This document shows, piece by piece, positions 1-64,000 of a DNA stretch of 64,000 nt (positions are counted from its first letter, which is position 1; the number at the start of each line of letters is the position of its first letter). The translations under genes were made by a program, and so were the position numbers. Under the pieces are notes generated by a model, which was not told the origin of the DNA, did not search any database, and saw nothing but the letters and a program-made list of their open reading frames with translations. The DNA is from Hydrangea macrophylla. Taxonomy: Eukaryota; Streptophyta; Magnoliopsida; Cornales; Hydrangeaceae. The stretch lies in contig CM066983.1 of the NCBI GenBank assembly GCA_033977485.1, positions 105,027,080 through 105,091,079 of the forward strand, in the 5' to 3' direction.

Positions 1-1065
1 AAATTTGAAGATATGGAGAGTGGTCTTCATTTCATGTCTGAAGATGTGAAGAGTGGTCTTCATTTAATATCTTCAGATTTGAAGACATCTTCGATTACCA
101 TTCACCCCGTATAGTGATATTTGTGTCCAAATATTTGAAATTAATTTTTTTTCAAATTAAGTTATGTCTGCTTTCCTTTCGTAGTAATTTCCTATTCATA
201 TTTTAATATTTATTTTAGTAAATATTTAATTTAACCAGTAAACAAACTCTGTTTCAAATTATTTTTTTTGTTCTTGTTTTCTTATGCCGTACAAATAAAA
301 TGCCATCAATATTTGATAGGTATACTAATTGTGATAATTATATAGTAAACGATTTGTGTGGATAAAATAGGAGCATAGGAGCATAATATGTGAATTTGCA
401 TTATTTAAAAATAAATTAAATAACAGTGATTTGGAGATTGAATAGTGAATATGCAGATGAGATTGGTTAGTGTAAAGATGAAAAAGCAGAGTCTGTCATC
501 TTTAAATTTGAAGAAGATATCGAAATGAACATAGATTTGAAGATGTTGGAGTTAACTCATATTTCTCAAAGGGTGGACCTAGTAAGGAATTTTTTAGGGC
601 ACTTTCTTCCACTGTAATCTGACAATAAAAGTCCAATATATTTTGGGTTTAGAGTATTGCTAGATGCAAAAAAAAAATGCACAACTATATGCACAACTTG
701 CTTAAAATTGTTGGACATCGTGCTGAAAAAGTTGTACACACAAAAAGACAAAAAAAGAGGTGCACAACTTTTTCATCACAAGGTCTAACAATATTAAGCA
801 GGTTGTGCATTTAATTGTGCATTTGAGTTTTGGGTTTATCATGTGTGCCCCCAATATTTATTTATTTTACTCTATTGTGTGCCTCAAACTCTAATTATAA
901 AGTTGGAAAATGAAAACCATGGACAATATGGTTTATGACTTCTTATGAGAAGAATAACCATATGCAAAATATTTATGAACAGGTAAGGTGTAAAGGTTGC
1001 CTCAAACTCTTAGTTTCTTAGCATGTCCTTACCAATATCCATGGGGTATATATATATCCTTTATA
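1..1065. other. AT-rich intergenic flank, no gene seen
   Basis: AT-rich DNA with no ORF of believable length or codon character. The first 100 bases contain imperfect repeats of a word like GAAGATNTGAAGA and its complement TCTTCA. The only discrete object is the hairpin MITE at 677-822. The last five bases (CTTTT, 1066-1070) are the left target-site duplication of element A. Confidence 0.7.
677..822. mobile_element. Hairpin MITE
   Basis: The first ~65 bases and the last ~65 bases are near-perfect inverted complements. ATGCACAACT...TTGCTTAAAATTGTT on the left matches the complement of AACAATATTAAGCAGGTTGTGCAT on the right, and the arms continue into AAAAAGTTGT/ACAACTTTTT. A short purine-rich spacer separates them. 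No coding capacity. This is the fold of a non-autonomous DNA transposon (MITE). The superfamily is not assigned because no clean target-site duplication is visible. Confidence 0.6.
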
Positions 1066-1070
1066 CTTTT

Positions 1071-1674
1071 TGATGTTACCAAAAATCTGCACATCTTGGA
1101 GATTACAATTCGATCACTTCGCATGGATGATTTGATGAACCGACAAGGCTCCCCTCACTGACCTAATCACCTGAAACATAAAAGTAAAGACTTAGGGGGT
1201 TATTTTTCCCCTAAGCCTCCTCCGACGATCAAGTCAGTAAGTTGGAGAGTATGAGAAAAAATGTACATAAATAGAGAGAAAAAGAAAAATGTATCTGGCT
1301 AGAGATCGTCCCCCCTTCCCCTCAAATCCTTGATGCCAAATTTATATCTCCAGGGAGTTGTTTATAGACTGACAGTTACCCATTGCTTGGGCTATGATTA
1401 TGGGATCATGGAGGTGTTGAATGATGATCATGGTTAGGGAAATGGAGGGTCCACGTGTTGGTATTTACCCTTTAACCATAGTCCTTATTTACATGTATTT
1501 TTATATACAAGCAACTTAGTAAATGGGACTATGATCAGGCCCAAATTGAAGTGCAACTGGTTGGTTCTTGTATTGTAACTTCCCTTATAATCTAGTGTGG
1601 TACTCACACCATTACTCATATGTAGACCTGACACTTGTCAGCATATAATTAGGTAGTATTTTTGGGGCATATCA
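1071..1674 (-). repeat. Element A 3' LTR
   Basis: 604 bp repeat matching 33714-34328. Its ends are TGAT/ATCA. It is preceded by CTTTT. On its inner side lies the C-run of the (minus-strand) polypurine tract at about 1679-1691. Confidence 0.85.
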
Positions 1675-4600
1675 GCTACTCCCCCCCAAGCTCTGGTCAT
1701 TTGAAAAAAGACCTGAGTTAGTTTCATCTGTGAAGCATTTAAGAGATGTCTGGCACGATCATACATTAGAAGTCATTGGAGCTTTGGAACTAAAGTCTGT
1801 TAGCGTCATAGACATTCTTGTCCTTTTTAAGGAGCTGAAGTCGAAATCTAGGATCTTTGAGCTAAGAAAATCTTATACGAGAGGGTCTTATTCTCAAGGG
1901 ACCTGAAGACGAGAATCTTTGTCGTTAAAGACATTAACTATATCTTATAAGTGATAACTCAGAGGAGGCTGGAGATTGAAGTATTTAACAATATATGCTT
2001 GTTGTGGTTGAACCAAAGCTTTGAAGAGGTGAACATTTGAGTGTTCAACTGACGTTCATGAGATTAGTGCCGAAGTGACCTAGCCATTTGGGAGTTACCC
2101 AAGGTTTTTACCGAGCTGGAACTCTTAATATCGAGCCTGGTATTGAGGTAGTTAAAAGAGCTCTATTTCTATTATACAGTCGAGAGCTAAGCTAAAGAGC
2201 CTAGATAAACTGAAGATGTCAAGGACAACCTAAAGAGCATTCGACAGAGCCCAAGATGACAAGCTGGAGCTATAGAGCTTAAGTCCGAGCTAACACTTGT
2301 ACGTGGCAGCTTGAGGTGAGAATCTCTGATGTGTAGTACTTGGGGATCTTGATTTCATCCAATAGGTCAATAATATATGACTTGTTTATTTAGGATTTGT
2401 GTGTCTGGCTATGCAGAGCTTCTATGGTTGGATTGATCAAAAGAGCTTTTGAATTGTAAGCTGAAGAATGAGGCTTTAGTTGGAGGTGTATGTCAAGAAT
2501 CTAGTTCATCTTCATATGCTTGATGCTCGTACTCAATTTACCAATCATGTACTTAACCAGATCACTGTTTTTGCATTGATGGTGGAAGTGTTGAAAAATT
2601 CGCCTTCATGATATTGGCCCTGAGGTCACCTATCCACTTTCAAGCTTGTGTTTTTGATGATGGAGAAGTTTCGTTCTTTTGACTTTCTGACCTTCTCAGT
2701 GGTGAGCTTTTAAGACAGTTTATGATGACTGCTTCTTGATGCTACGACTGCTTGAAGCTTTGGTTTCTAGTGTAAGTATGGGTCTTATTGGTGACACTAA
2801 AGCTACTTGATGCTCGAGTTGATCAAGGCTTTAAAAGTCTTGAATATGACTGAAATGCTCGGATTGGCCAAATCTTTTAATGATGCTCTGATTAGAGCTA
2901 ATATGTCTGGGTTAGCCAACTCTTCGAATATTGTTTGGGTTATGCCGAGGCTTTATGCTTGATGAAGTCAAGACTTAGGTACTGAGCTACTGAGTTATTC
3001 GGTGCTCAAATAAAGGTTAAGGCTTTAATGCAGAGCAAGATAGCTTTATAATTGGGGATCGGCGAAGATCCTAGTAAGAATAAGCTAATTGTACTTGCTC
3101 ATATATGTTATAAATACCGAGGTTGGGTTGTAGAGCTCCAAAGATAAGTGAGGCGTTAATCTGCGCATATTGCTTAGGATCCGCTAGCCGAACTAAAGAG
3201 CTTGAGACCGATGTGTAACTTATAAAGATGAGTCCCCAATATGCTGAAGACATTAAGGTTGGGCTGTGGAGCATAACCCCAATCTAGGTAGTGATTTGAA
3301 ACACTTAAGAGGCATGGTGGCTCAAGGTAAGGAACCTTGAAGTGGAGCATTGGCAATTTCAGATTTCATCCTATAGGGACATGGTTTCTTCTTAGGAGGC
3401 ATACAACTTGTTTGCATAGTCTTTTTTGCCTAGTCTAGCTATGACTTCTGCTTATCTGATGCATAGCATTTTATGTTTGGCAGTAGAAGGGGTTTTACAT
3501 GCCTGACCAGTATTCGAGAAGAACTTTACCAATCTGTGATACTTAAACTTTTGGAGTTTGAGGGGTTTTTTTTTTTGATCAATTTTGAGTCTCTCTTGTG
3601 ACACTTGGGCTATTAAGGTTTTGAAATTTTGGGGGTCAGATGAGCTGTTCTGATTTTTTATGCTCTACATTTTTAAAGCCTCAAGGTATTTGAATTGTGC
3701 CTTTCAGGCCTACTCTTGATAGAACAATGCTCTGACTGGAATGTTTTCTTCAAGGATAATTTTCTTAGAAATAGTGCTATCGCATGTTTGGTCTAATAAC
3801 CATGTACTTGATCTACTAACGATGTAGTTCGCCTGATGCATCCCTCCTGGTTGGAGATAGCTTGCTAGCTCCAAGCTTTTTGTTTTGTTGAATGCCCAAT
3901 ATGGTTTTTGGATCAGACAAGTGCCCGACCTATGATGCTCGGACTATCTGAAGCCTAAGGTTCTTTAGGTCGCGCCCAAGCTGGGGCTCGGGTCTTTTTC
4001 TTTTGGGCTTTTTGTACTTGGGCTGTACTATAGCATGAACTTTTAAGCATGCCTGAGCTACAATAAGCTCTGGGTTTCTTGACCCGCAATACTTAGTTTT
4101 TGGGCTTGCTCAAGTTGTAACAAGCTCTGGGCTTTAGGCCTGCCCGAACTTGTGCTCGAGCTGTTTGTGTTTTTTTTTACTAGGCTGAGTTTTTACTAAA
4201 TCTTGCTTATCCCTTGCACACATGTACTCCCCCCTTCTTAAAACTTCTTTCAGTAAGGCGCTTGGCCTTTTGAAGGAGAAAGAAGAATAAATAGGAATAG
4301 ATATGGGCGAGTTATTAGGTTTTCAATTCTGAATCTACTATATGAGCTTTGGGCTAAAAGTCAGTGTGAGCTCTTCTGATCTGTTGACCAGATCAGGTTT
4401 GTGTGCTTGGATGGCCCAGGGCTTTTAGCCAAGCTGATTTGCTTAATTAGACTAAGAGTCAGCGTAAGCTCTTCTGATCTGTTGACCAGATCAGGTTTGC
4501 TTGCTTGGATGGCCCAGGGCTTTTAGCTGAGCTGATTCACTTAGTTTGGACTAAGAGTCAATGTGGGCTTTTCTGATCTGTTGACCAGATCAGGTTTGTG

Positions 4601-6033
4601 TGCCTAGATGGCCCAGGGCTTTTAGCCGAGCTGATTCACTTAGTTTGGTCTAAGAGTCAGCGTGAGCTCTTCTGATTTGTTGACCAGATCAGGTTTGCAT
4701 GCCTGGATGGTCCAGGGCTTTTGAAATTCTGAAGAGAACTGGAGTGATCGAGTTGGTCGAGGCTTTTGGAGTTCTAAAGAGAATTGGTATGCTCGAGCTG
4801 GTCGAGGCTTTTGGGCCCGTGACGCTTGGTCTTTGGGTGTGCTCGAGCTCGGAGCCTTTGAACCCTGACGCTTAGTCTTTGGGTGCGCTCGAACTATTAT
4901 GAGCTCAGAGCTTTTGGACCCGTGACGCTTGGTCTTTGGGTGTTTTCCGAGCTGAGATCGGGTCTTTCATGCCTTTTGACTTAGGCCTGCTAGGGCTATA
5001 ACAAGCTTCGAGCCAAATGAGAAGATGATTTAATCCCAACTTCTTCTAGATTCCGATTTGACGCTTAGGAGGTTGTTTTGAGCTGGCACCTAAGATCTAA
5101 ATTGCCAAATCTCTTTTTGTTCTTACAGATTTAATCATAGATCCTGGGCCACCTACTTGAACATGTTTTTCCAGATATTGCAAAAGGGAATAAAGTAAAC
5201 AAATAAATTAATACTTACAGTCGTGGTTTAAAACACATATGCACCGTATGAGTGATAAGTCCCGATCTGAGGCGCTTGGACGTAATTCCTCATGATGAGA
5301 GAAACTCGATCCATGGTGTCATCTAAACCTGGCTCGTTTAGTTGGGTAAACCCTTAAACCTGTTCGAGTCTTGTGCATTTGCTGCTGGGCTAATGAAATT
5401 AAAGAGAACAAAAGCATATATGTACATCTTACCAAATGTTCATAGTTATCCGTACTCCTGCCATGTCCTGTTAGGCTTCCAATAATAGGCTCAGGACATG
5501 TCTGATCTGAATAAGCTTTCAATAACAAGTTCGGGATATGTCCCCTTTAAACAAGATAAGCTTTGTTGTTAAGTTTAATGCTTTGTAGAGATTAGGCAGT
5601 AAAACCTTTAACACCGATAATATTTTCGGGTCTTAGGCAGATAAATTTGAACATACAGTGACTTATCAAATAAAAAGTTTGGCTACATACCAGTTTGCAA
5701 TCAACTAGCCTCAGGAGTATAGACATCAAATTCTATTGATGAAGTTATAATGATACTCAATAGTAGGCATATGACTAAGTACGAATAGAACTACTAAATA
5801 TGCAGTAGTTTATTTTATTTGAGAGATTTATAAAATCGCAGCACTTCTTTTACACACGTAAACGTGAGATGGCTCTTACCCTTTTAGTGTATAACAGATG
5901 TGATCCTCTATATACGTATACAAGAATAGCATGTTTGTAAGTAGTCATAATTACCTCTTCCTCTATATACGTAGACAAGATTGTATGTGTGCAGTAGCAT
6001 ATTACATATCAATTTAAAAGTTTTATTTTCCTT
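1675..6033. other. Element A internal non-coding DNA (3' part)
   Basis: No ORF resembling gag or pol on either strand. The segment starts with the polypurine tract, CTCCCCCCCAAGC on the plus strand. It is rich in recurring words such as GCTCGAGCTGG, GAGGCTTTTG and TGACGCTTGGTCTTTGGG between about 4720 and 4960, suggesting old tandem amplification. The best tandem array (4345-4720) is listed separately. 5000-6033 shows nothing recognisable. Confidence 0.6.
4345..4720. repeat. Tandem repeat, ~98-99 bp unit, about four copies
   Basis: A unit containing the inverted arms CTGATCTG and CAGATCAG around TTGAC, then GGATGGCCCAGGGCTTTTAGC, recurs with the first arm at 4376, 4474, 4573 and 4672. The spacing is 98, 99 and 99 bp. 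Copies differ by several substitutions. Each carries the same short hairpin. Confidence 0.8.
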
Positions 6034-6041
6034 CTTATGTT

Positions 6042-6751
6042 TAGGGTGGGGCACATTTCGGGCCAACCGAACTTTCGAACCGAAACTGAACTTTCAAACA
6101 ATTTCAGTTCGGTTTGAACCCGAACCAAAGTAAATTCGGTTTGAAACCGAACCGAACTTATAAGTACAATTCGGTTTTCGGTAGAGTTTTTCAGGCCGAA
6201 CCCGAACCGAATTTTCGAAGTTATTTATTTATTTATTTATTTACTTTTATTTTATTTTTTTATAAATAGATTTAGGGTACTTCATTAGTTTTACTAATAT
6301 CCTGTTGAAGCTTGAAAGACATTTTTTTTTTCTCTTAGTGACTAATAACAAAATACAAACTGTAACTATTTGAGTTGTTCTTTTGTTCTTGATTACCAAA
6401 TGGTATTTTTTTTTTTTTTAAATCTAGGGTACTTCATTAGTTTAACTAATATTTTTTATTGCCAAATGGATATCTTGAAACTTGAAAGACATTTTTTTTC
6501 TTCTCTTTATTGAGTAATAAAAAAATTTATAAAAATAAAAAATAAAAAAATATAAAAAAATGAAAAAGAAAACTTCGGTTGAATTTCAACCCGAAGTTTC
6601 GAACCGAACCCAAACTTTAATTTCGAAACCGAACCATATTTTCGAAGTTTATTTCAGTTCGGATTTCGGTATCGAAATTCTCAACCCGAACCCGAACAAC
6701 CCGAACCGAACTTTTCGGTTCGAAACCGAACCGACTGTTTGCCCACCCCTA
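6042..6751. mobile_element. hAT-type MITE (CGGTT-rich)
   Basis: The left end is TAGGGTGGGGC and the right end reads GCCCACCCCTA, giving imperfect terminal inverted repeats. The flanks are a perfect 8 bp duplication CTTATGTT (6034-6041 and 6752-6759), the length made by hAT transposases. Both subterminal regions are full of CGGTT/AACCG words in opposite orientation (ATTCGGTTTCGG type), so the ends fold back on each other. There is no transposase, so it is a non-autonomous copy inserted in element A. Confidence 0.85.
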
Positions 6752-6759
6752 CTTATGTT

Positions 6760-7962
6760 GAAGCAGGACACTTGAGAAAGCCTTGATCCTCATACAGCTC
6801 AACAAATAATTCCCTTCACGACGTGCTGGGAGACCCCTGATGAGCTCAGATTTTCAACCGATCCGAGACCGTTCTGTAATTGCTATTGGTCATGTTGTCC
6901 TTGAGGGGTAAGAGAGTGGCACTCCTAAATATGATATGAATGAACCGGTAATGGTCTTCAAATGGACCTGGCTGATCATCTAAGGTACTTAGGTGTGATT
7001 ACCCAAGGTTAGGGCTACCCAATCTGAGGCACTTGGGTGTAATACCCCACGGTGAAGGAGACTCAATCCATGATATTCAAAAATTTATAATTTAATTTTG
7101 TAGTTGACCAAAATTTTGGGATGGCCAAAAATTAAAAGAGGGACACATAATGAGCGGGAGTAATATACTGATATGTGGAAGATCTGAAAAACGTCTAGTG
7201 ATATATTTGAATAGTCATATTATGCGCCTTGCAAATACAACTTTCAACGGTACTGGAATTATTGTTCGATTGTAGCAATATCAAAGCCAAAACTGCAATA
7301 AAGATTGGCTAAGCAATATAGCATTTAAATATATGATACACACGATATGTATATACGTGTGTGTATATATGTATATATGTGACTCCATACACATGAGGGA
7401 CTCCTGCAAGCATAGACTTACAGGTTTGTGCTATGCAATTCCAAATTAAGATTTAAGTCTTGTACACATATACCAGTATACATGATTGGTGTTTTAATGT
7501 GCAGCAGAATACATAGATATGTGCACAACATGGGGTGTTTCTATTATCGAACATTATTCAGGAAGGCGATATATTTGGTTTCGTTAGTGCAACCTCAGAT
7601 CAAGATGACAATACTTGATTTGATATGAACATGTACACACATATAGAGATATATACATATACACACATGCATTTCTATTCTTACAATACTAACTCCAATA
7701 AATTTAAGTGCGACAGTGTAATCAAGCCAAAGTAAGTGGGTATTCCACATCAATTTAAACTGACATGCCTTTTGAACATGAAGCAGTAGCATGTGATTTT
7801 AATAAAATATTGTATGTATCAAAATAAGATACTTTTTAGAAACAAATGCCAATTTTGGGTTATATCAATTGATCATTGTATATTTGGGTTGATTCCAATG
7901 GGTTTCCCAAAGGAAAAGTAGTTTTATGAAACTTCTTGGCCGAATTGGGTGAAAACTCCAAT
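6760..7962. other. Element A internal non-coding DNA
   Basis: AT-rich sequence with TATATG/ACACAC-type low-complexity patches around 7340-7400 and 7630-7670. No coding or structured feature supported. The last five bases, GATTT (7963-7967), are the left target-site duplication of element B. Confidence 0.55.
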
Positions 7963-7967
7963 GATTT

Positions 7968-8354
7968 TGTTGGCAATAAATATCTTGTGTTGGTGTGTGC
8001 TGGGCGTGCCAGAGTCCACGTGGACTCAAAAAGAGGTTGACGTAACCTAATCTAACTTCTAAATCAAACGACCGCTAATAAATGTGATTTACTAACAGTA
8101 AATGGGTCTTCACTCTACTCTGATGCAAGTAAGTAAAACTACAAATGAAAAGAAAGGAACAAATTAATTACTGGAAATCAAGAATACCTTCAACAACATC
8201 TTCATTAATGGATTTAAATACGATTACAATCACTCGAAGCAAGCAAAGCAAGTTGAGAACAGAAACTCTCAGAAATCACTCAAGAACAAAGTATTGTTAT
8301 GAGGAAAAGATAAAAAGGTCTGCTAGAGCAGAAGTGGCGTGTGTGTTAGCCCCT
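7968..8354 (-). repeat. Element B LTR fragment (U5 side, outer left end)
   Basis: Reverse complement of 21906-22292, the R/U5 part of the full LTR. It forms the true left terminus of the insertion (TGTTGG...). It breaks off in ...TTAGCCCCT and is fused without microhomology to a pol fragment. Confidence 0.85.
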
Positions 8355-8482
8355 GGCACGAGCAACGTGTTGGACCCTAACGTCATCAAACTCTCGTAAT
8401 AATTGCAAGGCGATTGAGTTGAAAGGTAGCAACTCCCAACTCTTACACCTAAACTCACCACTTAATTGGCCAATCACTAAGT
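8355..8482 (-). pseudogene. Tat pol fragment (archaeal-type RNase H region)
   Basis: A 126 bp duplicate of 19065-19192 in the same orientation, encoding part of the second RNase H (the ARAYNDEADNLAQ neighbourhood lies just upstream in the full pol). At its right end it joins a PMD-gene fragment of opposite orientation, sharing AGTT at the junction (8480-8483). Confidence 0.75.
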
Positions 8483-9040
8483 TAGAGAAATAGAAAGCTG
8501 ATTAAAACAAGTGAAAAGGATACCTAAAACTGGTGCTCCAGTGTCTACAACCCTTATGGCCGAGGAATGATCAACCTTGCCGAGATCATGCCATCCGGTA
8601 TAAGTAACCCTCTCCCATGCTTCAGCCATTGACGCCTGTTTATCCACCATCGGAATCGCAATTGCAAAATCGGCCTCAGGCAAGGGAGGAGGACGACATT
8701 CAAATGGCTTGAAGAATTGCTCGAAGGGCATAACGGATGAATAGTCAACCGTCTGGAGGTACTTTTTGTATGCCCTTGCGGTTTTATCCTTGTGTTCCCG
8801 CTCAAGTGCCCTCAAATGCCACTTCATATCGGACCGCATGATCTCGGGATATCTCGGGTCAAATTTGAATTTAAAGAACTTCTCAAATGCAAGAACGGCG
8901 TGATACGGTGTTTTACCTTTGGAGGTCGTCGCTTTCCGTTTGTGACCTGCAACCTGAACCACAGAAGGATTAGATGAACGGGATGGTTTTCCTACAGAGG
9001 TTCCTAAAGCAGATTCAGCAGTCCCAACATCATTCCAATG
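8483..9040 (-). pseudogene. Antisense-gene fragment: middle of the PMD/coiled-coil gene
   Basis: On the minus strand this reads the part of the PMD-associated protein rich in basic residues, followed by the stretch FEKFFKFKFDPRYPE and EQFFKPFECRPPPLPE. The same sequence, shorter at its start, occurs at 15577 onward on the plus strand. It adds about 50 residues (AESALGTSVGKPSRSSNPS and GHKRKATTSKGKTPYHAV) missing from that copy. It includes the end of exon 1 and part of intron 1 (near 8483-8525). Both ends are artificial junctions, so it is not a working gene. Confidence 0.7.
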
Positions 9041-9041
9041 G

Positions 9042-10113
9042 ATGATCGATCTAATTGAGAAAGGAATGTGTCCTAAGTGCAAAGCCAGTGTGACTAATCA
9101 ACCGGACGGGCATTCGGGTTACAATCAAATATACATTGCCGAGGAAGACGTTCCTAAGACTGCATTCAGATGTCCTGGAGCAATTGGGACATTTGAATGG
9201 GTAGTAATGCCGTTCGGATTGAAGAATGCTGGGGCTACATACCAGCGAGCCATGAATGCAATATTTCATGAAATGATAGGGAAGATAATGGAAGTTTACA
9301 TCGATGATGTAGTCGTAAAATCGGCTACACAGGAAAAACACTTGGCCGATTTACGAAGATCATTCGAAAAGATGAGAGCTCATGGGTTGAAGATGAATCC
9401 TTTAAAGTGTGCCTTTGGCGTATCGGCTGGAAACTTCCTTGGTTTCCTAGTACACCAGAGAGGGATCGAAATCGACAAAAACAAAGTCCGATCCATTCAA
9501 TCAGCTGAGCCGCCGAGGAACAAGAAGGAACTACAAAGGCTGCTCGGTCAGATTAACTTTTTGCGGAGGTTCATTTCAAATTGTGCGGGACGAACACATG
9601 TTTGGTCGCCGTTACTCAAGCTTAAGGCCGAGGAAGAGTTCAAATGGGAAAGTCAGCATCAAAAGGCCTTTGAAGCTATCAAACAATATTTGTCTGAACC
9701 ACCAGTGATCATGCCTCCAAGAAGAAAAAGGCCACTTAAGTTATACTTGTCGGCCTCCGAAGAGTCTATAGCATGTATGTTGGCACAGGATAATGAATGG
9801 GGAAAAGAACAAGCTGTTTATTATTTGAGTAGAGTATTAACTCCTGTCGAGCGTAAATATACGCCGATAGAAAAATTATGCCTAGCCTTGTATTTTTCTT
9901 CACAAAAATTAAGAGTATATATGCTTCCTGTGTTGGTTTACTTGATTTGTCAGACAGACGTCATTAAATACATGTTATCAAGACCAATTATGCGTGGACG
10001 TATAGGGAAATGGACCCTAGCAATGATGGAGTTCACATTCCAATTCGTCCCACAAAGATCGGTAAAAGGCCAAGCCCTCGCTGATTTTTTGGCCGATCAC
10101 CCTTGTTTGGATG
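9042..10113 (+). pseudogene. Tat reverse transcriptase-RNase H fragment
   Basis: Plus-strand polymerase fragment. It carries RT motifs GHSGYNQI, KTAFRCPGAIGTFEWVVMPF, GLKNAGATYQRAMN and the catalytic box YIDDVVV (around residues 86-92 of the frame opening at 9042), then the connection and RNase H region (LKLYLSASEESIACMLAQ). It stops inside ...DHPCLDV, where pol normally continues to the second RNase H. The first ~20 residues (IEKGMCPKCKAS) are not the normal RT start and have no second copy in the window. Finger-domain and protease parts are absent. The frame reads on into gag-derived DNA by chance. Orientation is opposite to the main pol fragment at 17630-19954. Confidence 0.8.
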
Positions 10114-10446
10114 TCAAGCAAAGTCCGATTTCGCTGAAGTGTACATTGCCAGGTTCAAACGAGCCAAGCATCGGTGCAAAGTCATATTACCTGAAGAAGA
10201 ATTCGTTAATATAGCCCTTGGGGGACTCTCCTTTGAACTTCGGAAAAAGTTCGAGGGAATGGGATTCCGAGATCTCTTCGAACTCGCAACGCGGGCTGCC
10301 CGATATGAACGCATGCTCGAGGAAGAGCAAGAAAGGAAAAACTCGTCCAAGGGGACGTATTATAGAGATCCTAACTATGACATACATAATACAGAGTGTG
10401 AGATAAACAGTGAGATAGATGTGGCCGAGATCGTGTCAAAGCGGCC
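10114..10446 (+). pseudogene. Tat gag fragment (plus orientation)
   Basis: After ~16 untraced bases, the sequence encodes EVYIARFKRAKHRCKVILPE and LSFELRKKFEGMGFRDLFEL, identical in translation to the C-terminal part of the gag fragment at 10859-11402 (minus). It then continues further than that copy, into a charged, tail-like region (YRDPNYDIHNTECEINSE). It ends by fusion to an inverted integrase fragment at CAGTAGCTACC. Confidence 0.75.
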
Positions 10447-10858
10447 AGTAGCTACCACAATAAAACAGTGTTGGCCTGATGATGGTGGGTATATTTTACC
10501 AATCAGATCCATGGCCCAGCCCCGGAATGGCCACGGTCTAACGATTACCTGCATCTCGGTGGCTGGTACTCGTTGTATTGGCCTGTGCCTTTGGCATGAT
10601 TGGCATCCTTTGGCGTAGTCAATGCAATCTTTTAGCATGCTTGGCCAATAGTAATTATACCTCCTAAGAAGCCATTTCATTTTCGTACCAGCCTGGTGTG
10701 CACCACAGATTCCTTCGTGTACTTCGGCCATCACTTTCATGGCCTCGAGTTTGTCTAAACATCTTAACAAATTTTCATCCTTTACGCTCTTTTTAAACAA
10801 CTCACCATCCAATAAGACATACTTGACCGATGACAGCTTGGTTTTTCTCTCGGCCACT
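10447..10858 (-). pseudogene. Tat integrase N-terminal fragment
   Basis: Duplicate of 18449-18860. On the minus strand it encodes the linker after the second RNase H, the HHCC zinc-binding region of integrase (HEGICGAHQAGT...CQSCQRH) and the start of the catalytic core (GWAMDLIGKIYPPSSGQ). One residue differs from the larger copy (R for G after CQRH). It is bounded on both sides by gag pieces in opposite orientations. Confidence 0.8.
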
Positions 10859-11410
10859 GCTCTTCCTCGAGCATGCGTTCATATCGGGCAGCCCGCGTTG
10901 CGAGTTCGAAGAGATCTCGGAATCCCATTCCCTCGAACTTTTTCCGAAGTTCAAAGGAGAGTCCCCCAAGGGCTATATTAACGAATTCTTCTTCAGGTAA
11001 TATGACTTTGCACCGATGCTTGGCTCGTTTGAACCTGGCAATGTACACTTCAGCTGATTCGCTTGGTAGTTGATACAACCTTGTTAAATCGGCCATAGAG
11101 ACTTCGGGCTCTGTCCGATAAAACTGCGCGTGAAAAGCTTCCTCCATCTGATTCCAAGTGTGGAATGAATTGGGTGGTAAGTTGATATACCAGCTAAAAG
11201 CCACCCCGGTCAAGGAGTTGGGAAACAGCTTTAGTAGCATGTCCCCTTGGTGACTCACTTCCCCGCTTTGCAGCAGGAAACGACCGATGTGCTCTACTGT
11301 TGATTGCTCTCCTTCACCGGAGAACATTGTGAAGTTGGGCACCTTGTACCCTCGTGGAAGAGGCATTCTCTCAATTGCGTCACTATGCGGCCTCCTATAC
11401 ATGGGCCGCT
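10859..11410 (-). pseudogene. Tat gag fragment (capsid region, minus orientation)
   Basis: Encodes a retrotransposon gag (UBN2/Retrotrans_gag-like) core: PRGYKVPNFTMFSGEGE, FSWYINLPPNSFHTWNQMEE, the family signature around LPSESAEVYIARFKRAKH, then ELATRAARYERMLEEEQ. The N-terminal part of the same gag is probably the piece at 22325-22998. The right end is fused to an LTR fragment at GAACGTGGG (11411). Confidence 0.8.
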
Positions 11411-11606
11411 GAACGTGGGTCTTCAGAACATGCTGAGGTGGAAGAAAAAGCAGTTGCGAGAAGAAAGGAATGCGGCAGAAGTGGGATCATCACACAAATC
11501 ATGGAAGTTGATCATGGGACATAGTGGGAGCATAAATTAATATATGCCTAGAAACTAGGGGCCACGTACCCCACTACTCCATGATCCCCACTAACATGAG
11601 CGGTTG
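11411..11606 (+). repeat. Element B LTR fragment (plus orientation)
   Basis: Copy of 21667-21862 in the full LTR, from GAACGTGGGTC to ATGAGCGGTTG. It joins the PMD-gene block at GGTTG (11602-11606), a 5 nt word present at that place in both partners. Confidence 0.85.
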
Positions 11607-12494
11607 ATCATTCCTCGGCCATAAGGGTTGTAGACACTGGAGCACCAGTTTTAGGTATCCTTTTCACTTGTTTTAATCAGCTTTCTATTTCTCTAACTGA
11701 TTTCATCTCTATTCTTGTCCAGATGCTCTTCCTAGAGAGAACCCTTTTGGGGCGACCGATATTGAGTCGGATGAGGATATCCCCCTTTCAACTCGGCAAC
11801 GTCGTAACGTTGCCGCGGCTACCGTTAAATCGGCCAAGGTATTGAATTTTTCCTTGTGCTTTGCTTTCGCATATGTACAATTTTTTGACGCTAACCAATA
11901 CTTGATTTGATTTTAGGGGGCTGGTGGTGCTGCTACCAAGAAGACCGGCCAGGCGGCGATGAAGCCTCCAACCTCTCGGGCAAAGATGCCTCTGCCTCCA
12001 AAATCTCCATTGAAACCAACAATTCCAACACCCTCTTCCCAACCTGCCCCTGTGGAGACAGCCCCTCAGATGTCCTATGATCAGCTGATGGCCGAGCTTC
12101 AACGATTAAGAGGGCTGGATGAGGCCAGGCAGGCCATCCTGCGTGGTGGTGCCGATATATTATCGCCCGCAACTGACAGCACCGGTGCTGGTGATACCGT
12201 GGAGACTACAGAGGATGAGAGACCCTCTGGATCGGATCGCAATGATCCCATCGATCTCAGTGATCCTGGGACTCCTCGGGATGCTGAGGCTATGGGTGAG
12301 CAATCTATTCCTGATCATACAGCTTCCACCGATGTTTCCCATACCGAGACATCGGCCTCGCCACCGGTACCAATGCAAGTACCCGTTGTGCCACAACCCC
12401 CACCGGCGGCTTCCTCGACTAGCTCTCCCTCAGTCCAGGTAGCTTAACTCATCGACTGACCTTCTCCTGATTGCTTCGTTATTATGCTTGTGCC
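11602..12494 (+). pseudogene. Antisense-gene block: exons 2-3 of the PMD-associated gene (second copy)
   Basis: Duplicate of 15887-16779 (constant offset of 4285) with only a couple of substitutions. It holds the end of exon 1, intron 1 (11655-11722), exon 2, intron 2 (11839-11916), exon 3 (P/S/T-rich, containing MSYDQLMAELQRLRGLDEA) and the beginning of intron 3 from 12439. It is cut inside intron 3 at ...GCTTGTGCC, where it joins an LTR fragment without microhomology. Non-functional by truncation. Confidence 0.8.
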
Positions 12495-13356
12495 AATGTT
12501 GCACCACATGCCATATTTATAAACTTGCTTGCACAACCGCTCATGTTAGTGGGGATCATGGAGTAGTGGGGTACGTGGCCCCTAGTTTCTAGGCATATAT
12601 TAATTTATGCTCCCACTATGTCCCATGATCAACTTCCATGATTTGTGTGATGATCCCACTTCTGCCGCATTCCTTTCTTCTCGCAACTGCTTTTTCTTCC
12701 ACCTCAGCATGTTCTGAAGACCCACGTTCTCATTCCTACTTGACTATTTTCCAAGTGAATTTACGACCGATTGTGTTTCTCTGTGTAGCTTCCGCTGATG
12801 ATATTACTCGGCCTTCTCTTTAGTAGGAAACCTACTCGTGTCTCTCGGTCTTACCCCGATGTTGCTTCTTATCCTTACTAATCCCATGGACTGCTGTTAT
12901 CCTTCTCTGGTCCTGTTACTGCAAGATCTACAGAGAAAGTCCTCGGCCTTATCCGTTAATGCCGAGGCGTCACTGATCTTTTCCGATATCGGCCTTATTT
13001 GTTGAGATCGATATCTATATTAGAGCCGTTTTGTCATTGCCGATATTAGGACTCAAATGGTAATAAACCAATTTGGAATCGGTCCTATTTTACCGAAGGT
13101 AGGGCTGCAGTTGAGGCTACTCTGCTACTAGTCATACTAAGGTACTTCTCTGAGAACTTCATACCAATTGGTCCTCGGTCTTGATACCGATATTCTTATT
13201 TGGAACGTATCATCTTTATCAGTCGCTTGATCAAATATCGGTCTTCCTGAGTCATCGGCCTTGTCCTCGTTCATCTGCCTACGTGGTCTGGTGATAACGT
13301 CCTGAGCCCACATGACCGTCACGTGCCCTGGGAAACCCTAATTTAGGGTGTAAACA
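12495..13356 (-). repeat. Element B LTR fragment (U3 plus part of R, minus orientation)
   Basis: Reverse complement of about 21040-21901, ending in the correct LTR terminus GTAAACA at 13356. It continues directly into the polypurine tract and the upstream region of the PMD gene. This block therefore preserves the natural 3' LTR/PPT/antisense-gene order of the family (element reading leftwards). Confidence 0.85.
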
Positions 13357-13654
13357 ATGCCCCCAAAACGTCTTGTCAAACGTAGCTTCGTCAGTTTGAT
13401 GAGACGTTTTGAATTCAAATTTTAAATATCAACTGGAAATTGGCGGCGTACGGCTCCACGTGGCATCCCCCCAATAGTCCTTCCTGCCTCGTTTCTTGAA
13501 TCGAGGCGTGCCTCTTGGGAACTCGTTCCCAAATCATAATGACCCCTTTCTGTCATCTATATAAGTCACTTACCCTTGTCATTTTCCATTCCATGCTTAT
13601 TTTCTTGCCTTAATATTTTCTCGAGAAAATATTTTCTTTCCTTTTCAAATTTCC
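13357..13654 (+). promoter_or_regulatory. PPT, PPT hairpin and antisense-gene promoter
   Basis: Between the LTR end and the ATG at 13655. The C-run GCCCCC (13359-13364) is the polypurine tract on the minus strand. It abuts an 18 bp, two-mismatch inverted repeat with a 12 nt loop (13364-13411). CTATATAAG at 13557-13565 is a good TATA box about 90 bp upstream of the PMD-gene ATG, reading plus, i.e. antisense to the retrotransposon. Identical sequence lies inverted at 20742-21039. Confidence 0.65.
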
Positions 13655-13983
13655 ATGGCGTCCTCTTCTGCTCCCAGTGTTTCCCAAACCGCCGGCGCCA
13701 CCTCTCCTTCTCCTACTGCCACTGAAACTGTGCCGGTGGTTAAAACTAATGCTACCGCCGTTAAGCGAGCCCTTGAGACTATTCCTGGGCTGATAAATCC
13801 TCAGGTATTAACCCCTTCATCTTCTGGTTCAATGGGACTTGGTCCCTCCTTCGATTCTTTCCCTCCATCTTCTTTGGACCCATACTTTCCCTTAGTTGTA
13901 GATGATAACGAATTACTTTATCGTTCTTCTTCCTTTGATTGGGGTTCTCAGTACACCCCTTCCAATCCTTTGAGGAATTGGCC
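13655..13983 (+). pseudogene. Antisense PMD gene, N-terminal fragment
   Basis: Starts MASSSAPSVSQTAGATSPSP and runs through NPLRNWP, then is cut at GCC (13981-13983), a 3 nt microhomology with a pol integrase fragment. The longer versions are on the minus strand at 19955-20741 and 14411-15574. One substitution (A for T in PTATETV/PTTTETV) separates this copy from the 20741 copy. The start codon is supported by the TATA box 90 bp upstream. Confidence 0.75.
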
Positions 13984-14192
13984 GAGGTATCAAGATCCTT
14001 AATTCAACGCCGTATTTTGCTCAAGGGAATGGACAGGCCGAATCATCCAATAAAACAATCAAAGGAATAATCGAAAAAATGGTGGAAGGCAATCCTAGGA
14101 TATGGCACGAGCTATTATCTGAGGCTTTGTGGGCATATCGGACATCTAAAAGATCAGCAACAAACATAACTCCTTTCATGCTGACTTACGGT
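13981..14192 (+). pseudogene. Tat integrase fragment (plus orientation)
   Basis: Inverted copy of a stretch of 18070-18280. It encodes AQGNGQAESSNKTIKGIIEK, with the catalytic glutamate of the DDE triad, and VEGNPRIWHELLSEALWAYR. Apart from small differences (CAACGCC for the CAATGCC expected from the main pol) it is identical. It is joined at 14192/14193 to an LTR fragment. Confidence 0.8.
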
Positions 14193-14410
14193 GACTCAAA
14201 TGGTAATAAACCAATTTGGAATCGGTCCTATTTTACCGAAGTTAGGGCTGCAGTTGAGGCTACTCTGCTACTAGTCATACTAAGGTACTTCTCTGAGAAC
14301 TTCATACCAATTGGTCCTCGGTCTTGATACCGATATTCTTATTTGGAACGTATCATCTTTATCAGTCGCTTGATCAAATATCGGTCTTCCTGAGTCATCG
14401 GCCTTGTCCT
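14193..14410 (-). repeat. Element B LTR fragment (U3, minus orientation)
   Basis: Third copy of the U3 stretch GACTCAAATGGTAATAAACC...GGCCTTGTCCT also found at 13049-13267 and 24481-24698. Both ends are abrupt junctions. Confidence 0.85.
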
Positions 14411-15574
14411 TGACCGCCCTGACATGGAACGGTTGAGGGTCCGAAAAGGGGGAATAGGAATAAGTTGTTTTAACCCGAGTTGGCGGGCTAAAGCAGGAGC
14501 ATTATAATATTCCACCCCACACTTGTTATTGCGAGGGGGAATAACAGGACTATACAATAAATCTCGGCCAACTAGGAAGCTGGCCCAGATTGCTTCATGC
14601 TCTTTTGTCTCAGCCTCAGGAGCCTGGCCAGGACTGTGGAGAAGCCAGCTCGGACATCTAAGTCGAGGATGAAAAGGAAGGAACTGCTGGGGGGATCGGT
14701 TACCCATATGTTCGTAGAAGAAGGAAAAAAGGTGCTCAAAAGAAAGGCCCATGGGGCTGATACCGGCAAAATGAAAAGCAAAGGCCGAGGAATGTTCGGG
14801 TAGAATGGTGGGATCGAAGTGGTCAACTGAGCATTTCTCAGGAAAATAAGATTGGAGCCAACATTGAAGGAGCCAGAGGGCTCCTCCCGAGTTTTTAAAA
14901 TCGGAAAAAATAAGTTCAAGAATACCCCGGTAGAGATGAGAAAGGGCGAGAGGAGCAAGAGCAAGTCTTCGACCCTCGGCCAACGCAAGAGCAATATGAG
15001 TATATTCTTGAGTAACGGCGTATGAGGCCGAGCAAAACACAAAGCGGTTCAGCCAGTAGACCAGGAAAGCAATGTGTTCCTGGTCAGAAACTTCCCCTTG
15101 TCCCATACAGGCTACTATAAAAGGACCAAAGCCAGTAACAACCCTGGAACCCTTGCCCGATGTGGTCCTAGGGTATTCGAATTCGAGATTGGAGGAAAGG
15201 TTGAGAGTGACTTCCTCACCGTGAGCGGAAAGACCGGTAAGGAAGCAAACATCCTGAATTGTCGGACTCATGAGACCGCAACGAAAAAAGAAAGCATTGG
15301 CCGAAGTCGACCAGAAGAATAAAGAAGAAAAGAAGAGAGGTTTGTCAAGAAGGAACTTCTCACGGCTCAGCATAATGGCATCATAGATGTCAAGGGCCTT
15401 CCACAAGTCCCTTTTCACCTCCACCAATCGGTCTACCCAAGAAATCCAATCAGGAGAAGGAATAGGCCAATTCCTCAAAGGATTGGAAGGGGTGTACTGA
15501 GAACCCCAATCAAAGGAAGAAGAACGATAAAGTAATTCGTTATCATCTACAACTAAGGGAAAGTATGGGTCCAA
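14411..15574 (-). pseudogene. Antisense-gene block carrying the plant mobile domain (most complete copy)
   Basis: The minus-strand frame (14339-15697, 452 residues) includes DPYFPLVVDDNELLYRSSSF, WISWVDRLVEVKRDLWKALD and then a plant mobile domain (PMD, aminotransferase-like) core: FFWSTSANAFFFRCGLMSPT, IQDVCFLTGLSAHGEEV, and the C-terminal half with GILELIFSDFKNSGGALWLL and RCPSWLLHSPGQAPE. The first ~40 residues come from an artificial junction at 15573-15576 and the last ~20 from LTR DNA, so neither end is native. PMD proteins (MAIN/MAIL family) are nuclear plant proteins, and the domain is also known from transposons. In this family the gene runs antisense to gag-pol. Function inside the element is unknown. 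Confidence 0.75.
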
Positions 15575-15575
15575 A

Positions 15576-17497
15576 TTTGAGAAGTTCTTTAAATTCAAAT
15601 TTGACCCGAGATATCCCGAGATCATGCGGTCCGATATGAAGTGGCATTTGAGGGCACTTGAGCGGGAACACAAGGATAAAACCGCAAGGGCATACAAAAA
15701 GTACCTCCAGACGGTTGACTATTCATCCGTTATGCCCTTCGAGCAATTCTTCAAGCCCTTTGAATGTCGTCCTCCTCCCTTGCCTGAGGCCGATTTTGCA
15801 ATTGCGATTCCGATGGTGGATAAACAGGCGTCAATGGCTGAAGCATGGGAGAGGGTTACTTATACCGGATGGCATGATCTCGGCAAGGTTGATCATTCCT
15901 CGGCCATAAGGGTTGTAGACACTGGAGCACCAGTTTTAGGTATCCTTTTCACTTGTTTTAATCAGCTTTCTATTTCTCTAACTGATTTCATCTCTATTCT
16001 TGTCCAGATGCTCTTCCTAGAGAGAACCCTTCTGGGGCGACCGATATTGAGTCGGATGAGGATATCCCCCTTTCAACTCGGCAACGTCGTAACGTTGCCG
16101 CGGCTACCGTTAAATCGGCCAAGGTATTGAATTTTTCCTTGTGCTTTGCTTTCGCATATGTACAATTTTTTGACGCTAACCAATGCTTGATTTGATTTTA
16201 GGGGGCTGGTGGTGCTGCTACCAAGAAGACCGGCCAGGCGGCGATGAAGCCTCCAACCTCTCGGGCAAAGATGCCTCTGCCTCCAAAATCTCCATTGAAA
16301 CCAACAATTCCAACACCCTCTTCCCAACCTGCCCCTGTGGAGACAGCCCCTCAGATGTCCTATGATCAGCTGATGGCCGAGCTTCAACGATTAAGAGGGC
16401 TGGATGAGGCCAGGCAGGCCATCCTGCGTGGTGGTGCCGATATATTATCGCCCGCAACTGACAGCACCGGTGCTGGTGATACCGTGGAGACTACAGAGGA
16501 TGAGAGACCCTCTGGATCGGATCGCAATGATCCCATCGATCTCAGTGATCCTGGGACTCCTCGGGATGCTGAGGCTATGGGTGAGCAATCTATTCCTGAT
16601 CATACAGCTTCCACCGATGTTTCCCATACCGAGACATCGGCCTCGCCACCGGTACCAATGCAAGTACCCGTTGTGCCACAACCCCCACCGGCGGCTTCCT
16701 CGACTAGCTCTCCCTCAGTCCAGGTAGCTTAACTCATCGACTGACCTTCTCCTGATTGCTTCGTTATTATGCTTGTGCCTAATAGTTGTATTTTTGTGCA
16801 GGTTCCTAGTTCTTTTCCAATTCCTGACTTTAGTTCGGTTACTTCCATTGACGCCTTCTTCGCTCTTCTTGACCCTGAGAAGCTTCTTCAGGCCGAACCC
16901 ACGGTAGCCCAGGCCAGCGCTGCTCCCTCCACTGCTGAATATCAAAGGGCTGAGGAATGGTTCAGGACTACCGTTCAGAGGAAACTTTCCCAGCTTCCTG
17001 ATTTTGAAGAATTTCATTCGGCTATGGGCCTTTTGCTCTCTTGTCTGAACATATCCGATGAGATGAAGGCCGATCTACGGAGTTTGCAGGTTAGATTACC
17101 CGATTATCTTAATAGGCACCGGGCAGCCACCAAGGTCGTGTCTGAGATTGAGGAGAAATCCCGAGAGCGAAAAGCCCGAGTAGACAGTCTTGCGGCCTGC
17201 AAGGTTCAATATGGGACTTCTAAAGTCATGAAGGAGCGCCTTCTGCAGGAGAAAACAAGGCTCGAGTCTGAGCTGGCCAAGATTCAGAAAGAACTAGACA
17301 ATGCCGATGCTGGCCTGGCTTTATCTGAGAATGCTATTCTTGATATCGGCCGATCCGCGCGAGAGCATGTCGAGGTTTTGACTAGGACTGCTGCAGAAGC
17401 GAGTCGATGGGAGGCCGACAAGACTAACGCCGAGAAGGAACTGGAATACCTAGATCAAGCTTGGGAGGAGCTTAGACTTAAATTTGCTAGGAAATAA
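15576..17497 (+). CDS. Antisense PMD-associated gene, C-terminal exons with three introns
   Basis: This is the longest intact part of the family's extra gene, on the plus strand, antisense to the adjoining pol. Exon 1 (to 15939) encodes FKFDPRYPE...EQFFKPFECRPPPLPE. Introns with GT-AG borders lie at 15940-16007, 16124-16201 and 16724-16801. Removing them keeps one frame from 15624 to the stop at 17497: exon 2 is acidic (ESDEDIP), exon 3 is P/S/T-rich with MSYDQLMAELQRLRGLDEA, and exon 4 is a long charged coiled coil (heptad-like, many K/E/L) ending LKFARK. The phase consistency of three introns is strong evidence for a genuinely spliced gene. Because it is antisense to the genomic RNA, its introns would survive retrotransposition. 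In this copy the PMD-encoding 5' part is detached (junction at 15573-15576), so the copy is broken. The role is unknown. Confidence 0.7.
15940..16007 (+). other. Intron 1 of the antisense PMD-associated gene
   Basis: 68 bp. Donor TTTTAG|GTATCC, acceptor CTTGTCCAG|AT, pyrimidine-rich before the acceptor. Phase 1 junction, frame preserved. Confidence 0.75.
16124..16201 (+). other. Intron 2 of the antisense PMD-associated gene
   Basis: 78 bp. Donor GCCAAG|GTATTG, acceptor TTGATTTTAG|GGG, T-rich throughout. The exon before it (116 bp plus one carried base) is exactly 39 codons. Confidence 0.75.
16724..16801 (+). other. Intron 3 of the antisense PMD-associated gene
   Basis: 78 bp. Donor GTCCAG|GTAGCT, acceptor TTTTTGTGCAG|GTT. 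Without splicing the frame stops at GTAGCTTAA. With splicing it continues in frame into the coiled-coil exon. Confidence 0.75.
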
Positions 17498-17505
17498 TGT
17501 AATAC

Positions 17506-17536
<31 letters not shown>

Positions 17537-17629
17537 GTATGGCCGTTACAGAATGTGCGGCTAATATCATGTAACAAGTTGTATATTAATAAAACATTAA
17601 TAAAAATGAGAATTTATATCATTCATTCT
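17498..17629 (+). terminator. 3' end of antisense gene and intergenic junction with pol
   Basis: Contains a run of about 29 T residues (17508-17536) and, downstream, AATAAAA-type poly(A) signals (17587-17604, TTAATAAAACATTAATAAAA) for the plus-strand gene. The minus-strand pol stop lies at 17630. The two genes therefore converge tail to tail within ~130 bp. This is the only place where the natural pol/antisense-gene order of the family is preserved. Confidence 0.6.
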
Positions 17630-19954
17630 TCATTCATTTATTGTTACTGACTCCCAAAGGGATGGCACATATTGCTTTAAATATTTTCCATTTATCGGTC
17701 TTGCATGCATCTCACCATCTAAGTCCATTAACCGATATGCACCCCCCTTGATGACCGATGTCACCTGGAATGGTCCTTCCCATTTAGCTGACCATTTTCC
17801 ATATCGGGCATTCTTTTCACCCAGTGGTAACACAGCTTTCCAAACAAGGTCTCCCTCGCCAAACGACTTATGTTTGACCCTTTTGTTGTATGCCCGAGTA
17901 ACCCTATTCTTTTGTGCCTTGATACAATCCAAAGCTTTGAGACGAACGTCATCAAGCTCTTCCAACTCGGCCAACATTGCTTCGGTGTATTCACCTGATT
18001 CAAGGCCGAGTTGGAATGCTCGTCTTGTTGACCGGACGGTTACTTCCATAGGCAGCATTGCGTCATGACCGTAAGTCAGCATGAAAGGAGTTATGTTTGT
18101 TGCTGATCTTTTAGATGTCCGATATGCCCACAAAGCCTCAGATAATAGCTCGTGCCATATCCTAGGATTGCCTTCCACCATTTTTTCGATTATTCCTTTG
18201 ATTGTTTTATTGGATGATTCGGCCTGTCCATTCCCTTGAGCAAAATACGGCATTGAATTAAGGATCTTGATACCTCGGCTTTCTGCAAATGCCTTAACTT
18301 CATCCCCCGTGAAGACCGACCCTTGATCTGCTGTAATTGTTTCGGGAAGTCCAAATCGGTGAATTATGTGTTCACTAATGAATTTGATCACATATGCTTG
18401 ATTTACCGACTTTGCTGGTACTGCCTCCACCCATTTGGTAAAGTAATCAGTAGCTACCACAATAAAACAGTGTTGGCCTGATGATGGTGGGTATATTTTA
18501 CCAATCAGATCCATGGCCCAGCCCCGGAATGGCCACGGTCTAACGATTACCTGCATCTCGGTGGCTGGTACTCGTTGTATTGGCCCGTGCCTTTGGCATG
18601 ATTGGCATCCTTTGGCGTAGTCAATGCAATCTTTTAGCATGCTTGGCCAATAGTAATTATACCTCCTAAGAAGCCATTTCATTTTCGTACCAGCCTGGTG
18701 TGCACCACAGATTCCTTCGTGTACTTCGGCCATCACTTTCATGGCCTCGAGTTTGTCTAAACATCTTAACAAATTTTCATCCTTTACGCTCTTTTTAAAC
18801 AACTCACCATCCAATAAGACATACTTGACCGATGACAGCTTGGTTTTTCTCTCGGCCACTCTGTTTGGGCATAAGAGGCATTTAATTATTGGATCTCTCC
18901 AATCGTGATCATCCGTGATCACCGAGAAAATTTCTGTTGCCATTTCTCGTTGCCTTACTGAAGGCAAGATTCTCCTTTGCACTCTTATCAATTTTTCGCT
19001 ATCGGTTACCTCCAATTTTGTTCCCGATGCGACTTGTGCTAGATTATCGGCCTCGTCATTATAGGCACGAGCAACGTGTTGGACCCTAACGTCATCAAAC
19101 TCTCGTAATAATTGCAAGGCGATTGAGTTGAAAGGTAGCAACTCCCAACTCTTACACCTAAACTCACCACTTAATTGGCCAATCACTAAGTTTGAATCGC
19201 CGATGATATGGATTGCTGATATATCCATTTCGGCCATGATTTCAAGGCCGATGATCAGTGCTTCGTATTCTGCCTGGTTACTAGAGCATTCAAACTCTAG
19301 TTTAAACGAGAAGACGGTTTTCCGTTTTCTTGGTGATATTACAATTATCCCTGCCCCTGCGCCGTCGTCATTTTTGGATCCGTCAAATATTAACGTCCAA
19401 GGGGTCAGAGAAATTGTTGATAACAGAGTGGAATCAATTGCCTCATTAAGTTCTGGACCGACATCCAAACAAGGGTGATCGGCCAAAAAATCAGCGAGGG
19501 CTTGGCCTTTTACCGATCTTTGTGGGACGAATTGGAATGTGAACTCCATCATTGCTAGGGTCCATTTCCCTATACGTCCACGCATAATTGGTCTTGATAA
19601 CATGTATTTAATGACGTCTGTCTGACAAATCAAGTAAACCAACACAGGAAGCATATATACTCTTAATTTTTGTGAAGAAAAATACAAGGCTAGGCATAAT
19701 TTTTCTATCGGCGTATATTTACGCTCGACAGGAGTTAATACTCTACTCAAATAATAAACAGCTTGTTCTTTTCCCCATTCATTATCCTGTGCCAACATAC
19801 ATGCTATAGACTCTTCGGAGGCCGACAAGTATAACTTAAGTGGCCTTTTTCTTCTTGGAGGCATGATCACTGGTGGTTCAGACAAATATTGTTTGATAGC
19901 TTCAAAGGCCTTTTGATGCTGACTTTCCCATTTGAACTCTTCCTCGGCCTTAAG
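17630..19954 (-). pseudogene. Tat pol: RNase H, archaeal-type RNase H, integrase
   Basis: An open frame of ~775 residues on the minus strand, missing protease and RT. In order: the end of the RT/RNase H region (LKLYLSASEESIACMLAQ, roughly residues 50-70); a second RNase H with TLIFDGSKNDDGAGAGI (about 197-213) and ARAYNDEADNLAQVASG; the integrase HHCC zinc module (HEGICGAHQ...CQSCQRH, about 425-470); and the DDE core with the aspartates in AMDLIGK and ADQGSVF and the glutamate in AESSNKT. A C-terminal integrase tail (KSFGEGDLVWKAVLP, KWEGPFQVTSVIKGGAYRL) ends at YVPSLWESVTINE. Two RNase H domains are the hallmark of the Tat lineage. The apparent N-terminus (MCFARPHTPLL) comes from the PMD gene through a 14 nt microhomology, CTTGAGTAACGGCG (19955-19968). 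Confidence 0.85.
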
Positions 19955-20741
19955 CTTGAGTAACGGCGTATGAGGCCGAGCAAAACACAAAGCGGTTCAG
20001 CCAGTAGACCAGGAAAGCAATGTGTTCCTGGTCAGAAACTTCCCCTTGTCCCATACAGGCTACTATAAAAGGACCAAAGCCAGTAACAACCCTGGAACCC
20101 TTGCCCGATGTGGTCCTAGGGTATTCGAATTCGAGATTGGAGGAAAGGTTGAGAGTGACTTCCTCACCGTGAGCGGAAAGACCGGTAAGGAAGCAAACAT
20201 CCTGAATTGTCGGACTCATGAGACCGCAACGAAAAAAGAAAGCATTGGCCGAAGTCGACCAGAAGAATAAAGAAGAAAAGAAGAGAGGTTTGTCAAGAAG
20301 GAACTTCTCACGGCTCAGCATAATGGCATCATAGATGTCAAGGGCCTTCCACAAGTCCCTTTTCACCTCCACCAATCGGTCTACCCAAGAAATCCAATCA
20401 GGAGAAGGAATAGGCCAATTCCTCAAAGGATTGGAAGGGGTGTACTGAGAACCCCAATCAAAGGAAGAAGAACGATAAAGTAATTCGTTATCATCTACAA
20501 CTAAGGGAAAGTATGGGTCCAAAGAAGATGGAGGGAAAGAATCGAAGGAGGGACCAAGTCCCATTGAACCAGAAGATGAAGGGGTTAATACCTGAGGATT
20601 TATCAGCCCAGGAATAGTCTCAAGGGCTCGCTTAACGGCGGTAGCATTAGTTTTAACCACCGGCACAGTTTCAGTGGTAGTAGGAGAAGGAGAGGTGGCG
20701 CCGGCGGTTTGGGAAACACTGGGAGCAGAAGAGGACGCCAT
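19955..20741 (-). pseudogene. Antisense PMD gene, N-terminal half
   Basis: Minus-strand frame starting at the natural ATG (20741, MASSSAPSVSQTAGATSPSP) through a proline/serine-rich leader (NPQVLTPSSSGSMGL), then DPYFPLVVDDNELLYRSSSF and the first half of the PMD (FFWSTSANAFFFRCGLMSPT, IQDVCFLTGLSAHGEEV). It is cut at YAVTQ, where the 14 nt microhomology joins it to pol. Here the PMD gene is in its natural position beside the PPT and LTR (20742-22292), antisense to the element reading rightwards. Confidence 0.8.
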
Positions 20742-21039
20742 GGAAATTTGAAAAGGAAAGAAAATATTTTCTCGAGAAAATATTAAGGCAAGAAAATAAG
20801 CATGGAATGGAAAATGACAAGGGTAAGTGACTTATATAGATGACAGAAAGGGGTCATTATGATTTGGGAACGAGTTCCCAAGAGGCACGCCTCGATTCAA
20901 GAAACGAGGCAGGAAGGACTATTGGGGGGATGCCACGTGGAGCCGTACGCCGCCAATTTCCAGTTGATATTTAAAATTTGAATTCAAAACGTCTCATCAA
21001 ACTGACGAAGCTACGTTTGACAAGACGTTTTGGGGGCAT
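20742..21039 (+). promoter_or_regulatory. PMD-gene promoter (minus), PPT hairpin and polypurine tract (plus)
   Basis: Inverted equivalent of 13357-13654. On the minus strand it holds the TATA box (CTATATAAG) of the PMD gene. On the plus strand, the two arms CAAAACGTCT (20985-20994) and AGACGTTTTG (21023-21032) extend inward with TCAAAC/GTTTGA into one 18 bp stem with two mismatches and a 12 nt loop. The 3' arm runs directly into the polypurine tract TTTTGGGGGCAT (to 21039). The LTR starts at 21040. Confidence 0.7.
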
Positions 21040-22292
21040 TGTTTACACCCTAAATTAGGGTTTCCCAGGGCACGTGACGGTCATGTGGGCTCAGGACGTT
21101 ATCACCAGACCACGTAGGCAGATGAACGAGGACAAGGCCGATGACTCAGGAAGACCGATATTTGATCAAGCGACTGATAAAGATGATACGTTCCAAATAA
21201 GAATATCGGTATCAAGACCGAGGACCAATTGGTATGAAGTTCTCAGAGAAGTACCTTAGTATGACTAGTAGCAGAGTAGCCTCAACTGCAGCCCTAACTT
21301 CGGTAAAATAGGACCGATTCCAAATTGGTTTATTACCATTTGAGTCCTAATATCGGCAATGACAAAACGGCTCTAATATAGATATCGATCTCAACAAATA
21401 AGGCCGATATCGGAAAAGATCAGTGACGCCTCGGCATTAACGGATAAGGCCGAGGACTTTCTCTGTAGATCTTGCAGTAACAGGACCAGAGAAGGATAAC
21501 AGCAGTCCATGGGATTAGTAAGGATAAGAAGCAACATCGGGGTAAGACCGAGAGACACGAGTAGGTTTCCTACTAAAGAGAAGGCCGAGTAATATCATTA
21601 GCGGAAGCTACACAGAGAAACACAATCGGTCGTAAATTCACTTGGAAAATAGTCAAGTAGGAATGAGAACGTGGGTCTTCAGAACATGCTGAGGTGGAAG
21701 AAAAAGCAGTTGCGAGAAGAAAGGAATGCGGCAGAAGTGGGATCATCACACAAATCATGGAAGTTGATCATGGGACATAGTGGGAGCATAAATTAATATA
21801 TGCCTAGAAACTAGGGGCCACGTACCCCACTACTCCATGATCCCCACTAACATGAGCGGTTGTGCAAGCAAGTTTATAAATATGGCATGTGGTGCAACAT
21901 TTTAAAGGGGCTAACACACACGCCACTTCTGCTCTAGCAGACCTTTTTATCTTTTCCTCATAACAATACTTTGTTCTTGAGTGATTTCTGAGAGTTTCTG
22001 TTCTCAACTTGCTTTGCTTGCTTCGAGTGATTGTAATCGTATTTAAATCCATTAATGAAGATGTTGTTGAAGGTATTCTTGATTTCCAGTAATTAATTTG
22101 TTCCTTTCTTTTCATTTGTAGTTTTACTTACTTGCATCAGAGTAGAGTGAAGACCCATTTACTGTTAGTAAATCACATTTATTAGCGGTCGTTTGATTTA
22201 GAAGTTAGATTAGGTTACGTCAACCTCTTTTTGAGTCCACGTGGACTCTGGCACGCCCAGCACACACCAACACAAGATATTTATTGCCAACA
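21040..22292 (+). repeat. Element B family: the only complete LTR (plus orientation)
   Basis: 1253 bp, TGTTTACACC...TTGCCAACA, with correct TG/CA ends, PPT before it and PBS after it. A TATA box TATAAATA lies at 21874-21881, so R probably begins near 21905. U3 contains many CGGCC/GCCGA and GATATCGG-like words. As arranged (PMD gene, PPT, LTR, PBS, gag) this LTR serves as both 3' and 5' LTR, as in a one-LTR circle or a tandem pair. Confidence 0.9.
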
Positions 22293-22297
22293 ATTTT

Positions 22298-22316
22298 TGG
22301 CACGCCCGGTGGGACC
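22298..22316 (+). promoter_or_regulatory. Primer binding site of element B family
   Basis: TGGCACGCCCGGTGGGACC begins five bases after the LTR end, the expected place for a minus-strand primer site. The 3' terminal TGG complements the CCA of a tRNA. I do not assign the tRNA. Confidence 0.75.
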
Positions 22317-22324
22317 AGTGTCAA

Positions 22325-22998
22325 ATGGCCGCAAAAGGAACACGATCCAAGGGGATTTCCCAAGAGGCAGGCTCACGTGAGCCTCTCTTGGACCCTATCA
22401 TAGAGTCCGTTACTGAACCTGTTATAGATCCGGTCATCAGCTCGGTAGCAAGTCAGGCCGATTTATCTAATATGAGTAACCACTTGATGGGGATATTCAA
22501 CCAGCGCTTGGCTGAGATGTCCATCAAGACAGACCAAACCTTCACCCAAGTGGGTGAAATGCTCCGAGAAATGAGGAAATGGAAGGACCACCCGACGGAT
22601 GATCCTCCACAACTTTCTATCCCACCAACTTCCCTTTCTCGGGTTGGGTTGGGGGCAAGCCAGACTGCACCTTCTTCTTCCCAGAATGAAAAATATGTTA
22701 CACCACCAAGAAGGGATGGCAAAGAGATTTTAGGAGAAACTGGGAACCCACCCCGGGGAGCGGCCAGACCAAGCGTCACCATTACAGAACCAGGAATCGG
22801 TCTAAACGGACAGGATTCGGACCCACTTTGGGGAAGAATGAACCCGTTATTCGGAGACAATGTAGTCACCGAAGAAGAACAAATTTGGAATGAGAGAATC
22901 AGACTAGAGCCTGAGGCCGGTAGGAGAAGGGTTAATCCAGCCCAAACGGTGAGGGTTGACCGAGAACAGATCGCTGAAGTCATTAATCAAGACTTCGG
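22325..22998 (+). pseudogene. Tat gag, N-terminal fragment
   Basis: ATG at 22325 (MAAKGTRSKGISQEAGSREP), chosen because it is the first ATG after the PBS. A longer frame from 22241 begins inside the LTR. The product is hydrophilic, with a run of VTEPVIDPVIS, then MSNHLMGIFNQRLAEMSIKT (helical), a P/S-rich middle and an R-rich tail (EPEAGRRRVNPAQTVRVD). It lacks the capsid core, which sits in the pieces at 10859-11410 and 10114-10446. It is truncated at FGG by fusion to an inverted integrase fragment at 23004. Confidence 0.7.
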
Positions 22999-23003
22999 CG
23001 GCC

Positions 23004-23325
23004 GGTCTCCCTCGCCAAACGACTTATGTTTGACCCTTTTGTTGTATGCCCGAGTAACCCTATTCTTTTGTGCCTTGATACAATCCAAAGCTTTGAGACG
23101 AACGTCATCAAGCTCTTCCAACTCGGCCAACATTGCTTCGGTGTATTCACCTGATTCAAGGCCGAGTTGGAATGCTCGTCTTGTTGACCGGACGGTTACT
23201 TCCATAGGCAGCATTGCGTCATGACCGTAAGTCAGCATGAAAGGAGTTATGTTTGTTGCTGATCTTTTAGATGTCCGATATGCCCACAAAGCCTCAGATA
23301 ATAGCTCGTGCCATATCCTAGGATT
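23004..23325 (-). pseudogene. Tat integrase C-terminal fragment
   Basis: Copy of about 17843-18164. The minus strand reads RIWHELLSEALWAYRTSKRS, DAMLPMEVTVRSTRRAFQLG and NKRVKHKSFGEGD. It joins a PMD-gene fragment at GCCTTCCAC (23326-23334), a 9 nt word shared by both partners. Confidence 0.8.
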
Positions 23326-23847
23326 GCCTTCCACAAGTCCCTTTTCACCTCCACCAATCGGTCTACCCAAGAAATCCAATCAGGAGAAGGAATAGGCCAA
23401 TTCCTCAAAGGATTGGAAGGGGTGTACTGAGAACCCCAATCAAAGGAAGAAGAACGATAAAGTAATTCGTTATCATCTACAACTAAGGGAAAGTATGGGT
23501 CCAAAGAAGATGGAGGGAAAGAATCGAAGGAGGGACCAAGTCCCATTGAACCAGAAGATGAAGGGGTTAATACCTGAGGATTTATCAGCCCAGGAATAGT
23601 CTCAAGGGCTCGCTTAACGGCGGTAGCATTAGTTTTAACCACCGGCACAGTTTCAGTGGCAGTAGGAGAAGGAGAGGTGGCGCCGGCGGTTTGGGAAACA
23701 CTGGGAGCAGAAGAGGACGCCATGGAAATTTGAAAAGGAAAGAAAATATTTTCTCGAGAAAATATTAAGGCAAGAAAATAAGCATGGAATGGAAAATGAC
23801 AAGGGTAAGTGACTTATATAGATGACAGAAAGGGGTCATTATGATTT
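23326..23847 (-). pseudogene. Antisense PMD gene: N-terminal fragment plus its promoter
   Basis: Third partial copy of the start of the PMD gene (ATG at 23723 on the minus strand, reading MASSSAPSVSQ...KRDLWKA), followed at 23724-23847 by its upstream region with the TATA box. It matches the A allele (PTATETV) of 13655 rather than the T allele at 20741. Confidence 0.8.
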
Positions 23848-23853
23848 TACAAC

Positions 23854-23879
23854 TTAGTAAGGATAAGAAGCAACATCGG
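23854..23879 (+). repeat. 26 bp LTR scrap
   Basis: TTAGTAAGGATAAGAAGCAA and the following CATCGG match the LTR at 21515-21540. Six untemplated or untraced bases (TACAAC, 23848-23853) precede it. It ends in ATCGG (23875-23879), which is also the start of the next pol piece. It is one of the smallest recognisable blocks in the mosaic. Confidence 0.7.
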
Positions 23880-24033
23880 TTACCTCCAATTTTGTTCCCG
23901 ATGCGACTTGTGCTAGATTATCGGCCTCGTCATTATAGGCACGAGCAACGTGTTGGACCCTAACGTCATCAAACTCTCGTAATAATTGCAAGGCGATTGA
24001 GTTGAAAGGTAGCAACTCCCAACTCTTACACCT
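23875..24033 (-). pseudogene. Tat pol fragment (second RNase H)
   Basis: Copy of about 19001-19159, overlapping the piece at 8355-8480. The minus strand encodes IRCKSWELLPFNSIALQLLR and HVARAYNDEADNLAQVASGT. Confidence 0.8.
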
Positions 24034-24369
24034 GATCATCGAGCTTCGCGGGGGCCGATGCTAACTCATCCAGATTGATGTAATCGTCAAGTATTTCTTC
24101 CTGACACTCGTCGATGACTTCGGCCATACTAGCCGATGATGCTAATGCCTGCTTGTCCGCCAAAAATGCCTGCATCCTAGCCACACTGGCCTGTACGGCC
24201 TGTGCCCTTCTATGCTTCAGTAATAATTGGTTCTGGTCCATTGAAGGTATGTTCCTCGTCGTTATCAACCGGCGTAATCACAATGGATGGCCGGTCAAGT
24301 TGTCTGTATACCTGTATTAACTGGTTCTTCTGCTCCCTCACCATGGTGGCCGATTTGGGCCTTCCATTC
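24034..24369 (-). pseudogene. Unassigned Tat fragment, probably gag or gag-pol linker
   Basis: Present once in the window. The minus-strand frame encodes a helical, A/Q-rich stretch (LLLKHRRAQAVQASVARMQA, then FLADKQALASSASMAEVIDE) and an acidic one (CQEEILDDYINLDELASAP). Its position between pol and LTR pieces and similar base composition (CGGCC words) place it in the same family. No motif identifies it. It might also be another exon of the extra gene. Confidence 0.4.
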
Positions 24370-24788
24370 AGTCCTCGGCCTTATCCGTTAATGCCGAGGC
24401 GTCACTGATCTTTTCCGATATCGGCCTTATTTGTTGAGATCGATATCTATATTAGAGCCGTTTTGTCATTGCCGATATTAGGACTCAAATGGTAATAAAC
24501 CAATTTGGAATCGGTCCTATTTTACCGAAGTTAGGGCTGCAGTTGAGGCTACTCTGCTACTAGTCATACTAAGGTACTTCTCTGAGAACTTCATACCAAT
24601 TGGTCCTCGGTCTTGATACCGATATTCTTATTTGGAACGTATCATCTTTATCAGTCGCTTGATCAAATATCGGTCTTCCTGAGTCATCGGCCTTGTCCTC
24701 GTTCATCTGCCTACGTGGTCTGGTGATAACGTCCTGAGCCCACATGACCGTCACGTGCCCTGGGAAACCCTAATTTAGGGTGTAAACA
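24370..24788 (-). repeat. Element B LTR fragment (U3, outer right end)
   Basis: Reverse complement of about 21040-21458. It ends GGTGTAAACA, the true LTR terminus, and is followed by GATTT (24789-24793), identical to the five bases before 7968. Confidence 0.9.
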
Positions 24789-24895
24789 GATTTCATTTGA
24801 AAAGAAATTGCTAATTTATAGGAGAAAAACTTGGTATCAAAATTTCATAATCAGGCTGGTTCATTCATATATATATATATATATATATACTAGTA

Positions 24896-27000
24896 ATATA
24901 TTAGATAATTGTTGGAAAAGCCCTCAATTAACTCTCAAAAGTTTTAAACTCCAATTGGTTTGACCACTTTCTAAAAAGGACAAAAGGAATCTAATTCAAT
25001 ACTCACACGGTACAAGTGCATGCACCACAAAAAATCTCACATATTCCCCAGCCCTCACGCGCGCGCCTTTTGGTTTCAGCCACTCACACCGTGTGAGCGG
25101 CTGTACCATATAATGTCTATTTCGAAAATACATTTTTAAACTTTAAACCTCCATAACTTTTGATCTACAACTCTGTTTCTTACAAATTTTATACCGTTGG
25201 AACCGTGTCGACGAGAGCTACAAAACTAGTACCATTGTTGATACCTTTTGAGCAAAAGAAAAAAATTCTTATTTTTACATATTATGCTCCAAATGAACCT
25301 AATAAAATTTTTACATAATATTTATGTATGAGTTATTGAATTTTCACGTTATATTCACGTATGCCAAGTTGATATGATGTGAGGAAAAAAAAATCGAATG
25401 TTCACTTTGTTCTTAAGGAGAATTTTAGTGAAATTTCACAAGAATTTTGCATTTGTTTGGGTTGAAAAACTATGTTTTATAATTAATTTGTGAAATTTGA
25501 TTTTTTTTTAAACGAAATATGCATTGTTTAATATGAAAGGGAAAAAAAAAAGTGAAATTTCACTTGGCATATATGAATATTAAGTGAAATTTCACTGAAC
25601 TTGTACATGAATATTAAGTGAAATTTTACTTAAATTGACACTTGTGCGATTTTTTAACAAAGTAAGTATCAAATTAGATCTTAAACTATAGAGAGTTACT
25701 TCTAGCAACTTTTGGAATAGTTAGTGAATTTTCACTTGACCTACTAAGTGAAATCTCACTGAACGAGTACACAAATGTTAAGTTTAATTTCAAGTTTTTC
25801 AAGAAAAAGGCATGTACAGGTTCAGTGAATTTTCACTTAATATTTATGTATGCCAAATTTATATGTTTTGATATAAAAAAAATTAAAAAAAAGACAAATA
25901 GCAATAAAGTCATTGCTACCTCATTAAGGCTTAGTTTGGCCCCCATTTTGGTGCTTTTCCTTTTCTAAAACACAATTTCATGTTAATTCATTTGATAAAT
26001 AGTTTATGAGCTTTGCAAAAATCGAACTTAGGATTTTTTGGGGAGAGCTTTTCATATTTTTCATGTATTCAGTGAAATTTCACTTAATATTTTATGTATA
26101 TCAAGTGAAATTTCACTTAATATTTTATGTATATTAAGTGAAATTTCACTTATTATTTATGTATGTAAAAACATGAAAATCTTTTTTCTCACAACATATC
26201 AACAATAAAGTTAAAAAAATACAAATTTTAACAAGAATTTCTGCATTTGTTTTGGTTGAAAATTTGAGTTTTATAATTGATTATGAAATTTGCTTATTTT
26301 AACAAAATATGTATTGTTTAAAAAAAAAAAACAAATCACCATGCCAACATGAATATTTAGTGAAATTTCACTTAACTCATGAACATTAAGGCTTAGTTTG
26401 GCCCCCATTTTGGTGCTTCTTCTTTTTTAAAGCACAATTTCATGTTAATTCATTTGGTAACTAGTTTATGAGTTTTGCAAAAATTGAACTTAAGGCTTTT
26501 TTTGGAGAGCTTTTAAAAGCTCTAGAATTAAGTGAAATTTCACTTAATATTTTATGTATATCAAGTGAAATTTCACTTATAAAAACATGAAATTTTTTTT
26601 TCTCAAAACATATCAACAATGGTACTAGTTTTGTAGCTCTCGTCGACACGATTCCAACGGTATAAAATTTGCGAAAAATGGAGTTATAGGTCAAAAGTTA
26701 TGGATGTTTAAAGTTTAAAAACATTTTTCGAAATTAGAAATACTACAGTACGCTGCTCGCACGGTGCGAGCAGCCTATGGGCGAGTGGGCGAGCGTGGCG
26801 CGAGTGGGCGGGCGCGTGAGGAACGCGTGGGGCTGAAATCAAGCCCAAGATTATCTATGGTGCGTGCATTTATACCGTATGAGCACTGATTTAGATTCCT
26901 TTTGTCCTTTTTAACAAATGGTCAAACAAATTGGAATTTGAAACTTATGAGAGTTACTTTTAGGATTTTCTAATAATTCCCCCTAATATAATACGTGCGT
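24896..27000. mobile_element. Foldback / Mutator-like element with long terminal inverted repeats
   Basis: The two ends are long inverted repeats of roughly 350-400 bp (about 24903-25260 and 26590-26995). Shared blocks include CAAATTTTATACCGTTGGAA against its complement, GTCGACGAGAGCTACAAAAC against its complement, and AAAAAGGACAAAAGGAATCT against its complement. Inside, the palindrome AGTGAAATTTCACT and its half AAATTTCACT recur more than a dozen times between 25390 and 26580, as do two diverged copies of GGCTTAGTTTGGCCCCCATT. No transposase is encoded. Exact ends and the target duplication are unclear because the flanks are AT-rich. Confidence 0.7.
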
Positions 27001-28109
27001 TGCACGTAGTTGGTGCTCATATTGTTAAAATAGTTATTAAAGACAAAGTTTCCTTTTTTAGAATTGCAACTACTATGAGTAAAAATAAGTAAAAATAAAA
27101 GTTTAGTCATAACTCAAAAGTAAGTTGATTGAAATAGTGCTATGGACTAAAAATTAAGGCAATTGGAATACTAAGAAGGAGAAATAAAAAGTACAATTAA
27201 TAAAAGTACAGAACCATGAATATGATTTGTAATAAGATCATCACAATGAGCCAAATTTAAAATTTTATTTGTCACTCATAATTATGTATATGTGATTGAT
27301 GAATAATTGAGTGTAAGCAAGAAGGAAAAAATATGTTATTCTCACAGAAGAAAGCAATATAAAATACTTGTTTATTATAGCATAAATTTGGAAATATCCT
27401 CTAGTAAAGAAACTCTAAAAACAATAGCAAAATATTTATATATATATATTCAAAATTTATTCCTTTTCAATTTTAATTTTATTCTTCACGGCGCGTTTCT
27501 TCTTTTCTATCACCTTTCTCTGATCTTTGTTTCCTTTTCTTGTAACTTTGGATGTTTTTATTGTCTTCAATAACAATAGGTCCCAAGTCTTCCACCCGTT
27601 CAAGTGATTGAACAATGATTCGTTTATTTGGTGTGAAATCTTTGCCATTTGTCGGTAATTTGAAGTAAATTTTCAATCACCATATATAAATACTACTTAT
27701 TCAATACTTGATTTTTTAATGAACTAATTCATTTTTTTATACAATTAAAAATATGTATTAATAGAGAGGGAAAAAAAAAGCTATACAACACAATAGCATA
27801 ATTGTCTTTTGGACAATTAAAATCACTTTTGTTTGATGTAACTAACCATCAGGCCCTATATTGATCTTCTTGATGTTTTGGATTTGTAAAAGCAAATCTT
27901 ATAAGATTGTTAGAGATTATTGCATGAGTTACCATGTGATCCTAGGTATAGAAAAGGACACTCCTACACTGTTTGTTGTCCAAGTTTAAACATTCACACT
28001 TCATTGGATAATGTTATGATTCTTAAATGTGGTGTTCAATTACTCTAAATGTTATAGCACTTGATGACTAATGTGAAGATCTTAAATAAATAAATACTTT
28101 CTTTGGATT
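27001..28109. other. Element A internal DNA, nothing recognised
   Basis: Begins with ATACGTGCGTTGCACGTA, a palindromic word next to the foldback element. The rest is AT-rich without believable ORFs or repeats. Confidence 0.5.
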
Positions 28110-29480
28110 GATAAAAGGGTTAACTACATTTTACCCCCCATGGTTAGGCCTAATTTCACTTTTCCCTCCCTGTGCTTCAAAAGTGGATATTTAACCCTTG
28201 TGGTTTTGGATGAAGTGAAACTGTTAAGATTTCCCTCAAAACTAATGAAAAATCTAAAATTTGCCAAAAATATTAGTCCTGGATGAATTCTACATATTAC
28301 ACTTAAAACAATATTATAAGACTCCAATAGCAATTACCTCAAAATTGATAAAAAAAAATCTAAAATTGACCAAAAATATTTAGCCCTAGATTAATTCAAT
28401 AAAGGCGAGCCTAGGTAAAAATATCATACTATTTGAATTCCAACATAATATACTGGATGCTCTAAATTATTTAACTATATAAAAGATGAATTCCAATGAA
28501 GACGAGCCTAGGTGAAAATGTCACGTTAGTTGAATTTCCAACATAACATACTGGCTATTTTAAATTATTAACTTTATAAAATGGTCCGCATAAATAACGT
28601 ATTACAGTTCAAACAATAGAAGATTCAAATAGCAATTAACACCTATACATGTTTTAGTGATAAAAAGAAAAGAAAAAAAAAGGTACATTTTTGGACTAAA
28701 GTGAAACTGCTAAGATTTACCTCAAAAATGATGAAAAATCTAAAATTGGCCAAAAATATTAACCTTAGATGAATTCAATGAAGGCGAGCCTAGGTGAAAA
28801 TGTCATGCTAGCTATTTAAGTTTTCAACTTATTACAGTTAAACAATAGAAGACTACGCTATTCGAATTTTTAACATAACATATTGACTGCTCTAAATTAT
28901 TAACTTTATAAAATGGTCCGTATAACAAACAATAGAAGACTCAAATAGCAATTAAAACCTATACAAGTTTGAGTGATGAAAGAAAAGAAAAAGGTACATT
29001 TTTCGACTAAAGTGAAACTGCTAAAATTTACCTCAAAGGTAATGAAAAATCTAAAATTGGCCAAAAATATGAGCCCTAGATGAATTCGATGAAGGCGAGC
29101 CTACGTGAAAATGTCACACTATTTAAATTTCCAACGTATTACAATTAAACAATAGAAGACTCAAATAGCAGCTAAAACCTATACAAATTTGAGTGATAAA
29201 ATAAAAGAAACAAGGTATCAATTGAAAATGTCATGCTAATTGAATTCCAACATAATATACTGGTTGCTCTAAATTATAAACTCTATACAAGATGAATTCC
29301 AATGAAGACTCAAATTGGCTGCCACGCTATTTCAATTTTTAACATACCATATTGGCGCTTTAAATTATTAACTTTATAAAATGGTTCGTATAAATAACGT
29401 ATTACAGTTAAAACAATAGAAGACTCAAATAGCAATTAAAAAGTAAACAAATTTGAGTGATAAAAGAAAAGAAAATAGGT
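28110..29480. repeat. Diverged tandem repeats (unit ~300 bp) and a dispersed repeat
   Basis: The word GAAACTGCTAAGATTTACCT with the following AATCTAAAATTGGCCAAAAA recurs near 28218, 28702 and 29011. GATGAATTCNATGAAGGCGA, GGTGAAAATGTCA and TAAATTATTAACTTTATAAA recur with it. The last two copies are about 309 bp apart and the others are degenerate. The leading piece (28110-28250, GGGTTAACTACATTTTACCC...) is also present inverted inside the small element at 52385-52505, so it belongs to a dispersed family. Confidence 0.65.
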
Positions 29481-30995
29481 ACAGAAAGGAAAATAGGTAC
29501 CTTTGCCTAGCCGTAGATGTACTATCACGTTTGGTCTTGTATTGACATATTGAATGTTAGTAAAGAAATTTTCCTTCTCCTCAATATTTTCTTTAAGCAG
29601 TTTCTTCAGTTTTTTTCCCTTCTCACTAAATCTATAAATCAAATATACCCTTAACTTACTAAATCTATAAATCAAATATACCCTTAACTTAAAATAGGGT
29701 GTTATAATTCGGTAATAGAACATGATCATTAATAAACAATTGTTTGTGATATAATATACTACATATAATTAGATATTTTGCTATCCAAGGTTAGGTTATT
29801 TAACTAAGGTCAATTTTAGTCGATTAGAGTTGTGACAAGTGTTACTCGGTCTGTGTTCAAAACACAGGTGTTTCGATTAGATTTTTAATCACACGGGTAG
29901 TTTTGGGTTGCTATTTAGACTCGTAAAATTTTATAGTTTGTATTTTCAATTTACTCAAATGATTCTTTGACTTTATTGTAAGGTTATTATAGGAAATTCA
30001 TTAAACTTTGTAATTGATTTTTAAAAATAGACACTTATTTTAGGACATCCAAAAAAGAAAACGTCCACACTTATTTTGGGACAAATGGAGTAATAAGAAA
30101 GCAAATATTAGGAACTTCAGACAAAGGAGGAAAATAGAGTCCATTAAGGGAAAAAAAAAATAGAAGAAGAAAGTAGGACTAATGTTTTATTAGTACTCAC
30201 TCATTAGAAGTAGTTGGGCAAAAAAAAAAAAAAAAAAAACAATCGAAGAACAAAACAATATGCCTTATGGTTTATTAGGGCTCATTAGAACTAACAGACT
30301 GGAAAAAAAATAAAAATAAAAATAAAAAATTGTAAAACATTTAAGGGGCTGGTATACTTAGATTACAAATTTCTAATATACATAGATAGATGATTACAAA
30401 TTTTTGATATACATAGATATATTATAGTTGTAGATATGTGAGAAAAAATTATAATAAACGTATAATTATTAGGTGGGATGGGCCAACATTGGAAAAAAAA
30501 AAATAGGAATCAAAAGATGGTAGGAAAAGGAACAAAAATGAAATCGTGTAATCTAGTAGCTGAGTATCAGTTGGGTTCTTATATTTCAAAAAGTCAATTA
30601 ATAATTTTTTTAGTAGTTTACAACTTACACAGAAGTTTAATTTCTAACTTGATGGAAGAATGAGTACCAAAAAAAAAATCCAAATTCTTCTTCTTAGGGG
30701 CCATACTAACAACTCTTCGTCTCCAATAAACAAAAGTTTTTATAGTTTTAATCTAATTAGTATGAATCTCATGGACCACCATCTAATATATTTGAGTAAC
30801 AAATAAAATTTTTTGTCAAAAAAATGTGCTTCTTTTAGATATGCTGTAGAATGTAGTGGGTTTAGCATTTCTCTCCATATATATATATATATATATATAG
30901 ATATCCACTAGAATGGTTGAGTATCAGCTAAGTAAAAAAATTAATATGTTCTAGAGAAGCTTTTACTTTGAAATTCACAATTGTCATTGAATAAG
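29481..30995. other. Element A internal DNA, nothing recognised
   Basis: AT-rich. A direct repeat of about 33 bp (TTAACTTACTAAATCTATAA type, AAATATACCC) lies near 29640-29695, an A-run at 30221-30239 and an (AT)n run near 30880. No gene seen. Confidence 0.5.
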
Positions 30996-31145
30996 TCTTT
31001 GGGCACAAACAAATCTCACAAACACAATCTACAAATACCACAATGTGTCTATCTCTCCCCTGGTGGGTCCATTGACACTATGGGGTCCACAGAGGAGAGG
31101 GCTAGATACATTGTAGTGTTTGTGGACCGTGTTTGTGCCCAAAGA
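30996..31145. mobile_element. Short hairpin MITE
   Basis: 150 bp with inverted ends TCTTTGGGCACAAAC / GTTTGTGCCCAAAGA. Inner complementary blocks include CACAATGTGTCTA and TGGGTCCAT / ATGGGGTCCACA. No clean target duplication. Confidence 0.6.
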
Positions 31146-31507
31146 TTGAGGGTGTATTTGATAACCCAATTTAGTGCAGAAAATGAAAAGTTATAGCACT
31201 TATTCTTTTTCAGTGCGTTTGATAATGTACCTCTTAAATGAGAAGATAATGAAATTTTTTTACTGAAAATAATCACTGAATGAATTCTATTTCAATACTT
31301 GAAACACTGTTTTCATTATTGCAATTTCAATCATTTAAAATTTACAGTACTTAAAATTTAGTACTTAATTTTCAGTTTTATCAAACAGACCTTTACTCTC
31401 ATTGTCATTATCCTAACAAAAAATTAGGTTAGCCTAACGCAATCCAATAGCCATTCACGTATTAAGATTGATTTCTTTCCATGCAAATAAAAAAGATAAA
31501 TAAAGAA

Positions 31508-31682
31508 GGGTTTTGTTAACATGTGTGTTTTTTAGGGTGTATGTTAAGATTTCAAAAGTGGAAAAATAAGGGAGACAAACACTGAACCACACACCGAACA
31601 CTGAAGCCCACAATGTACCCCTTATTTATTTCCACTTTCAGAATTTTAACATATGCCCTTAGCGCACATGTTAGCAAAACCC
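31508..31682. mobile_element. Short MITE with GGGTTTTG ends
   Basis: The left end GGGTTTTGTTAACATGTG is inverted at the right as CACATGTTAGCAAAACCC. A second complementary block, AAAGTGGAAATAA type, lies inside. The flanks AATAAAGAA and ATAAAAGAA are a possible imperfect 9 bp target duplication (Mutator-like length). Confidence 0.65.
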
Positions 31683-33158
31683 ATAAAAGAAAGGTAAGAC
31701 AAGAGTTTAGTTTGGAGGGAAGAAAACAGAATAATGAACAAAAGCTAAATTCTTAATTGTACTGCAAGTTAGTAAATAAATCCAATTTACTATTCTAGCG
31801 AAAAAGAAAGAAAAAGATCCAAATTACTAATCTCTAAAACAAAGTAAATATATATAAATACATACCTACAAGTTTAGCTCAAGTCAGTGCGCAAAGCTAT
31901 GAAGCAACAATTGGAACAAAAAACATAAAAAAAAAAAAAAAAATTTAAAACAAACTTTGGTGATTATGATGTCAATTCCTAATCATAGAAGTCTACTAAA
32001 CTAAAAATCCCAAACCAAAATCAAGGTGAATGTTAGATTAATGGATGTCAATTCCTAATCATAGAAGTGTACTAAAAAAGGAGGAAAAAATTAATTTCAG
32101 GTCCAACGTGAGTCAATTTTTCTTCTTTTGAGGCCACTGACTATATAGTAATTGTGAAGAAAAAAAATACTTTAATATTGTTATTTTTTTAGTACTTTTT
32201 TTTATAACACTTTAATGTTTTTATTAAATTGTACTATTATAGGACTTTTGATTTATAGACGGACCAGAAAAAAAAATGGCATACCAAATTTATTAAAACT
32301 TTATCAAAAAATCACTTGAGCAAAAGTACTACACCGATTGAAAAAGCTCGAAACACTTAAGGGGATCGATGCTGAACCAAATTTTGAGATATAAATTTGA
32401 GATCCATACCATTATTTCACAGAAAATATATATGTAGTTCCCCAGGTAGTAAATACTATTCCTAACTATTTTACTATTTCATCTTATTTTCTTGAATAAT
32501 GCTATGCTTCCTAAATTTTGTAATCCAAATTTTTCAAAAACACGTGTGGCAGTGAAATTCGATTGATTTTAAGTGGGGGATTTTGAAGTGATCCCACCAT
32601 TATTAAAAGTAGTCCTGCTACCACATGAGTTTATGAACCATTTGGAATACAAAATTTGATAAGCATGGCATTACTCTATATATCTTCTTTCTTTTTTGTT
32701 TCTTTTCTTCACTGTAATTAAGCTTATGTTATATAAGTGGTAGTTTTTTTTTTCTTTACAAGTGTGCTAAACTGTGCGCATAAGTCATATATATATATAT
32801 ATACACACATAAAAGGTAAATATGACGTTGTATTAAATTTGATGATTAATGTGGTGTTTGTATATGTATATATATTTATATATATTAATATAAAAACAAA
32901 ACCAATATGAGACAATCCTAAAAGAGTAGTACTATGCTTCTCAAATTCTATCCTAAAAGTGATTCTTAAATGATGTGACAATGGGGTCATTCCTAATGTT
33001 GTTATTAAATTGTACTATTGTAGGACTCTTATGGCGGACAAAAAAAATGGTATACTAAACTTAATAAAACTCTAAAAAAAAATCACTTAAGCAAAAGTGC
33101 ACCTATTAATAAAAGTTCAAAACACTTAAGACCATCGGTGCACTTATATATATTATAG

Positions 33159-33190
<32 letters not shown>

Positions 33191-33693
33191 ATAACCATAT
33201 TGCTAAGATCCAAACTGCCCTATTGCAAGCCTAGTCCAACCAATCATTCCCTCTGTCCAATAATAACATGGACCAGTCAAGCTCTTGATTTTGTCAAGAT
33301 GTGGAATTGATGTCATAAATTAAGCATTTCCTCTTTATAGCATGAGAGAATGCATTCTCTCATCCCCATATGGCAAGCCGAGAATTGAGGAAAGAAAATA
33401 GAACAAAAATGCTTTTGTAATATCTCAATTATAGTACCAGTGAACATGGCCTGACATGCAATTGTAACAGTGTGTATGAAATATATATACATATATATAT
33501 ATATATATATTTGAGATCTTGACCTTTGCTCATCATGATGGATAGCAATAAAAAGGGTGGTTTGGTAGACTTATCTCTCTATCGAGGAAGCAGCCGAGCA
33601 GTTGATTAGATTCACCATGGATTTTTTCCCTCTTCGAGCGTATTCTCGACGAGTTTTAATGAATTTGGTGAGAAACATAGCAATAAAGTGTCG
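31683..33693. other. Element A internal DNA (5' part) with a diverged duplicate
   Basis: No gene. A ~150 bp segment near 32215-32370 (ATTAAATTGTACTATTATAG, AATCACTTGAGCAAAAGT, CGAAACACTTAAG) is repeated, diverged, near 33000-33150. (AT)n or TATATG microsatellites lie at about 32788, 33155-33195 and 33480-33512. The stretch next to the PBS (33540-33690) would be the 5' leader of element A. Confidence 0.5.
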
Positions 33694-33711
33694 TTCCCAC
33701 AGACGGTGCCA
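33694..33711 (-). promoter_or_regulatory. Primer binding site of element A
   Basis: Minus strand TGGCACCGTCTGTGGGAA, two bases inside the LTR. It matches the complement of a plant tRNA-Lys 3' end as I recall it, with one mismatch (A for G). Confidence 0.65.
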
Positions 33712-33713
33712 AC

Positions 33714-34328
33714 TGATGTTACCAAAAATCTGCACATCTTGGAGATTATAATTTGATCACTTCGCATGAATGATTTGATGAACTGACAAGGCTCCCCTCA
33801 CTGACCTAATCACCTGAAACATAAAAGTAAAGACTTAGGGGGTTATTTTTCCCCTAAGCCTCCTCCGACGATCAAGTCAGTAAGTTGGAGAGTATGAGAA
33901 AAAATGTACATAAATAGAGAGAAAAAGAAAAATGTATCTGGCTAGAGATCGTCCCCCCTTCCCCTCAAATCCTTGATGCCAAATTTATATCTCCAGGGAG
34001 TTGTTTATAGACTGACAGTTACCCATTGCTTGGGCTATGATCATGGGATCATGGGATCATGGAGGTGTTGAATGATGATCATGGTTAGGGAAATGGAGGG
34101 TCCACGTGTTGGTATTTACCCTTTAACCATAGTCCTTATTTACATGTATTTTTATATACAAGAAACTTAGTAAATGGGACTATGATCAGGCCCAAATTGA
34201 AGCGCAACTGGTTGTTGGCTCTTGTATCGTAACTTCCCTTATAATCTAGTGTGGTACTCACACCATTACTCATATGTAGACCTGACACTTGTCATCATAT
34301 AATTAGGTAGTATTTTTGGGGCATATCA
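33714..34328 (-). repeat. Element A 5' LTR
   Basis: 615 bp, TGATGTTACC...GGGGCATATCA. It is longer than its partner at 1071-1674 mainly through an extra ATCATGGG-type tandem unit near 34040. It is followed by the CTTTT duplication at 34329-34333. Confidence 0.85.
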
Positions 34329-34333
34329 CTTTT

Positions 34334-34442
34334 GTACCATTTTTTTTTTCCTTTTATTAATTAATCATTTCCCCAAAGAGGTCGTAAGGGTTGCCCCCAC
34401 TAGAGTGCTGGATCAAATTTCTTTAAACGCCACCACCCCTTA
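34334..34442. other. Flank outside element A
   Basis: Short unique-looking sequence between element A and the next MITE. No gene seen. Confidence 0.5.
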
Positions 34443-34450
34443 CCTAAAAT

Positions 34451-35217
34451 TAGGGGTGGAAATTGTGTTGTGTCTTATGATAAACGTATTGTATCATAAT
34501 TGTGTCGTTTTTCAAATGTGTACGTCAAAAACTTAAACTCAAATCCGACTATTGTAATACATGGATTACCCATTTAACCCATGTATATAAACCATTTAAT
34601 CCACTCGAATAGTAGACCATCAACTGTGTGCTTGTTGAGGACGGCTTCGTCTAGAGTTCAATTGAAGTACCTGAAATTGTGCATACAAATCTTGATGATT
34701 TTAAAAGGTGGTCAATATGATATGATGTTTACAAGCTAATAAAGACTACAAAGTAAAGTAAAACTTCCCTAATACCAAACCATGACTTAGCACAACATTA
34801 TGAAAAAGAAAAAAAAATGCAATATGTAATGCATGATAAGGAAAACTTTATCTTAAAATCAACCAAATTAAAACAGTAATTGTACTAGAGCATAGTCGTA
34901 GAAGTTGATTTTAATCTTCTAACTTCTATACCTATTTTGTGGACTGTGATGTTTTGATTTGAGTGCAGAGACAGTCAGGGAGTATTGAGTGGTTGTTAAG
35001 TTTTTAGGTGGAATTAAAAATGTTATTAGATTTTACCAATGGATAATAGTGTATATTAAAAAAAATACCCTTACTAAATAGGTACACAATCGGTTAAGAC
35101 GGATTAGACGTTTTGACCCAATTAAAATATGACCCAACCGAATTATTAATTATGTTAAATGAGTTGACTCATATATGATCCAAACCCATTTATTTCATGT
35201 TGAAATTGCCTTCCCTA
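34451..35217. mobile_element. hAT-type MITE (TTGTGTCG type)
   Basis: Begins TAGGGGTGGAAATTGTGTTG and ends AATTGCCTTCCCTA, the usual TAGGGGTGGCAATT ends with a few changes. The flanking 8 bp are CCTAAAAT (34443-34450) and CCTAAAAC (35218-35225), a one-mismatch hAT-length duplication. No transposase. The interior has GACCCATTT/AACCC-type inverted words. Confidence 0.8.
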
Positions 35218-35225
35218 CCTAAAAC

Positions 35226-35400
35226 TGTCTGTGCCACTTTGGGTACATGTTTTCTATCCTCTCCTTACTTTCGTTATCACATGAACAGGAGATTTCAAAA
35301 TTAAGCATCAAAAAGCATGTGTATAATGGATTGGATAGTTTCAGTATTACGAATTTATATGCAATATATACATGTGCTTAGTGGTGGTTTGTAGTCTTTT
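35226..35400. other. Flank between MITE and copia element
   Basis: 175 bp with no gene or repeat seen. Confidence 0.5.
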
Positions 35401-35696
35401 TGTTAGACAGTATTAACAATTCCTCTTCTCAAACATCCAACTCAGCCAATCCTCCAGCTCATCAGTCCAACTCAGCAACTCTTGAAGGTAGATGTGTTGA
35501 GAATTAGTTAGATTGTTCACATGGGTTCACGTGGGTTCACGTGGGATCACATGGGTGTATTTGTGAATTCTGTTAGGATAGCATAAAGTGGGTTTTTGTA
35601 TATAAAATGCAATAGGTAGTAAAACAATTGACATGTGGTGAATAAGAATAGTCTTTATCTTCCTTGAGTCTCTATATCTCTATATGATTTCTTTCA
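35401..35696 (+). repeat. Copia 5' LTR
   Basis: 296 bp, TGTTAGACAG...TTTCTTTCA, directly followed by the PBS. Matches 50600-50865. It contains an extra GGGTTCACGTG unit in a short tandem repeat near 35525-35550. A TATA-like TATATAAAATG lies at 35600-35610. Confidence 0.85.
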
Positions 35697-35708
35697 TGGT
35701 ATCAGAGC
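35697..35708 (+). promoter_or_regulatory. Copia primer binding site (initiator tRNA-Met)
   Basis: TGGTATCAGAGC directly abuts the LTR CA end. This is the classic plant iMet primer site. Confidence 0.9.
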
Positions 35709-35733
35709 ACCAATCAAGAGACATGCGTCTCAA

Positions 35734-36999
35734 TTGATGGCTTCAACTTCATCCATGGCAGGGGATTCAAGCTCCTCTGTCACTTCCAGCACTATCAATT
35801 CATCTTTTTCTTCCCATCCACCAATCTACTTACTTTCTAATATTTGCAATTTGATTTCGATTCGTTTAGATTCAACGAATTATGTTCAATGGAGATTTCA
35901 ATTTTCATCGGTTCTTAGAGCTCATCTTCTCTATGAGTTTGTTGATGGTTCTCTATGTTGTCCAGAGAAATTTTTGCTCAATGATGATGGAACACTGCAA
36001 AACCAAATCAATCCAGAGTATCGATCCTGGACAGCTCAAGATCAGGCCTTAATGACCTTGATAAATGCGACATTGTCACCAACAGCATTGTCCTACATCG
36101 TAGGATACACAACTTTAAGAGAAGTTTGGGAAGGTCTGGAGAGGAGATTTTCTTCTACATCAAGATCTAATGTTCTACAACTCAAGACAAATCTACAGAC
36201 CATCACAAAAGGGTCAGATTCGATTGATTCATATATACAGAAAATAAAGGAAGCACGTGACAGTTTAGCTACTGTTTCTGTAAATGTTGAAGATGAAGAC
36301 GTGCTTATCTACACTCTCAATGGCCTTCCTCAAGAATACAGTGGATTTCGGACCTCTATTAGGACTAGATCTCATGCTTTATCCTTGGAAGAACTGCATG
36401 TTCTTCTTCGTTTGGAAGAACAATCTATGGAACATCTGAACAAACTAAATCTAGGTTCTCATATTCCTACAGCAATGGCTGCCTCGCACTCTCGACCTTC
36501 ATTCCATAATCATAACTCCTTTCATTCTCAATTTCGAGGAAGAGGCCGAGGTAGGTCCAATAGAGGAGGACGTTTTCAGAATTTTGGCAGAAATAATACT
36601 CAGTTCTTTCCACAACAATCGTACCATCAGACCAATAATTCATCCTTCAGGCCTCCAAATTCTCAACAGCAAAGGCAAATCAATTATCATGTCCAGGCCT
36701 GCCAAATTTGCAATAGACCTAACCACACAGCTGTGGATTGTTATCACCGTATGAACTACTCATACCAGCCAAAACCTCCACAAGCTCAACTTGTGGCTAT
36801 GGCAGCTACACATGCTCCTGGTGTTACCAATCTTAATGTTTGGTACACTGACTCTGGTGCTTCAAGTCATATGACTAATGATCTAACCAATCTCACACTG
36901 TGCAGTAACTATTCTGGAGATGACAATGTCTCAATAGCAAATGGCCAAGGTCTCTCAATCAGTCATACAGGTTCAGGTCTATTACACACTAATTCTTAG
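35734..36999 (+). CDS. Copia gag-protease (5' part of a broken polyprotein)
   Basis: 421 residues. The gag part has the plant copia signature RLDSTNYVQWRFQFSSVLRA and SWTAQDQALMTLINATLSPT, then LREVWEGLERRFSSTSRSNV. An R/G/Q/N-rich linker leads to a CX2CX4HX4C zinc knuckle CQICNRPNHTAVDC (about residues 323-336). The protease begins at VWYTDSGASSHM (catalytic DSG near residue 372). The frame stops at TAG 36997-36999, inside the protease. The same frame continues for another ~12 codons before element C. The stop codon could derive from CAG by C-to-T change. ATG 35737 is an equally good start. Confidence 0.8.
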   Translation: MMASTSSMAGDSSSSVTSSTINSSFSSHPPIYLLSNICNLISIRLDSTNYVQWRFQFSSVLRAHLLYEFVDGSLCCPEKFLLNDDGTLQNQINPEYRSWTAQDQALMTLINATLSPTALSYIVGYTTLREVWEGLERRFSSTSRSNVLQLKTNLQTITKGSDSIDSYIQKIKEARDSLATVSVNVEDEDVLIYTLNGLPQEYSGFRTSIRTRSHALSLEELHVLLRLEEQSMEHLNKLNLGSHIPTAMAASHSRPSFHNHNSFHSQFRGRGRGRSNRGGRFQNFGRNNTQFFPQQSYHQTNNSSFRPPNSQQQRQINYHVQACQICNRPNHTAVDCYHRMNYSYQPKPPQAQLVAMAATHAPGVTNLNVWYTDSGASSHMTNDLTNLTLCSNYSGDDNVSIANGQGLSISHTGSGLLHTNS

Positions 37000-37365
37000 G
37001 TCTTTAATCTGCAAGATCTTCTATGTGTTCCTTCTGTGTAATACCCCGTATTTTTAATAAATATTTAATGCAGAGAGATTCTATATACTTCATTTGACCA
37101 TTCAAGAAATTTCATATTCGATCGATCGAAGCTAGTTCGAGCGATCGAGACCCTTCAGTTCAAGCGATCGAACCCTTTTCGAGCGATCGAAACCCTACCG
37201 ACATAAATTTAATACGTGGTCCCCACTTCAATCGATCGAACCCTTTTTCAATCGATCTAACTGACCGATCTGAGTTCAATCGATTGAGCATCCTTCGATC
37301 GATCGAGAATAGAAATATCAGAATACCAGTTTTGCGCAAATGCTGCCACCTGCACCCCCACCCTC

Positions 37366-37374
37366 TCTATATAT
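37366..37374 (+). promoter_or_regulatory. TATA box of element C LTR
   Basis: CTATATATAC preceded by a C-rich stretch (CACCCCCACCCTCT) and followed by a transcribed-looking leader ending at the GTGAGT hairpin. The identical site is in the 3' LTR near 45664-45672. Confidence 0.55.
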
Positions 37375-37665
37375 ACACTGCATTCGTGTATGTTATGTGT
37401 TTGCTGAACCTTGTGCTTAAGAGAGAGTTGAGAGTGTGTATGCTTGGGTATATATTATATACATACATCCATATCTATATATATATATACACACACCACA
37501 TATATATATATACTCAGCAGAGAAGAAGAAGAAGAAGAAGAAGAAGAAGAAGAAGAACAAGAGGGAAGGAGACAGAGAGAGACAGAGACAAGGCAGAGGA
37601 GAAAGAGAGGCCGCCATTAAAGTTTCGGAGCTAAAGCTTACCCAAACGCACCTTAACGACTTTTT

Positions 37666-37682
37666 GTGAGTTCCAAACTCAC
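37666..37682 (+). promoter_or_regulatory. Candidate splice donor in a perfect hairpin
   Basis: GTGAGTTCCAAACTCAC: a 7 bp perfect stem with a 3 nt loop, whose left arm GTGAGT is a consensus plant splice donor. It follows a purine-rich leader after the TATA box. Equivalent hairpins with different loops are in the solo LTR (58327-58345) and in element D (56321-56339, minus). Splicing is inference. Confidence 0.5.
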
Positions 37683-38309
37683 TCGGTAACTTAGTTATGA
37701 TGTTTTACATATTCTGGGCGTATTAATTATAACCCAAACACCCCCTAACACATTCTGCACGTTCACTGGCAGAATCTGGGGAAGACGAAGTTCGACCGAT
37801 CGAACTGAGTTCAATCGATCGAACATCACTAAGTCTCAATCGATCGAAATGACTTCAATCGATCGAGATCACTTTCACTTCGATCGATCGAGAAGACTTC
37901 AATCGATCGAACAGCACTTTCTTCGAGCGATCGAGATGACCTCAATCGATCGAACCTGAGCAGAACATGAATGTATTCCTTTCAGTTTATAATTCATAAT
38001 GCGTAGTTGTTTAATTGCTGTTCCATATTCCTATTATGCGATATTATGGATTACGGAAGTAATGGGATACGATAATGAGATTGAGATAACATGGTGAGTA
38101 ACGTAGTCGGGTTCGGAACGCTAGTAAATAGTACGACGCGATAACGAGTAAGTTTGAAATGATAATACTGGGTAGTATCGGATAAGTGAGAAATGAGTCA
38201 GTAAGAGAATTGTATGTTAAAGTTGTGTGTGTCGAGCTGATGATTCGCTCAGGTTAAATCCGATAAGTGTATGTCAAGGATTTGATCAGGATCGTGAGAA
38301 TTATGGGTG

Positions 38310-38575
38310 CACAGTACTCGCAAGAGTTCTTAAAAGCGGTGAACAGTAAGAGTTCTTAAAAGCGGTGAACAAGAGTAGATGTGGCACGCCCATGATTTGA
38401 ATTACCAGAGCTGTGTATGTATCGTACTCGCAAGCGTTCTTAAAAGCGGTGAACAGTAAGAGTTCTTAAAAGCGGTGAACAAGAGTATGGGTATATCCAT
38501 GGACCAGTCGTTATATGAGAACGATGTATGGGTGCTCGCAAGAGTTCTTAAAAGCGGTATAGCGGTGAACAAGAG
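38310..38575. repeat. Tandem repeats AGTTCTTAAAAGCGGTGAAC in element C LTR
   Basis: Five copies of AGTTCTTAAAAGCGGTGAAC or close variants, in pairs separated by AGTAAG or AAGAGTA. The same array is present in the 3' LTR near 46610-46875, with one A-to-G change. Confidence 0.85.
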
Positions 38576-38772
38576 CACTGATATGTTGTGCTGATATAAT
38601 CAGTTCGAGATAGTCAGTTGGGATTTTCGTAGAATCAGTCTTAGAATGGGAGTCGATAATAATCGATTAATGATATGTCTGAATAAACGAGTAAGGGATA
38701 TAATTAGTATCACTGTCATATATTGTTCATAATGGTAATTATGTCATTTCTATGAGACTGTGTTAGTTAGTG

Positions 38773-38836
38773 CTCACTCAGCTTTCAACAAGCTGACGGC
38801 CTTTATTGCCTGGACATTCCCCGTCCAGACTACCCT
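38773..38836 (+). promoter_or_regulatory. Conserved AGCTT...AAGCT-GACGGC hairpin motif (LTR C)
   Basis: CTCACTCAGCTTTCAACAAG continuing CTGACGGC, then a second stem TGGACATTCCCCGTCCA. The first stem and GACGGC occur at the matching place, about 390-460 bp before the LTR end, in the solo LTR (59887-59920) and LTR D (54810-54838, minus). Possible R-region or RNA-processing signal. Confidence 0.5.
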
Positions 38837-39246
38837 GTCCTTTACAATGCAGATGACGGAACTCATGGCGATAACGATTACCCTGAAGGGAGTTACGTAG
38901 AGAATGGCCCCACTGATGCCAGTTATGCTGACGCCTATCCGTACGCTAGCTGAAGACCTGAAGATAGATAGTAGTTATATTACTACTTTTCCTTTTACTG
39001 TTGTACTTTGTAGTTAACGGGTACTTGGGCATATGTTGTCTCCAGACCTGTTGTGATCCTGTGGACCGTACTCTGATGTTTGTAATAGATAGAACCGTGT
39101 TTATATTTCAGTTGTTTTACTGTTCCTGTTTGGACTAGTACTGTGTGGTGTGGATTATCGGTGACTTTCACTTGTCATTCCCTATGGACCCATAAAGGAA
39201 ATTTATTTTTCTCTATTTATGCTACTCCGGGGCGTGACAGGGTTTT

Positions 39247-39261
39247 TGGTATCAGAGCACC
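39247..39261 (+). promoter_or_regulatory. Element C primer binding site (initiator tRNA-Met)
   Basis: TGGTATCAGAGCACC seven bases after the LTR end. Confidence 0.9.
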
Positions 39262-39411
39262 TGGTTATATTACGGTTAGGTTCTGATATTGTCATTCACT
39301 GATGGATTCCACACCATCTGGTTCTAGTATTTAAGATTTTCTTGAGATGAGATATGAGTATAAGATAAGTTCGTCTTCCTGACGATAGATAGTTTTCCTT
39401 TGCAGGATAGC

Positions 39412-40416
39412 ATGGATCCAGAGTTTCATCAGTTTGTTACAGATGCTTATGGAGGACACGTGATCCATGGGGATACCGTGGAGCCAGCTGACCCAGAGTT
39501 TTATCGAGAGCGTGTGTGCCAGATAGCTAGTAGGCATTTGGAGGAGGACATGTGGAGAGCACTTTATGTGACCGAGAGGACTCACCCGACGCAGATGCGT
39601 ATGGATGCTTACCATACTGCGAGGATTGGTAGAGATATTTGCCAGGAGATATTACGGTTAGTTCAGAGTAAGCCTGAGATGGATGAGATTGAGTTGAGAG
39701 CTATTGTAGCCGGTCCACCAGAGCCTGTAGTTGCACCAGCGCCAGCAACACCACCACCATCGCCGGTACCCGATGCACCAGTTCCAGAGCCTGAGCCGAT
39801 TCAGGAGGATGAGGACCTGGAGCCTGAGGATGAGCATGCCGATGAGGACATAGATGGAGATGGAGAGGAGGAGCCGATAGATGACGAGGACCTAGTAGAG
39901 GATGAGCATGCAGATGATGCAGATGATAATGAGCCTGAGGATGACCCCGAGGAGCCAGAGTTTGAGCCAGAGGATCCAGTACCGGACCCAGAGGCTGTTG
40001 AGGCAGACATAGTAGTAGATGAGGATGCGCCCGATGAGGAGGTAGTTGTGCCAGAGGCACCAGTTGTGCTTCAGATACCAGCTGGACCCATTATGCATAT
40101 GGCAGCTATGGCCGATATGGCAGTAGGATGGATAGCTCAGATGGTCGCACAGCCAGCAGATTTTGTTATGGGAGAGGCAGCCATAGCGGGAGCTCTTGAT
40201 ATAGCTGATGGATTCGCCGCAGTAGCAGTCGATGTCGCCAACCAGGCAATAGCAGACGGTATAGAGGATGATGATGCAGAGATAGTAGAGGATTGGGATA
40301 TAGGAGTTGTAGTCGGAGATCTTGTTGCACCAGTTGAGGATGACCCACTCGAGGAGATGGAGATTGATTCAGAGGATGAGGTACCACCAGCAGGATCAGA
40401 CACTGACGACTTTTGA
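39412..40416 (+). CDS. Acidic extra ORF between PBS and gag (ORF0) of element C
   Basis: 334 residues from the ATG at 39412 (MDPEFHQFVTDAYGGHVIHG); an ATG four codons earlier is in frame. The N-terminal ~100 residues look folded (YRERVCQIASRHLEEDMWRA, RMDAYHTARIGRDICQEILR). Next come a proline-rich hinge (APATPPPSPVPD) and a very acidic D/E-rich block of about 100 residues with repeats of EDEHADED type. A hydrophobic/alanine-rich part follows (MHMAAMADMAVGWIAQMV, AIAGALDIADGFAAVAV), and the tail is acidic again (EMEIDSEDEVPPAGSDTDDF). No stop interrupts it, unlike most ORFs nearby. A strong splice-acceptor sequence, TTTTCCTTTGCAG, ends seven bases before the ATG. No known domain recognised. 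Gag follows 360 bp later. It could be an accessory protein unique to this Tekay group. Confidence 0.65.
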   Translation: MDPEFHQFVTDAYGGHVIHGDTVEPADPEFYRERVCQIASRHLEEDMWRALYVTERTHPTQMRMDAYHTARIGRDICQEILRLVQSKPEMDEIELRAIVAGPPEPVVAPAPATPPPSPVPDAPVPEPEPIQEDEDLEPEDEHADEDIDGDGEEEPIDDEDLVEDEHADDADDNEPEDDPEEPEFEPEDPVPDPEAVEADIVVDEDAPDEEVVVPEAPVVLQIPAGPIMHMAAMADMAVGWIAQMVAQPADFVMGEAAIAGALDIADGFAAVAVDVANQAIADGIEDDDAEIVEDWDIGVVVGDLVAPVEDDPLEEMEIDSEDEVPPAGSDTDDF

Positions 40417-40775
40417 GTCAGGACCTGCAAGACTTAGTTTTGTTAGTTTTACCAGGACATGTTGTCCACTAGATTTTTGGGAGCTTGAGAGATAGCTATT
40501 TGACCATAGCTTTGTATAGACAGTAGTAGTTGACCTTAGTACTGTTTTAGCCTTGTCCCATGTGGTACATGGTATGGTTACTGTGTACTCCATGGTACAT
40601 CTTTTGATATCTATATATATACGAGCAGTACTTTTGATATTGATTGTTGGTTGTTTGATGTGTTGTTTTGTAGAACTGTTAGTTCTTGTTGCTTTTCGTT
40701 CTATCTTGGTTTCGTTTCTACGAGAAGACTTTCAGCTGATCAATATGTCTCTTGTAGGCAATACTCGTTATCATC
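40417..40775 (+). other. ORF0-gag spacer with candidate splice acceptor
   Basis: T-rich non-coding DNA. It ends with GTCTCTTGTAG (AG at 40756-40757), a good acceptor 18 bases before the gag ATG. Together with the acceptor before ORF0 this could let one LTR donor serve two messages. Inference only. Confidence 0.45.
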
Positions 40776-41813
40776 ATGGTAGGACCCTTGAGAAATCACC
40801 AAGCACGTAATGGAGCACCTATTCCGGAAGGGATGGATCCGACGGGAATTTTCGAAGCATTTATGCAGAGGATGGAGCATGTGGGGGATACTTATAATCA
40901 TTCCACCCACCAGAGACCTTTTGCACCCCCGCCACCGAGACAGACTGGAGATAAGTTGTTAGGAAATTTTCGTGGGTTACGTCCAGAGAAGTTCGATGGA
41001 CTAACAGAACCATGGAAAGCGGAACAATGGATAAGAGAAATGGAGTTGATATTTGAAGCATTGGAATGCAGCGAACAAGAGAAGCGTCGCCTTGCTACTT
41101 TTCAGCTCACTTATGCCGCCGCAGATTGGTGGGAAGCCGAGCGAGCCACTATTGGGATCGATGCTGCTAAAGCTATGCCATGGGAGACATTCAAAGGACG
41201 ATTTTTGGAGAAGTATTTCCCAGAGGATGAGAGAGATCAACAGGAAAGGAACTTTCTCAATTTGGTACAAGGAGGATGGAATGTCAGGGAATATACAACA
41301 CAGTTTGAGCGTCTATCCAGATTTGCTCAGCATATGATAGACACGCCACAGAAGAAGGTGAAGAGATTTCACCAAGGATTGAATCCCCATCTCAGACATA
41401 TGATGATTGGTCATCTGAATCAATCCTTTGAAGAGATTGTCAGATTTGCTGCAGGATTAGAGAAGGATGCTTGTCCAGCACAACAACCACAGATGAATCG
41501 ATCTCAGTCATCTAGAAGTTTTCAACAGAGGAATTTCCATAACTTGCCACCAAGGAATACTCAAGGTTGGAGACCTCAGAGTAATTTCCAAGGGAATAAG
41601 AGAACCTGGGAAGGAACCAGAAAGCCACAACAGGGCTATACTCGACCCCAGCAATATCGCCAGCAAGGATCACAGCCGCAGGCACTACTGACAGCACCGC
41701 CAAGCAATAGTGGAGGATGTTTTAATTGCGGAAAGCCAGATTCTGTACAGCCCCTAGAGTTAATCGCAGAATGGATATTGTCTGTCGGAATTGCAACAAG
41801 CCAGGACATCTAA
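40776..41813 (+). CDS. Element C gag
   Basis: Retrotransposon gag of the Ty3/gypsy type. [20 protein letters not shown] is followed by [20 protein letters not shown] and the capsid signature [16 protein letters not shown], then [38 protein letters not shown] and [21 protein letters not shown]-rich linker leads to a zinc knuckle that starts CFNCGKP (about residue 318). It then leaves frame because the expected GHXXXXC part is missing, and the last ~22 residues are frameshift product ending at 41813. The frame of pol opens at 41726 and carries the next, intact knuckle. Gag and pol are normally one frame in this clade, so the shift is probably an inactivating deletion rather than a programmed frameshift. 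Confidence 0.8.
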
Positions 41814-44800
41814 GTAAGGATTGTCGTGCACCACAAGGAGGATATTATGGAGCATCAATTCAAGGAATACAAGGACCTCCAGATCAGACAAGGATAAATG
41901 CTATCATTCCAGGAGAAGCATGCTTTAACGCTGATGAGCAGCAACATTTGGAAGGTACGCTTGTACTCTTTCATAGTCCAGTTAAAGTTTTATTTGATAC
42001 TGGAGCCGCACGTTCATTTATTGCTGTTAAGATTGTGCGTCAATTGGGTTTAGAACCCCAGACACTTGAGTCAACACTGAATGTTGTGTCACCGTTGGGA
42101 GTGACAGTTAAGTTGAGTAAAGTGTGTAAAGATTGCCCATTGACTTTGGGAGATAGGAATCTTCCTGCAGACTTGGTAGTTCTGTCAATGTCCGAGTTCG
42201 ACATTATCCTAGGAATGGATTGGTTAACTAAGTATGGTGCCAATTTGGATTGCCCTACTAAGACGATTGTTTTTCCGAGACAAGGAAGGCCGACGATTAG
42301 ATTTCAGTGTCAGCCGACGAGCGAGATGTTTCTTACGAGTAATTTGGCTACGATTGGGAGTACAAGTACAGAACTCACGATGGATCAGATTCCTATTGTA
42401 CAAGATTTTCAAGATGTATTTCAGGATATTAAAGGACTTCCACCGAAAAGAGAAATAGACTTCTGTGTGGAATTAGTACCTGGTACATTGCCGATTTCCA
42501 AGACTCCGTATAGGATGGCACCAACTGAGATGTTAGAACTAAAGAAGCAAGTTCAGGAACTTGAAGACTTAGGTTTCGTTCGCCCGAGTACGTCACCTTG
42601 GGGAGCACCAGTTCTGTTTGTAAAGAAGAAGGACGGAACACTTCGACTCTGTATAGACTACAGGGAGTTGAACAAGGTTACGATCAAGAATAGATATCCA
42701 CTTCCTCGGATAGACGACCTATTCGACCAGTTACAAGGATCTAGGATCTTTTCCAAGATCGATTTACGTTCAGGATACCACCAATTGTTAGTTCGACCAG
42801 AGGATGTATTGAAGACTGCATTCAGGACAAGATACGGGCATTATGAGTTTCTAGTTATGCCTTTTGGATTGACGAATGCGCCAGCAGTATTTATAGACTT
42901 AATGAATAGAGTATTCAAACCATATCTGGATCAATTCATTATAGTGTTCATCGATGATATACTGATCTACTCAAAGACGGAAGAAGATCACAAGAAGCAT
43001 TTACAGATTGCCTTGCAGACACTTCGAGATAGCAAGTTGTATGCAAAATTCAGCAAGTGTGAGTTTTGGCTACGGGAAGTCAAATTCTTGGGACATGTTA
43101 TATCTCAGAAAGGTATTTCTGTGGACTCATCTAAGATTGATACAGTCTTAAGCTGGAATAGACCGACCAATGCGACAGAGGTCAGAAGTTTTCTTGGATT
43201 AGCAGGATATTACAGAAGATTTGTAGAAGGATTTTCCAAGGTAGCAGGACCTTTGACGAATTTAACAAGGAAGAAGATAAAGTATGAATGGACGGACAAG
43301 CATGAGGGTGCATTTCAGGAGTTAAAAGAGAAATTGACTTCTGCACCGGTACTTGCGATACCTAAGAGTGGAGAAAGGTATGTGATTTACAGTGACGCAT
43401 CGCACCAGGGATTGGGTTGTGTACTTATGCAAGACGGGAATGTTATCGCATATGGATCAAGACAATTGAAGGTACACGAGAAGAATTATCCGACGCATGA
43501 CCTGGAATTGGCAGCAATAGTGTTTGCCTTGAAGATTTGGAGACACTATCTCTATGGAGAAAAGTTCGATCTGTTTTCCGATCATAAGAGCTTGAAGTAT
43601 TTGTTCTCTCAAAAGGAGTTGAACATGCGACAACGAAGATGGATGGAGTTACTCAAGGACTATGACTTTTCATTGCAATACCATCCAGGTAAAGCAAATG
43701 TCGTAGCAGATGCTTTGAGCCGTAAACCTCGATTAGTGATCGCTGCATTGCTAATTCGGGAATGGAGAGCATTGGAAGTTTTAGCTGAATTCAAGTTTCA
43801 GCCAGTGGAACCAATGGAAAGACGACATTTTGGATGTCTGATGGTACAACCAACTTTGATCAGCCGTATCATAGAAGCTCAACAGACAGCAGAGGATTTG
43901 AAGTTATGGTTCACCAAGATGACAGCAAAAGAACCTGAGATCTGGAGTGTTAGTACAAACGGAGCCTTACGATGTAAAGGTAGACTCTGTGTACCTGACA
44001 AAGAAAATCTCCGGAAGGACATATTGGATGAAGCTCATAAATCACGGATGACGATTCATCCTGGAGGTACAAAGATGTACAAGGACTTGAAGAGAAATTT
44101 TTGGTGGGAAGGAATGAAGCGAGAAGTGGCTGAATATGTTTCTCAGTGTCTTACTTGTAAACAAGTAAAGGCAGAACATCAGAAACCACCTGGACTTCTA
44201 CAGCCGTTACCAATTCCTCAATGGAAATGGGAACACATCACCATGGATTTTGTGGTAGGATTACCAAAATCGCAGCAGAATCATGACGCTATTTGGGTAA
44301 TTGTGGATCGACTTACGAAGACGGCACATTTTATTGCCTACAGTATGACGTATCCAGTGGAACGATTGAGCCGGATGTATCTACAGCACATAGTACGGTT
44401 ACACGGGGTACCTGTTTCTATCGTATCAGATCGAGATTCGCGCTTTACTGCAGAATTTTGGAAAAGTCTTCAGACAGCAATGGGAACAACTTTGAACTTG
44501 AGTTCAGCTTTTCATCCACAGACCGATGGACAGACAGAGAGAGTTAATCAAGTAATGGAGGACATGTTACGTGCTTGTGTTATTGATTTTGAGAATTCTT
44601 GGGAGACACACTTACCTCTGATAGAGTTCGCATACAACAACAGTTATCATTCGAGTATAGGAATGGCGCCGTTTGAAGCTTTGTACGGAAGACCTTGCCG
44701 ATCACCGTTATGTTGGACTGAAGTCGGAGATACTCAACTTCTTGGGCCAGAGATGATACGAGAAACCAATGAGAAGATTCAGATTGTACGTGAGAAGATG

Positions 44801-45283
44801 AAGACAGCTCAGACTCGACACAAGAGTTATGCTGACAAGCGACGCAAAGACTTAGAGTTTGCCGTTGGAGATCATGTGCTACTCAAGGTTTCGCCTGTTC
44901 GAGGCATCGTCAGATTTGGTCAGAAGAAAGGCAAATTATCGCCACGATTCATCGGACCGTTCGAGATTCTAGAGCGTGTTGGAAAAGTTGCTTATCGTCT
45001 TGCGCTGCCACCGAAGATGTCAGGAGTGCACAACGTTTTCCACATCAGTATGCTGAGGAAATGTATTCATAACCCAGCGCACGAAATCAACTTTGAGGAT
45101 ATTGAAGTCAGCGACAATGTTACGTTCAACGAAGGACCAGTTCGCATTTTAGATCGTGGAGTCAAGCAGCTCAGGAATAAGGAGATTCCATTAGTCAAGA
45201 TTCAGTGGAAGCATCATGATGAAGGAGAAGCTTCGTGGGAGCTAGAGTCAGAGATGCGTGAGAAGTTTCCGTTTTTGTTTTAA
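41726..45283 (+). CDS. Element C pol: protease-RT-RNase H-integrase-chromodomain
   Basis: 1185 residues, uninterrupted. Order: zinc knuckle [14 protein letters not shown] (20-33); aspartic protease [12 protein letters not shown] (about 89-100) and [12 protein letters not shown] with [41 protein letters not shown] and catalytic FIDDIL (about 408-413); RNase H ([34 protein letters not shown]); integrase HHCC ([11 protein letters not shown]...[11 protein letters not shown], about 770-820); DDE core with aspartates in TMDFVVGL and VSDRDSRF and glutamate in DGQTERVN; and a C-terminal segment [11 protein letters not shown] followed by a chromodomain-like tail ([40 protein letters not shown]). All catalytic motifs look intact. 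It stops at 45283, just before the PPT and 3' LTR. The only evident lesion is upstream, in gag. Confidence 0.92.
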
Positions 45284-45314
45284 CTTTGTATGTTCTGATT
45301 TCGAGGACGAAATC

Positions 45315-45334
45315 TTTTGTTGGGTGGTGGATGA
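45315..45334 (+). promoter_or_regulatory. Element C polypurine tract
   Basis: TTGTTGGGTGGTGGATGA immediately before the 3' LTR. It is purine-rich but interrupted by T residues. Confidence 0.6.
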
Positions 45335-47537
45335 TGCAATACCCCGTATTTTTAATAAATATTTAATGCAGAGAGATTCTATATACTTCATATGACCATT
45401 CAAGAAATTTCATATTCGATCGATCGAAGCTAGTTCGAGCGATCGAGACCCTTCAGTTCAAGCGATCGAACCCTTTTCGAGCGATCGAAACCCTACCGAC
45501 ATAAATTTAATACGTGGTCCCCACTTCAATCGATCGAACCCTTTTTCAATCGATCTAACTGACCAATCTGAGTTCAATCGATCGAGCATCCTTCGATCGA
45601 TCGAGAATAGAAATATCAGAATACCAGTTTTGCGCAAATGCTGCCACCTGCACCCCCACCCTCTCTATATATACACTGCATTCGTGTATGTTATGTGTTT
45701 GCTGAACCTTATGCTTAAGAGAGAGTTGAGAGTGTGTATGCTTGGGTATATATTATATACATACATCCATATCTATATATATATATACACACACCACATA
45801 TATATATATACTCAGCAGAGAAGAAGAAGAAGAAGAAGAAGAAGAAGAAGAAGAACAAGAGGGAAGGAGACAGAGAGAGACAGAGACAAGGCAGAGGAGA
45901 AAGAGAGGCCGCCATTAAAGTTTCGGAGCTAAAGCTTACCCAAACGCACCTTAACGACTTTTTGTGAGTTCCAAACTCACTCGGTAACTTAGTTATGATG
46001 TTTTACATATTCTGGGCGTATTAATTATAACCCAAACACCCCCTAACACATTCTGCACGTTCACTGGCAGAATCTGGGGAAGACGAAGTTCGACCGATCG
46101 AACTGAGTTCAATCGATCGAACATCACTAAGTCTCAATCGATCGAAATGACTTCAATCGATCGAGATCACTTTCACTTCGATCGATCGAGAAGACTTCAA
46201 TCGATCGAACAGCACTTTCTTCGAGCGATCAAGATGACCTCAATCGATCGAACCTGAGCAGAACATGAATGTATTCCTTTCAGTTTATAATTCATAATGC
46301 GTAGTTGTTTAATTGCTGTTCCATATTCCTATTATGCGATATTATGGATTACGGAAGTAATGGGATACGATAATGAGATTGAGATAACATGGTGAGTAAC
46401 GTAGTCGGGTTCGGAACGCTAGTAAATAGTACGACGCGATAACGAGTAAGTTTGAAATGATAATACTGGGTAGTATTGGATAAGTGAGAAATGAGTCAGT
46501 AAGAGAATTGTATGTTAAAGTTGTGTGTGTCGAGCTGATGATTCGCTCAGGTTAAATCCGATAAGTGTATGTCAAGGATTTGATCAGGATCGTGAGAATT
46601 ATGGGTGCACAGTACTCGCAAGAGTTCTTAAAAGCGGTGAACAGTAAGAGTTCTTAAAAGCGGTGAACAAGAGTAGATGTGGCACGCCCATGATTTGAAT
46701 TACCAGAGCTGTGTATGTATCGTACTCGCAAGCGTTCTTGAAAGCGGTGAACAGTAAGAGTTCTTAAAAGCGGTGAACAAGAGTATGGGTATATCCATGG
46801 ACCAGTCGTTATATGAGAACGATGTATGGGTGCTCGCAAGAGTTCTTAAAAGCGGTATAGCGGTGAACAAGAGCACTGATATGTTGTGCTGATATAATCA
46901 GTTCGAGATAGTCAGTTGGGATTTTCGTAGAATCAGTCTTAGAATGGGAATCGATAATAATCGATTAATGATATGTCTGAATAAACGAGTAAGGGATATA
47001 ATTAGTATCACTGTCATATATTGTTCATAATGGTAATTATGTCATTTCTATGAGACTGTGTTAGTTAGTGCTCACTCAGCTTTCAACAAGCTGACGGCCT
47101 TTATTGCCTGGACATTCCCCGTCCAGACTACCCTGTCCTTTACAATGCAGATGACGGAACTCATGGCGATAACGATTACCCTGAAGGGAGTTACGTAGAG
47201 AATGGCCCCACTGATGCCAGTTATGCTGACGCCTATCCGTACGCTAGCTGAAGACCTGAAGATAGATAGTAGTTATATTACTACTTTTCCTTTTACTGTT
47301 GTACTTTGTAGTTAACGGGTACTTGGGCATATGTTGTCTCCAGACCTGTTGTGATCTTGTGGACCGTACTCTGATGTTTGTAATAGATAGAACCGTGTTT
47401 ATATTTCAGTTGTTTTACTGTTCCTGTTTGGACTAGTACTGTGTGGTGTGGATTATCGGTGACTTTCACTTGTCATTCCCTATGGACCCATAAAGGAAAT
47501 TTATTTTTCTCTATTTATGCTACTCCGGGGCGTGACA
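45335..47537 (+). repeat. Element C 3' LTR
   Basis: 2203 bp, TGCAATACCCCG...GGGGCGTGACA, collinear with the 5' LTR at a constant offset of 8298 bp. It starts TGCAAT where the 5' LTR has TGTAAT. Most of the differences seen are transitions. Confidence 0.92.
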
Positions 47538-47542
47538 TTCTG

Positions 47543-48525
47543 TCTCCTCTAATTTGTTGTATGTGCAGAAACTCTGTCTTGATAACAATTGTAGATGCAT
47601 TTTCTATGCTAATATGATCCAAATTCAGGACCTATCCTCCGGGAAGATCCTCTATCAAAGTCCCTGCATTAATGGACTCTATCCAATTCCAGTTCCCAAT
47701 ACTTCCTTTCAGGACAAAGCAGCTTCTCCTACCATTTCCCCTTCTCCTCCAGCTACATTTAGCTCTTCAGGATCTTCTTCCACTACTCATCTTGGTCAGA
47801 GAATTCACAATACTCTTTGGCATAACAGGACTAGGCATCCTTCTAACAAGGTCCTTCATAAAATTCTAGCTAATGTTTATTCTCCTTCTGATAATAATGA
47901 TACTGATGATTCCATATGTGAACATTGTTTGTATGGAAAAACGTGCCAAATACCCTATCCTTTGTCTAGTTCTAGAGCTACTTATCCTTTGGAAATGCTT
48001 CATAGTGATCTTTGGGGTCCAGCTCCTTTCATTTCATATAGTGGCTTTAGATATTATGTGTCTTTTGTTGATGACTTTACTAGATTCACTTGGATTTTTC
48101 CTTTAACACATAAATCAGGAGTTTATTCTGTCTTTTCTCATTTTAAATGTTTCATTGAAAATCAATTGCACCATAAAATTAGAGTTTTAAGAACAGATGG
48201 TGGGGGAGAATACCAAAAACAAGCCTTTCGGTCACTTCTCATCTCAAATGGGATCCACCATCAGAAGTCATGTCCCCATACAAGTCAACAGAATGGCATA
48301 GCAGAGAGGAAACACAGACATATCACTGAAACTGGTCTAACCCTTTTATCTACTGCCTCTCTGCATCCTAAGTTCTGGCTTCATGCTTTTTCCACTGCCA
48401 TATATCTCATCAATCGCATGCCTAGTCCTAAAACTTTCAACAAGTCTCCATTTGAACTATTGTACAATCAACTTCCTGATTACTCTATTCTCAAAGTGTT
48501 CGGTTGTCTTATTACCCTCTCTTAA
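47543..48525 (+). pseudogene. Copia integrase fragment
   Basis: Continuation of the copia polyprotein after element C. Removing C and one TTCTG copy restores the frame across the insertion. GAG-pre-integrase/HHCC region: LWHNRTRHPSNKV and CEHCLYGKTCQ. Integrase core: aspartates in MLHSDLWGP and RTDGGGEYQ, glutamate in NGIAERKHRH, then FELLYNQLPDYSILKVFGC. A frameshift near 48515 ends the frame at CLITLS, and coding continues in the frame opening at 48504. Confidence 0.85.
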
Positions 48526-49016
48526 CTCCTTACAATAAGCACAAACTTCAGCCTAAGAGTACTCGGTGCATTTTCCTTGGTTATCCCTCAGATTATAAAG
48601 GTTTTCTTTGTCTAGACCCCAGGACTAAAAGACTTTATGTTTCCAGAAATGTCATTGTTGATGAACATCATTTTCCATCTGCAGCCTTATCACCTGATTT
48701 CTCATCCTCTTATTCCATTGACCAGTGGCTATCTATTGATATTTCAGAACCTAGTTCTGATTTATCCAATTCTCCAACTCCCACTCATACTACTTCTTCT
48801 TCTTTAGTCCCCAACATTCTTCCTTTTTCTTTTCCTATCCCTCTCAACCCAACCCAGTCTAATGTCAACCTATCAGCTCCCATTTTAGTGTCTTTCTTGG
48901 CTCTTCCTATTCCTGAGTCTCCTGCTCCTGTTTCCTCCTCAGTCCCCTCTTCGTCTTCTATTATTCAACCACCCACTCTTAGTCATCATCATATGCAAAC
49001 TAGATCAAAATCTTGA
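48504..49016 (+). pseudogene. Copia integrase C-terminus and linker
   Basis: Reads KSTRCIFLGYPSDYKGFLCL and RLYVSRNVIVDEHHFP, the copia integrase tail, then a serine/proline-rich linker (SSSVPSSSSIIQ) and HHMQTRSKS. It is terminated by TGA at 49014-49016, where RT normally continues in the same frame. TGA could come from CGA. Confidence 0.8.
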
Positions 49017-50599
49017 ATTTCCAAAAAGAAAGCCTATTTCACCTCTCATCCCTCCTCTGAACCTACTTGTTATAGTGATGCTGCTAAATCTCATCTCTGG
49101 CGCCAAGCTATGACTGAAGAATTTTCTTCTTTACATAAACAAGGGACATGGTCTCTTGTTCCTCTTCCACCTTATAAGAATCTTGTTGGTTACAAGTGGG
49201 TGTACAAATTAAAGCATCATATGGATGGCTCCATAGCTCGATACAAAGCTAGACTTGTGGCCAAAGGGTTTCACCAAGAACCTGGCCTTGACTTCACTGA
49301 GACTTTCAGCCCTGTTGTGAAACATACCACAGTTCGGTTGGTGCTTAAATTGGCTGCTTCTTTTAACTGGCCTCTTCGATAATTAGATGTTAAGAATGCA
49401 TTTCTCCATGGCCAACTTCATGAAAAAGTATATATGACACAACCACAAGGTTTTATAGATCATTCTTGTCCAACACTTATATGTAAACTCAACAAAGCTA
49501 TCTATGGTCTCAAACAAGCCCCTCGGGCTTGGTTTGAAACATTTACCAATCAGCTCTTTCGCCTTCAATTTACTCAATCTCAAGCTGATACTTCTCTCTT
49601 CATTCGATCTCACGATTCTTCTCTTACCATTCTTTTACTATATGTTGATGATATAATTCTTACTGGCAATGATCCCACATATTTACAAACTCTCATTGAT
49701 CAATTCAGTACTTCCTTTGATATGAAGGACTTAGGTCCTCTCCATCATTTTCTAGGTCTTGAAATTACTCGTAATTCTAGTGGAATTTTTGTCAACCAAC
49801 AGAAATATCTTCAGGATCTTCTCCTCAAATCCCAAATGCAAGGGTTTAAACCTTGCAAAACTACTTCTCCTCATGCTATCAGGTTACACAAAACTGATGG
49901 TCTACCTCTGTCTGATCCTTCTCCTTATCGGAGCATTGTTGGGGCCCTTTAATATTTGACTTTCACTCGTCCAGATATCTCTTTCGCTATCAATCATGTG
50001 TGTCAATTCATGCACTCTCGTAGTGATATTCATTCTACTGCAGTTAAACGAATCTTGAGGTATTTACAAGGCACACCTACCCTTGGTCTTCACTATAGTA
50101 GCTCAGCTCTTTATCTCTCAGCATTCACAGATGCTGACTGGGCTGGTGTTCCCAGTGATCGTCGATCCATATCTGGTTTTGTTGTGTTATTAGGCTCTGA
50201 TCCCATAAGCTGGGGAGCCAAGAAACAGCCAACCGTGGCTCGTTCCTCCACTGAAGTAGAGTATCGGGCTCTTGCTGTCACTGTGGCTGAACTTTGTTGG
50301 ATACGAATGTTGCTTTATGATTTACATGTTCCTTTATTTCAGCCTCCTTCTCTTTACTGTGATAATGTCTCAGCCATGGCTTTAGCCTCAAATCCTATTT
50401 TCCACGCCCGTACCAAGCACATTGAGATTGACTATCACTTTCTGCGGGAACGGGTACTCAAGAAAGATCTTGCTGTTTTGTTTGTGTCCTCTGAAGATCA
50501 GGTTGCTGACTTTTTCACTAAAGGCTTAACTTTTCCTCGCTTTGCTAAGTTTCGTGACAAACTGTTGTTTTCTGCCCCCAACATCAGTTTGCGAGGGGG
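49017..50599 (+). pseudogene. Copia reverse transcriptase-RNase H
   Basis: RT: LPPYKNLVGYKWVYKLKHHM, RYKARLVAKGFHQEPGLDF, then an in-frame TAA (49380-49382), then NKAIYGLKQAPRAWFETF and catalytic YVDDIIL (near 49640). A second in-frame TAA follows at 49950-49952. RNase H: TFTRPDISFAINHVCQFM, ADWAGVPSDRRSISGFVV, ARSSTEVEYRALA and HIEIDYHFLRERV. Both TAA codons sit where CAA (Gln) is usual. A purine tract, TTTGCGAGGGGG, lies at 50588-50599, before the LTR. The frame runs into the LTR to 50696. Confidence 0.88.
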
Positions 50600-50865
50600 T
50601 ATTAACGATTCCTCTTCTCAAACATCCAACTCAGCCAATCCTCCAACTCATCAGTCCAACTCAGCAACTCTTGAAGGTAGATGTGTTGAGAATTAGTTAG
50701 ATTGTTCACATGGGTTCACGTGGGATCACATGGGTGTATTTGTGAATTCTGATAGGATAGCATAAAGTGGGTTTTTGTATATAAAATGCAATAGTCAGTA
50801 AAACATTTGACATGTGGTGAATAAGAATAGTCTTCATCTTCCTTGAGTCTCTGTATCTCTATATG
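50600..50865 (+). repeat. Copia 3' LTR (trimmed at both ends)
   Basis: Matches 35410-35686, missing the first ~9 bases (TGTTAGACA) and the last ~10 (ATTTCTTTCA) of the 5' LTR. The right flank GAACCCAAC shares nothing with the left flank. Confidence 0.8.
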
Positions 50866-50888
50866 GAACCCAACTTGGACTTAAATAA

Positions 50889-51063
50889 GGAAAATGCTAG
50901 ATTCATACAGTTTTTTACACACTTTTTCACACACTATGCTTTAAATGCATGTACCTTGTGCTATTAAAAATTTTTTTACACTTTTTTGTACATCACTTAC
51001 ACAACACATAATACATACATTTAAAGTTGGGTGTAGAAAAGTTTATGAGTGTAGTAGTGCTCC
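50889..51063. mobile_element. 175 bp MITE with 8 bp duplication
   Basis: Flanked by perfect TTAAATAA (50881-50888 and 51064-51071). Ends GGAAAATGCTAGA... / ...GTAGTGCTCC are weak inverted repeats. The interior has TTTTTTACACACTTTTTCAC against GGGTGTAGAAAAG-like complementarity. hAT-like by duplication length. Confidence 0.65.
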
Positions 51064-51071
51064 TTAAATAA

Positions 51072-51197
51072 AGGTTCCTCTCAAAAGTCCCTTTGGGAGC
51101 ATTTATTTTGGACAATTATCTAGTAAATGATTGCATTTTTGGATTAAACGGAAGTATAAGAGCATATGAAATTGTATTCACTATGAAGATCATATTT
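51072..51197. other. Short flank, no feature
   Basis: 126 bp without gene or repeat. Confidence 0.5.
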
Positions 51198-51524
51198 TGT
51201 TGGAATGTCCCACATCGCTCATTTATGGCCTTTTTGTGCGGTTTATAAGGCTTTAGTTCTCCTCTCCTTTACACCTGGGTTTTAAGAAGTTGAATGGGCT
51301 AGTCCTTACAAGTGGTATCAGAGCTTGGTTGGGCTTGTCTTCCGACGTGCCGAGTGTCCGGCTGCTGTGGTCCAGGATATGTCGAGTGTTCGACTCCTGT
51401 TGTTCAGGGGGTGTTGGAATGTCCCACATTGCTCATTTATGGCCCCTCTGTGCGATTTATAAGGCTTTAGTTCACATCTCCATAACACTTGGGTTTTAAG
51501 GAGTTGAATGGACTGGGCCTTACA
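51198..51524 (+). mobile_element. TRIM 1 (terminal-repeat retrotransposon in miniature)
   Basis: Two direct repeats of ~110 bp (51198 to about 51309, and about 51413-51524) begin TGTTGGAATGTCCCACAT and end CCTTACA. Between them are a PBS TGGTATCAGAGC (about 51312) and a purine tract CAGGGGG just before the second repeat. No coding capacity. The length and the TGTTGGAAWGTCCCACAT start are typical of plant TRIMs. No clean target duplication. The copy abuts TRIM 2. Confidence 0.85.
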
Positions 51525-51527
51525 AGA

Positions 51528-51892
51528 TATTAAATTGGAGCATCTAACCCAAAACCAATTGGCTATGGGTGGAGTAACCTTTTGAACTTATATATTGAGT
51601 AGCTAGGTTATAAGTCCCTAATGTGGGACAGACAATCTCAACACACCCCCGCATGTATGGCATAACTGAGAGCCAAACCCATGGATTACTGAGATAGGGT
51701 GACTTGGAGCACATATGGACAAATTGACCCAACAATAACCTGCTCTGATACCATGTTAAATTGGAGCATTCAACCCAAAACCAATTGGCTATTGGTGGAG
51801 TAGCCCTTTGAATTTATACATTGAGTAACTAGGTTATAATACATTGAATAACTAGGTTATAAGTCCCTGGTGTGGGACTGACAATCTCAACA
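51528..51892 (-). mobile_element. TRIM 2 (minus strand)
   Basis: Minus-strand LTRs at 51754-51892 (5') and 51528-51643 (3') start TGTTGAGATTGTC and end CTCCAATTTAACA. On the minus strand TGGTATCAGAGCAGG (51753 to 51739) directly follows the 5' LTR as PBS, and GCATGCGGGGGTG is the purine tract before the 3' LTR. The 5' LTR has an internal ~23 bp tandem duplication (ACATTGARTAACTAGGTTATA). The 3' LTR end has TA where TG complement is expected. Confidence 0.85.
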
Positions 51893-51999
51893 TAATTAAA
51901 ATTTGAAGATGTCAAATTGAAGATGGATTTGAAGTGGGATGGAGTTGCTGATATCCCTCGCTACCAATGCTGTATCTTGGGTTTACATGTTTTGTATCC

Positions 52000-52722
52000 A
52001 GGGGCAGAGCTAGAAATTTAGTCTAGGGGGCACAAGCTTACAGGAGTTCTCCCTTGAGGTGAATTTATTTTTTTTGTTGTCTATTTATACATAATTTTGT
52101 GTACAATTATGTGTAGAATTAATTTTATGTCACAATTGCAAAATGTTCTAATAGTTTGCATATCACTGATGAAAACTCTGAAATTAACACTAGGACCCCT
52201 TTGTGAGCTTAATTTTGGGTATGTGGAGATAATGCTGTCATTTAGCCTACCTATGTGGGGCTAATTTTTAACACTTAATCCCTATGGAGGGCTAATTTAG
52301 GGGTTGACTACTTATGTAGAGTCAATTTTGACACTTAAACTTTCTATGCAGGGCTAATTTTAACATTAAATCCGGCTATTTTGAGAGAAATCTTAGTAGT
52401 TTCACTTTAGTCTAAAACCACAAGGGGTTAAGTGTTCACTTTTGAACCAAAAGGGGGTAAGTGAAATGAGCCTAACCAAAAGCGGGTAAAATGTAATTAA
52501 CCCTTTTTTAAGGTAAAAAATTAAAGTATTGGAGAGAGGATGTGTAGAGAATTATTTTTATAACCCCATCCAGTGCCCAAAAGATAAGTTAGGGGGCACA
52601 ATGAAAAATTTAGGGGGGACACAATGAAAATTTAGGGAAAAACTAAAGGTAGAATTTTAATTTGAAAAATCAAGAGGTGGGGGGCACGTGTCCCCTCTTG
52701 TCCCTACGTGGCTCTGCCACTA
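52000..52722. mobile_element. 723 bp non-autonomous Mutator-type element
   Basis: Perfect 9 bp duplication TTTGTATCC on both sides (51991-51999 and 52723-52731). Terminal inverted repeats AGGGGCAGAGCTA / TAGTGGCAGAGCCACG. No transposase. The interior carries a dispersed repeat (52385-52505) that also occurs inverted at 28110-28250. 9 bp duplication favours the Mutator superfamily. Confidence 0.8.
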
Positions 52723-52731
52723 TTTGTATCC

Positions 52732-52817
52732 TCTCTCTCACTTGCACTAGTAAAATGAATAAGCTGTTTAAGGGTAAGCGTGTGTGTGTAAATTATATAC
52801 ACGATTTAGGATTACGA

Positions 52818-52851
<34 letters not shown>

Positions 52852-53502
52852 CAAAAAGAACCTTTTAATTTCAACTGTAACATCAATGATGCAAAAAAAA
52901 GTACCCGCGGATGAAAAGAGGGTATGAGCTTTTCTTTCTAGGACTTTCCCAGAGAGAGAGCAAAGATAGTTTTGGTTTTAAACCCTAGCAGAGCCTCCCT
53001 CTTTCTCCTGTTCCACTCTCCTCTCCTCTGTTTCGGCCAGCCCTAGCCTTTCTCCTTCCTCATTTTCCTTTCCTTTTTTGTCTTGTTTCAAATAAAGCCT
53101 TATTTGCCTTCTCTACTTCCTTTGTGAAGTTTTCCCCTTCCTTTATGAAGGATGTTTAGGGAATCTCCTTCCCTCTTTCTTTGTTCTTGCCTTTTTCTTT
53201 TTCCTTTTACTATCAGGCATCTCTTTGGGTTCAAAGATGATAGATGTAGGTCAGAACAATCTTGAAATAGTAGATTGGCATTTTGGTCTTCATTGGGACT
53301 TGATTGGTGGCTTTAGAGCTCCCATCTACCGTTGTGCAGCTTTCTATGGTTCAGTTTATGCTACCATGGAAGCTTTTCAAGCAACTTTGATTGCTCCTTT
53401 TGGTAAAGTTTCTTCACTTGTTTGGGCTTGACTTTGTGTCATCTTCTTTCTTACAGTGGTCTATACCATCTACAAGGTTGAAGTTGCCCTTACTCCTGTC
53501 TT
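52732..53502 (+). other. Possible retroposon or gene fragment, left part
   Basis: (TG)n/(TA)n at 52818-52850. From 52935 a leader-like, C/T-rich sequence (AAACCCTAGCAGAGCCTCCC, TCTCTCCTCTGTTTC) resembles a plant 5' untranslated region. A short frame 53225-53431 (68 residues, MGSKMIDVGQNNLEIVDWHF) has no recognised domain. The sequence continues after the MITE at 54043. It may be a LINE 5' region or a host-gene fragment. I cannot decide. Confidence 0.3.
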
Positions 53503-53510
53503 CTCGCCAC

Positions 53511-54042
53511 TAGGGGTGGGCATTCGGTTGGTTCGGTTCGGTTTGGCACTATTCGGTTCGGTTTCGGTTTGATTCGGTTTGGAGGATTATTAACTGTTAA
53601 CTGACTGAAATTTAATTCGGTTGGTTCGGTTCGGTTAACTGAATTACAAATTCGGTTCGGTTTGGTTATTCAGTTAACCGAATTGTAAAAAATTCAATTT
53701 TTATTTTTATTTTTCATTTTTCACAACTTTTTTTATGTTTTTTTTTCCTTTCTCTTTCATATTGTAAAGAAAGCATACTTCTTTGTTTTCAATTGTAAAA
53801 ATACTTATTTTTTATTATCTATAGTTATGTATAAGTATATTCATAACATAGAAAAAAAATAAAAAATAAAATTTCGATTTTTCAGTTCGATTCGGTTTTC
53901 CTATAGGCAACTGATAACCGAACTGAAATTTTTAATTCGGTTCGATTTTTAATCGAACTAAAATTTTTAACTGAAATAATCGAATTGAAATTGAAAATTC
54001 GGTTTGGTTGGTTCTGTTAACCGAACTGTTTTCCCACCCCTA
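53511..54042. mobile_element. hAT-type MITE (CGGTT-rich)
   Basis: Begins TAGGGGTGGGCATTCGGTTG and ends TTTCCCACCCCTA. The 8 bp flanks are CTCGCCAC (53503-53510) and CTCGCCGC (54043-54050), one mismatch. Subterminal regions are CGGTT/AACCG-rich in opposite orientation, as in 6042-6751, but the interior is different. Confidence 0.85.
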
Positions 54043-54050
54043 CTCGCCGC

Positions 54051-54448
54051 GGCGGCTCTCGTGGCGCAATGGTGGTGTTCTCGTGCAGCTAACGGAGTGT
54101 TCTGTGGTCCCTATTGTTCATTTAGTTGTTTTGCTTTTCTGTTTATTTTATTATTTTATTTTTCTTCTATTTAATGTTTGTATTGTGGTCTTTGTAATAT
54201 TTGGTATTTATTAATGAATGTTAGTTTTGAGCAAAAAAAATAAAAACATTAAATATCTCCATTCCATCAAAACTCCCTTATTCAGTGAAATTCACTAACT
54301 TAACTGTCCCCAAAAAAAATTAAGACAAGTGTGGCCGCATTCTCTTTCAACGACCCTTTTGATATGATAGGCTCAACCCCCGTCCCCCTTTCCCTTATGT
54401 TTAGGAGCGGCATCTGCCCAAGAACGACCATTCTTTTGGTGGTACGGA
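54051..54448 (+). other. Possible retroposon right part; A-rich end
   Basis: Continues the host sequence of the MITE, then T-rich DNA ending GTTAGTTTTGAGCAAAAAAAA (54223-54241). This looks like the poly(A) end of a retroposon. Beyond it lies unremarkable DNA up to the LTR at 54449. Confidence 0.3.
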
Positions 54449-55085
54449 TGTCACGCCTCGATGTAGCATAAATAAGGAAAGCGTTTAATTTCCTTTATGG
54501 ACCCGTAGGTTGTGACAGTTTGAAGGATCGATTCCGTCCCAAACGTCAACAACAAAAACATAATAATCAGAGCAGAACAATCAAGGCTTATAATATTTTT
54601 CTAACTTAATAGTTATTACAGCACGGGGTCTCTAAAGGCACAAACCGCCTTAAATCAAACAATAACCTATCATCTATTACAGTTATCCAAATAGTTCAAT
54701 ATGTAAAGTAAATTCTCTTTCCAGCAGTTGTTCTCAATTTGTATAATCATAATGTTCCGCTTGATCAAAACCTGAAAAGCCTGAACACGAATGTCCGGGG
54801 CGCATCAACGCCGTCAGCTTCAAGAAGCTAGTGAGTATTAAAAACATAACTTTGAATGTAGCACATACTCATTTACCATTTTCAAATTCCCATTTAATTC
54901 AACAAGTTTACATTAAAGTAAAGAGTTCATTTTAGAAAACAACCACGATATCATTGGAAAGCTATAATTCATATATATGAGACCGTGTATGAAATCAATG
55001 CACCATATCATCTTACCGACTCTTTTCTCTCGACAAACACAACAACCAACTCTCTCACACCAGTATCTTTGAAATACTCCGATAG

Positions 55086-55300
55086 CCACACTTTAGCATA
55101 GGGGTGCCAGGGAATGTCCAGTTTGCCTCACACTTTAGCACGGGGTGCCAGGGAATGTCCAAGTTCGTCTTCACACACTTTAACGCTTCCATGAGCGTCA
55201 GGGAGTGTCCAGTTTTGCCACCGTCGCATTTCAAAGACACTCTAGCTGCAATCTCAACCACAACACACTTTGGTACTCACTTACCAGGGAGTGTCCACAA
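55086..55300. repeat. Tandem repeats in LTR D
   Basis: Three to four copies of CACTTTAGCACGGGGTGCCA / CAGGGAATGTCCAGTTTGCC with later, more diverged copies (CAGGGAGTGTCCA). They occupy the same part of the LTR as the tandem repeats in LTR C and the solo LTR, with unrelated sequence. Confidence 0.7.
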
Positions 55301-55978
55301 CACAATCTCAACCACACACTCTATACCACACTGACCATTACTCTTTTCAATACTGACCAACATTCACACTCACCATGCATGTACAACTGACTCAACATGT
55401 ATGTCATGAAATTTTAAACATCAAGTAAAATGCTGAATTATAGGAACAACGTACGTGCGGGGATTGTTAAGTCGTAATACATCATTTCATTCGTCCAAAC
55501 ATAACCAAATAGGTTTCTGTTTTAGTAAATTTCCCGTTTTCTTATAAAAACCTTTTCTGTTTGCCTGAAAACACACAGATCGCGCATGCGGATTGCTCGC
55601 GCGATCTGCCTAATTTTTGTTTTTCTTATTAAAACCTTTCTTGTCTGTCTGAAAACACACAGCTCGCGCGCGTGGGTGGCTCACGCGATAGGTCGCTAGT
55701 GCAAGCTGCTCGCGCGAGTTTCAGCAGTGTCTTCGTCTTCCTCGCTGGTTTTCTCCTATTTCAGAAATTAAGGGGTCTTTTGACCCATTTTCGAAAACTG
55801 AAGTATATATAACATATCATATATGGATTTCTTTGATTTTTCACAAGGATTAAGAATCTATGACCAATTTAACATGAATCATTCCGCAACTCACAAATTT
55901 TACGAAGAATCAAAAGATGTCAAAATTTGATTTCTAATATACTTTCTCATGTGAACAAATTGAGCTTTAATACTTTAA

Positions 55979-56144
55979 GGATGATGCTATTGCCACTCCA
56001 TCATTGAACTAAGGCACTCCATGGTACCACTCTTAAAGCATGTGGTACCATGCATGTTATGCATTACATACATGGTACCACATGCTCTGAGAGTTGTACC
56101 ATGGAGTGCTTAAGTTTAATGATGAAGTGGCAATAACAATTCCC
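55979..56144. mobile_element. Hairpin MITE inside LTR D
   Basis: Arms of ~70 bp: GCTATTGCCACTCCATCATT...CACTCCATGGTACCACTC against GAGTTGTACCATGGAGTGCT...AATGATGAAGTGGCAATAAC. A short loop is around GCATGTTATGC. Degenerate flanks (ATACTTTAA/ATACTTAAC) may be an old target duplication. Confidence 0.65.
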
Positions 56145-56320
56145 ATACTTAACCATAGTCTATTTATACTATAATCTTTCATTATTATCTACAAAAACAG
56201 ATTTTGGTTGAGTTTGAAAAGTTATGATTTTCAAGCTATGAAACTTCCAACGTGAACTCAAAAATGGTGATCACAATTTGACTACACAAAATAGTAAATT
56301 AATGGTGAATTACATTCTGA

Positions 56321-56339
56321 GTGAGTTAGAAATACTCAC
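56321..56339 (-). promoter_or_regulatory. Candidate splice donor hairpin in LTR D
   Basis: Minus strand GTGAGTATTTCTAACTCAC, with arms GTGAGT and ACTCAC. It follows a TC-rich leader (minus strand CTCTGCACTCTTAACCTCA). Counterpart of 37666-37682 and 58327-58345. Confidence 0.5.
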
Positions 56340-57313
56340 TGAGGTTAAGAGTGCAGAGATTGTTGAGAAAGAGAAGCAATATAAGAAATTCAAACCCAAG
56401 CTTTGGCTATGGGGATTAAGAGCTCTTTCTCTCTTTCTCTAAAATTTTCTGAAATTAAACTCTCCAGCTCTCTCTTTTCTCTCTATATCAGTTTGTGAGA
56501 ATGAGTGTGTGAGAGTGTATAAGAGTGTATGTAGAGATTGCTTAACTTGGCCACCAAGTAGATTCTCCAAGGCTCAACAAAAGAATTTTGTTTTTGAAAT
56601 TATAAACACTGTGAATTAGACATATATATATATAGGTATATACATATATACACATTCACAATTTGAAAGGTCAATTTAGGTGTGTAGGGGTCATGAGGTG
56701 TTTGGGTAAATCAGCTTATGGCACAACAATAACTCACACAAGTTAGGCATTGGCAAACAAGGCATGCACAACTAGCCTAGGAAGCACTTCTCATGTTTGG
56801 CAAAACAACTTATAGTACTAAATTAACACACTAAATAGGAGCATACCCAAACAAAGCTTACCCAATCATGACTTGCCTTAAATGGAAATAAAGCATCAGT
56901 CACATCTTGCTTTGCGTCACTTCCAAAATCTGTGGAAGTTCCAAGTGGCGCAGACAGTTTTAAACATAAACTGGTATTTTCGCGGCGCGGTGTTCACCAC
57001 AAAAATACAGAAAATTCTTTTTAACGTAAGAAATGGTTTTCTGATTTTATAAAAATATTGATTGAGTCAAAAGCAAATATTTTTACCGTTTTTAAATACA
57101 GTTTTAAAATCCAACACAGGTATTGCTAAATTTTATAAAATCGCAGTTTGACCCCAATAATAATTTTAATATGAATTAATACAAGTAACAAGGTTCTAAA
57201 ATATGAAGATTATAAATTAAAATGAAATCAGCAATACAGATTAAATATGGGAATACAAAGCGAATTTAAATACGGCAAATGCAAATAATTAAATGGAAAT
57301 CCAGGTTGTAACA

Positions 57314-57328
57314 CCCTTCCTCCCTTAA
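57314..57328 (-). promoter_or_regulatory. Element D polypurine tract
   Basis: Minus strand TAAGGGAGGAAGGG directly before the LTR start TGTTACAACC. Confidence 0.8.
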
Positions 57329-57358
57329 ACATGATTTCGTCCCCGAAATCAAAACTAA

Positions 57359-57742
57359 CTAGTCATGAAACAACTCCGGGTACTTCTTCCTCATCTCAGC
57401 TTCAACTTCCCATGAGGCTTCATTCTCGTCATGGCGATTCCACTGAACCTTCACCAACGGAATGTCCTTATTCCTCAGCTTCTTGATACTCTGATCTAGA
57501 ATCTTCACAAGTCTCTCCTTGTAAGAAACGTTATGACTTGTCTCAATATCGTCATAACTAATCACGTGCAAGGGGTCTCGTATGTACTTTCTCAGCATAC
57601 TCACATGAAATACATTGTGAAATCCAGACATCTTCGATGGTAGCGCCAGTCGATATGCCACTTTCCCGACACGTTCCAAAATCTCGAACGGTCCGATGAA
57701 ACGCGGAGCCAATTTCCCCATCTTGAGATGAAAGTAGTGTCG
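57359..57742 (-). pseudogene. Element D pol C-terminus (integrase tail and chromodomain)
   Basis: Minus-strand frame with [40 protein letters not shown] and the chromodomain-like tail VRILD/VKILDQSIKKLRNKDI, ending EMRKKYPELFHD. It is cut off from the rest of pol by the solo LTR. The two parts join at the GTGAC duplication. Confidence 0.85.
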
Positions 57743-58326
57743 GTGACTGTAACGCCCTGTATTTTATTATCATTAATAAATAAATATTGCATTTTATTTC
57801 CATGAGTATTTGATTTGATTTCCATTTGATATATATATCTGGGGTCAAACTGTAATTTCCAAAATACTTTCTATGGTTTTGAAAACAATATCTATATTTT
57901 TGTATAACCCAGAAATTTATTCCTACGCAAAAATATAATTTTCAGTATTTTTATATCAACCGAAAAATACCAGTTTTGTTTTAAAACTGCGCCTTTACCG
58001 CGACTTGGGTGTGGGAGCACGTGAGCTCAACCACACCGGGCGAAATCCGCCCATAGCTTGGAGCCCAATCATATATCAGTATATACGTTGGTGTCTCTCT
58101 CTCTCTCAATCACTCACTCAGTGTCTCTCATATCTCCCTCAATACTCTCTAGATCACACAACACACACACATACAGTTTATATATACATATATATTCAGT
58201 ATATACACATACATAGATATATATATATATATATTCATCTCAATATCAAGAACGGGGGAGTAGAGTTGGACGACGGAATTCGACGGCGGAAACTCTCGGT
58301 CTCAATTCTCTGTGTAATTAACCTCT

Positions 58327-58345
58327 GTGAGTAAATTGAACTCAC
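58327..58345 (+). promoter_or_regulatory. Candidate splice donor hairpin in solo LTR
   Basis: GTGAGTAAATTGAACTCAC: arms GTGAGT/ACTCAC with a 7 nt loop, preceded by a leader ending TTAACCTCT. It lies ~580 bp into the LTR, as in element C (~630 bp). Confidence 0.5.
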
Positions 58346-58762
58346 TCTCAATGTATATATATGTAAATTTCAGTGTATATAGTTGTATATATGCATATAT
58401 ATGTATAAACACCATGAAAGCTTGAAAGTGGAGTTTTGTAAAAGTTAACCAAAATCAATTCCGTGAATTGATTATGAAAGATCTTAGTCCCAATAGACTA
58501 CGGTTCGAATCCTACGCAGTAATTCGTCCGTATCGCGACGAACGGTTGATTTAAAGTTTTGTCACTCTAACTTTAATCGTAGAAATTAAGCGATACAATC
58601 CGTATTGGTTAAAATTGATCGCGTATTCGTAATCTACGCGGAAAACTGAAGAGATCCATATATTGCACGACATAATTGAAACAGATTCTGAAAATGGGTA
58701 AATTTCAGTCTTAAAACCAGAAACAGGGGAGAAAACGAAGAAGATGACATTCTGCAAGAACT

Positions 58763-58975
58763 CGCGCGCGCGACCTGCTCGCGCGAGGCTCGCTTGCGCG
58801 GTCCGCTCGCGCGAACCATCCCCCCCTTCGCGCGCGCGATCCGCTCGCGCGACCTGTCCTGCCCCTCCGCTCACGCGACCCGCTCGCGCGATCCGGCCTT
58901 CCCCTTCGCTCGCGCGACCCGCGCGCGCGACATCACCTCTACCTCGCTCGCGCGACCCGCTCGCGCGACCTGGCA
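58763..58975. repeat. CTCGCGCGA palindromic-word array in solo LTR
   Basis: About ten repeats of GCTCGCGCGAcc or GCGCGCGCGAcc, with irregular CT-rich spacers, in an otherwise AT-rich region. It opens long accidental arginine/alanine frames on both strands. Confidence 0.85.
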
Positions 58976-59261
58976 GTTTGAGCAGTTTCTGTGTTTTCTT
59001 ATTAGGGACTGTTTGGAAAATGTTTTAAAAGTTTTTAAAGAACAGTTTGACAAAAATATTGTTTTAAAAGTCTATGTTTTAAGAATTGTACGAACAAGAA
59101 CAACTTAGGCCGAAATTTATGCTCGTACGATTATCCGGCTTTGTGATTTATTAATGGTGTTATTTATGGAACATTGACATACATATTAGGGTCGAGGTTG
59201 TGTCAACATGCATGTGTGGAATAAAGTGTAAAAAGAGTAAAGGGTGGCGGTCTAGTGTGCG

Positions 59262-59625
59262 ACCTCAATATCGATCGGATAGTATTCCTGGTATTGGAGG
59301 TGGTAGTGTTGTGTACGACTTGGATATCGATCGGATAGTATTCCTGGTATCTAAGGCGCGCGTTTCGGATATTGATCGGATAGTATTCCTGATATCCGAA
59401 GCGATGGTGATAGTGTTGTGTACGACTTAGATATCGATCGGATAGTATTCCTGGTATCTAAGGCGCGCGTTTCGGATATTGATCGGATAATATTAATGAT
59501 ATCCGGAGCGATGGTTGGTTGTGATCGGTCTAGATATCGATCGGATAGTATTCCTGGTATCTGAGGCAGTAGTGTGGTGTGTGACTTCAATACCGATCGG
59601 ATAGTATTCCTGGTATTGGAGGCGA
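59262..59625. repeat. ATCGATCGGATAGTATTCCT tandem repeats in solo LTR
   Basis: Seven or so copies of GATATCGATCGGATAGTATT / CCTGGTATC in two spacing classes (about 45 and 60 bp), separated by GGCGCGCGTTTCG or GTGTTGTGTACGAC words. Confidence 0.85.
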
Positions 59626-60289
59626 TAGTGTAGCGTGTGAATTGGATGACTGAATACTTATTACTTCTGGTAGCTGAAATGATGTGTTGATTTAATTGGA
59701 TTTGTTCTAAAGAAAAGAATTGGCAAAATAAGATGTTTCACAATTCATGTACAATTGCGTATTTATTTCTTACTATATTCCCCCGTGAATTATGTTGGAA
59801 TTGGAACCTTGAATATATTACTGTTAAAGTTAAATGGTACCGTTGTTTATTTGCTTATATATACATTGCGAGCACTTGTTTATTTTACTCACCAGCTTTC
59901 ATAAGCTGACGGCGTTGATGCGTCCTGGACTGTATGTCCAGATTTTCAGGGGCAGGAGCAGCCAGGGTACTTCAACTATGCTAGTTAGAGGCAGGGAACT
60001 TTCCAGGAGGCTGTTTATTATTTTCCTATGTCTTTCATTTCTGAAGTTGTAATAGACTGGAGAATAGCTTTTGAATAAGGGCGTTTTGTGCCTAAGACTT
60101 TGACTTATGTAATAGTTTAGCAAGTTTTAAATTTCGGAGCTTATGTTTATTAGTATCCTTTCTTTTAGAAATGTTGTTAAGTTATTTGTTGCAGGGACAA
60201 TTGGTCATACTCACTTGTCACGACCTACGAGTCCATAAAGGAAATTAAATGCTTTCCTGAATTATGCTACGTCGGGGCGTGACAGTGAC

Positions 60290-61230
60290 ACCTTAAGAAG
60301 TACGTGATCTCCAACACTAAACTCCAAATCTTTCCGGCATAGATCGACATAACTCTTATACCGGCTTTGACCGGTTCTCATCCTTTCTTTGACCAAAGAA
60401 ATCTTTTCGTTGGTTTTCCTAACCAAATCTGGTCCCAACAATTCGGTATCTCCCACCTCTGCCCAACACAACGGAGAACGACATGGGCGTCCATACAATG
60501 CTTCGAACGGAGCCATTTCGATACTCGTGTGATAACTATTATTGTAGGCGAATTCAACCAAAGGCAAGTGTGTCTCCCAAGATTCTTCGAAATCAATAAC
60601 ACAAGCCCTAAGCATATCCTCCATGATCTAATTGACACGTTCAGTCTGCCCATCTGTCTGAGGGTGAAAAGCAGTACTCATCTTGAGCGAGGTTCCCATA
60701 GCTTCTTGCAGACTTTCCCAAAATCCAGAAGTAAAACGTGCATCACGGTCTGACACAATCGACATAGGTGCACCGTGAAGTCGCACAACTTGTTGTATGT
60801 ACATTCGACTCATCTTTTCGACTGGGTATGTCATACTGTAAGCGATGAAATGTGCCAACTTAGTCAGTCGATTTACGATTACCTAAATGGCGTCATGATT
60901 CTGTTGTGATCGAGGCAATCCCACTACAAAATCCATCGTGACGTGCTCCCACTTCCAACCAGGAATAGGTAGTGGTTGCAACAATCCTGAGGATCTCTGA
61001 TGTTCAGCCTTGACTTGTTGACACGTCAAACACTTGGATACAAATTCGGCCACCTCCTTCTTCATACCTTCCCACCAGAAATTTCTTTTCAAATCTTTGT
61101 ACATTTTTGTTCCTCCTGGGTGAACTGTACATTTTGACTTATGTGCTTCTGCCAGAATATCATTTCTCAAATCCCCACAGTCTGGTACACATAATCTGTC
61201 TCTGCATCGATATCCTCCATCGATTCCCAC
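60290..61230 (-). pseudogene. Element D integrase
   Basis: Minus strand: HHCC module ([20 protein letters not shown] ... CLTCQQVKAEH), core aspartates in TMDFVVGL and VSDRDARF, glutamate in DGQTERVN, then [20 protein letters not shown] and [13 protein letters not shown]. In-frame stops lie after HDAI (TAG near 60881, where TGG is usual) and after QTERVN (TAG near 60627, where CAG is usual). Both are explained by single transitions. Confidence 0.85.
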
Positions 61231-62653
61231 CTTCCATTCTGTTGGATCTTTCTCTGATATCTTCGCAAACCATGCTTGAAACTTCTCATCTTCTTTCTGA
61301 GCTCCAATAATGCGGTCGATAAGAATAGGCTGTAGGATAAGACATCTGAAATGTTATCCTTCTCCTTCTTCAGTACTCTGTACATCGAACTCCGCCAACG
61401 TCTCTAATGCTCGCCATTCTCTAACAATTAAGGAGGCAATCGTCTCACAACTCAGCATCAGCAACTACATTAGCTTTACCAGGCTGGTACTCTAACGTGA
61501 AGTCGTAATCTTTGATTAGCTCCATCCATCTGCGTTGTCTCATGTTCAACTCTTTCTGTGTGAACAAATATTTCAGACTCTTGTGATCGGAGAATAAATC
61601 AAACTTCTCACCGTAGAGATAGTGTCTCCAAATCTTGAGTACAAATACCACTGCAGCCAATTCTAAATCATGAATGGGGTAGTTCAACTCATTCGGCTTT
61701 AGTTGTCGAGACCCATAAGCGATAACTCTGCCATCTTGCATAAGTACACACCCTAGTCCTTGATATGACGCGTCACTAAAGATAGTGAACTTCTCATCAG
61801 GCTTGGGTATAGCTAGTACCGGTGCGGTAATGAGTCTCTCTTTCAACTCTAGAAAGGCACGCTCATGCTTCTCGGCCCATTCGAACTTCAAATTCTTCTT
61901 CATTATTCCAGTTAATGGTGTAGCTATTTTAGAAAACCCCCCAACAAATCTTCTGTAATAGCCTGCGAGTCTAAAAAAACTCCGAACTTCCGTAGGGTTG
62001 CTCGGCCTAACCCAGTTTGACACAACATCTATCTTGGACGAATCCACAGAAATTCCTTGAGATGACACCTTGTGTCCCAAAAATTTAACTTCTTGTAACC
62101 AGAACTCACACTTACTGAACTTGGCATACAATTGGTGGTCCTTAAGCGTCTGTATTGCAATTCGTAGATGTTGCTCGTGTTCTTCCTCTGACTTAGAATA
62201 GACCAAAATATCATCAATGAAGACGTTGACAAACTGATCCAAATAAGGCTTGAACACTCTGTTCATCAGATCCATAAACACTATCGGGGCATTCATCATT
62301 CCAAACGGCATTACCAAAAACTCATAGTGACCATATCAGGTTCTGAATGCAGTCTTAGGTATGACTTCCTTTCGTACCCTCAACTGATGATATCCCGACC
62401 TTAGGTTTATTTTGGAAAACGTCATAGCTCCTTGTAGTTGATCAAATAAGTCATCGATCCGAGGCAAGGGATACTTGTTCTTGATAGTCACACGGTTCAA
62501 TTCTCTGTAGTCGATACACAGCCTAAGCGTCCCATCCTTCTTCTTCACAAATAATACTGGTGCTCCCCAAGGCGATGTACTTGGACGTACAAAACCTAGG
62601 TTCTCGAGCTCTTGAACTTGTTCCTTCAACTCTGATAGTTCAGTGGGGGCCAT
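61231..62653 (-). pseudogene. Element D reverse transcriptase-RNase H
   Basis: Minus strand [42 protein letters not shown], then an in-frame TGA (near 62334, where CGA/Arg is usual), [20 protein letters not shown] and catalytic [10 protein letters not shown]. RNase [21 protein letters not shown] and [20 protein letters not shown], ending KANVVADA, where a frameshift near 61450 removes the normal continuation. 61231-61445 is a degraded spacer in a different frame. Confidence 0.85.
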
Positions 62654-63742
62654 TCTGTAAGGAACCTTGGTGATCGGTATGGTACCCGGTATAAGCTCAA
62701 TACAGAACTCTATATTTCTCTCGAGCGGCAGACCAGAAACGTCTTAAAATACTTCTTCAAAGTCCTTGACTACAGGTATAGACGATGCTGTCATCTCTGC
62801 ACTGACGACTTCGATGTTTGCTAAGCATCTTATGAGGAACATATCTCCCGAAGGGTTACATTGAAAATCAAAGGGTTGATTCTCATTGTCGGGGAATGTA
62901 ATTCTCTTCCTCACACAATTCAACTTTGCTTGATTCTGAGAGAGCCAATCCATCCCTAGGATTATGTCAAACTCCTTCATCGATAGAACAATCAGCCTTG
63001 CAAGGATTTCACGATCTCCTAATCATAAGGGAAAATCCTTGCACATGTGTCCTAACTTGACTGTGGCTCCTAATGGTGAGGTAGCCCTCAAAGTTTTCTC
63101 TAAACGATGGGGTAAGATACCCAATCTCTGAATAGTGTTAACAGATATGAATGAAAGAGCAGCACCCGTATCAAATAATGCTTTAACATGGGAGTTAAAT
63201 AGAGTTAATGTACCTTCCACTGCTTGTTGATCAGGTTGAGCTTCTTCATAATCTCCTTCTTCGTATACAGTCTCATCATGTCCAGCGGCATCAGAAATAA
63301 CAACATTCACGCGAGTCTGACCTTGCTGACCATAAGTCACTTGCTTAGGGGCGGTATAAAACTTGCTGATGTGTCCTGGTTCACCACAGTTGTAGCAGAC
63401 TATGCCTTGCTGAGTAGCACGCCTTGGTGCCTTGCAATCTCGAGCCAGATGACCGTGGTTGCCACAGTTGAAACATTTCCCAGTACTACTACCTTCTTCC
63501 ACTCGGGGTTGAGTCGGATAGGTGACAGTTTGGGTTCTCTTGCTCCCATCGAAATTCCTCTTTTGCCCTAGGGTACGATACATTGGTGGCTTATTTTCAA
63601 AGTTACCCCTTTGAGGCGGTCGGAATTCGAATTGCTTTCTGTTCACCCGAGCGTCCTCTTCTAGATCGGTAGCCAAGCCAACCAATCCTTCAGAAGACTT
63701 ATCTAGGTGACCGAGAGTCAGGCGATGAATTTTCGGTACCAA
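62654..63742 (-). pseudogene. Element D gag C-terminus and protease
   Basis: Minus strand: two zinc knuckles, [14 protein letters not shown] intact and [14 protein letters not shown] with the last cysteine replaced by tyrosine. Then an aspartic protease ([13 protein letters not shown]) and [14 protein letters not shown]. In-frame stops near 63020 (TGA) and 62741 (TAA) both sit where CGA or CAA would be expected. Confidence 0.8.
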
Positions 63743-64000
63743 TCCTTGTTATATTTACGGATCCTCTTTTCCTCAGTATCAACCATATGAGGGGCGAATC
63801 GAGACAGTCTCTCAAACTGAGTGGTGTGCTCTTGCACCGACTTGGTTCTTTGTGTTAGATTCATGAACTTCTCTCTCCTGTGCCTCTCCGTAGCCGAGAA
63901 ATACTTCTCCAAAAATCTCCTTTTGAACACAGTCCACGCCATTCCCATCCCAGCTCCATTCCCGGTGGTAGCTACGACTGAATCCCACCAATCTACGGCG
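63718..64000 (-). pseudogene. Element D gag capsid region, cut by the window end
   Basis: Minus strand from the window edge: DWWDS, then [40 protein letters not shown] and the helix following it. A frameshift near 63745 moves coding into the frame of 63742. Matches the capsid of element C gag in order. The N-terminus lies beyond 64000. Confidence 0.8.

Follow-up and report, generated by a model that had tools for sequence, protein, structure and literature searches.

A Ty3/gypsy element of Hydrangea macrophylla in 22 shuffled blocks between genuine LTR ends, probably inserted as end-joined cDNA

An insertion in Hydrangea macrophylla was found to consist of 22 blocks of a single 13.5-kb Ty3/gypsy family, joined at 21 junctions. 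We consider it probable that this element represents one integrase-mediated insertion of a cDNA chain that had already been shuffled by end joining, and shuffling followed by integrase-mediated insertion is the most likely order of events. The element occupies positions 7968-24788 of the window, the 64,000-nt stretch that was analysed (assembly GCA_033977485.1, contig CM066983.1, 105,027,080-105,091,079, forward strand).

Genuine ends and a shuffled interior

A perfect 5-bp duplication of the target site, GATTT, borders both outer ends of the element (7963..7967 on the left and 24789..24793 on the right). The ends themselves are the true U5 end (left) and the true U3 start (right) of the family LTR. 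A reading made from the sequence alone had claimed genuine LTR termini with this duplication, and both are present. Its account of the ends TGTTGG and GTAAACA stood as far as the termini are genuine, but neither outer LTR is complete, and the element lies in minus orientation, so that the motifs are reverse complements. At 7968, TGTTGG is the U5 end read on the opposite strand; elsewhere the U5 end precedes the primer binding site (from 22293). Likewise, GTAAACA at 24788 is the opposite-strand reading of the U3 start, which elsewhere follows a polypurine tract with its last base at 21039. The left LTR piece covers 387 bp of the U5 side and the right one 419 bp of the U3 side, with no overlap; since these are different parts of the LTR, two complete, near-identical flanking LTRs are absent from the element. 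Its sole complete LTR is internal (21040-22292) and is bordered by a polypurine tract and a primer binding site.

The same genome carries an ordinary copy on contig C16, from which the native order (N coordinates) was taken. Every block of the window element is 98.5-100% identical to this copy. The count of more than 20 blocks of one family in both orientations was borne out by the 22 blocks placed on it, and 12 of the 21 joins are inverted, as counted from block strands. Apart from 27 nt of filler at four joins, the element is made of family sequence alone.

Pfam matches in the element were RVT_3, rve and PMD. The ordinary copy carries its PMD gene on the antisense strand, in the interval from integrase to the 3' LTR, so the strand of a PMD block is by itself no proof of inversion. 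The family carries a second RNase H, which we take to be a mark of the Tat/Retand lineage of Ty3/gypsy, together with an antisense ORF upstream of the 3' LTR, as expected of a member of that lineage. A Pfam search of the ORF at 8477-9097 gave no match, and homologues of the N-part of gag were absent at E 0.01 among 633 candidates.

From the left (strands give native sense), the element opens with the U5 end of the LTR (block 1, 7968..8354, -, N13502-13116), with its break where the transcript (R) is predicted to start. It continues with zero homology into the second RNase H (block 2, 8355..8483, -, N6791-6663), which shares 4 bp with the C-terminal part of the antisense PMD region (block 3, 8480..8990, +, N9861-10371). 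A 3-nt filler leads to block 4 (8994..9103, +, N3143-3252), which derives from between gag and the protease-RT linker; this 110-bp block was missed by self-comparison and revealed against the C16 copy. Reverse transcriptase-RNase H (block 5, 9104..10115, +, N5384-6395) is separated by a 17-nt filler (10116-10132) from a piece of gag (block 6, 10133..10447, +, N2336-2650), and the N-part of integrase (block 7, 10446..10858, -, N7407-6995) precedes a second gag piece (block 8, 10858..11412, -, N2532-1978). An LTR U3 piece (block 9, 11411..11606, +, N628-823) and the PMD C region (block 10, 11602..12494, -, N9957-9065) follow, the latter joined to a run of PMD start, polypurine tract and U3 (block 11, 12495..13983, -, N13111-11623) whose break falls 5 bp upstream of the same predicted R start. 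Next come integrase (block 12, 13981..14192, +, N7576-7787), another U3 piece (block 13, 14193..14410, -, N307-90) and, after a 1-nt filler, the PMD domain (block 14, 14412..15575, +, N10570-11733).

The longest native run, from RNase H through the second RNase H and integrase to the PMD C region (block 15, 15575..19968, -, N10269-5876), shares 14 bp of homology with block 16 (19955..23003, +), which holds PMD N, polypurine tract, the complete LTR, primer binding site and gag N, a native span from N11165 through the LTR to N1964. The C part of integrase (block 17, 23004..23334, -, N8007-7677) has 9 bp of homology to PMD N (block 18, 23326..23847, +, N11554-12075), and a 6-nt filler precedes a 26-bp U3 piece (block 19, 23854..23879, +, N476-501). 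The right part is completed by the second RNase H (block 20, 23875..24033, -, N6854-6696), the protease-RT linker (block 21, 24034..24369, -, N4890-4555) and, as the right terminus, the U3 start of the LTR (block 22, 24370..24788, -, N419-1). The order of polypurine tract, LTR, primer binding site and gag in block 16 is what a one-LTR circle, a tandem arrangement or an intermediate of second-strand transfer would show.

Junctions, copy identity and a second shuffled member

The 17 filler-free joins of the window element sum to 46 bp of homology, against ~0.68 bp per random join (P about 4e-10), and an excess was seen also without the 14- and 9-bp cases (P 0.002). Filler of 1, 3, 6 or 17 nt occupies the other 4 of the 21 joins, and the joins 8354|8355 and 12494|12495 have zero homology. 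When 20 of the 21 junctions (8990|8994 was left out) were searched as short strings, each occurred once in the window. Furthermore, no repeat of at least 22 bp listed in the self-comparison of the window crosses a junction, which counts against stepwise duplication in place.

The repeated blocks recorded in the sequence-only reading, in both orientations, were found at the positions it gave and were 99.5-100% identical, and its remark that copies differ by a handful of bases holds: 8 sites differ among 12,318 copy-sites. Runs of 569 bp without a mismatch and of 1489 bp with 3 differences are among the matches that exclude chance similarity, and some internal segments are present four times. 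All 8 differences are private to a single copy; at each site the readable related copies (1 to 7 of 7) agree with the other copy in the window, and 5 of the 8 are C-to-T or its complement. This privacy suggests that the repeated blocks were probably identical when formed and derived from a single parental sequence. Compared with the internal complete LTR over 806 bp, the terminal blocks (387 + 419 bp) showed 0 differences, where 0.5 were expected, and thus give no sign that the ends predate the interior. The age of the shuffled molecule is estimated, with general substitution rates and a wide interval, to be of the order of 50,000-90,000 years.

A second, differently shuffled member of the family lies in the same genome at C8:67901996-67918574 (10 blocks, 9 junctions). 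It has true U3 and U5 ends and a perfect CCTCG duplication, so that both loci show the 5-bp duplication and correct outer ends of an integrase-mediated LTR insertion. Among the 20 loci of the best LTR matches, 2 are shuffled, the window element included, which leaves an independent count of 1/19, with 7 of the 19 judged by LTR spacing and strand alone. The join chemistry of the two elements differs: the window element is rich in microhomology, whereas C8 is nearly blunt, with six joins of 0-1 bp homology and three with filler of 4, 43 and 79 bp. Stretches of 15-23 bp copied from the element lie in the 43- and 79-bp fillers, among them a 19-bp unit that occurs twice. Breakpoints common to the two elements were limited to one exact case, at N419, and pairs no more than 2 bp apart were not significantly enriched (P 0.27).

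Routes to the shuffled molecule

Placing the shuffling before integration, as had been proposed from the sequence, is supported by the correct ends with their duplication, the identity of terminal and internal LTR sequence, the lack of any repeated junction among the 20 searched in the window and the C8 element, whose different arrangement suggests scrambling before entry into the chromosome. In the mechanism that we favour, end joining, either blunt or microhomology-mediated and with short filler, would have linked several double-stranded cDNA fragments and partial products of a single young Ty3/gypsy element (or its circles) in a row. The product would be a 16.8-kb linear chain with a genuine U3 end at one terminus and a genuine U5 end at the other, which integrase would recognise and insert like a normal element. 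The short homologies, blunt ends and patchwork filler at the joins favour end joining of cDNA fragments, and such marks, including templated filler, were found across the window and C8 elements. They are not exclusive to end joining, as template switching can leave them too. Alternative end joining reportedly acts in retrotransposon circle formation, to go by the title of Yang et al. (2023, Nature). Among the three routes suggested from the sequence, end joining fits best, template switching is possible and self-integration finds no support.

Template switching would mean that reverse transcriptase built the chain inside the particle by repeated switches between RNA and minus-strand DNA; we regard this as the less probable route, though a serious one. 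Reverse-transcriptase jumps at template ends require no homology, as would fit the joins 8354|8355 and 12494|12495. The breaks of blocks 1 and 11 lie 5 bp from each other at the predicted R start, a pattern expected of strong-stop transfer, the end of block 1 being LTR position 867 (window 21906), 31 bp past the start of the TATAAATA box at 21875. Block 16 could be a plus strand begun upstream of the polypurine tract and followed by normal second-strand transfer, and host DNA is absent from the chain, as it would be within a particle. For Onsen, LTR recombination is described as occurring mostly at the first template switch in R (accessible part of PMC5668417). Against this route, the 12 inverted joins demand repeated template switches between RNA or plus strand and minus-strand DNA, and the C8 joins are nearly all blunt or filled with short patches. 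Moreover, C8 has no break at the R start (its nearest LTR breaks are at 775 and 904), and that start was predicted from the TATA box alone.

Far less probable is a scenario in which the site already held an ordinary element or a solo LTR, and same-family cDNA or circle fragments filled a break that later arose inside it. Retrotransposon cDNA is known to patch chromosome breaks in yeast and plants, and both terminal blocks could stem from a single LTR. C8 retains its whole 5' LTR and N1-5291 in native order on the left, so that, taken alone, it could be an ordinary element with its middle replaced later. However, patching is at odds with the lack of differences between terminal blocks and internal LTR, with the absence of captured non-family DNA beyond the 27 nt of filler, and with the need for two insertions in one genome to have been extensively patched from the same family, ends and duplications intact.

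The data fit poorly with self-integration, with stepwise rearrangement in place or with an assembly error. Integrase-driven self-integration of the cDNA, with inversions and deletions before insertion, has been invoked for rearranged one-LTR circles in fly testes (accessible part of the preprint PMC12132167), but it would join an LTR terminus to internal sequence, and 0 of the 21 window junctions lies at such a terminus. All internal LTR termini found keep their native polypurine tract or primer binding site, and the sole near miss is a C8 block that stops 18 bp short of the U3 terminus, beside filler; we judge this route highly improbable. An assembly or library artefact, which many near-identical repeats could produce by misleading an assembler, is equally hard to credit given the exact 5-bp duplications at the outer ends of two loci, a window with no N, differences private to single copies and base-precise junctions.

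Simple shattering of one molecule was rejected, because native fragment ends abut no more often than expected at random (a mean of 0.73 pairs within 20 bp, with 2 observed; P 0.17) and some segments occur four times. An excess of 3'-side fragments, expected of partial minus-strand cDNAs as substrate, was seen in depth and was not significant (P 0.08-0.40 by method, as computed on an earlier internal set of 17 pieces whose gaps were guessed). GGCC lay within 12 bp of 9 of the 20 junctions in an earlier list (11 matches against 3.4 at random, 0/5000 draws); this candidate, picked post hoc, was dropped at P 0.08 with 8 bp and 3 matches against 1.4 in C8 (P 0.16).

If end joining before integration is correct, the window element is a natural record of extrachromosomal cDNA rejoining with 21 sequence-resolved joins, integrase accepts scrambled cargo between U3 and U5 ends, and particle shuffling versus nuclear joining becomes answerable by join chemistry and mutants. 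It is conceivable, if somewhat short of probable, that such chromothripsis-like cDNA assembly is a recurrent fate in this family, random chains with U3 and U5 ends being integrated as a continuing source of scrambled elements. Annotation methods that seek two LTRs may overlook such insertions.

Relation to known rearranged elements

Truncated, tandem and chimeric elements are already known; a many-block shuffle was not described in the open-access literature searched. Template switching gives rise to complex LTR retrotransposons in Triticeae, rice and maize (Sabot and Schulman 2007; PMC1950507). As proposed for the window element, these were aberrant molecules made before integration, and like it they have an internal complete LTR and a flanking 5-bp target duplication. 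They have two cores in the same direction and three LTRs, the outer ones near-identical, whereas in the window element 22 blocks meet at unrelated junctions, 12 of them inverted, and the outer LTRs are incomplete and do not overlap.

In Arabidopsis ddm1 mutants, EVD forms truncated and chimeric circles and insertions, and polymerase-theta end joining is proposed as a source of structural variants (accessible part of PMC10462705). There, as proposed here, retrotransposon DNA was broken and rejoined, and two truncated insertions have clear target duplications; in contrast to the window element, the variants in that part of the report are truncations or an EVD-gene chimera, and the truncated insertions are all two-LTR. 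Fly retrotransposons yield rearranged one-LTR and zero-LTR circles, the latter attributed to direct ligation of degraded cDNA (accessible part of PMC12132167). These resemble the proposed origin of the window element in the extrachromosomal rejoining of fragmented DNA and differ from that element in being uninserted circles, with one-LTR forms read as self-integration. Onsen family members recombine during bursts, in reverse transcription; unlike in the window element, the recombination is between members, and inversion or block shuffling is not described in the accessible part of that report (PMC5668417). Between pol and the 3' LTR, Retand-type Ty3/gypsy elements carry an ORF that is antisense in the native arrangement (accessible parts of PMC11963269 and PMC7264820). 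The terms 'PMD' and 'mobile domain' occur in neither of these partial texts; the window family has its natively antisense ORF in the same place, and this ORF holds a plant mobile domain.

Structure and divergence of the shuffled insertion

The genome searched comprises 2.22 Gb in 19 contigs, with the window at C2:105027080-105091079. Within it, GATTT stands on both flanks of a single insertion at 7968-24788. Inside block 16 (19955-23003), the order is polypurine tract, complete LTR (21040-22292), primer binding site. This identifies the left end of the insertion as the U5 terminus and its right end as the U3 start, both in reverse complement. The genuine LTR termini and perfect target duplication claimed by the sequence-only reading were confirmed. 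Aligning the window to itself revealed numerous repeats, direct as well as inverted, 26 to 1489 bp long and 99.5-100% identical, in line with that reading's claim that blocks recur in both orientations. A search for intact family members, also proposed there, yielded an ordinary copy at C16:40651763-40665264, which sets the native coordinates N1-13502. Relative to this copy, the window element consists of 22 blocks (98.5-100% identity), 10 in native plus and 12 in native minus orientation, and 12 of its 21 joins are inverted. Of 10,996 internal native bases, 2498 are missing, and other native stretches are present up to four times; 18 positions count five, which we attribute to overlap between copies at microhomologies. 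Pfam named RT, RNase H, second RNase H, integrase, gag and plant mobile domains. The space between integrase and the 3' LTR holds the mobile-domain gene in antisense orientation; similar antisense ORFs are known in Retand-type elements (PMC11963269 and PMC7264820). Among the 120 protein matches listed for the pol fragment, the closest was from Cornus florida (63% identity over 94%), and all named sources were eudicots.

The repeated blocks have hardly diverged, with 8 differences in 12,318 copy-sites represented at least twice, five of them C-to-T or its complement. At all eight, the other window copy carries the base of the readable related copies (1 to 7 of 7), so that each change is confined to a single copy. 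Judged from these alignments, the copies probably started out identical. The terminal blocks (806 bp) showed no difference from the internal LTR, where 0.5 was expected. At 7e-9 to 1.3e-8 substitutions per site per year, the element would be roughly 50,000-93,000 years old, though the interval is wide. N1620-1908 is common to the window's parent and the C16 copy, and had no match at six other mapped loci (C2, C3, C5, C7:12.7, C8 and C17).

Junctions of the window element and a second shuffled element

From left to right, the window joins have overlaps of 0, 4, filler 3, 0, filler 17, 2, 1, 2, 5, 0, 3, 0, filler 1, 1, 14, 0, 9, filler 6, 5, 0 and 0 bp (13 of 21 inspected as alignments). Homology over the 17 filler-free joins sums to 46 bp (P ~4e-10 versus chance; P = 0.002 without the two largest overlaps, 14 and 9 bp), and random joins within the element average 0.68 bp. 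Each of 20 tested junction strings, a set leaving out the 8990|8994 join, was found once in the window. The genome-wide search for shared junctions used a 241-bp query that spans the first two joins; of 1571 candidates, 40 were scored, and among these the window alone matched over the full length. Block 1 stops at the predicted R start, 31 bp past the start of a TATA box, and the end of block 11 (12495-13983) lies 5 bp away from it. Post hoc, GGCC was noticed within 12 bp of 9 of the 20 listed junctions, a pattern not replicated at the shuffled element on C8.

That second element of the same family (C8:67901996-67918574) has true U3 and U5 ends and is flanked by a perfect CCTCG duplication. 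Its ten blocks are, in order, N1-5291 (+), N12197-12668 (+), N7594-5145 (-), N12582-7853 (-), N9350-9116 (-), N664-19 (-), N4732-4309 (-), N904-250 (-), N8630-7561 (-) and N775-1253 (+). Six filler-free joins have 0-1 bp of homology and three carry fillers of 4, 43 and 79 bp, the longer two containing 15-23-bp element copies, with one 19-bp unit present twice. The duplicated blocks are 98.6-100% identical, so this element is probably older. A divergence of 6 differences over 424 bp in one block pair suggests that there were two parents. Taken alone, the element could also be an ordinary one with its middle replaced, since the left 5.3 kb are in order. LTR base N419 is a breakpoint in both elements (window 24370, C8:67907759), which could be chance.

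Order of events and route

As the sequence-only reading had proposed, the evidence all points to shuffling before a single integration: the ends are correct, duplicated target flanks them, they are no older than the interior, no junction is repeated among those tested, host DNA is absent apart from 27 nt of filler, and C8 provides another case. Double-stranded cDNA fragments were probably joined before insertion, a route favoured by the junction chemistry (microhomology in the window, blunt joins and patchwork filler at C8) and the many inversions. Block 16 could have been supplied either by a copied one-LTR circle or by a tandem like that at C16. Switching by reverse transcriptase accounts at least as well for the break at the R start, the lack of host DNA and block 16, and we regard it as unlikely overall but well short of negligible. 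Self-integration, another route that had been offered, should leave LTR termini at junctions, and those of the window show none.

A many-block shuffled insertion with target duplication was not found in the open-access literature at the level of titles and abstract openings, and the available parts of PMC12312487 and PMC12273906 describe no such structure. The nearest known cases are tandem complexes with target duplications (PMC1950507), EVD circles and insertions that are truncated or chimeric (PMC10462705), Onsen recombination in the R region (PMC5668417) and rearranged circles in flies (PMC12132167).

Other loci of the family

The 41 best LTR matches correspond to 20 loci, window included. 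Twelve others were inspected as sequence stretches, several picked for odd LTR spacing (C16:40.65, C2:44.74, C8:67.90, C7:99.4, C3:37.4, C7:12.7, C7:83.3, C19:22.19, C14:38.3, C17:87.9, C18:81.8 and C5:74.7). The remaining seven were judged by their LTR spacing, 12.22-12.27 kb, and by the second RNase H lying on the matching strand; an internal change that keeps both is compatible with this. Shuffling was therefore counted at 2 of 20 loci, or 1 of 19 without the window, a count for these loci and not a genome-wide rate.

At C16:40651763-40667393, the 3' LTR is followed by another primer binding site and by gag as far as N3382; no matching 5-bp flank was found at this gag-side end, and the arrangement is that of a tandem or partial complex element. 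C7:99412139-99430981 holds two elements tail to tail, N8202-13503 (+) and, after at most ~5 bp, a full-length one (-); the outer ends have no matching flank, and an inverted dimer is possible. At C7:12712233-12738500, one family member is nested in another at N4710-4714 with a 5-bp duplication, CTATG. The window also contains a separate LTR retrotransposon at 37037-47537, with 2203-bp LTRs that are 99.5% identical, a TTCTG duplication and an ORF of 1185 aa at 41726-45283.
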